Below are positions 1-37,932 of a stretch of 37,932 bases of DNA, piece by piece. The position numbers and the translations under genes were made by a program. Every line of letters begins with the position of its first letter. The stretch's first letter is position 1. This stretch comes from Micromonosporaceae bacterium (GTDB taxonomy: Bacteria > Actinomycetota > Actinomycetes > Mycobacteriales > Micromonosporaceae), in assembly GCA_009380105.1 (NCBI GenBank), contig WHSM01000004.1, forward strand, positions 1 through 37,932, given 5' to 3'. The notes under the pieces are model-generated. The model searched no databases. It was not told where the DNA came from and worked only from the letters and a program-made list of their open reading frames with translations.

Positions 1-19
1 GGCATGGCAGGCTGGGCGG

Positions 20-1444
20 GTGACTGAGTTCGATCTAGCGACCACGGCGGTCGAGGCGGCGCTCGCGGCCGGCGCCCGGCACGCCGACGCCCGTGTCGGG
101 CATCGGCGTGTCGAGTCGATGTCGGCCCGCAACGCCGAGGTGGAGGACCTCACCCAGGACGAGAGCACCGGCCTCGGGGTGCGCGCCCTGGTCGGCTCCT
201 CCTGGGGGTTCCGCGCCACAGCTGACCTGTCGGCGGCCGGCGCACGTGAGGCGGGGCGGGCGGCGGCCGAGATCGCCGCGGCCAGCGCCACCGTCGCCGG
301 CCCGGAGCTTGACCTCGTGCCCGTGCCCGCGCGTCAGGACACGTGGTCCAACCCGTGCCGGATCGACCCCGCCGACGTGCCGCTGTCAGACAAGGGCGAC
401 CTGCTGGTCGCGGCGACCAAGCTGATGGTCGAGCACGGCGCCGACCTCGCCGCCGCGAGCTACTCCACCTGGGACACGCGCACCTGGCTGGTCTCCAGCG
501 AGGGTTCCCGCATCCACCAGCGCGTCCGGGAGTGCGGCGCCGACGCCAGCGCCACGGCGATGGGGCGGAGCGAGTCGCAGCGCCGCAGCCATGGCAACAC
601 CGGCAGCGCCGGCTGGGAGGTGGTCGACGGCCTGGACCTGCTCGGCGCCGCGCCCCGGCTCGCGGAGGAGGCGCGGGCGCTGCTGTCGGCGCCGGAGTGC
701 CCGTCCGGCGTCACCGACCTGATCCTGGGCGGGCAGCAGATGGTGCTGCAGATCCACGAGTCGGTCGGGCATGCGGTCGAGCTGGACCGGATTCTGGGCT
801 GGGAGGCGGCGTTCGCCGGCACGTCCTGGCTGGATCTCAACCAGCTCGGGACGCTGCGGTACGGCTCCGAGCTGATGAACATCACCGCCGACCCCACGAT
901 CCCCGGGGCGCTCGGCACGTTCGCCTACGACGACGAAGGCACCCCGGCGCAGGCGCGCGACATCGTCAGAGACGGCGTCTGGGTGGGCGTGCTCGCCGGG
1001 CGGGACTCGGCGGCGACGGCCGGCCTGGACTACGCCGGCAGCGTGCGCGCCGACGGCTGGGCCCGGCTGCCGATGGTGCGGATGACCAACGTGGGGCTCA
1101 AGCCGGGCCCGCACACCCTGGAGGAGATCATCGCCGCCACCGACGACGGCGTCATGATGGACGTCAACCGGTCCTGGTCGATCGACGACAGGCGGCTGAA
1201 CTTCCAGTTCGGCTGCGAGATCGGCTGGGAGGTCAAGAACGGAGAACGCGGCCGGATGCTGCGCAATCCCACGTACACCGGGATCGGGCCGACGTTCTGG
1301 CAGTCGATGGACATGCTCGCCGACGAGATTGTCGCCTGGGGCACCCCGAACTGCGGCAAAGGCCAACCCAGCCAGATCGGCCACACCGGCCATCCGACCG
1401 CGCCGGCGCGCTTCCGAAGAGTTCGAGTGGGGGTACGGGGATGA
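20..1444 (+). CDS. tldD: TldD/PmbA family metalloprotease, TldD-like subunit (GTG start)
   Basis: 474 aa ORF with HESVGHAVELDRILGWEAAFAGTSW (HExxxH TldD signature); followed by a TldE-like gene with 4-nt overlap. Confidence 0.9.
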   Translation: MTEFDLATTAVEAALAAGARHADARVGHRRVESMSARNAEVEDLTQDESTGLGVRALVGSSWGFRATADLSAAGAREAGRAAAEIAAASATVAGPELDLVPVPARQDTWSNPCRIDPADVPLSDKGDLLVAATKLMVEHGADLAAASYSTWDTRTWLVSSEGSRIHQRVRECGADASATAMGRSESQRRSHGNTGSAGWEVVDGLDLLGAAPRLAEEARALLSAPECPSGVTDLILGGQQMVLQIHESVGHAVELDRILGWEAAFAGTSWLDLNQLGTLRYGSELMNITADPTIPGALGTFAYDDEGTPAQARDIVRDGVWVGVLAGRDSAATAGLDYAGSVRADGWARLPMVRMTNVGLKPGPHTLEEIIAATDDGVMMDVNRSWSIDDRRLNFQFGCEIGWEVKNGERGRMLRNPTYTGIGPTFWQSMDMLADEIVAWGTPNCGKGQPSQIGHTGHPTAPARFRRVRVGVRG

Positions 1445-2817
1445 GCAGCGGTGCCCTGACGGAGCAGGTGCTGGATCTCGTGGCGCGGCGCGCGCCGGGC
1501 GCCGAGGTCGAGGTGACCGCGCACACGCAGACCCTGGCCCTGACCCGGTTCGCGAACTCGTACATCCATCAGAACATCTCCGACACCACGACGGCCGTGC
1601 GGTTGCGCCTGCACGTCGACGGCCGCACCGCCTCCGGCGCGACGACCGTGACCGGCGGCGATGGGCTCGGCAACCTGGTGGAGCGGACGCTCGCGGCGGC
1701 CCGGCTGCTCCCGGCCGACCCCGGTTGGCCCGGCCTCACGCCGCCGACCGCGCCGAGCAGTCCGGGCAACTACGATCCCGCGACCGCCGAAGCCGAGCCG
1801 GCCGCGCGCGCCAAAGCAGTGCGCGACTTCGTCGACGGCGCCCACGGGCTGACGGCGGCCGGCTACTGCCGCACCACCGGGGTGACGGCGAGCTTCGCCA
1901 ACAGCGCCGGCCACCGGGTCGACGGCGCGGTGTCGTCGGCGGCGGTGGACGCGATCGCCCGCGACGGCGGCGCCGACGGGGTCGCCCGCTTCGCCGGGCC
2001 GCGGCTGGCCGACGTGAACGGCGCGGCGTTGGGCGCCGCCGCGGCGGCGAAGGCGAGCGCCAGCGACTCGCCGATCGACCTGCCGCCCGGCCGGTACGAG
2101 GTGGTGCTGGAGCCCAGCGCCGTGGTCGACCTGGTCTCGAACCTCGCGATCTGGGGTTACAACGGCAAAGCGGTCGCCGAGCAGCGCTCGTTCGTCGAGC
2201 TGGGCGTTCGCCAGCTCGACCCGTCGCTCACCCTGGTGACCGACGCGGCCGGCCCGGAGTCGCTGGATCTGCCGTTCGACGCGGAGGGCACGCCGGGGCG
2301 ACCGGTCGAGCTGGCGCGGGACGGGGTCAGTCTCGCCGTGGCGCACGACCGGCGCACCGCCAAGGAGACCGGCGCTGTGAGCACCGGCCACGCGATGCCG
2401 CTGGGTTTCCGGTTCGGCCCGATGCCCATCGGCGCACGGCTCTCGCCCGGCGACGCTCCGCTGGCCGAGACCGCCGGGCGTCCGGCGTGCGACGACTCCG
2501 TCGCCGGGCTGCTCGGCGGGATGCGGCGCGGACTGCTGGTCACCGACCTGTGGTACACGCGGGTGCTCGACCCGCGCAGCCTGGTCGAGACCGGCCTGAC
2601 CCGCAACGGGGTGTGGCTGGTGGAGGACGGCGAGATCGTGGGGCCGGTGAGCAACCTGCGCTTCACCCAGTCGTACCCGCAGGCGTTGGGACCGGGGCAG
2701 GTGCGTGCCGTCGGCGCCGTGGCGAGCGCGGTGCCGTACCACTGGGGGCTGTTGACTTTTGCCGCGCCGGCGCTGCACCTGGCGTCGTGGAACTTCACCG
2801 GCGGGGCGGGCGGCTGA
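1441..2817 (+). CDS. TldD/PmbA family protein, TldE-like subunit
   Basis: In-frame ATG at 1441 inside ORF 343..2817; protein MSSGALTEQVLDLVARRAPGAEVEVTAHTQTLALTRFANSYIHQN is typical of TldE/PmbA; translationally coupled to tldD. Confidence 0.88.
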   Translation: MSSGALTEQVLDLVARRAPGAEVEVTAHTQTLALTRFANSYIHQNISDTTTAVRLRLHVDGRTASGATTVTGGDGLGNLVERTLAAARLLPADPGWPGLTPPTAPSSPGNYDPATAEAEPAARAKAVRDFVDGAHGLTAAGYCRTTGVTASFANSAGHRVDGAVSSAAVDAIARDGGADGVARFAGPRLADVNGAALGAAAAAKASASDSPIDLPPGRYEVVLEPSAVVDLVSNLAIWGYNGKAVAEQRSFVELGVRQLDPSLTLVTDAAGPESLDLPFDAEGTPGRPVELARDGVSLAVAHDRRTAKETGAVSTGHAMPLGFRFGPMPIGARLSPGDAPLAETAGRPACDDSVAGLLGGMRRGLLVTDLWYTRVLDPRSLVETGLTRNGVWLVEDGEIVGPVSNLRFTQSYPQALGPGQVRAVGAVASAVPYHWGLLTFAAPALHLASWNFTGGAGG

Positions 2818-3291
2818 TCAGGTCGACCCCCCGAACGACTCCTCGGCGCCCTTGCGGAGATCCTCGTCGCTCGGCGTGGCGACGGTGGTCGCCAGGGACC
2901 ACTGGTGCCCGTACGGGTCGACGAGCTGCCCGTACCGGTCGCCCCAGAACTGGTCCTCCAACGGCATGGTGACCGTGGCGCCGGCCGCGACCGCCTGATT
3001 CCACACCGCGTCCACGTCCGCCAGTTGCAGGTGGATCAACACCGGCGAGCCGCCGAGCGCCTCGGGCGTGCTGCCTTTGCCGTCGCGGGCTTCCGGGAAG
3101 TCGTCCATGAGCATCAGCGTGGCGTCGTTGATCTCGATCGCGGCGTGCATGATCCTCTTGCCGTCTGGCGTGGCGGCCCGGCTGATCTCGGTGGCGCCGA
3201 AGGCCTGCTTGTAGAAGTCGATGGCGCCGCTCGCGTCGCTGACGATCAGATACGGCACGGCCCCACCCACGGGCATAGCCTGCTCAGTCAT
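2818..3291 (-). CDS. VOC (glyoxalase/PhnB-like) family protein
   Basis: 157 aa, VPYLIVSDASGAIDFYKQAFGATEISR...GKGSTPEALGGSPVLIHLQLADVDAVWNQAVAAGATVTMPLEDQFWGDRYGQLVDPYGHQWSLAT, characteristic PhnB/VOC pattern. Confidence 0.92.
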   Translation of the reverse strand: MTEQAMPVGGAVPYLIVSDASGAIDFYKQAFGATEISRAATPDGKRIMHAAIEINDATLMLMDDFPEARDGKGSTPEALGGSPVLIHLQLADVDAVWNQAVAAGATVTMPLEDQFWGDRYGQLVDPYGHQWSLATTVATPSDEDLRKGAEESFGGST

Positions 3292-3377
3292 AACTACCTC
3301 TCCTTATCGAGTGGCTGTCTCCCACCGACCCTACGAGCGGCGTACGACATCCGCCCCCGGAACCCAGATCCTCACCG

Positions 3378-3524
3378 CTACGCCGCGATGGAGCCCGAGC
3401 CGGTTTGTGTGGTTTCGCCGTCCAGAGGGCGGCCGATCACCGTGTTGACGATCGGGCCACGGCAAGTCCGACACGGCACCGGCTTACCCAACGGCTCGAA
3501 CTCAGGCGCGCGGGGCTCAGCCAT
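3378..3524 (-). CDS. Small CxxC protein (48 aa), unknown function
   Basis: In-frame ATG at 3524 giving MAEPRAPEFEPLGKPVPCRTCRGPIVNTVIGRPLDGETTQTGSGSIAA; lies directly after the 3527 stop of the upstream gene. Confidence 0.45.
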   Translation of the reverse strand: MAEPRAPEFEPLGKPVPCRTCRGPIVNTVIGRPLDGETTQTGSGSIAA

Positions 3525-3526
3525 GA

Positions 3527-4186
3527 TCACGACGCTGGCCCGCCCTGGACGAGCCGGACCAGGTGGATCTCGCCGTCGGCGTCGACCTCGGCGCGGACGT
3601 AGCCGGCGCGGACCAGGGCGCGGCGGTCGGAGATCTCGCACGTTTGCCAGCGGCGCACCTCGTCCGGGTCCGGCTCCGTGGGATCCCCGTCCACGTCCGT
3701 CCAACTGTCCAGAACCAGCGCGCCGTCCAAGCGCCTACGGGCGAGATCAGGGTGCAGCGTGGTGATCGCCCGTGTCAGCGCGGCCAGCTCCAGCCGGCTC
3801 TCCAGGGTCGCCGCCACCAGATCGCGCTGCCGGCACGGCGGCCCGCACCAGTACGCGCGAGTCCCGTCGGCGCGGGGCGCGGGCTGCATCCACCGCATGC
3901 ACATCCTGCACAGCAGGAACTCGCCGTCCAATATGTACTCGGCGTCAGACGCGTGCCCACGCGGCATGACCGGCATCGCCACACGCCCAACCGCTTTCAC
4001 CGTCGCCGGCTCGATCCGGCCGGAGGGCGCGGCCCGCCCGAATGCTCGTGTGCCCCTTGGCGACCGCACTCCCCGCGCACCTCCGACCGGGTAGGCGGGC
4101 GACTCTCGCCCGCACTCATCACCCGACGCCGGGGCCGTGGCGGCAAGCCCGGTAACGGGGACCTGCACAGAAGGTAGGGCCGCCAT
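3527..4186 (-). CDS. Small zinc-ribbon protein of unknown function; start uncertain (4186 or internal ATG at 3976)
   Basis: C-terminal part FLLCRMCMRWMQPAPRADGTRAYWCGPPCRQRDLVAATLESRLELAALTRAI shows paired Cys typical of a zinc beta-ribbon; the N-terminal ~70 aa looks low-quality so the real start may be 3976. Confidence 0.6.
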   Translation of the reverse strand: MAALPSVQVPVTGLAATAPASGDECGRESPAYPVGGARGVRSPRGTRAFGRAAPSGRIEPATVKAVGRVAMPVMPRGHASDAEYILDGEFLLCRMCMRWMQPAPRADGTRAYWCGPPCRQRDLVAATLESRLELAALTRAITTLHPDLARRRLDGALVLDSWTDVDGDPTEPDPDEVRRWQTCEISDRRALVRAGYVRAEVDADGEIHLVRLVQGGPAS

Positions 4187-4215
4187 CACACGGGGATGGG
4201 GTACAGGAAGTGACG

Positions 4216-4230
4216 GGTACTTGGTGTACC
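4216..4230. promoter_or_regulatory. Putative operator GGTACT-TGG-TGTACC
   Basis: Near-perfect inverted repeat (5/6 arm match) abutting the XRE stop codon and upstream of the next minus-strand gene; matches the perfect repeat at 5466-5480. Further half-site GGTACA at 4200-4205. Confidence 0.55.
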
Positions 4231-5441
4231 TATTCCGGGCTCGCGTTGAGAGTCCGGGCCAGCTCTACGGCGTCCTCACGGATCGCCGCGCCTGACTGGC
4301 TTGCCAGACGGCCAGCGATCTCGCGAGCGATGGGCGAGTACCTGATTGTCTCGGGGCTCACGGCCTGCGCGCGCTGTAGCAGGTGCAGCGTCGCTTCCAG
4401 CGAGCCTTCGAGGTCCGCCGAGCGCGCCAGTTCCACGTAGTGCCGGGCGCGGCGTTCCGTGGACGGGATGGACTGCGGGTCGAGCGCGTGCGCCCGTCGC
4501 TGCGCTTCTTCAGGATCACCCAGGTCGACCGCGCACATCACGGCGTACACGTCGACCAGGGTACGGCCGACGCGGGTGCGCGGGTCGACGTAGTCAGCGG
4601 GGAGAGCGCGGTGGACGATCTCGCGTGCCTTGTTCCACTCGGCCCACGCGGACTGATCGCCGGTCCGCGCCTTGGTCAGCGCGGCGCACAGGTGAAGGTC
4701 GGCCAGCTGCGCGGCGGCTTGCGCCGGGCCGTCAGCCACCAGCGGCTCTACGAGCTGCTCCGCTTCGTGCAGCCGCTCCAGGCCCTCGTCGGCGCGCCCA
4801 ACCGCGCGGAGCAGGTGAGCGGCGTACCACACACTCCGGCCAATCGACAGCGGGTCGTCGGACTCCAGGCTCGCCTGCATTCCCCGATCGACGCACAGCC
4901 ACATCAGCTCGCGGTCACCGTGCCAAGCCAGGAAGGCCTGCCCCAGGTGATACACCTCGGCCAGCGACGCGAGAGCGCTGCGCCGCTCCTCGCCGTCGAG
5001 CAGCCGAGTCGCGCGCTGGGTGGTGTCAATGAGGCCGGGCAGGATCGCGCCGGTCTCGCTGCGCTGCTGCCGACTCGTGTGCCACGTCCGCCACGCCGCG
5101 TCGAGAGCGCCCTCAAGGTACGCCGCACTCGGCGGCTCACCGTCCACACGCACCGGCCACGCCGTCAGCGCCCGACGCACATCAGGCACACCAGGGTGAG
5201 TCGGCAAGCGCCCATCCAGACTCAGCCGCACATCCGGGCCATACAACTCACCGAGATCGCGCACGCCAAGAACATCCGAGATCTTCCGCGCGGTGTCGAG
5301 CGTGAGCCTTCGCGTGCCCCGTTCGACGAACTTGATCAGCGTCGCGGACACGCCGGTCAGACTGGCGAGCCGTTCCCTGCTGAGCCCGGCTCGCTCTCGC
5401 AACTCCTTCACGCGCTGACCAACCTCGGGATCCGGCTCCAT
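4230..5441 (-). CDS. XRE-family HTH regulator with C-terminal TPR-like helical region
   Basis: MEPDPEVGQRVKELRERAGLSRERLASLTGVSATLIKFVERGTRRLTLDTARKISDVLGV = HTH_XRE; long helical C-terminus. Start chosen at the MEPDP ATG (5441). Confidence 0.85.
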   Translation of the reverse strand: MEPDPEVGQRVKELRERAGLSRERLASLTGVSATLIKFVERGTRRLTLDTARKISDVLGVRDLGELYGPDVRLSLDGRLPTHPGVPDVRRALTAWPVRVDGEPPSAAYLEGALDAAWRTWHTSRQQRSETGAILPGLIDTTQRATRLLDGEERRSALASLAEVYHLGQAFLAWHGDRELMWLCVDRGMQASLESDDPLSIGRSVWYAAHLLRAVGRADEGLERLHEAEQLVEPLVADGPAQAAAQLADLHLCAALTKARTGDQSAWAEWNKAREIVHRALPADYVDPRTRVGRTLVDVYAVMCAVDLGDPEEAQRRAHALDPQSIPSTERRARHYVELARSADLEGSLEATLHLLQRAQAVSPETIRYSPIAREIAGRLASQSGAAIREDAVELARTLNASPE

Positions 5442-5465
5442 CGCGTACCAACCTTTACGGCACGG

Positions 5466-5480
5466 GGTACAAGATGTACC
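5466..5480. promoter_or_regulatory. Putative autoregulatory operator GGTACA-AGA-TGTACC
   Basis: Perfect 6-bp arm inverted repeat with 3-nt spacer, 24 nt upstream of the XRE start codon. Confidence 0.65.
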
Positions 5481-5556
5481 TGACGATAAAGCTCGCAGGT
5501 CGGGCACGCCAGAGACACCCGACCATCTGGCACGGTACGGGCACGGCAGCGGAGCG

Positions 5557-5865
5557 GTGAGAGCCCTGGCGGCTCATCAACGCCACCACGAGCGCGGGGC
5601 GGTGCACGGGCTTGACCTCGCCGCCGCGCTGAGTCGCGACCCGTGGTTGACGCGGGAAGCGGGCGACGTGGTCGAGGAGTTGCTGCTCGGAGCGACCGGG
5701 GCGCAGGTGCGTGACGCGCTCGGCTGGGACCAGCTCACCATGATCCGCAAGGCCACCGGACGTGAACCTGTCAGCCAGGCAGAAGCCGATGAACTCGCCC
5801 GCCTCGACGTCCAGTGGCTCGCCTTCGGCATAGAATTCGGCTATGACCGCAGCTCACGCGCATGA
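5557..5865 (+). CDS. Hypothetical protein (102 aa)
   Basis: ORF divergent from XRE gene; overlaps the next small ORF by 23 nt, suggesting coupling. Confidence 0.5.
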   Translation: MRALAAHQRHHERGAVHGLDLAAALSRDPWLTREAGDVVEELLLGATGAQVRDALGWDQLTMIRKATGREPVSQAEADELARLDVQWLAFGIEFGYDRSSRA

Positions 5866-6064
5866 CGATCTGCACCAGCTGGTCGATCAGCTCACGCCCC
5901 GCCAGGCAGATGCGGTGCGTGCTGTCGTGCTGCAACTCGTGAAGAACCCGTCGGAGCAGGATTCCGATCGCCCACCAGGTCGACGTCGAACTTTGTCGTT
6001 TGCGGGGATCATGGATGCCGAGCCGGATCTCGCTGAGCGCTCAGAGGAGATGTCCGGGCGCTGA
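5843..6064 (+). CDS. Antitoxin-like small protein (73 aa), no adjacent toxin
   Basis: MTAAHAHDDLHQLVDQLTPRQADAVRAVVLQLV...RRRTLSFAGIMDAEPDLAERSEEMSGR resembles short antitoxins of PIN-type modules (helical N-terminus, LSFxGxxxxxPDLAERSEE tail). Confidence 0.6.
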   Translation: MTAAHAHDDLHQLVDQLTPRQADAVRAVVLQLVKNPSEQDSDRPPGRRRTLSFAGIMDAEPDLAERSEEMSGR

Positions 6065-6107
6065 CCCTGTTGCCGTAGGCGCCGCGGTTGGCCTGCCCGC
6101 GCGACGG

Positions 6108-7853
6108 CTAGAACGGGATGTCGTCGTCTGTGCCAGAGCCCGCAGGCGCGCCGACCACCGCGAACGGGTCCGCGTCGCTGACCGCCGACCGGGCGCTGCC
6201 CGCCGGCCGTGCCCCCGCCTCCGACGGCCGGGTTGCCCAGGCCGGGAACGGGAACTCCACCACCAGCGGCACCGGGATGTCCGGCTGCGCCACGAACATC
6301 GTCCCCGGCTTGGCCAGCACCGCGCGCTGGCGCTGGGCCGGGGGCAGGTAGCCGTACTCGGGGCGGGTCGCCTCGGCCGCGTCGAGCCGGCCCACCACCC
6401 GGATCGCGGAGTTCGCGACGATCCGGCGCTCCACCTCGCTGGCGGTCTGCTGGGCGCCGATCAGGATCACCCCGAGCGAGCGGCCCCGCTCGGCGATGTC
6501 GAGCAGGATCTCCTTGATCGGGCTGTTCCCCTCGCGCGGGGCGTACTTGTTGAGCTCGTCGAGCACCACGAACAGCAACGGCCGCGCCGCCCCGGACCGC
6601 TCCTTGCGCTCGAACTCGTTGCGCAGCGTCACACCCACCACGAACCGCTGCGCCCGATCCGGCAGGTTGTGCAGGTCGACCACGGTCACCTGGGCGCCGC
6701 TTTCGGTGCTGATCCCGTGCGCCCGCCGCTCCGGCAGGTCGCCGCGGATCAGGCGCGCCAGGTCGCGGCGGCTCGACGACAAGCGGCGCAGGAACGCGTT
6801 GGCGGTGCCGAGCCCGATGGCGCTTCCGGTCCACGCGGCGCGGCTGTCGTCGTCGGTCAGCCGGCGCTCCAGGAACTCCACCAGGCCCGCGTAGTCCCGC
6901 ACGATCTCGCCGTCGATCAGCACCGCGCCGCCGTCGGCCGGCATCGCGTCCCGAGCCAGCTTCGCGGTCACCTGGTGCACGACCATCGTGTACTGCTGCC
7001 GCTCGTCGTCGGCGTCGGCGAACACGAACGGCAGCAGCTTCTCCGCGCAGAACTCCCGCAGCGTCCAGTAGAACGGGTCGACTCCGGTCGTGCGCGAGGC
7101 CACGTCCGGGGTGGCGTCGCGATCGCCGACCCGCGGCGGGGCGTACACACCGACAGATTTGAACGCCTCGGCCGGCAGGCCGAGCTTCGCGTACGAGGCG
7201 CGGATTTCGTCGGTGAGCTTGATGTTGTCGTGATCGAGCAGCAGCAGATCCTCGCCCTTGACGTTGAAGATCAACGCCTTCGTGTTGACGGCCTCGGCGC
7301 CGAGCGCGGGGGAGCGGAACAACGAGTAGAGCAGCCACGTGGCGAAACTGGTCTTCGTCGCCACGCCGGAGATCCCGGAGATGCTCACGTGCCCACCCCT
7401 GGTGCCGTCCAGGAAGTCGGCGTTGAGGAACACCGACTCGCCGTCGCGCCCGAGCCCGACCGGCACCTGGCGCTCCATCCGGTCGAAGTACAGCGCTACC
7501 GCCCGCTCCAGATCCGTGGCGCGGTAGACGGACTCGCCGGGGCGCGGCGGCACGTACACCTCCGGCTCGACCCGGGTGGTGGTGACCTCGGCGGCCTCCT
7601 GCACCTCGGCGGGCAGCATCCCGTCCGCGATCAGGAACACGTCCGAGTCGAACTGCGCGCCCTCGTGCCGCGCGCGGATCGCGGTCACCACGCCGGCGAT
7701 CGCGACGCTGGCGCCGTCCGGAAGCTGCCGGTGGGTCACCACCACGTCGTCGAGCTGCAGGTACCGGCCCTGCTCCACGGCGACCCAGAACGTCAGCGGG
7801 GTCGCGTCCTCGGTGCCCAGCACCCGTCCGACCGCCTCGTTCGGCGCCGTCAT
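6108..7853 (-). CDS. HerA/DUF87-type P-loop ATPase with C-terminal DDDIPF tail
   Basis: GISGVATKTSFATWLLYSLF (variant Walker A), PLLFVVLDELNKYAPREGNSPIKEILLDIAERGRSLGVILIGAQQTASEVERRIVANSAIRVVGRLD (Walker B plus HerA/VirB4-type sensor region); ends GTDDDIPF*. Confidence 0.85.
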   Translation of the reverse strand: MTAPNEAVGRVLGTEDATPLTFWVAVEQGRYLQLDDVVVTHRQLPDGASVAIAGVVTAIRARHEGAQFDSDVFLIADGMLPAEVQEAAEVTTTRVEPEVYVPPRPGESVYRATDLERAVALYFDRMERQVPVGLGRDGESVFLNADFLDGTRGGHVSISGISGVATKTSFATWLLYSLFRSPALGAEAVNTKALIFNVKGEDLLLLDHDNIKLTDEIRASYAKLGLPAEAFKSVGVYAPPRVGDRDATPDVASRTTGVDPFYWTLREFCAEKLLPFVFADADDERQQYTMVVHQVTAKLARDAMPADGGAVLIDGEIVRDYAGLVEFLERRLTDDDSRAAWTGSAIGLGTANAFLRRLSSSRRDLARLIRGDLPERRAHGISTESGAQVTVVDLHNLPDRAQRFVVGVTLRNEFERKERSGAARPLLFVVLDELNKYAPREGNSPIKEILLDIAERGRSLGVILIGAQQTASEVERRIVANSAIRVVGRLDAAEATRPEYGYLPPAQRQRAVLAKPGTMFVAQPDIPVPLVVEFPFPAWATRPSEAGARPAGSARSAVSDADPFAVVGAPAGSGTDDDIPF

Positions 7854-7946
7854 GTCGCGACCTCCCACGGATTCGCTTCCCCCAGCATCGTGCCTCACCG
7901 CCGGCCGACGCGTGCGGAGCCGTGCCGGCGCGTCCGCGCCGCGGAC

Positions 7947-9062
7947 TCAGTCGGAAGGCAGCAGATGGGCGTTGACGTCGCGCGCCGCGTCGGCCAGATC
8001 GGCGATCTCCACCACCTCGACACCGGCCTGCCGCAGCCGCTCGTCGCCGGTTCCGTCCACGAACCGGGCCGGTTCGCGCAGCGCGTACACCACCCGGCGA
8101 ACTCCGGCGGCGACGGTCAGCTCGGCGCACGGACGGGGCCGGGACGCACGCGCGCCGCACGGCTCCAGCGAACTGTAGAGGGTGGCGCCGGGCAGGCGCG
8201 AATCCTCCGGGTCGACCTTGCGCAAGGCGGCTTCCTCGGCGTGCTCGATCGGGTCGCTTTCGCGGGACCAGCCGGCCGCGATCTCGGAACCGTCGGCGGC
8301 GACCAGCACGGCGCCCACCGAGAACGCCGTGCGCGACGGCGGGCAGCGCCGGGACAGCGCGATCGCTCTGGTCAGCCACTCACGGTCCGCGGGCCGCTCA
8401 GTCACCGCGTACCGCATCAACACACAGTCACCGACGCGCCGGGTCTCGAGCAGCGTCAGCGACCCGGCCGGCGCCGAGCCGGGGCGCAGCCACCGGGGCG
8501 CGTCGGCGTCTCCGACGAGCCGGGGCGCCACAGTCAGGTGCAGCTCGTCGGCGAGCCCGGCCGACAGGAACCAGCTCAGGATCCCGCCGCCGCCCTCCAC
8601 CATCAGCCGTTCCACGCCGCGCCGCGCCAGGTCGCCGACGATCCAGGCCAGCTCCGGGTCGGCGCCGGCGTCGATCACCGCGGCCCGCCCCGCGAGGCGG
8701 GCGTCGAGCTTCTCGGCGGCGCCGCTCGCGGCGTACACGAGCTTGGGGGCCTCGCCGAGTGTGAAAAACCGGGCCGCCGGATCGAGGTCGCCGCTGCGGG
8801 TGATCGTCACCTTCGCGGGATCGGGCGCCAGGCCGCGTTCGGCTCGCGCCGCCTGCCGCGCCTGCGACCGCAGCACCAGTCGAGGATCATCTCTGCGTAC
8901 GGTGTTCGCGCCGACCAGGATCGCGTCGACACCTGCCCGCACCTCGTCCACCCGGTCGAGGTCGGCTTCGCCCGACAGGATCAGCCGCTCCGGCGAGCTG
9001 TCGTCGAGGTAGCCGTCGACCGAGATCGCGCAGCTCAGGAGCGTGTGCGGCCGGTGGATCAC
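7947..9062 (-). CDS. Fused RibD-C-type reductase (N-terminal) plus cytidine/deoxycytidylate deaminase-like domain (C-terminal)
   Basis: Likely GTG start at 9062: VIHRPHTLLSCAISVDGYLDD...LMVEGGGGILSWFLSAGLADELHLTVAPRLVGD (RibD_C/DHFR-like) followed by HAEEAALRKVD...SSLEPCGARASRPRPCAE (HAE / PC...C zinc deaminase). Confidence 0.82.
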   Translation of the reverse strand: MIHRPHTLLSCAISVDGYLDDSSPERLILSGEADLDRVDEVRAGVDAILVGANTVRRDDPRLVLRSQARQAARAERGLAPDPAKVTITRSGDLDPAARFFTLGEAPKLVYAASGAAEKLDARLAGRAAVIDAGADPELAWIVGDLARRGVERLMVEGGGGILSWFLSAGLADELHLTVAPRLVGDADAPRWLRPGSAPAGSLTLLETRRVGDCVLMRYAVTERPADREWLTRAIALSRRCPPSRTAFSVGAVLVAADGSEIAAGWSRESDPIEHAEEAALRKVDPEDSRLPGATLYSSLEPCGARASRPRPCAELTVAAGVRRVVYALREPARFVDGTGDERLRQAGVEVVEIADLADAARDVNAHLLPSD

Positions 9063-9156
9063 ACTTTCACCGTACTCACACGCCGACAAGACCATGATCA
9101 GCAGGCCGCGCCGCAGCACCACGAGCCGACACCGTCGCGGCCGCAATGGTGAGGGT

Positions 9157-9172
9157 GATATCATGCGATATC
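9157..9172. promoter_or_regulatory. Putative vapBC operator GATATC-ATGC-GATATC
   Basis: Two GATATC sites separated by 4 nt, immediately before the AGGAGGTG ribosome-binding site of the antitoxin gene. Confidence 0.5.
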
Positions 9173-9185
9173 TAGGAGGTGACCG

Positions 9186-9407
9186 ATGCCGAATGTGCTG
9201 GTTCGTGATGTCCCGGAAGACGTGTTGGCGGCCATTGACGCGCACGCTTCCCGCCTCGGCTTGTCGCGCAGCGAATATGTCCGTCGCCAGTTGAGCCAAG
9301 ATGCGGAGCGCTCGGCGGCTTCGGTGACGAGCGAGCATCTTCGGCGGTTCGCCGCCACATTCGGCGACCTGAGCGATCCTGACGTCATGGCGGAGGCCTG
9401 GAGGTGA
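9186..9407 (+). CDS. VapB-type ribbon-helix-helix antitoxin
   Basis: [43 protein letters not shown] = RHH; strong AGGAGGTG RBS; followed by PIN gene. Confidence 0.88.
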
Positions 9408-9417
9408 CGCGTCGGTC

Positions 9418-9828
9418 ATGACCACAAGACACTGGTTGGTCGACAAGTCGGCACTTGTCCGTCTGGGCGCCAGCCCGGAGGTCGACGTTTGGGCTGCTCG
9501 TATCGAGCGGGGACTCGTTCGAATCACGACGGTGACACTCCTAGAGGTCGGCTACTCCGCCAGGTCGGCTGATGCCCTCCGATCCGGCATGCGGAACCCT
9601 CCGATCTCAGCCATGCCTGTCGAGTACGCCACTCCTGCGATCGAGGATCGCGCGGTCGAGGTGCTCGCGCTGCTGGCCGATCGAGGACATCATCGGGCGC
9701 CTTCGGTCCCGGACCTGCTGATTGCGGCGGCAGGCGAACTTGCCGGACTGACGGTCCTCCATTGCGATAAGGACTTCGAGTTGATCGCCGATGTCACTGG
9801 CCAAGATGTGGAGCGCTTGGACCCCTGA
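9418..9828 (+). CDS. VapC-type PIN domain ribonuclease toxin
   Basis: [16 protein letters not shown]...[13 protein letters not shown]...[40 protein letters not shown] = PIN fold acidic motif set. Confidence 0.92.
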
Positions 9829-10027
9829 CGGACTCGTAGACTGACTGGGCGGGTCGGCCGGTGATCAGCTGCCAGAGGGCGATGGCGACGATCGACAACA
9901 GCACCGCGACGTTGGCCATCGTGAACAGCCACACTGCGCCCAGCAGGCCGCGCCGCAGCAGCCGGTGGTGCGGCGGAACCTCCTCGGCGTGGTCGCCGCT
10001 GGCGGTGACGGCTCGGTTTTCGGACAC
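9794..10027 (-). CDS. Small single-pass membrane protein or gene remnant; copy A of a repeated TM segment (GTG start)
   Basis: [38 protein letters not shown]; about 87% nucleotide identity over 115 nt with the 3' end of the GTPase gene at 16956..18680. Confidence 0.45.
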
Positions 10028-10096
10028 CTGCGGAACGAGTCCGTGCCGCTGAGCAGCGGGTAGATCGGCGCGGGCTCAAGTTGTGCCGACAGTCGT

Positions 10097-10789
10097 CTAC
10101 ATGTGCGGTCGGCCGGGTGGGTCGCAGACGAGCTTGGTGACGAGGTCGGTGTCCCTTAGGTGGGGTAGGACGGCGTCGGCGCCCTCCTCGCGTAGCTTCT
10201 TCTCGTCGCTACGGCCGGAGGCCACGGCGATTACCCGCACGTTGTTGTCGTGACCGGCGCGGATGTCTGCTGGGGTGTCGCCGATGAGGACCGCGTCGGA
10301 GGCCGCGGCGCTGGCGCGGTCGAGGGCGAGGCGGACGAGTTCGGCGCGCACGTCGTTCTCCTCGCCGTAGGCGCCGAGGTCCCAGCGGATGTGCCGTGCC
10401 AGGTCGAAGACCTTCAGCTTGATCTCGGCGACAGCGCGGACGTTGCCGCTCACGACGGTCTGCGTCACGTCGGGCATAGTGGCGATGGCATCGAGCGCGG
10501 CCGCTGCGCCGGGCAGGGCCTGGCCGCGTTCGCGGAGTTCGGCGGCCCGCTTGACGTGTTCCTCGGCGAGGGCGCGGGCGAACCGTTCAAAGTCCGCGCG
10601 GCCCGCATCTATGCCGTGCAGCTTGGCGGTCTCGCGGAAAATGACGGCTTCGGTGATGCCGTCGATCTTCGCTTGCCGGCGCATCACCCGCCCGGTCGTG
10701 CGCAGAAACGCGGCGGCGGACAACTCGTGGCCCACGCCCCGGGTGGCGATCAGTGTGTGATCGATGTCCCACAGGACCAGTCCCGCCAT
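10097..10789 (-). CDS. HAD-superfamily hydrolase
   Basis: MAGLVLWDIDHTLIATRGVG (HAD motif I DxDxT), QTVVSGNVRAVAEIKL, DAVLIGDTPADIRAGHDNNVRVIAVASG (motif IV). Confidence 0.9.
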   Translation of the reverse strand: MAGLVLWDIDHTLIATRGVGHELSAAAFLRTTGRVMRRQAKIDGITEAVIFRETAKLHGIDAGRADFERFARALAEEHVKRAAELRERGQALPGAAAALDAIATMPDVTQTVVSGNVRAVAEIKLKVFDLARHIRWDLGAYGEENDVRAELVRLALDRASAAASDAVLIGDTPADIRAGHDNNVRVIAVASGRSDEKKLREEGADAVLPHLRDTDLVTKLVCDPPGRPHM

Positions 10790-10871
10790 GGCCCGCACCT
10801 TCTCCCATCAACAACCAACAGCACCACGTCCACCGTCTGCATCGGCCGCTATCCCCGGTAGGGGTCATCCT

Positions 10872-10887
10872 GACACCATGCAGTGTC
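10872..10887. promoter_or_regulatory. Weak inverted repeat GACAC-N6-GTGTC upstream of the second XRE gene
   Basis: 5-bp arms, 66 nt upstream of the ATG at 10954. Confidence 0.25.
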
Positions 10888-10953
10888 GGAGGGTGAGTGT
10901 CGCGTCCTACGCTGAAGCGACCAAGAGGCTCCGGGGGAAGGCGGTTGGGCGGA

Positions 10954-12162
10954 ATGAGTTTACCGAGACTGCCCGTGGGGGAGCGCATCCGCTACTACCG
11001 TGGGCAGGCGCACCGCACACAGGCCGCCATCGCCGGCCTGTGTGGCGTCACCGGCCGCTACCTTTCCCTGATCGAGAACGGCCGGAAGACCCCCTCCGTC
11101 GACCTGCTCGCTCGCTTGGCGCGCGAACTCGGCGTGCCCATCGCCGCGCTGCTCAGCGATGAACAGGTGACAGGGCCTGCCGTGGCGGTGACAGCAGCGC
11201 CAGACGTGGCTCGCAGCTTGACGGGTTTCGCCCCGTCGAGCAGCGCCGAGCCCGCCACCCCTGCGCAACTGCGCGAGCGAGTCGACAGCGCGTGGCGAAC
11301 CTGGCAGTCCAGCCCAGGTCGATTTACCGAGGCCGCCGCCATCCTCCCCCCACTGATAGGAGACGTCGAGCGCGCCGTCCACGCCTGCCGTGCTAATGGC
11401 GTTGCCAACCGCCGAGACATCCTGCGCGTCGCAGCGGACCTTTACGGGCTGCTGCGCTCCTACTGCCGCCGCACCGGCCGCCTCGACCTCTCGCTCATGG
11501 TCGCCGACCGCGCCGTCCGCGCCGCCGAGGACGCCGACGATCCGGTCCGGATCGCCGCCGGCCGGTGGAACCTCAGCCACGTCCTGCTGTCCCACGACGA
11601 GCCCAGCGCCGTCGAGCAGGCTCGCGCCATAGCCCTCGACGCCGCCGACCAACTGCGGATGACAGCGCGGACGCGGAAAGCTGACGCTGTACGCGGTGCC
11701 CTGGAACTGGTCACTGTCGTCGCCGACGCCCGCCAGCGTCGTTGGTGGGACGCGCGCAGGCGCCTGCGTGAGCGTGCCATGCCCCTCGCGCAGCAGATCG
11801 GTGAGGGCAATGCCATGTGGACAGTGTTCGGTCCCACCAATGTGAAGTTGCATGCAGTGAGCGTCGAGGTGCTCGCCGGGGAGGCCAGCGAGGGGCTGCG
11901 AGTTGCTGACCAGATCGACCCCTCCCGACTGCCTTCGCGGGAGCGGCGTTTCACCTTTGGCCTGGAGGTCGCGCGGTGTCACGACCTGCGCCGCGAGGAC
12001 GCCGCCGTCCTAGTGCACCTGCTGAGCCTTGAGCAGTTGGCGCCGGAAGACCTGCAGCGAAGCCCGCTGGCCTGCAACCTGGTCACAGGGCTACTGCGCC
12101 GTGCCCGGCCGACTCACCGCCGCCAGATCGCCGCGTTGGCCGGGCGCCTGAGCCTCGTTTAA
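10954..12162 (+). CDS. XRE-family HTH regulator with C-terminal TPR-like region (paralogue of 4230..5441)
   Basis: MSLPRLPVGERIRYYRGQAHRTQAAIAGLCGVTGRYLSLIENGRKTPSVDLLARLARELGV; C-terminus aligns by eye with the first XRE protein (AWRTWxxS...AILPxLI; VADRAVRAAEDADDPVRI vs CVDRGMQASLESDDPLSI). Confidence 0.87.
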   Translation: MSLPRLPVGERIRYYRGQAHRTQAAIAGLCGVTGRYLSLIENGRKTPSVDLLARLARELGVPIAALLSDEQVTGPAVAVTAAPDVARSLTGFAPSSSAEPATPAQLRERVDSAWRTWQSSPGRFTEAAAILPPLIGDVERAVHACRANGVANRRDILRVAADLYGLLRSYCRRTGRLDLSLMVADRAVRAAEDADDPVRIAAGRWNLSHVLLSHDEPSAVEQARAIALDAADQLRMTARTRKADAVRGALELVTVVADARQRRWWDARRRLRERAMPLAQQIGEGNAMWTVFGPTNVKLHAVSVEVLAGEASEGLRVADQIDPSRLPSRERRFTFGLEVARCHDLRREDAAVLVHLLSLEQLAPEDLQRSPLACNLVTGLLRRARPTHRRQIAALAGRLSLV

Positions 12163-12182
12163 CCCGTACCCGAACCACCGGT

Positions 12183-12207
12183 CGACCCGAACTGCCAGTT
12201 CGGGTCG
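12183..12207. promoter_or_regulatory. 25-bp palindrome CGACCCGAACTG-C-CAGTTCGGGTCG (operator or terminator)
   Basis: Perfect 12-bp arms with 1-nt centre, 20 nt after the XRE stop codon; no U-tract follows. Confidence 0.6.
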
Positions 12208-12380
12208 CACCCCCGACTCCTGCCTACCGTCACGTTCACACCGAGTCACGGTGAGTTGGCTCCCCGCCGTTGAGACGCGGACTCGCCTCAGCGCGGGTGA
12301 GTCAACATCAGCGCCCGTATCGATCCAACCGCTGACGCTCGTCGCGGCGGCGGACATGAACAACTGGAGGAGAACGGTGG

Positions 12381-12470
12381 ATGGCGGAACCGTTGGACAG
12401 CTTCGGCGGCCTAACTTGCGACGCCTTCGAATCCCTGGTCGCCCGCAGCAGCGTCGGGTTGACGCTCTGA
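12381..12470 (+). CDS. Possible 29-aa peptide MAEPLDSFGGLTCDAFESLVARSSVGLTL
   Basis: ATG preceded by AACTGGAGGAG Shine-Dalgarno-like sequence; lies between the XRE regulator and the downstream small-gene pair. An overlapping alternative frame is also open. Confidence 0.35.
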   Translation: MAEPLDSFGGLTCDAFESLVARSSVGLTL

Positions 12471-12575
12471 CCGCGATCAGCCCTGGGCACGTGCACGGCC
12501 CCGACTGGTCGCCGGTGTGCGGGCGCGAGACCGACCGACACCAGTCGCCGGCCGAGACCGCAAGGGCTGCTGGCG

Positions 12576-12854
12576 ATGCCTGACAGTTGCGCAGTGCATG
12601 AGTACCGCATCCGGTTCCGGATCGACGGCGACGTGGGTGAGCGGCAGGTGCGGGCGGTGGCGGACTGCCGGGCGCAGACGATCACTGTGGAACTGCCCAA
12701 CGGAGCCCGCGCCACGGTAGACGTGGTCACCGCGCGGGCCGTGTGCATGCTGCTGCACGAGACGATCTACTCGGCGTTGGAGCCGACCGGGCCGCTGCTG
12801 CGCCTGGAACACAACTCGCCCGACGGTTGGGCGCTGGGTGGTGTGGGCCGGTGA
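12576..12854 (+). CDS. Hypothetical protein (92 aa)
   Basis: MPDSCAVHEYRIRFRIDGDVGERQVRAVADCRAQTITVELPNGARATVDVVTARAVCMLLHETIYSAL; stop overlaps the GTG start of the next ORF (GTGA). Confidence 0.5.
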   Translation: MPDSCAVHEYRIRFRIDGDVGERQVRAVADCRAQTITVELPNGARATVDVVTARAVCMLLHETIYSALEPTGPLLRLEHNSPDGWALGGVGR

Positions 12855-13138
12855 CCAGGATGGACGCCGTCCAGTTCGCCGCGTACGCGTGCCAGCAGAT
12901 CCGCGCCGCCGATGTGATCCTCGCCCAGCACCGCGAACAGGTCGGACTCTGCTCCTGTGGACGCTTTCTGCCGTGCAGCGCCGTTGCGTCCGTGGTCGGC
13001 CGGCGGCGGCACTTCGTCGACCGCCTCGGGCAGATCGCAGCACCGACCGTCGCGGCCAGCACCCGCGTCGGCGGCCCGCTCGACGGGGAGATCGTGCCGG
13101 CGCGATGCCGACGTCATGGCTCAGGCGTGGGATCTTGA
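12851..13138 (+). CDS. Hypothetical Cys-motif protein (GTG start 12851 or ATG 12860)
   Basis: VTRMDAVQFAAYACQQIRAADVILAQHREQVGLCSCGRFLPCSAVASVVGRRRHFVDRL; GTGA overlap with the upstream gene. Confidence 0.5.
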   Translation: MTRMDAVQFAAYACQQIRAADVILAQHREQVGLCSCGRFLPCSAVASVVGRRRHFVDRLGQIAAPTVAASTRVGGPLDGEIVPARCRRHGSGVGS

Positions 13139-13166
13139 TGCCGGGGGGAAAGAGACCCAGGCGTAG
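13104..13166 (+). pseudogene. Possible VapB-type antitoxin C-terminal remnant
   Basis: In the second forward frame, DADVMAQAWDLDAGGKETQA* resembles the VapB tail [10 protein letters not shown] at 9375-9407 (shared gacgtcatggc). Confidence 0.3.
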
Positions 13167-13438
13167 CTCACTCCGCTAGCGAGTTCAGGCGCGTTGTCGC
13201 GGCGAATGGTCTGCCAGCAGGATGAACCCGACCTTCATCAGACCGATGCCGATGCTCCGTTGCTGGACGCTCCCGAACGACGCCGGGATCTCGCCGGCCA
13301 CGCTGGTCAGGTAGAGCAGCCCTCCGATGGACGCCGCCAACACCCAACCGGTAGGCAGGGCGTTCAGCCACGGTTTCGGCTGATCGGCGCCGCTGTGTGT
13401 CCCATGCCGCGGATCTTGAGCGCCACCGCCCTGGCGGG

Positions 13439-13540
13439 TCAGTTGGCGATGAGTTGCCACAGGGCGATGGTGTCGAGGAACGACAGGATCGCCACGCTGG
13501 CCGCCGTGAACAGCCACACCGCGGCGGCCGTCCGCGTGGG
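13439..13540 (-). pseudogene. Copy B of the repeated TM segment, in frame immediately after the Tricorn stop codon
   Basis: Translation after TAA at 13541-13543: PTRTAAAVWLFTAASVAILSFLDTIALWQLIAN*; 40 of 42 nt match copy C across acaggatcgccacgctggcc...ccgtgaacagccacaccgcg. Confidence 0.5.
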
Positions 13541-16867
<3,327 letters not shown>

Positions 16868-16955
16868 CTGACCTCCCCGGCGTCGCAGGCTATGACGCTA
16901 CCGTGCCGGGGCCGCCTGTTGGATCATCCGCGGTCCCAGCGGCCACGGCGCAGTG

Positions 16956-18680
16956 TCATGGCAGGATGATGCGCCAGATCAGGATGGCTGCGACGGACAA
17001 CAGGATCGCCACGCTGGCCACCGTGAACAGCCACACCGCGCCCAGCAGGCCGCGCCGCAGCAGCCGGTGGTGCAGCGGGACCTCGTCGGTGTGCTCGGCG
17101 GCGGCGCTGACCGGCTCGGCTGCCAGGCCCACCACCGGGGCCACCCGGTCCCAGCCACGCCGGCCCTGCAGCGAACCTTCCGCCAGCCATCGCAGCGGCT
17201 CGACCAGCCGCTCGGACGGCAGGTCCAGGCCCGAGCCGAAGTAGCGCACCTGCCGCGCCGTGCGGTCCAGAGTGCGCATCGGGTTGCCCCAGCCGACCCA
17301 GCTCAGCCAGTCGCGCACCTGGTCGGCGGCGACCGAGCCGGGGCCGAAGCCGTCGGCGAGCGGCTGGCCCACCGAGGTCCGGCGGATCGCGTCGATCTTG
17401 GTCACCACGATCGCGACCCGGTCCAGTCGTCCTCCGTCCGGCCTGGTGCGGAGCGCCCCGACCAGCCGGTCGATCACGTGCGCCGGGTCCTCGGCCGAGG
17501 ACGTGACGTCGGCCAGCCGCTCCACCTCGGCGTCGGTGAGCGAGCGGCGCACGCCCTCCAGCGAGAGCGGGTCGACGATCACCAGCATCCCGCCGGCCAG
17601 GTCCAGGTAGCGCTGCCAGCCGATCCGGTCGGAGGTCGTGTAGTGCTCGCCGGGCGGGTCGAAAAGATACAGCAGGCAGCGCCCCGCGCCGTTCAGTTCC
17701 ACGTCCAGCACCGTCGCCTGCGGCAATTCCACGGGGGTACGCGGCACGCGCCCGCCCTGACGTAGCGCCGCGAGTCGCGCGGCGAAGGTCTCCGCTTCGC
17801 GCGGGTCGCTGAAGTGCACCCGCCCTTCGCCTTCCCTGAGCGCCCCGATGGCCAGGTGGGCGTACGTGCTCTTGCCGGCCGCCGGCCCGCCGACGATCGG
17901 CATGTGCACCAGGGGAGCGTGGCCGATGCTGCCGGCCAGCGGCCGGTGGCAGTGCGGGCAGGACGCGGCGAGCCGGCTGCGTCCCAACAGCACCGACGTG
18001 GGCAGCCCGGCGCCGCAGCGGCACATCCGCCGGAGCGCGCCGTGCCGGCCGGGCCGCAGATCCCGGTGCGCGGCGCCGCACCGCGGGCAGGTGTGCTCGG
18101 GGCGCGGGAAGGAGCGGTAGCAGCCCGGATGCGGGCACGCCGGCCGGGTGCGCCGGACCGAGACCAGCGCTCCGTCCAACCCTCGCATCAGGCCGACCCC
18201 GGCGAACTGCGCCACCGTGGCGAGGCCGGCGATCACGGCGTACACACCGGAGACGAGCAGGACCACGACGGCGCAGCCAACGGCAGCGGCGAGCAACCCC
18301 GTGACCACCGCGAGCCAGATCGGGGCCAGCAGGATCGCCTGCCAGCCGCCGACGAGCATCTGGGTGGCGCCGGCGCCGAGCAGCATCGCCGGCCGGCTCA
18401 CGGCGATCACGGTGTCCGCGAGCACCGCGGCGTAGTCCCGCCAGACCTGACCGGCCAGGTAGTGCGCGAACGCCGGCTCGTCGACGCTGGCAGACACCGG
18501 CGACGGGCCGTCGGCGAGCTTCGAGGTGAGCACTCGCCAGGCGCTGCTCAGGTACCGCAGCACGAACGCCGACATCGCCGCCGCGAACATCAGCCCCGCG
18601 AGGCCGACCAGCACCGGCCAGGCCAGCCACCACAGGAACGCCACGACGGCGGCCAGCAGCACCAACAGCGGGACACGCAT
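16956..18680 (-). CDS. Membrane-anchored zinc-ribbon P-loop GTPase (TRAFAC-like / double-GTPase type)
   Basis: N-terminal TM segments; CPHPGCYRSFPRPEHTCPRCGAAH...CRCG...CPHCHRPL zinc ribbons; VGGPAAGKSTYAHLAIGAL (G1), LYLFDPPGEHY (G3), IVVTKIDAIR (G4); C-terminal [32 protein letters not shown]. Confidence 0.8.
   Translation of the reverse strand: MRVPLLVLLAAVVAFLWWLAWPVLVGLAGLMFAAAMSAFVLRYLSSAWRVLTSKLADGPSPVSASVDEPAFAHYLAGQVWRDYAAVLADTVIAVSRPAMLLGAGATQMLVGGWQAILLAPIWLAVVTGLLAAAVGCAVVVLLVSGVYAVIAGLATVAQFAGVGLMRGLDGALVSVRRTRPACPHPGCYRSFPRPEHTCPRCGAAHRDLRPGRHGALRRMCRCGAGLPTSVLLGRSRLAASCPHCHRPLAGSIGHAPLVHMPIVGGPAAGKSTYAHLAIGALREGEGRVHFSDPREAETFAARLAALRQGGRVPRTPVELPQATVLDVELNGAGRCLLYLFDPPGEHYTTSDRIGWQRYLDLAGGMLVIVDPLSLEGVRRSLTDAEVERLADVTSSAEDPAHVIDRLVGALRTRPDGGRLDRVAIVVTKIDAIRRTSVGQPLADGFGPGSVAADQVRDWLSWVGWGNPMRTLDRTARQVRYFGSGLDLPSERLVEPLRWLAEGSLQGRRGWDRVAPVVGLAAEPVSAAAEHTDEVPLHHRLLRRGLLGAVWLFTVASVAILLSVAAILIWRIILP
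16983..17097 (-). repeat. Copy C of the repeated TM-segment sequence (copy A 9881..9995; copy B 13439..13540)
   Basis: Hand alignment with copy A: 100 of 115 nt identical, including a 36-nt exact run gcgcccagcaggccgcgccgcagcagccggtggtgc (9936-9971 / 17038-17073). Confidence 0.75.
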
Positions 18681-18684
18681 CGCG

Positions 18685-20763
18685 CTAGCTCCCGGCCGGG
18701 CGCCGGAACACGGCCCGCCAGCCGCCGCCGGCGTCGTTCACCATCGCGCGCAGCTCGTCGGCCAGGCCGGGGCCGCGGCCGCCCATCGCGCTGTGCACCC
18801 GGCGAAACGCGAACGGCCGCCGCGCCAGGGCCACCAGGTACTCCGTCAGTGGCGGCACCGCGACGTCGAGCGCACGCAGCCGCACCGCGATCTCGGCGAG
18901 ATCCGTCCGGGTGGCCGGCTCGTCAGGGGTGTGGGACAGCCAGTCGGCGACCAGCAGCTCCCGGGACCGGGGCGACGCGGCGCGCAGCACCGCGAGGCGG
19001 GTCGCCACCGGCTGACCGGCCAGCTCGGCCGCGGCGCGGCGCAGCGTACGGCTGGCCAGCGCCGGGTCGGCGTGCGGACGCCACCAGGTCAGCCGGTCGA
19101 GGTGCTCGGCGATCCGCTCCGGGGCCGCCTCGTCGGCGCAGCATTCCACGGCGCCAGCGGCCGCGAGCACGGCCCGCGCGCCTGCCGCGAGCGCGTGCGG
19201 CTGGGCGGGATCGGCCACGGCGGCGCTCGCGGGCCGCTCTGACGGATCGGCCGGGGGATCGGCCGGGCCGGGGGGCCCAGGTGGCGGCCACTCCTCGTCC
19301 GAGCTGGTCGGCGCCGGGTACCGGCTCGCGACGGCGCGCGCCAACTGCGACGTCGACCCCTCGGCGAGGTCCGCGTTCGCGAACGCGCGCGCCACGATGT
19401 CGCGCACCGCCGCGTTGTCGGCCGTGACCGCGAGATCCGGACCGGCGTGGTGACGATCGAGCCGTTCCAGCAGGCGCACGCACTCGACCGGGCTCGGGTC
19501 GGCGTCGGCCCACAGGTCGGCGACGTCCTGCGCCACGTCGGGCGAGTCGGGGGCGCCCAGTTCGACTAGGCGCTCGGCCATCTCGGCCCTGCGCTCCCGG
19601 TGCCGGCGGCCGTGACGCGAATAGACCAGCCGCGCCACGGATGGCGCCGCCGACCAGTCCCGGTCCACCAGCAGGTCGGCGAGCTGCTCGCCGCTGCTCC
19701 CGTCGAACAGCGCCGTGACGGCCCGCTCGTCCGCCGCCGTCAGCGACGCGGCAGTGCGGTCCAGCAGCCGCGCCCGGTCGATCTCGGGAAGTGCGTCCAG
19801 CAGCCGCAGCGCCGACCCCTGGTGCTGGTCGTCCACCGGCTCGCCCCGGCACAGCGCCAGGAGCGCGGCGGCCGCGTCCAGGCCCCCGCCCCGCGCGGCG
19901 CCGCGGCCCGCTGACCGCACCCCGGTGGCGGCGACAGCGCAGAGGGTGTCGATCGCGGCGAGGTCGCCGGCGCCCCACGCCTCGGCGGCCGCGTGGGCGT
20001 ACGGGCTCGGCGGCTCCGGAAGCCGCTGTGCGGGCGGTCCGGCCCGGCCGCAGTCCGAGAGGACGTACGCCGCGCCGTCGCTGCGGCTGGCGGCCCACGC
20101 CGCAGGGGTGGCGCCCACCAGGTGATGCCGGGCCGCGAGGGGGTCGCTGGTGTACGTCACGAACGACATCGTCCGCGTCACCCCGAACGGCAGCGAGTAC
20201 GACACGGCCGCGATCCACAGCGCGATCCGGTCCACGTCGTCGCTGATCAGCATCACCGGCCCGGCCTGGCCGGCCAGGGTGTCCCGCGCCGCGTCGATCA
20301 GCGCGGCCAGCAGCCGGTACGACTCCGCGCCACCGGCGGCGAGCAGCAGCGACACCCGCTCGGGGTCGATCGCCGCTCCAGGGGCGAGCGCGTCGACGGT
20401 CGGCAACGAGTCGGCGGGACGGCGCGCCCACCACGGCGCCCGCCACAGCTCGATCGGGCGCACCCCGTCGAGCTCGTCAGGGTCGGCCACCACGGCGTGG
20501 CCGAGGAAGTTGCCGGGGCGGCCGGTGTAGTCGGCGCCGAGATAGCGGCAGCACACCGCGATCGCGCCGTGAGGCGTGTGGTCGTACGCCAACGAGACCG
20601 GGCACTGCTCGACCGCGAGCCCGGCAGGCGGCCGGTACGTCATGAACCGCTCGATCAGCCGCTCCGCCTCGACCGGCGCGCCGGGGCTGCGGGCGGTGAA
20701 CTGGAACCCGGCGCGGTCGGTGACGCCTCGTGGCACCGACGCGTAGTGAAGTTGGTGAGCCAT
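18685..20763 (-). CDS. GTPase-associated protein 1 (GAP1)-like protein
   Basis: 692 aa; MAHQLHYASVPRGVTDRAGFQFTARSPGAP... N-terminus recalls the GAP1-N2 type found next to bacterial double-GTPases; 4 nt from the downstream GTPase gene. Confidence 0.7.
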   Translation of the reverse strand: MAHQLHYASVPRGVTDRAGFQFTARSPGAPVEAERLIERFMTYRPPAGLAVEQCPVSLAYDHTPHGAIAVCCRYLGADYTGRPGNFLGHAVVADPDELDGVRPIELWRAPWWARRPADSLPTVDALAPGAAIDPERVSLLLAAGGAESYRLLAALIDAARDTLAGQAGPVMLISDDVDRIALWIAAVSYSLPFGVTRTMSFVTYTSDPLAARHHLVGATPAAWAASRSDGAAYVLSDCGRAGPPAQRLPEPPSPYAHAAAEAWGAGDLAAIDTLCAVAATGVRSAGRGAARGGGLDAAAALLALCRGEPVDDQHQGSALRLLDALPEIDRARLLDRTAASLTAADERAVTALFDGSSGEQLADLLVDRDWSAAPSVARLVYSRHGRRHRERRAEMAERLVELGAPDSPDVAQDVADLWADADPSPVECVRLLERLDRHHAGPDLAVTADNAAVRDIVARAFANADLAEGSTSQLARAVASRYPAPTSSDEEWPPPGPPGPADPPADPSERPASAAVADPAQPHALAAGARAVLAAAGAVECCADEAAPERIAEHLDRLTWWRPHADPALASRTLRRAAAELAGQPVATRLAVLRAASPRSRELLVADWLSHTPDEPATRTDLAEIAVRLRALDVAVPPLTEYLVALARRPFAFRRVHSAMGGRGPGLADELRAMVNDAGGGWRAVFRRPAGS

Positions 20764-20766
20764 CCC

Positions 20767-22023
20767 TTATCCGCGGTTTCTCCGGTTCGCCTCCAGCAGA
20801 CCGCGTCCCGCTTCCCGGAGACCGCCGGCGCCCGCGCTGCGGCTCGCCTCCAGCATCCCGAACCGGTGCAGCAGCCACAGCAGCGGATCCTCCACCCGGT
20901 ACGGGCGGATCCCACCCGGCCCGACGCTGTCCCCTTCGGGGATCCCGCCGAGCGCGGACAGCCCGAAGAACGCGTGCTCCGCGTAGTTGTGGTCGAGGTA
21001 GTTGTCCAGGCCTTCGGTGTGCCAGTGGTGCATCATCGCGCGCACCTGCTCGTGCACCGCCTCCCGGTCGTCGGCGTCCAGTTCGGCGGTGCGGGGCCGC
21101 GGCCGGTGCAGCGGCGACTGCTGCTCCAGCGACGGCTGCAGCACGTCGATCTTGGTGAGCGCGATCGCCATCGGCACTTTCAGCCGCTGCCCCGGGCGCA
21201 GTTCGTGGCCGGAGCGCAGCGTCTCGGTGACCCGGCTGAGCACGTGCAGCGGGTTCGCGTCAGGGGAGTGCTCGTCCGCCGGCCGGGCCTCGGCGCGGGT
21301 GTCGGCGGCGGCGCCTGGCAGTTCGAGGGGATCGACCAGGAAGATGATCGCGTCCGCGGCGGTGAGGTACCGCAGGTGCAGGTCGACCAGGTCGCGGCGG
21401 CCCAGGTCCTCGCCAGCGGTGTCGAACAGCACCAGCGTCAACGACGTGTCCTGCCGCCGGAACCGCTTGTGCCTGGTGCGGCTGAGCAGGTACACCATCG
21501 GCCACCGGATCGCCGTGGCGGCCGACTGGGTGGTGGGGAGCAGCCGGTGCTCGCCGAACAGCGGCTTGGCGAAGTCGCGCTGGTAGCGGTCGATGGTGCG
21601 GTCGTCGCACGCGACCAGCGAGGTCTGCAGCTCGCTGCCGAGCCGATGCTCCAACTCGTGCAGCAGCACCGAGATGTAGGTGCTCTTGCCGGAGTTCTTC
21701 GCGCCGACCAGGGCGACGATCTTGCCGGGGGTCTCGCAGTACTGCGCCGGAAGCTGGTTGTGGCACGCCGGGCAGACCCGCTTGAACGTCTCCTGGCGGC
21801 AGGCGGGGCACTCGGCCCGCTGCCGCCGGCCGTCGGCGTCGAACACCGGCGGCAGCGTTGCGGCGACCGTGGAGCCGAGATAGTCGGCGAGCACCGTGTC
21901 GACCTCGGGCGGGCAGCCGCTGCCTCTGCCCGGAGCGCCGCCCTGGCAGCGGAACCGGACACTGCGCCGCGGCGACATCGTGAAGCAGTACGGGCACGTG
22001 ATCGGCTGCGCTCTGACCGTCAT
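20767..22023 (-). CDS. Zinc-ribbon P-loop GTPase (TRAFAC-like / double-GTPase type), soluble
   Basis: CPYCFTMSP...CPACRQETFKRVCPACHNQLPAQYC; VALVGAKNSGKSTYISVLLHEL (G1); LVLFDTAGEDLGRRD (G3); IALTKIDVLQ (G4). Confidence 0.82.
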   Translation of the reverse strand: MTVRAQPITCPYCFTMSPRRSVRFRCQGGAPGRGSGCPPEVDTVLADYLGSTVAATLPPVFDADGRRQRAECPACRQETFKRVCPACHNQLPAQYCETPGKIVALVGAKNSGKSTYISVLLHELEHRLGSELQTSLVACDDRTIDRYQRDFAKPLFGEHRLLPTTQSAATAIRWPMVYLLSRTRHKRFRRQDTSLTLVLFDTAGEDLGRRDLVDLHLRYLTAADAIIFLVDPLELPGAAADTRAEARPADEHSPDANPLHVLSRVTETLRSGHELRPGQRLKVPMAIALTKIDVLQPSLEQQSPLHRPRPRTAELDADDREAVHEQVRAMMHHWHTEGLDNYLDHNYAEHAFFGLSALGGIPEGDSVGPGGIRPYRVEDPLLWLLHRFGMLEASRSAGAGGLREAGRGLLEANRRNRG

Positions 22024-22025
22024 CG

Positions 22026-23933
22026 CTACCGCCCTCGCAGTTGCACGACCGGGGGATCCCGCAGCTCGACGGAGTCGTCCGCCGCGAAGCAGCGCACCCA
22101 GTACGGTCCCCGCGGCGCCGGCAGCCGCAGCCGCACCGGCTGGTCCGGGGCCAGCGTCACGTGGTCGAGTTGCCGTAGCACCTCGCCGTCGGAGGCGTGC
22201 AGCGGCATCACCGTGCCGCGCCGCAGCACCACCATGAGGCGCCGCAGTCGGGCCGGCGCGCCGGCCGTGACCGCCACGGTCAGCTCACGCCGCCACGGCG
22301 GGCCGGTGCGGGTCACCTCGTACCAGGCCTCGACGCGTCCCGGGATCCGCACTCGCAGCGGCGGGCCCTCGACCCGGTGGCCGTCCAGGGGAGCCATCGG
22401 CGCCAGCGTGATCTCCATCGGCGCGTTGTGGGCGCCGTTGCTCGCCACCTCGCCGAGGGGCAGCCAGGCGCCGCCCTGGGACCGGTACGCGCCGCGTGAG
22501 ACCAGCCGTTCCCGCCACGGGTGACCGGCGATCTGCCATCGCACCGCGACCTCGGTCAGCTCGGTCGGCCACTGCCAGCGGACCACGACCTCGTCGCCCG
22601 CTCGGTCCGCGGAGACGTCGGCAGGCGCCGGCAGGGGAGCATAAGCGGCCAAGGGAGCGTGGGCGGCTGGGGAGACCGGCTGCGCGGCGTGGTCCGGCGC
22701 CGCAGGGCGCGGGGCGTCACGGGACGGCTCGTCGCCGTGCGTGAGCTTCGCAGCGGGCTCCGCCGCGCGATGCCGCCCCGGAGCCACCTCGGCCGGTGGT
22801 CCGGTGGTGGCGCCGGCCGGCGTGCCCGTCGCGGTCGTCGAGGCCGCCGGCGTGGCCGGTGGCGTCGCCGACAACGGGCCGGCAGGGGAGAGGGCTGGCG
22901 CCGGGACCGTGGCTGGCGGGGCCGGCGCCGGTGGCGGCGCTGCCGGCGGGGTCGTTGCTGGCGGGGTCGCAGTCGGGGGAGCGGAGGCGCCGCCGTTGGC
23001 GGGCTCGGCGCGCACCGCGAACGCCATCCGCCGCGCGTCGTCGTCGGCCAGGCCCAACGTGTTCGAGGCGTACGCCACCAGCGCGTTCGCCGAGGCTCCC
23101 TGACGGTGCCGGGCCCGCAGCTCCTCGGCGACCTCGTACCGCACCAACTCCGAGACCCCGGCAGGGCCCGAGCTCTCCAGCAGACCCTTCAGCGCCACCA
23201 GCACGGTGCTCGCGAGGGTCTTGCTGCCGTCGTGCGGCCGCGCTGCCCAGGCGCGGTCGGCGGCTCCCACCGTCTCGTCGGAGATCCGCCGCTCCGGCCG
23301 GTCGGCGAGCGCCACCGTGTCCCAGACCGCGATCCGTCCGTCCTGGGCGGCGTGGTCGTCGCCGAAGCCGAAGACGAAGTCGGCGGCGTGCCGGCACCCC
23401 AGGGTGCGCAGCGCCTCCCGGTACCGCCCGTACGCGGCGACCGGCGCCTGCGGCGGCAGCGGATCCGGCTCGCTGACCCGCACCCCGCGATCCAGCAGCA
23501 CGGCGGCGATCTGGCCCGGCTGGATCGCGTGGTGGGCGGCGAGCTCGTTGGCCGCCTCCGGGGTGATCCGCTTGACCGGGCCGGCGATGTCGTCCACTTC
23601 GGCCGCGAGGCCGCCCAGCCGGTCCGCGCCGCGCGCGGCGGCCTCCGCCAGCGCGGCCTGCAGCGGCCCGAGGTCGCCGGCCTTGGCCTTCTCGAACGCC
23701 GGCGCCAGCCTGGCGTGGTCGGCTTCGAGCCGGGTCACCGCCTTGCGGAACTTCAACTCCCGGCGAGCCCGCCGCCAGCACGCCAGCACCGCCGGCAGCG
23801 TCTCCGCGACCTGGGCGACGCTCAACGGCAGTGTGAGCTGGTACCGCGCCAGCAGGTCGCCGGCCGGCGCGCCGTCGGCCAGCCGCGCAGGCTCCAGCAC
23901 CTGCTGGGCGTAGCGTTCCTCGTCGAACGTCAT
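22026..23933 (-). CDS. Operon protein with helical N-terminus, long Ala/Pro/Thr linker and Fn3/beta-sandwich-like C-terminus
   Basis: Linker PPTATPPATTPPAAPPPAPAPPATVP...; C-terminus VVVRWQWPTELTEVAVRWQIAGHPWRERLVSRGAYRSQGGAWLPLG is Fn3-like; 2 nt from the next gene. Confidence 0.65.
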   Translation of the reverse strand: MTFDEERYAQQVLEPARLADGAPAGDLLARYQLTLPLSVAQVAETLPAVLACWRRARRELKFRKAVTRLEADHARLAPAFEKAKAGDLGPLQAALAEAAARGADRLGGLAAEVDDIAGPVKRITPEAANELAAHHAIQPGQIAAVLLDRGVRVSEPDPLPPQAPVAAYGRYREALRTLGCRHAADFVFGFGDDHAAQDGRIAVWDTVALADRPERRISDETVGAADRAWAARPHDGSKTLASTVLVALKGLLESSGPAGVSELVRYEVAEELRARHRQGASANALVAYASNTLGLADDDARRMAFAVRAEPANGGASAPPTATPPATTPPAAPPPAPAPPATVPAPALSPAGPLSATPPATPAASTTATGTPAGATTGPPAEVAPGRHRAAEPAAKLTHGDEPSRDAPRPAAPDHAAQPVSPAAHAPLAAYAPLPAPADVSADRAGDEVVVRWQWPTELTEVAVRWQIAGHPWRERLVSRGAYRSQGGAWLPLGEVASNGAHNAPMEITLAPMAPLDGHRVEGPPLRVRIPGRVEAWYEVTRTGPPWRRELTVAVTAGAPARLRRLMVVLRRGTVMPLHASDGEVLRQLDHVTLAPDQPVRLRLPAPRGPYWVRCFAADDSVELRDPPVVQLRGR

Positions 23934-23949
23934 CGCTGGGCTCGGGTCG

Positions 23950-25569
23950 CTAGTTCACTCGTACGTGGGACAGGCTGGCACGGGACCGGGCGACGTCCTC
24001 GGAGGACATGCCGCCGACCTGGATCTCCAGGTCGAGCCGGCTGCGCTCGCCCGGCTGCCGCTCGCCGGACTGCTCGGCGGCGGCGACGTGCAGCAGGCCG
24101 CTGGCGTCGAGGTGGAAGGTCACGTCGATCGGCCACCCGGCCGGCTTGCCGGGCGGCACGCCGATGGGCCCGGACGCGATCATCTTGTTGTCGCCGGGCG
24201 CCTCGGACTCCACGCTGCCCGCCTGCTCCATCACCTGCACCCCGACCTCGCCCTGGTCGTCGTAGACGGTGTAGAAGGTCCGGGTGGCGTCGACCGGCAG
24301 CGCGTCGTTGCTGTGGATCAGGTGCACCACGTGCTCGGACCCGGTCTCCGCCGAGTAGCAGAGCACGCCGAACCCGCGCGAGGCGACGGTGCGGATCTGC
24401 CGCTTCGCCATGGCCTGCTCCTGGCTGGCCGACAGCCCGGCCCACCGCGCCATCCGCTCGGCCCGCTCCTTGCCGTCAGAGCCGGCGCTCAGCAGCCGGC
24501 GGTAGGTCTCCTCGAACGCGTACAGCGCGGCGCCCTTGGCCACGGAGAGGTCCGGATCATGGAGTTTCGGCGCAGCTTTCAACACCCCGCCCAGCTCCTT
24601 GCGCAGCCGCTCCACCACAGCCGGCATTTTGGCCGAGCCGCCGACCAGCACCACCTCGTCGAGGCGCCTCACGCCGCGCTTGCGGGCCACGTCGAGGGCG
24701 CGGCGGGTGATGTCGACGGTGCGGTCGAGCAGGTCGCTGGTCATCTCCTCGAACTGCTGCCGGGTGAGCGTGACCGCGGCGACCCGGCCTTCGTGGACCA
24801 CCCGCAGCGTGCGCTGCCGGGCAGTCGACAGGCGCTTCTTGGCCTCCTCCACCTGCGCGCGAATGTCCTGCACGGTGGCGGGGTCGTCGAGCGGGTGGGA
24901 CGTGTCGGGGTGCTGCTCCACGAACGCCTCGACGACGTACTCGGCGAGCCGCTCGTCCCAGTCGACGCCGCCCAGCTCGTGGTCGCCGTCGGTGCACACC
25001 ACCTGGATGTCGCCCTCGCGCATGCTGATCACGGTGGTGTCGAAGGTGCCGCCGCCGAGGTCGTACACCAGGATGGTGCGGTCCGCGTCGGGCGCCAGGA
25101 CGCCGTAGCTGATCGCGGCCGCGATCGGCTCGGAGAGCACGTCGATGACGTTGAGCCCGGCGATGTCGCCGGCCTTGCGGGTGGCGTCGCGCTCGGCGAT
25201 GCCGAAGTAGGCCGGGACGGTGACGACCAGGTCGGTGACCTGCTCGCCGGTCGCGGCCTCGGCGTCGGCGGCCAGCTTGCGGAGCAGAAACGCCGAGATC
25301 TCTTCCGGGGTGTACGTGCGGCCGTGCATCTTCAACGTGAGGTGCCGCCCCATCTCACGCTTGATCAGCTCAATCACCAGATCGGGCTCCAGCACCGCGG
25401 TGTCCTTGGCGGCGGCCCCGACGACCACGTCCTCGGGGGACTCGAAGTACACCGCCGACGGCGTGGTGTCGCTGCCTTCCAGGTTGCGCAGCACGACAGG
25501 GCGCCCGCTTGAGTCCACGTACGAGATGCACGAGTACGTGGTGCCGAGATCGACTCCGAAGACGGCCAC
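23950..25569 (-). CDS. Hsp70 family protein (DnaK-like, short C-terminus)
   Basis: MAVFGVDLGTTYSCISYVDSSGRPVVL...VVTVPAYFGIAERDATRKAGDIAGLNVIDVLSEPIAAAISYG...YDLGGGTFDTTVI...VVLVGGSAKMPAVVERL; ends soon after the substrate-binding beta domain. Confidence 0.95.
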   Translation of the reverse strand: MAVFGVDLGTTYSCISYVDSSGRPVVLRNLEGSDTTPSAVYFESPEDVVVGAAAKDTAVLEPDLVIELIKREMGRHLTLKMHGRTYTPEEISAFLLRKLAADAEAATGEQVTDLVVTVPAYFGIAERDATRKAGDIAGLNVIDVLSEPIAAAISYGVLAPDADRTILVYDLGGGTFDTTVISMREGDIQVVCTDGDHELGGVDWDERLAEYVVEAFVEQHPDTSHPLDDPATVQDIRAQVEEAKKRLSTARQRTLRVVHEGRVAAVTLTRQQFEEMTSDLLDRTVDITRRALDVARKRGVRRLDEVVLVGGSAKMPAVVERLRKELGGVLKAAPKLHDPDLSVAKGAALYAFEETYRRLLSAGSDGKERAERMARWAGLSASQEQAMAKRQIRTVASRGFGVLCYSAETGSEHVVHLIHSNDALPVDATRTFYTVYDDQGEVGVQVMEQAGSVESEAPGDNKMIASGPIGVPPGKPAGWPIDVTFHLDASGLLHVAAAEQSGERQPGERSRLDLEIQVGGMSSEDVARSRASLSHVRVN

Positions 25570-25587
25570 TATGTTGTCCTCCCCGAG

Positions 25588-26262
25588 CTAGCTGGTCTCG
25601 TGCCCGTGTGGGCGCTTGCTGTTCTTGCCGGCAGTCGACGCCCCCGGGACGCTGGGGGTCTTGGTCGCGATCCTGCTGGCAGCCTTGCGTTTCGAGGCAC
25701 GGAGCTGCCCGACGACCACGTCAGCGCGGCGGACTGTCTTCTCGCCCTGGCAGAAGCCGTTGTTGAGGGTCCGCACCACGGCGCCGTCCAGGGCGGGGTC
25801 GGTGACGTCGGCGGTCTCGATGGGCCGGTGCCGGCAGGGATCGTACGGCTCGCCAGGCGTCGGCTCGAACGGCTCCACGCCGGTGCGTGCCAGCACCTCG
25901 GCGATCTCCTCCGCGATCGCGGCGAGCAGCGGGCCGGCGTGCTCGGAGTCCGGCGGCTGCGGCCCGGTCCAGCGCTCGGCTTCGCGGCGGGACATGTCGT
26001 ACAGCCGGTACAGCCCCATGCGGACCGGCTCCAGCATGTACTCGAGCTCGCGCCGGCGGAGGGTCTGGTTCTCGGCGTGCAGCCGGTCGATGACCGACTC
26101 GCGGTGGGCCGCCCGCTCCTGTTCCCGGTCGGTGAGCACGGCCACCGCCTCGCGCAGTGACACCAGCTCCGCGAGCACCGGGGCCTGATCGGCGTGCCGG
26201 TCTGGCTCCTCGGCGTGCTGGTCGGACGCGGACACCGCGCCGTCGGCGGAGTGAGACTGCAC
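25588..26262 (-). CDS. GrpE-like nucleotide exchange factor
   Basis: Helical N-terminus then EYMLEPVRMGLYRLYDMSRR...PFEPTPGEPYDPCRHRPIETADVTDPALDGAVVRTLNNGFCQGEKTVRRADVVVGQL (GrpE beta-wing pattern); immediately upstream of hsp70. Confidence 0.82.
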   Translation of the reverse strand: MQSHSADGAVSASDQHAEEPDRHADQAPVLAELVSLREAVAVLTDREQERAAHRESVIDRLHAENQTLRRRELEYMLEPVRMGLYRLYDMSRREAERWTGPQPPDSEHAGPLLAAIAEEIAEVLARTGVEPFEPTPGEPYDPCRHRPIETADVTDPALDGAVVRTLNNGFCQGEKTVRRADVVVGQLRASKRKAASRIATKTPSVPGASTAGKNSKRPHGHETS

Positions 26263-26294
26263 CCCAGCGCCCCCAGATCATCGTCGGTCGGGCA

Positions 26295-26442
26295 CGGACA
26301 GTGGTCCGCGCTGGTTACGGACATGTCCGTGGCCAGCGCTTCTACCGGGAACCTATCCGTTAACTCCACTTGTCGGGAAGGGCCCGGACACGACCAGTGA
26401 GTTTACTGTGTGCGCTGAGTGACTGTGTGGCGGCTCTGTCCG
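26295..26442. promoter_or_regulatory. Putative operon control region: 32-bp palindrome (26308-26339) plus dispersed CGGACA/TGTCCG half-sites
   Basis: GCGCTGGttACGGACATGTCCGTggCCAGCGC (14-bp perfect core plus 7-bp outer arms); half-sites at 26295, 26318, 26324, 26385, 26437. Confidence 0.6.
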
Positions 26443-26468
26443 GACGGCTCTGACGAGTGTGGGCAGAC

Positions 26469-27233
26469 TCACGGCCTGGCGTACCGCAGGAGCAGGTTTC
26501 CGTCCGCCTCCAACACCTGTGTCAGGTCGAGCCGCCGCACCGGAGAACCCGGCCCCGCGACGATCCGGCCGGCGCCGCTGCCGGCCAACAGCGGCGCCAC
26601 TGTCAGGCACAGCTCGTCGACCTGGTCGGCGGCGAGCAGCGACCCCAGCAGCTGGGGGCCGCCTTCGCAGAGCGCCTGCGTCAACCCGCGCTCGGTGAGC
26701 GCGGCCCGCGCGGCTGCCAGGTCCACCTCCGCGTCCCCGGCGATCAGCACGTCGGCGACCTCGGCGAGTCGACGCCGCGCGTCCGCCGGTGAGCCCTCGT
26801 GGGTGATCACGAGAGGGCGGACCGGCGCCTCGGCGAACACAGGGCTGGCCGGATCCAGCGCCAGCCGGCTGGACACCACCGCCAACACCGGAACCTCGGG
26901 CAGGCCGGCCTCGCGTCGCCAGCGCCGTCGCTCCGGATCCAGGCGCAGCGCCCGGTAGCCCTCCTCCCGCACCGTGCCAGCGCCTGCCAGCAGCACGTCG
27001 CAGAGCATCCGGAGCAGGCCGAACACCCGCTTGTCCGCGGGGGAGGACAGCCCTTCGGAATGGCCTTCGACGGTCACGGCGCCGTCCGCGCTCGCCACGA
27101 AGTTGACCCGCAGCCAGGGAGCGGAGCGGTCAGCGCGCTCGTACCGTCCGATCAGGTCGGCGTGGGAGAGCCCGGCGTGAGACTCACCGGCGGACGGCGC
27201 GGGGTCCGGGCCGGCGGGCCAGAGCTGCCGCAC
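26469..27233 (-). CDS. Pyrimidine reductase / RibD C-terminal domain family protein
   Basis: GTG start at 27233; LRVNFVASADGAVTVEGHSEGLSSPADKRVFGLLRMLCDVLLAGAGTVREEGY...ALCEGGPQLLGSLLAADQVDELCLTVAPLLAG. Confidence 0.88.
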   Translation of the reverse strand: MRQLWPAGPDPAPSAGESHAGLSHADLIGRYERADRSAPWLRVNFVASADGAVTVEGHSEGLSSPADKRVFGLLRMLCDVLLAGAGTVREEGYRALRLDPERRRWRREAGLPEVPVLAVVSSRLALDPASPVFAEAPVRPLVITHEGSPADARRRLAEVADVLIAGDAEVDLAAARAALTERGLTQALCEGGPQLLGSLLAADQVDELCLTVAPLLAGSGAGRIVAGPGSPVRRLDLTQVLEADGNLLLRYARP

Positions 27234-27238
27234 GCCTG

Positions 27239-27934
27239 TCAGATCTTGTTCCCGATGGCGACCCGCGGCCTCGGGATCCGCATCCGGCGTATGGTCAGCG
27301 ACCGCATGATCGCGTAGAAGTACAGCCCCGCCTTGCGCTGGCCGGTCTTGGGATGCCGCTCCCAGACGACCCGCCCGATCGTCCGGCACAGCAGCGCGCT
27401 GTCGACCATGACGGCGATCAGCAGCACGGTCCACAGCATGTTGAACATGTCGCGGATCGGCTGGGAGACGCCGGGCCAGGTGCCGATCAGAATCACGACA
27501 GCGCCAGCGAAGAACCAGGTGCCGATGTTGCGGCGGGCGTCGACGATGTCCCGGGTCAGCGCCCGCTCGGGCCCACGGTCGCGCGCCGGGAGGTACTGAT
27601 CCTCACCGCGCATCAGGCCTTCGCGGGCAGCCGCCCGCTCGGTCCGCTGCTTCTGCCGCATCCGCCGCATGGCGGCCTTGCGGTCCTGCGGCGGCGGCTC
27701 CGCGGCGCGTTTGCGGGCTTCCTTCCGCTTCGGGGTCGCTCGCCCTTTTCCAGGGGTGTACGCCTTCGGCTTGACGCCCGCGCGCGGGCCCGCTGAACCC
27801 TGGTCGCTCTGCCCGTCGGCGTCGGCGTCGTCGTCGGCGATCTGGTCGGGCTCGTCGGCGATCCGGTCGGACTCGTCGGAGGTGACGGACGGCTGGGTCG
27901 CGGTCCGGCTGCGGCGGCGGAACAGAGATGGCAC
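27239..27934 (-). CDS. DUF3043 domain-containing membrane protein
   Basis: GTG start at 27934; VPSLFRRRS...YTPGKGRATPKRKEARKR...GEDQYLPARDRGPERALTRDIVDARRNIGTWFFAGAVVILI...AGLYFYAIMRSLTIRRMRIPRPRV. Confidence 0.88.
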   Translation of the reverse strand: MPSLFRRRSRTATQPSVTSDESDRIADEPDQIADDDADADGQSDQGSAGPRAGVKPKAYTPGKGRATPKRKEARKRAAEPPPQDRKAAMRRMRQKQRTERAAAREGLMRGEDQYLPARDRGPERALTRDIVDARRNIGTWFFAGAVVILIGTWPGVSQPIRDMFNMLWTVLLIAVMVDSALLCRTIGRVVWERHPKTGQRKAGLYFYAIMRSLTIRRMRIPRPRVAIGNKI

Positions 27935-28186
27935 GTCGTGAGGGTAGTCCAGCGCGGGCAGGCGCGTGGCGGCGGGAACCGCGCACGCCATGGCACGGGC
28001 GATGTCGCGGGTCTGTGGCGCCCCGCGACGAGGTTCCGCGTGTCGTCGAAGGGCGCTTACTTACTGACGGTAATCGATACATCGTCACCCACCGTGTTGG
28101 CACTCGCCCCCTGCGTCGTGGATGTCTGGCAGCGGCCTATCCTCATCTGCCGTCGGCGGAGATGCCCGTCGATTGGGGGAGGTTTG

Positions 28187-29170
28187 ATGCGCGCAGTCGT
28201 CGTCGGGCGTCACGGCGGACCGCCGGTCCTGGTGTGCGGTGAGCGGCCCGAGCCCCGCCCGACGGCGACCGAGGTGCTGGTCCGGGTCCTGGCGGCCGGC
28301 GTGAACTTCATCGACACGTACCACCGGTCGGGCTACTACCCGACGACGCTGCCGTTCACGCCGGGCGTGGAGGGCGTCGGCGTGGTGCTCGAAGCCGGCT
28401 CGGAGGCCGCGGGTGAGTTCGCGCCCGGCGACCGCGTCGGCTGGGTGATGGGCCGCGGCAGCTACGCCGAGCGGGTCGCGCTGCCGATGGCCCGCGTGGT
28501 GCCGATCCCGGAGACGGTCGGCTCCGAGTTGGCCGCCGCGAGCCTGTTGCAGGGAGTGACCGCGCACTACCTCACCAACGACACGTACGCCGTGCGCCCC
28601 GGCGACACGGTCCTGGTGCACGCGGCGGCCGGCGGGATGGGGCTGCTGCTCACCCAGATGTCCAAGCTCAAGGGCGCGCGGGTGATCGGCACGGTGTCCA
28701 CGGCCCGGAAGGAGTGGCTGGCGGCGAGGTTCGGCGCCGACGAGGTGATCCGCTACAACGGGAAGGACTTCTCCGCCGAGGTGCGCCGGCTCACCGACGG
28801 GAGAGGCGTGGCTGTCGTGTACGACGGCGTGGGCGAGGCGACGTTCGACGGCAGCCTGGCCTGCCTGCGGCGGCACGGCGTGCTGGCGCAGTACGGGCAG
28901 GCGAGCGGGCCGGTGCCGCCGTTCGACCTCAAGCGGCTCGCCGACGGCGGCTCCCTCTACCTGACGCGTCCCGCGTTCGCCAACCACATCGCGGACCGCG
29001 CCGAGCTGCGGCGACGGGTCGGGGCCGTGCTGGAGCTGATCAGCTTCGGGCAGCTCACCATCCACATCGGCGGCCGGTATCCGCTGTCCGGGGCGCGCGC
29101 CGCGCACGAGAACCTGGAGGCGCGCCGCACCGTCGGCAAGCTGTTGCTGCTGCCGACCTGGGAAACCTGA
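28187..29170 (+). CDS. NADPH:quinone reductase-like (MDR/zeta-crystallin) oxidoreductase
   Basis: MRAVVVGRHGGPPVLVCGERPEPRPTATEVLVRVLAAGVNFIDTYHRSGYYPTTLPFTPGVEGVGVV...VLVHAAAGGMGLLLTQMSKLKGARVIGTVST; GGGGGAGG RBS. Confidence 0.92.
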   Translation: MRAVVVGRHGGPPVLVCGERPEPRPTATEVLVRVLAAGVNFIDTYHRSGYYPTTLPFTPGVEGVGVVLEAGSEAAGEFAPGDRVGWVMGRGSYAERVALPMARVVPIPETVGSELAAASLLQGVTAHYLTNDTYAVRPGDTVLVHAAAGGMGLLLTQMSKLKGARVIGTVSTARKEWLAARFGADEVIRYNGKDFSAEVRRLTDGRGVAVVYDGVGEATFDGSLACLRRHGVLAQYGQASGPVPPFDLKRLADGGSLYLTRPAFANHIADRAELRRRVGAVLELISFGQLTIHIGGRYPLSGARAAHENLEARRTVGKLLLLPTWET

Positions 29171-29188
29171 CCCGCCGCACGGGTCAGG
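29166..29188. terminator. Hairpin CCTGACCCG-ccgca-CGGGTCAGG between convergent genes
   Basis: Perfect 9-bp stem, 5-nt loop, containing the stop codons of both convergent CDSs. Confidence 0.6.
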
Positions 29189-30542
29189 AGGCGGTGAGGA
29201 AACGGTCGAGGACCCGCACTCCGAACCGCAACGCGTCGATGTCGATCCGTTCGTCGACGCCGTGGAACATCGCGGAGTAGTTCAGCCCCGGGGCCAGCCG
29301 CAACGGGGCGAAGCCGTACGCGGCCATGCCGAGACGTGCGAACGCCTTGCCGTCGTTCCCGCCCGCGGAGCAGAACGGAACCGGCCGGGCGGCGGGATCC
29401 TCGGCGGCCAGCGCGGCACGGATCGCCGCCACCACAGGGCCCGAGTACGGCGCGTTGACCGGCGGCTGGTCGCTGACGAACTCCCGGGTGACGCCGGCCC
29501 CTGACAGCCGGTCGATCTCGGCGAAGAACTCCCGCTGGTAGCCGGGCAGCACCCGTCCGTCCACGTAACCGGTGGCGGCGCCGGGAATGACGTTGATCTT
29601 GTATCCGGCGTCGAGGATGGTCGGGTTGGCGCTGTGCCGGAGCACCGGCTCCGCGAGCGCCGCGACCGGGCCGAGCGCCCTCAACGCGGCGTCGACGTCG
29701 TCGGCGAGGCTGGCGAGATCGAGCTCGACGCCGAGGGCCGACGCGGACTCGCGGAGGAAGTCGCGAACCGGCTGGGTGAGCTGGATCGGCCACTCGTGCG
29801 CGCCGATCCGGGCCAGCGCTGTCGCGAGTTGGGTCACCGCGTTGTCACGGTGGCGCCGCGACCCGTGGCCGGCGGTTCCCCGCGCGGTCAGCTTCAGCCA
29901 CGCCGTGCCACGCTGCGCCGTGCCGACCGGGTACAGGCGGATCGGCGCCCCGTCCGCCCGGGCCGCGGGAACGCTGAACCCACCGCCCTCCCCGATCGCC
30001 TCGGCACACCCGTCGAGAAGCTCGGGGCGCCGGTCGACCAGGTGCCCGGCGCCGAGGGCGCCGGTGTGCTCCTCGTCCGCGACGAAGGCGACCACCACGT
30101 CCCGGGGCGGTTTGCGGCGTTCCCGCAGCCGCTGCCGCACCACCGCGAGGGTCATCGCGCACATGTTCTTCATGTCCACCGCGCCCCGACCCCAGACAAA
30201 TCCATCGCGCACCTCTCCGGAGAACGGGTGCACGGTCCAGTCCGCGGGCACGGCCGGGACCACGTCGAGGTGGCAGTGGATCAGCAGCGCGTCCCGACCG
30301 GGATCGGCGCCTTCCAGCCGGGCCACCACGCTGGTCCGGCGTGGCGCCGGCTCCACCATGACAGGCTCGAGCCCCACTTCGGCGAGCTTCTCCGCGACGT
30401 ACTCCGCGGCGACGCGTTCCCCCGGCCCGGAATCGTCGCCGGCGTTGCTGGTGTCGATTCCGATGAGCTCCGAGCAGAGCCGGGCGACCTCCTGCTCGGC
30501 GCTGCTCGCCGAGGCGAGGGCAGCCGAGTGCTGCGATGTCAT
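29184..30542 (-). CDS. M20/M25/M40 family metallopeptidase
   Basis: ALLIHCHLDVVPA...WGRGAVDMKNMCAMTLAVVRQRL...VVVAFVADEEHTGALGAGHLVDRRPELLDG...MFHGVDERIDIDALRFGVRVLDRFL. Confidence 0.92.
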   Translation of the reverse strand: MTSQHSAALASASSAEQEVARLCSELIGIDTSNAGDDSGPGERVAAEYVAEKLAEVGLEPVMVEPAPRRTSVVARLEGADPGRDALLIHCHLDVVPAVPADWTVHPFSGEVRDGFVWGRGAVDMKNMCAMTLAVVRQRLRERRKPPRDVVVAFVADEEHTGALGAGHLVDRRPELLDGCAEAIGEGGGFSVPAARADGAPIRLYPVGTAQRGTAWLKLTARGTAGHGSRRHRDNAVTQLATALARIGAHEWPIQLTQPVRDFLRESASALGVELDLASLADDVDAALRALGPVAALAEPVLRHSANPTILDAGYKINVIPGAATGYVDGRVLPGYQREFFAEIDRLSGAGVTREFVSDQPPVNAPYSGPVVAAIRAALAAEDPAARPVPFCSAGGNDGKAFARLGMAAYGFAPLRLAPGLNYSAMFHGVDERIDIDALRFGVRVLDRFLTAS

Positions 30543-30704
30543 AACCCTCCCCACCGATCGGGGTCAGCGGTCTTGACCGGCCCGTCACGCCGAGTAGTGT
30601 GTGGACAATAAATTTCAGGGGTCTTTCCTATTTGAAGGATAGTTCCTCACGCCCGGTATGCGGGGTCCGGACACAAAGACATGGAAGCGAGGACACGCGC
30701 CATC

Positions 30705-32519
30705 ATGCACACCACACGCCGCGGATGGCGGGGGCTGGCCACGATGCTCGCCGCCGTCGCCGTCGCACTGGCCCCCACGGCAGGCGCATCCGCCGAAACG
30801 CATAAGAAGGAATCGGACACCCTCGTGATCGCGCGAGGGCAGTCCATAGACAGCCTCAACCCGTACTTCGCGCGAAACGTGATCGACTTCGAGACCCTCG
30901 AGCTCAGCTACGAGACGTTGGTCCGGCTCAGCGCGAAGGACTACAGCTACGTGCCAGGGCTCGCCACCAAGTGGGAGACCTCCGCCGACGGCCGCGCCTG
31001 GACGTTCACCATCCGGAAGAACTCGAAGTGGTCCGACGGCAAACCGGTCACCGCGCACGACGCGGCCTTCACCTACCAACTGCTGATCGACAACGAGGAC
31101 ATCCACACCCGGCATGTCGACTTCGCCAGCAAGCTGGAGTCCGTCGAGGCGACCGACGACCACACGCTGGTCATCACCACCAAGGAGCCCACGCCGCTGG
31201 TGCCGTCGCGCTACCTGCCGATCATCCCGAAGCACATCTGGGAGAAGGTCGACAACCCGGCCGAGCACGAGAACAACGACCCGCCGCTGGTCGGCTCCGG
31301 GCCGTACCAGATGGTCGAGCACGTCACCGAGCAGTTCATCCGGTTCAAGGCGAACAAGAACTACTGGGACGGCAAGCCCGAGTTCGACGAGCTGGTCTTC
31401 CGGTACTACAGCAGCCCTGACGCGGAGGTCGCCGCCCTGGAGTCCGGCGAGGTCGACGTCGTCGGCTACGGGTCGCTGACGCCAGCTCAGTTCAAGTCCC
31501 TCAAGGGACAGGACGGCATCACCGCCAACGCCGCCCAGAACCGGCGTTTCGTCTCGCTCGTGCTCAACCCCGGGGCCCGCACCAAGGACGGCAAGCGGTT
31601 CGGCGACGGCCACCCGGCGCTGCGGGACGTCAAGGTCCGGCAGGCGCTGCACACCGCCATCGACAAGTCGCAGCTGGTCGACCGCGTGCTGGACGGCTAC
31701 GGCGACCCCGGTGTCGGCCCCGTGCCCAAGATCTTCGAGACGCTGCACTGGGACGGCGGCGACGAGCTGATCACATTCAACCTCGAAGCAGCGAACAAGA
31801 TCCTGGACGACGCCGGATACGAGCGCGGCAAGGACGGCATCCGCACGATGCCGAACGGCTCCAAGCCGTTGAAGTTCCGGCTCTACGCGCACTCCGACAA
31901 CCCCGCGTACGCCAGCATCGCCAAGTTCCTCGAAGGCTGGTGGAAGGATCTCGGCATCGAGGTCCAGACGGAGTCGATCGAGCAGGGTCCGCTCAACGAC
32001 AAAAACTACCTGGGCGAGTACGACATCTCGTTCTCCGGCTGGGGCATCAGCCCGGACCCGGACTTCCTGGCGATGCACACCTGCGCGGCCCTCCCCGGAG
32101 TCACCGACGGCACCGAGCGGGCGCACGAGACGTTCTACTGCAACCCCGACTACGACAAGCTGCAGGACCAGCAGACGCAGGAAACCGACGAGGCGGAGCG
32201 CGCCAAGCTGATCAAGGAACAGCAGCGGATCCTCTACCGCGACTCGCCGCAGATCTACCTCTACTACCAGAACCAGCTGGAGGCGTACAACAGCGCCAAG
32301 ATCGAGAGCATGGCGGTCCAGCCGGCCGACGGCGGTCTGATCACAGGCCAGTCGAACTTCCTGTGGGCGTACCACTCGGCGCGGCCCGTCGGGAGCGGCG
32401 CCGACAGCGAAGGCGGCGGTTCCGGCGCGCTGATCGCGGGCATCGTCGTCGCGCTGCTCGCCGCCGGCGCCGTTGGGTTCTACGTGATGCGACGCCGCAC
32501 CGCCGGCGAGCGGGAGTAA
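30705..32519 (+). CDS. ABC transporter substrate-binding protein, family 5 (peptide type), with C-terminal TM anchor
   Basis: SAETHKKESDTLVIARGQSIDSLNPYFARN...WTFTIRKNSKWSDGKPVTAHDAAFTYQLL...PLVGSGPYQMVEH; C-terminal GALIAGIVVALLAAGAVGFYVMRRRTAGERE; no lipobox Cys. Confidence 0.92.
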   Translation: MHTTRRGWRGLATMLAAVAVALAPTAGASAETHKKESDTLVIARGQSIDSLNPYFARNVIDFETLELSYETLVRLSAKDYSYVPGLATKWETSADGRAWTFTIRKNSKWSDGKPVTAHDAAFTYQLLIDNEDIHTRHVDFASKLESVEATDDHTLVITTKEPTPLVPSRYLPIIPKHIWEKVDNPAEHENNDPPLVGSGPYQMVEHVTEQFIRFKANKNYWDGKPEFDELVFRYYSSPDAEVAALESGEVDVVGYGSLTPAQFKSLKGQDGITANAAQNRRFVSLVLNPGARTKDGKRFGDGHPALRDVKVRQALHTAIDKSQLVDRVLDGYGDPGVGPVPKIFETLHWDGGDELITFNLEAANKILDDAGYERGKDGIRTMPNGSKPLKFRLYAHSDNPAYASIAKFLEGWWKDLGIEVQTESIEQGPLNDKNYLGEYDISFSGWGISPDPDFLAMHTCAALPGVTDGTERAHETFYCNPDYDKLQDQQTQETDEAERAKLIKEQQRILYRDSPQIYLYYQNQLEAYNSAKIESMAVQPADGGLITGQSNFLWAYHSARPVGSGADSEGGGSGALIAGIVVALLAAGAVGFYVMRRRTAGERE

Positions 32520-32528
32520 CCCGCTGAA

Positions 32529-33587
32529 ATGGCGTCAGATCCGAGCCTGCTGGCCGGGCCGTCCCCAGACGGCCCGGCCAGCGGCGGGCTCTCCGGGGAG
32601 AAGACAGCGGGCGGCAGCGGCTTCGGCCGCTATCTCCGCGGCCGGCTGACCGGCTCCGTCGCCTCCTTGGTCCTGGTCTACCTGTCGTCGTTCTTCATCT
32701 TCCGGGTGCTGGGCGGCGACCCCCTCCAGGCGATCGCCAAGGACCGGCGGATGACGCCGGAGGAGCGGGCGGCGCTGCGCGAGCAACTCGGCCTCGACCA
32801 ACCGCTGCTGGCTCAGTTCGGCAAGTACACCGCCGACGTGTTCAGCGGGAACTTCGGCACGTCGTACCAGTACCGGCGCCCGGTCATGGAGTTGGTGCTC
32901 GAACGGCTGTCCGCCACCGTGCTGCTGACGGGCACAGCCCTGGTGCTGTCGGTCGCGGTCGGGCTCTGGGTCGGCGCCCGGGCCGGCTGGCGGCACGGCA
33001 GCCGCCTCGACCGCGCCCACGTCGGCGTCTCGCTCACCTTGTGGTCGGCGCCCACGTTCTGGCTCGGCATGATCGTCATCATGATCTTCGCCCGGCAGTT
33101 CGGGCTGTTCCCGGTCGGCGGGATGGTCTCGCACAACGTCGGGCCCGGACTCCTCGCCGAGACGCTCGACGTGGCGCACCACCTCGTGCTGCCGGCGATC
33201 ACCATGACGGCGGTGATCTACGCCCAGTACGTGCTGGTCATGCGCTCGTCGATCCTCGACGAGATCGGACACGACTACCTGACGACCGCGCGGGCGAAGG
33301 GCCTGCGCGACGACCTGGTCCGGCGGCGGCACGCCATCCCGAACGCGCTGCTGCCGACCGTGACGCTGGTCTTCCTCCAACTCGGCGGAGTCATCAGCGG
33401 GGCGATCGTGACCGAGACGATCTTCAGCTGGCCCGGCCTGGGCCGGATGGTGTTCGAGTCGATCGGCTTCCGCGACTTCCCGGTGCTGCAGACCACGTTC
33501 GTGTTGTTCTCGGCCGCGGTGATCGTCGCCAACATGTGCGCCGACATCGCCTACTGGTTCCTCGACCCCAGGGTGCGCAAGGCATGA
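32529..33587 (+). CDS. ABC transporter permease, DppB/OppB type
   Basis: LVYLSSFFIFRVLGGDPLQAIA...LREQLGLDQPLLAQFGKYTADVFSGNFGTSYQYRRPV...DYLTTARAKGLRDDLVRRRHAIPNALLPTVT. Confidence 0.94.
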   Translation: MASDPSLLAGPSPDGPASGGLSGEKTAGGSGFGRYLRGRLTGSVASLVLVYLSSFFIFRVLGGDPLQAIAKDRRMTPEERAALREQLGLDQPLLAQFGKYTADVFSGNFGTSYQYRRPVMELVLERLSATVLLTGTALVLSVAVGLWVGARAGWRHGSRLDRAHVGVSLTLWSAPTFWLGMIVIMIFARQFGLFPVGGMVSHNVGPGLLAETLDVAHHLVLPAITMTAVIYAQYVLVMRSSILDEIGHDYLTTARAKGLRDDLVRRRHAIPNALLPTVTLVFLQLGGVISGAIVTETIFSWPGLGRMVFESIGFRDFPVLQTTFVLFSAAVIVANMCADIAYWFLDPRVRKA

Positions 33588-34510
33588 GCGCTCAGTCATC
33601 CGGTCAGACCGCATTGACGTCCGCGCGGGCTATCGCGTGGGCGCGCCGGAGGGCGGCGCTCGCCGGCTTCTGGCGCGAGTACCGCACGCAGCGCACCGGC
33701 CTGGTCGGTCTGGCGTTCCTGCTCATGGTCATCGCCCTCGCCCTGGCGACCCCGTGGGTCACCGACGCCGGAGGGCTCGATCCCACCAAGGTGCACGGCG
33801 GCCGGCTCGACGCGCCGAGCCTGGCCTACCCGCTCGGCACCGACGAACTCGGGCGGTCGGTGCTGCTGCTGACACTGTGGGGAGCCCGGGTGTCGCTCCT
33901 CGTGGGCGTCACCGCGACGCTGCTGGCCATAGTGATCGGCTCCCTCGTCGGGATCCTCGCTGGCCACTTCGGCGGCTGGACGTCCTGGGTGCTGATGCGG
34001 CTGGCGGACTGGTTCATCGTGGTGCCGACGCTGGTGCTCGCGATGGTGCTGCTGCTGGTGCTCGGCTCCAACCTGTTCACCATCATCGTGGTGATCGGCG
34101 TCGCCTCGTGGGCTGGCACCGCCCGGCTCATCCGGGCGCAGACGCTCGCCGTCGAGGGGCGGCCGTACCTGGAGCGGGCGCGTGCCCTCGGCGCCGGCCA
34201 CTGGCACCAGATGAGCCGGCACGTGCTGCCGAACGTGATGCCGTTGGTGCTGGCCAGCACGACCTTGCAGGTCGCCAGCGCGATTCTGCTCGAGTCGACG
34301 CTGTCGTTCCTCGGGCTCGGCGACCCCAACCAGATCTCCTGGGGCACGATGCTGCACCGCGCGTACGAGGCGGGAGCGGTCTCGTACGGCGCGTGGTGGT
34401 ACCTGCTGCCGCCGGGCCTCGGCATCCTGGTCGTGGTGCTCTGCTTCACCCTGTGCGGGCGGGCCATGGAGTCCGTCGTCAACCCGAGGCTGCGAGGAGG
34501 GGGACGATGA
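33584..34510 (+). CDS. ABC transporter permease, DppC/OppC type
   Basis: In-frame ATG at 33584 (ATGA overlap); YPLGTDELGRSVLLLTLWGARVSLLVGV...ERARALGAGHWHQMSRHVLPNVMPLVLAS...LLESTLSFLGLGDPNQISWGTML. Confidence 0.94.
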   Translation: MSAQSSGQTALTSARAIAWARRRAALAGFWREYRTQRTGLVGLAFLLMVIALALATPWVTDAGGLDPTKVHGGRLDAPSLAYPLGTDELGRSVLLLTLWGARVSLLVGVTATLLAIVIGSLVGILAGHFGGWTSWVLMRLADWFIVVPTLVLAMVLLLVLGSNLFTIIVVIGVASWAGTARLIRAQTLAVEGRPYLERARALGAGHWHQMSRHVLPNVMPLVLASTTLQVASAILLESTLSFLGLGDPNQISWGTMLHRAYEAGAVSYGAWWYLLPPGLGILVVVLCFTLCGRAMESVVNPRLRGGGR

Positions 34511-35511
34511 CCCTGCTCGAGGTCCGGGACCTGCATGTCACCTACCACAGCTCCCGCGGCGTCATCCCGGCCGTGCGTGGAGTGGACATCACCGTCGAAC
34601 CGGGGCAGACGCTCGGCGTCGCCGGCGAGTCTGGCTGTGGCAAGTCGACGCTGGCTCTGGCGCTGCTCCGGCTGCTGCCCAAGTCCGCGGAGGTCACCGG
34701 CCAGGTGCGACTCAACGGCGACGACGTGCTCACCATGACGTGGGGTCAGCTGCGAGCCGTCCGGTGGGCCGGCGCGTCGATCGTGTTCCAGGGCGCGATG
34801 CACTCGCTCAACCCCGTCCATCGAGTCGCCCGGCAGATCGCCGAGCCGATCCTGCTGCACGAGAACGTCTCAGAGGCCGAGGCGCACGGTCGCGCCGTCG
34901 AGTTGCTCGGCCAGGTCGGGTTGCCCGCCTGGCGGGCCCGCAGCTATCCCCATGAGCTGTCGGGTGGGCAGCGGCAACGGGTCATGATCGCCATGGCGCT
35001 GGCCTGCGAACCCGACCTCATCATCGCGGATGAGGCCACCACAGCGCTCGACGTCATGGTTCAGGCCCAGGTTCTCGATCTCATCGCGGACCTGGTCGCG
35101 CAGCGCGGCGTCGGCCTCGTCATGATCAGTCACGACCTTTCCGTCCTGTCGGCGCATTGTCAGCGCGTGGCTGTCATGTACGCGGGCAAGGTGGTCGAGC
35201 TCGGCGCCGCACACGACGTGTTCGCTGACGCGAGGCACCCCTACTCCGACGCCCTCGCGTCCGCCTTCCCGGTGATCGGCGACGTGGCGGCCCGACACCG
35301 GCCGCGCGGTCTCGGCGGGGACCCTCCCGACCCGGCAGACCTTCCGGGTGGCTGTTCGTTCCACCCACGCTGCCCAGTGGCGGTCGCAGAGTGCCGGGCT
35401 GCCGAACCGCAGCTGCTGCCCATCGGCGCCTCACCCCGGCTGTCCGCCTGCTTCGTCGCGCAGCAGGGCAAGCCGGTCCGTCCCGGCACGGTGAAGGAGC
35501 CCGTCACATGA
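34507..35511 (+). CDS. ABC transporter ATP-binding protein, DppD/OppD type
   Basis: ATG at 34507 (ATGA overlap); [79 protein letters not shown]-terminal Cys motif. Confidence 0.95.
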
Positions 35512-36524
35512 GCGAACCAGGGCTGTCAGCGCGCGGCCTGCGAGTCGAGTTCGGCCTGCCCGGCGGCCGTACGGCGCGGGCCGTCGACAGCGTGAACATC
35601 CGTGTCGCTCCGGGTGAGGTCGTCGCGCTGGCCGGCGAGTCGGGTTGCGGCAAGACGACGCTCGCGCGAGCGCTGCTGGGTCTGGAGCGTCCGACGGCTG
35701 GCGCGATCAGCTACGACGGCACGCCGTTGCGCTACTCGACCAGGGCGCTGAAGGCGTACCGGCGATCCGTCCAGCTCGTGCTGCAGGATCCCACCGGAGC
35801 CCTCAACCCCCGCCACACCGTGTACGACGCCGTCGCTGAGGGACTGCGAATCCACCGCATCGCCGACAATGAGAGCGACCGCGTGGCGACAGCGCTGTCG
35901 CACGCCGGGTTGCGACCGGCCGAGAAGTTCTTCCTGGCCTACCCGCACGAGCTGTCCGGCGGCCAGCGGCAACGGGTGGTCATCGCCGGCGCGCTCGTGC
36001 TCGACCCCAAAATCATCATCGCCGACGAGCCCGTGGCATCGCTGGACGCGTCTGTGCGGGGCGAGATCCTGGCGCTGCTGCTGCGCCTGCGGGACGAGTT
36101 CGGGCTCGGCGCGCTTGTCGTCACCCACGACCTCGGGCTGGCCTGGAGCATCGCCGACCGGATCGCGGTGATGTACCTCGGCCGGATCGTCGAGCAGGGA
36201 CCGGCCGAGCAGGTCCTCACCGATCCGCAGCATCCGTACACGCGCGCTCTGGTCTCGGTGCTACCGGACTCTCCCGTACCCGGGCCGATCGTGCTGTCGG
36301 GCGAGCCGCCGGACGCCACCAGCATCCCGGCCGGATGCCGGTTCCATCCACGCTGTCAGGTGCTCGCCTCGGGCGCGGCCGAGGCGGCCGGCGTAGCGGA
36401 CCAGTGCCGCGCCACGCCGCTGCCGGTGCTCGCCGACGATGTCGGCGCCGGCGTCTCCGGCGACGACCCCACGCGTCAGGTCGCCTGCCACTACGCCGCC
36501 GCTGCCACCCGTTCGGAGGCCTAG
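35508..36524 (+). CDS. ABC transporter ATP-binding protein, DppF/OppF type
   Basis: ATG at 35508 (ATGA overlap); [82 protein letters not shown]. Confidence 0.95.
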   Translation: MSEPGLSARGLRVEFGLPGGRTARAVDSVNIRVAPGEVVALAGESGCGKTTLARALLGLERPTAGAISYDGTPLRYSTRALKAYRRSVQLVLQDPTGALNPRHTVYDAVAEGLRIHRIADNESDRVATALSHAGLRPAEKFFLAYPHELSGGQRQRVVIAGALVLDPKIIIADEPVASLDASVRGEILALLLRLRDEFGLGALVVTHDLGLAWSIADRIAVMYLGRIVEQGPAEQVLTDPQHPYTRALVSVLPDSPVPGPIVLSGEPPDATSIPAGCRFHPRCQVLASGAAEAAGVADQCRATPLPVLADDVGAGVSGDDPTRQVACHYAAAATRSEA

Positions 36525-36542
36525 GCCGTGTCCACGGCCTAG
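36521..36542. promoter_or_regulatory. 22-nt inverted repeat CTAGGCCGTG-TC-CACGGCCTAG overlapping the dppF-like stop codon
   Basis: Perfect 10-bp arms, 2-nt spacer; ends 6 nt before the next ATG. Confidence 0.5.
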
Positions 36543-36548
36543 CAGCGG

Positions 36549-37932
36549 ATGGACCGCCGGATCCTGATCACGGGTGGCCGGATTGCCGACGGGCTCGGCG
36601 GCGAGCCCCGGTCCGGGGACGTCCTGGTGGTCGGAGAACGGATCGCCGCGGTCGCGCCGCCCGGGCGGCTCGGCGCGGCGGGCGCGTCGCTGCTGGACGC
36701 GACCGGCCTGGTGGTCGCGCCCGGCTTCATCGACGTCCACTCCCACGCCGACAACGCCCCGTTGCTGCCCGCCGACGACGTCGGCAAGATCCTGCAGGGC
36801 GTCACCACCGAGGTGGTCGGGAACTGCGGCTTCAGCCTCGCGCCGGCCGCCGACGAGCACCGCCGGGCGCTCGACGAGCACCTGGCCCAGCTGTTCCCAC
36901 CGGTGAAGGTTCGAGCCGCCAGGAGCGGAAAAGACGCAGCCGCGTGGCGGGACTTCGGGGAGTTCCTGCGGGTCTGCGACGCGGCGGGGCACGTCACCAA
37001 CTACTGCCCCCTGGTCGGCCACGGCACGCTGCGGATCGCCGCGTTCGGAGTGGCGGACCGCCCCGCCAGCGTCGCGGAGCTACGCCTGATGGTCCGGCTG
37101 CTCGACGAGGCGCTCGAGGCCGGGGCGTTCGGCCTGTCCAGCGGCCTGATCTACCCACCCGGCCGGTACGCCGGCGCCGACGAACTCGCCCGGCTGGCGG
37201 CCCGACTCGGCCCACGCCGGATCTACGCGACCCACATGCGCTCGGAAGGTCTCGGCCTGGCCGACGCCATCGACGAGGCGCTGACCATCGGCGACCGGGC
37301 CGGCTGCCGGGTCCAGATCTCGCACCTCAAGGCGATGGGCCGGCCCGCCTGGGGCGCCGTGGTTCCCGCGTTGCGCGCACTGGACGCGGCTCGGGCCAGG
37401 GGCTGCGCGGTGGGCCACGACGCCTACCCCTACACCGCTTCCTCCACGCTGCTCACCACGCTGCTGCCTCCGGAGCTGCTCACCGGCTCCCACACCGAGA
37501 TCCTCGACCGGCTGCGACGCCCCGACGCCGCGGCTCTGCTCGCCGACGCCATCGGCCACGGCCGCCCGGGCTGGGACAACCGGATCGGCTCCACGGGATG
37601 GCAGAGCGTCCGGATCGCCTCCTCGGCGAGTGGGCGCTTCGACGGCCTGACCCTCGCCGAGGTCGCCGCGACCCTAGAGGCGCCGCCGGCCGAGGCGCTC
37701 CGGCGCGTCCTCGTCACCGAAAGACTCCGCGTCACTGCCGTGACGTTCGGGATGAGCGAGGACGACGTGGCCGCCGTGCTCGCTCACCCCAGCACCATGA
37801 TCGGCAGTGACGGCGCCCCACCCGGCGTCTCCGGCAAGCCGCATCCTCGCGGCCACGGCGCCTTCCCCCGAATGCTCGGCCGCTACGTCCGGGATCGGCG
37901 GCTCGTGCCACTCGGCCCGGCGCTGCGGCGGA
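36549..37932 (+). CDS. D-aminoacylase / N-acyl-D-amino-acid deacylase (amidohydrolase), 3' end outside the window
   Basis: ATG at 36549, open to the window edge (hence absent from the ORF track): MDRRILITGGRIADGLGGEPRSGDVLVVGERIAAVAPPG...VVAPGFIDVHSHADNAPLL...GVTTEVVGNCGFSLAP...MIGSDGAPPGVSGKPHPRGHGAFPRMLGRYV. Confidence 0.92.
   Translation, partial: MDRRILITGGRIADGLGGEPRSGDVLVVGERIAAVAPPGRLGAAGASLLDATGLVVAPGFIDVHSHADNAPLLPADDVGKILQGVTTEVVGNCGFSLAPAADEHRRALDEHLAQLFPPVKVRAARSGKDAAAWRDFGEFLRVCDAAGHVTNYCPLVGHGTLRIAAFGVADRPASVAELRLMVRLLDEALEAGAFGLSSGLIYPPGRYAGADELARLAARLGPRRIYATHMRSEGLGLADAIDEALTIGDRAGCRVQISHLKAMGRPAWGAVVPALRALDAARARGCAVGHDAYPYTASSTLLTTLLPPELLTGSHTEILDRLRRPDAAALLADAIGHGRPGWDNRIGSTGWQSVRIASSASGRFDGLTLAEVAATLEAPPAEALRRVLVTERLRVTAVTFGMSEDDVAAVLAHPSTMIGSDGAPPGVSGKPHPRGHGAFPRMLGRYVRDRRLVPLGPALRR

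Follow-up and report, generated by a model that had tools for sequence, protein, structure and literature searches.

GAP1-N2 DO-GTPase systems were described by Kaur, Burroughs, Iyer and Aravind (eLife 2020; PMC7159879), who, in the passages of that paper considered here, recognized an "HSP70/GrpE theme" among them and predicted them to be conflict systems. In the open-access literature that was searched, no experimental study of GAP1-N2 DO-GTPase systems and no experimentally tested member of the predicted class was found. The window, i.e. the whole stretch of 37,932 nucleotides that was analyzed, carries an operon which shares with the theme, as far as the passages considered describe it, HSP70, GrpE, an Fn3 protein, two DO-GTPases and a GAP1-N2 protein with GAP1-M. 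The operon is almost certainly a GAP1-N2 double-GTPase system of the HSP70/GrpE theme. Consequently, the gene combination, which the original prediction had put forward as an uncharacterized system, is explicitly described as a class in these passages and is not new in itself. Our best reading, which we hold tentatively, is that of a membrane GTPase switch which is remodelled by a dedicated lidless Hsp70 and which serves a core cell function in Actinomadura.

Composition of the operon

Between positions 16956 and 26262, six minus-strand genes are separated by intergenic gaps of only 18, 16, 2, 3 and 4 nt, exactly as the original prediction had placed them, and read in 5' to 3' direction on the minus strand they encode GrpE, Hsp70, the Fn3 protein, the soluble zinc-ribbon DO-GTPase, GAP1 and the membrane DO-GTPase. 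Codon-position GC supported all six ORFs as real genes (third-position GC of 0.92-0.96) and marked the long plus-strand ORFs overlapping them as spurious. Five of the proteins gave Pfam matches, all above the cut-offs: the GrpE-type nucleotide exchange factor P0001 (224 aa, 25588..26262; PF01025, 5.6e-10, residues 31-185), the Hsp70 P0002 (539 aa, 23950..25569; HSP70, 9e-105), the soluble GTPase P0004 (418 aa, 20767..22023; DO-GTPase2, 2.2e-9), the GAP1 protein P0005 (692 aa, 18685..20763; GAP1-N2, 2.6e-34, and GAP1-M, 1.2e-17) and the membrane GTPase P0006 (574 aa, 16956..18680; DO-GTPase2, 5.6e-15). The predicted family assignments were thereby borne out, for the Fn3 protein P0003 (635 aa, 22026..23933) by AlphaFold and Foldseek; the lack of a DnaJ gene in the operon was confirmed as well, and the predicted link to GAP1/double-GTPase systems agrees with Pfam and with the passages of Kaur et al. 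2020 (PMC7159879). As GAP1-N2 systems require, a GAP1 with N2 and M is encoded downstream of a DO-GTPase, and the HSP70 and GrpE genes required for the HSP70/GrpE theme are present in the neighbourhood. No HspR-type heat-shock operator was found in the window, and a search for RNA elements returned none.

Both GTPases of the window retain an intact P-loop, DxxGE and xKxD, with a glutamate after Walker B as in DO-GTPases. In P0004, which according to the alignment bears two N-terminal zinc ribbons, these motifs are GAKNSGKS at residue 107, DTAGE at 201 and TKID at 290, and P-loop and DTAGE recur in 81 of 81 soluble-GTPase sequences. The corresponding motifs of P0006 were located at 264 (P-loop), 341 (DPPGE) and 427 (TKID). 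Hydropathy analysis of P0006 unveiled hydrophobic stretches at residues 1-45 and 107-165, each long enough for two helices, and at 543-574, consistent with a predicted anchoring by four N-terminal and one C-terminal TM helices; its zinc ribbons sit between the N-terminal hydrophobic stretches and the GTPase domain, and a check of the zinc-ribbon and TM features of the DO-GTPases revealed CxxC motifs. The pair thus matches the DO-GTPases in the passages considered from Kaur et al. 2020 (PMC7159879), one with zinc ribbons and one with four N-terminal and one C-terminal TM segments.

The AlphaFold model of P0005 (pLDDT 89, pTM 0.80) comprises an N2 domain of beta-beta-alpha-beta-beta-beta topology with short helices, an alpha/beta M domain and an alpha-solenoid C-terminus (254-686). 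GAP1-N2 and GAP1-M were both matched in all relatives of two scans (43/43 and 55/55). The top PDB match was a chain of the FLCN-FNIP2-Rag complex, at poor scores (E 9e-3, TM 0.12), and no longin/DENN sequence-profile match to GAP1-N2/M was obtained; the topology of the model recalls longin-DENN, which we take as a weak lead.

The lidless Hsp70 and the Fn3 protein

P0002 consists of the ATPase domain and SBD-beta, has no SBD-alpha lid and possesses a non-canonical linker around residues 351-396. Aligned with the genome's own DnaK, it ends soon past SBD-beta with the entire lid absent, and at the position of the VLLLD linker it contains a longer insert ending in I-x-T-V-A instead. Neither lid nor VLLLD linker was present in any of 20 aligned operon Hsp70s from several families, and among 74 near-relative Hsp70s the canonical linker was found in none and the lid was likewise absent. 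All 74 retain the ATPase motifs (phosphate-1, K70-region, E171-region and DLGGGTFD), and 69 of them are 527 aa long. Since the genome also possesses a canonical DnaK and two general DnaJ proteins, separate from the operon, the operon Hsp70 is regarded as a dedicated paralogue.

Lidless DnaK binds and releases 10-100 times faster, and yeast Ssz1, an Hsp70 without lid and without canonical linker, does not hydrolyze ATP and is bound by its dedicated J-protein Zuo1 (PMC7083937). A lidless Hsp70 should therefore show weak and rapid client binding, or else carry a built-in partner, in the way Zuo1 is held by Ssz1. Judged from its sequence, the operon Hsp70 would thus be a fast, low-affinity or a partner-occupied chaperone. 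A lidless Hsp70 that has an active ATPase but no canonical linker and is paired with GrpE and two GTPases would constitute an unusual chaperone cycle, and the specialized Hsp70 provides a concrete biochemical handle on the system.

A productive Hsp70 cycle normally requires a J-domain partner. No J-domain was found in any of the operon proteins, a point against the reading of a chaperone-remodelled switch, although the two general DnaJ proteins of the genome could serve as J-partners of the operon Hsp70. The AlphaFold model of the Fn3 protein P0003, built on 44 sequences, shows a helical N-terminal domain (1-314), a disordered Pro/Ala-rich linker and two Fn3-like sandwiches (438-630), with a mean pLDDT of 83 and domains above 90. 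The C-terminal beta region gave Fn3 pairs as best matches among solved structures (Foldseek, best E 5e-5), and although P0003 itself has no Pfam match, Pfam fn3 was detected at 9.6e-10 in its counterpart of the distant locus L053. No match was obtained for the helical N-terminus. In the passages considered from Kaur et al. 2020 (PMC7159879) the Fn3 protein typically occurs as a fusion with DnaJ or TPR, whereas in the operon family Pfam detected DnaJ in 0 of 54 Fn3 proteins scanned and TPR-model matches only weakly in a few; P0003 is also devoid of a TPR match.

A hidden J-domain in the Fn3 protein was considered and rejected. Apart from the missing Pfam match, profile comparison with the genome's own DnaJ gave 1% probability, the first 125 residues of 44 relatives contained an HPD-like motif in one isolated case only, and the loop joining the first long helices of the P0003 model comprises two residues only.

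Distribution and evolution

A genome scan with the soluble-GTPase alignment returned 349 relatives, and the loci of the best 80 were analyzed. These best 80 belong nearly all to Actinomadura, Thermomonospora, Sphaerisporangium, Nonomuraea, Actinoallomurus and others, of an order which we take to be the Streptosporangiales, with the addition of MAG RSA1. All complete loci among the best 80 of 349 hold the six genes in identical order and strand, the incomplete ones being cut by a contig end or an assembly gap, and most junctions in the complete loci are shorter than 30 nt or overlapping. GrpE is the first gene in 74 of these 80 loci (the others are cut by contig ends), and the same order holds in more distant loci of other families. 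Such a six-gene cluster is far beyond chance. The operon postulated from the short gaps was hereby substantiated, and the proposed inspection of other genomes revealed homologues which co-occur almost invariably rather than rarely.

That the operon only combines two unrelated modules under a shared promoter, namely a spare Hsp70 with its GrpE and a unit of DO-GTPases and GAP1, appears very improbable. GAP1-N2 loci without Hsp70 exist (e.g. L063, L064, L077 to L079), and the GTPase unit is thus able to occur by itself, but all complete loci among the best 80 of 349 have one invariant order with junctions that are short or overlap, and the Hsp70 is structurally specialized in all members. In the distant members L052, L053, L058 and L095, where one Hsp70 in each case measures about 500-530 aa, a second Hsp70 gene lies beside the operon and perhaps corresponds to the second HSP70 mentioned in the passages considered from Kaur et al.

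Within Actinomadura (counted as the genus containing Actinomadura sp. WMMA1423 and BRA 177, an assignment based on coinciding coordinates) 64 of 65 genomes gave a match and 62 of 65, counted over the listed places, a full-length soluble-GTPase orthologue of 60-65% identity; the three genomes without full orthologue are split into roughly 570 to 800 contigs. Across the wider family, 56 of 151 genomes gave a match, weak ones included. The flanking genes, which are ordinary metabolic genes such as a class II aldolase, a PfkB kinase or an MFS transporter, are common within Actinomadura, within Sphaerisporangium and within Actinoallomurus and differ between genera, indicating vertical inheritance of the operon in those genera. 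In Actinomadura the operon is core and vertically kept, unlike a mobile defence island, which argues against such an island and not against immunity as such. With the system being core in one genus, it can be tested by simply deleting genes, and the view that it is only an anti-phage island loses weight. In the window's own family any GAP1 match was found in only four sampled relatives, all of them distant, which counts against our best reading. In the tree of Hsp70 and soluble GTPase the window groups with RSA1, and the two branch next to the Streptosporangiales clade as its sister group with a support of 0.95, separately from the versions of the window's own family; the window copy likely stems from an old transfer or from differential loss.

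Within Actinomadura, the operon proteins show mean pairwise identities of 0.91 (Hsp70), 0.85 (soluble GTPase), 0.78 (membrane GTPase), 0.74 (Fn3), 0.65 (GAP1) and 0.63 (GrpE), and for most of them the value is comparable to those of metabolic genes nearby, or higher. Median dN/dS values of 0.13 to 0.45 across the operon genes, derived from 14 close and partly non-independent pairs and below 1 in all genes, indicate purifying selection. The fastest and most discordant part is the GAP1 solenoid: its mean identity is 0.58, and it scatters most widely relative to the remaining operon (residual sd 0.054, compared with 0.049 for GrpE and 0.02 for Fn3 and both GTPases). The loci L108 and L109, for example, are 92-96% identical in Hsp70, ZnGTPase and TMGTPase and 67% in GAP1, which contains windows at 32-60% identity, the rest being at about 90%. 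A recognition role of GAP1 under diversifying or recombining evolution is possible. Furthermore, the allele discordance between sister species fits an arms race better than quiet housekeeping and in this respect counts against a core function.

The same discordance (L108/L109) of the fastest-evolving protein speaks for an anti-invader (anti-phage) conflict system, which Kaur et al. 2020 (PMC7159879), in the passages considered here, inferred from domain syntax and from the link with multicellular bacteria. Fn3 and GAP1 would sense the invader, the DO-GTPases would serve as the threshold switch, and an assembly that contains or kills the infected cell would be formed or controlled by Hsp70/GrpE; a chaperone indeed mediates phage sensing elsewhere, namely for bNACHT25 with DnaJ (PMC12169576). 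However, comparison of the six operon proteins with the PADLOC defence models gave no match at a meaningful score, the operon encodes neither a toxic nor a nuclease effector, every gene has a dN/dS below 1, relatives of P0005 are absent from plasmid records, and in Actinomadura the operon is core (62/65) and syntenic amid ordinary metabolic genes. We regard a conflict system as possible but rather doubtful.

Several observations concern the neighbouring genes. The next same-strand gene, 88 nt downstream (13541-16867, minus strand), encodes a Tricorn-type protease with PD40 propeller, PDZ and S41 peptidase. It was considered as a seventh member and rejected: no match was found in the 80 related loci (best 80 of 349) or in 51 first-round loci, and as it is absent from related operon loci, it is not part of the system. 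A 596-aa protein without Pfam match (6108-7898, minus strand) gave PADLOC mad8/HerA-like matches, and its homologue directly adjoins the operon in MAG RSA1 (L103 at 15250). Two RibD_C reductase-domain genes (7947-9527 and 26469-27434, minus strand) flank the operon, the larger one being fused to a deaminase domain; a homologue of the one at 26469 also adjoins the operon in L103. On the plus strand, oligopeptide-type ABC transporter genes were identified (30681-36524; family-5 solute-binding protein and permease), and the PADLOC mad3/mad8 matches of the gene at 35391 may reflect a shared ATPase domain only. In L107 (15390-16172) and about nine other Actinomadura-group loci the gene immediately downstream of the membrane GTPase encodes a PASTA-domain protein, a possible link to the cell wall.

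Proposed mechanism and comparison with known systems

In the tentatively preferred reading of a chaperone-remodelled membrane switch, the soluble GTPase with its zinc ribbons would pair in a GTP-dependent manner with its paralogue anchored in the cytoplasmic membrane. GAP1 would act as scaffold and regulator of this pair, its solenoid providing a variable recognition surface, and the Fn3 protein would bridge the GTPase/GAP1 assembly to the dedicated Hsp70. Cyclic assembly and disassembly of the GTPase-GAP1 complex by Hsp70 and its own GrpE would then set the threshold of the switch. In Actinomadura the role may be a vertically kept core function, e.g. surveillance of the envelope or the proteome, possibly of infection.

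SRP and the SRP receptor are likewise paired GTPases, one of them at the membrane. In an analogous membrane-protein targeting or envelope proteostasis machine the twin GTPases would be SRP/receptor-like, and clients of the lidless Hsp70 would be handed to the membrane GTPase. A soluble and a membrane GTPase of one family, the dedicated Hsp70/GrpE, the core status and the PASTA (peptidoglycan-binding) protein directly downstream in about 10 Actinomadura-group loci would all agree with such a machine. It is nevertheless unlikely: homology to the SRP family is lacking, the operon encodes no component related to signal peptides or the translocon, no translocon link was found, and the distribution is patchy outside Streptosporangiales; moreover, DO-GTPases are a separate TRAFAC family in the passages considered from Kaur et al. 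2020 (PMC7159879).

A more specific version of the membrane GTPase switch, which we consider quite improbable as a whole, would have the GTPase pair set by a lidless, Ssz1-like Hsp70 and GrpE without an own J-protein, with GAP1 as a longin-DENN/FLCN-type counterpart for paired (Rag-like) GTPases, in a core surveillance of mycelial actinobacteria.

Compared with the canonical DnaK-DnaJ-GrpE machine, the operon shares the Hsp70 ATPase core and GrpE and differs in the absence of lid, VLLLD linker and DnaJ. The resemblance to Ssz1/Zuo1 (PMC7083937) comprises the missing SBD-alpha lid, the non-canonical linker, the complete SBD-beta and a dedication to one partner, which for the operon Hsp70 is proposed. 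It is an analogy, with no homology beyond Hsp70: Ssz1 lacks ATP hydrolysis and pairs with a J-protein, whereas the operon Hsp70 has intact ATPase motifs and is accompanied by GrpE and by no J-domain. In bNACHT25 with DnaJ (PMC12169576) a chaperone component is likewise implicated in a bacterial immune switch, but host DnaJ and a NACHT protein are used, without GTPase or GAP1. Finally, the passages of Kaur et al. 2020 (PMC7159879) considered here stress variability and conflict and contain no mention of the missing Hsp70 lid and linker seen in the operon family, whereas in Actinomadura the operon is core and syntenic. New with respect to the described class are the gene order and strand, invariant in the complete loci among the best 80, the core status in Actinomadura, the lidless Hsp70 without a detectable J-domain in the operon, and the fast, discordant GAP1 solenoid.
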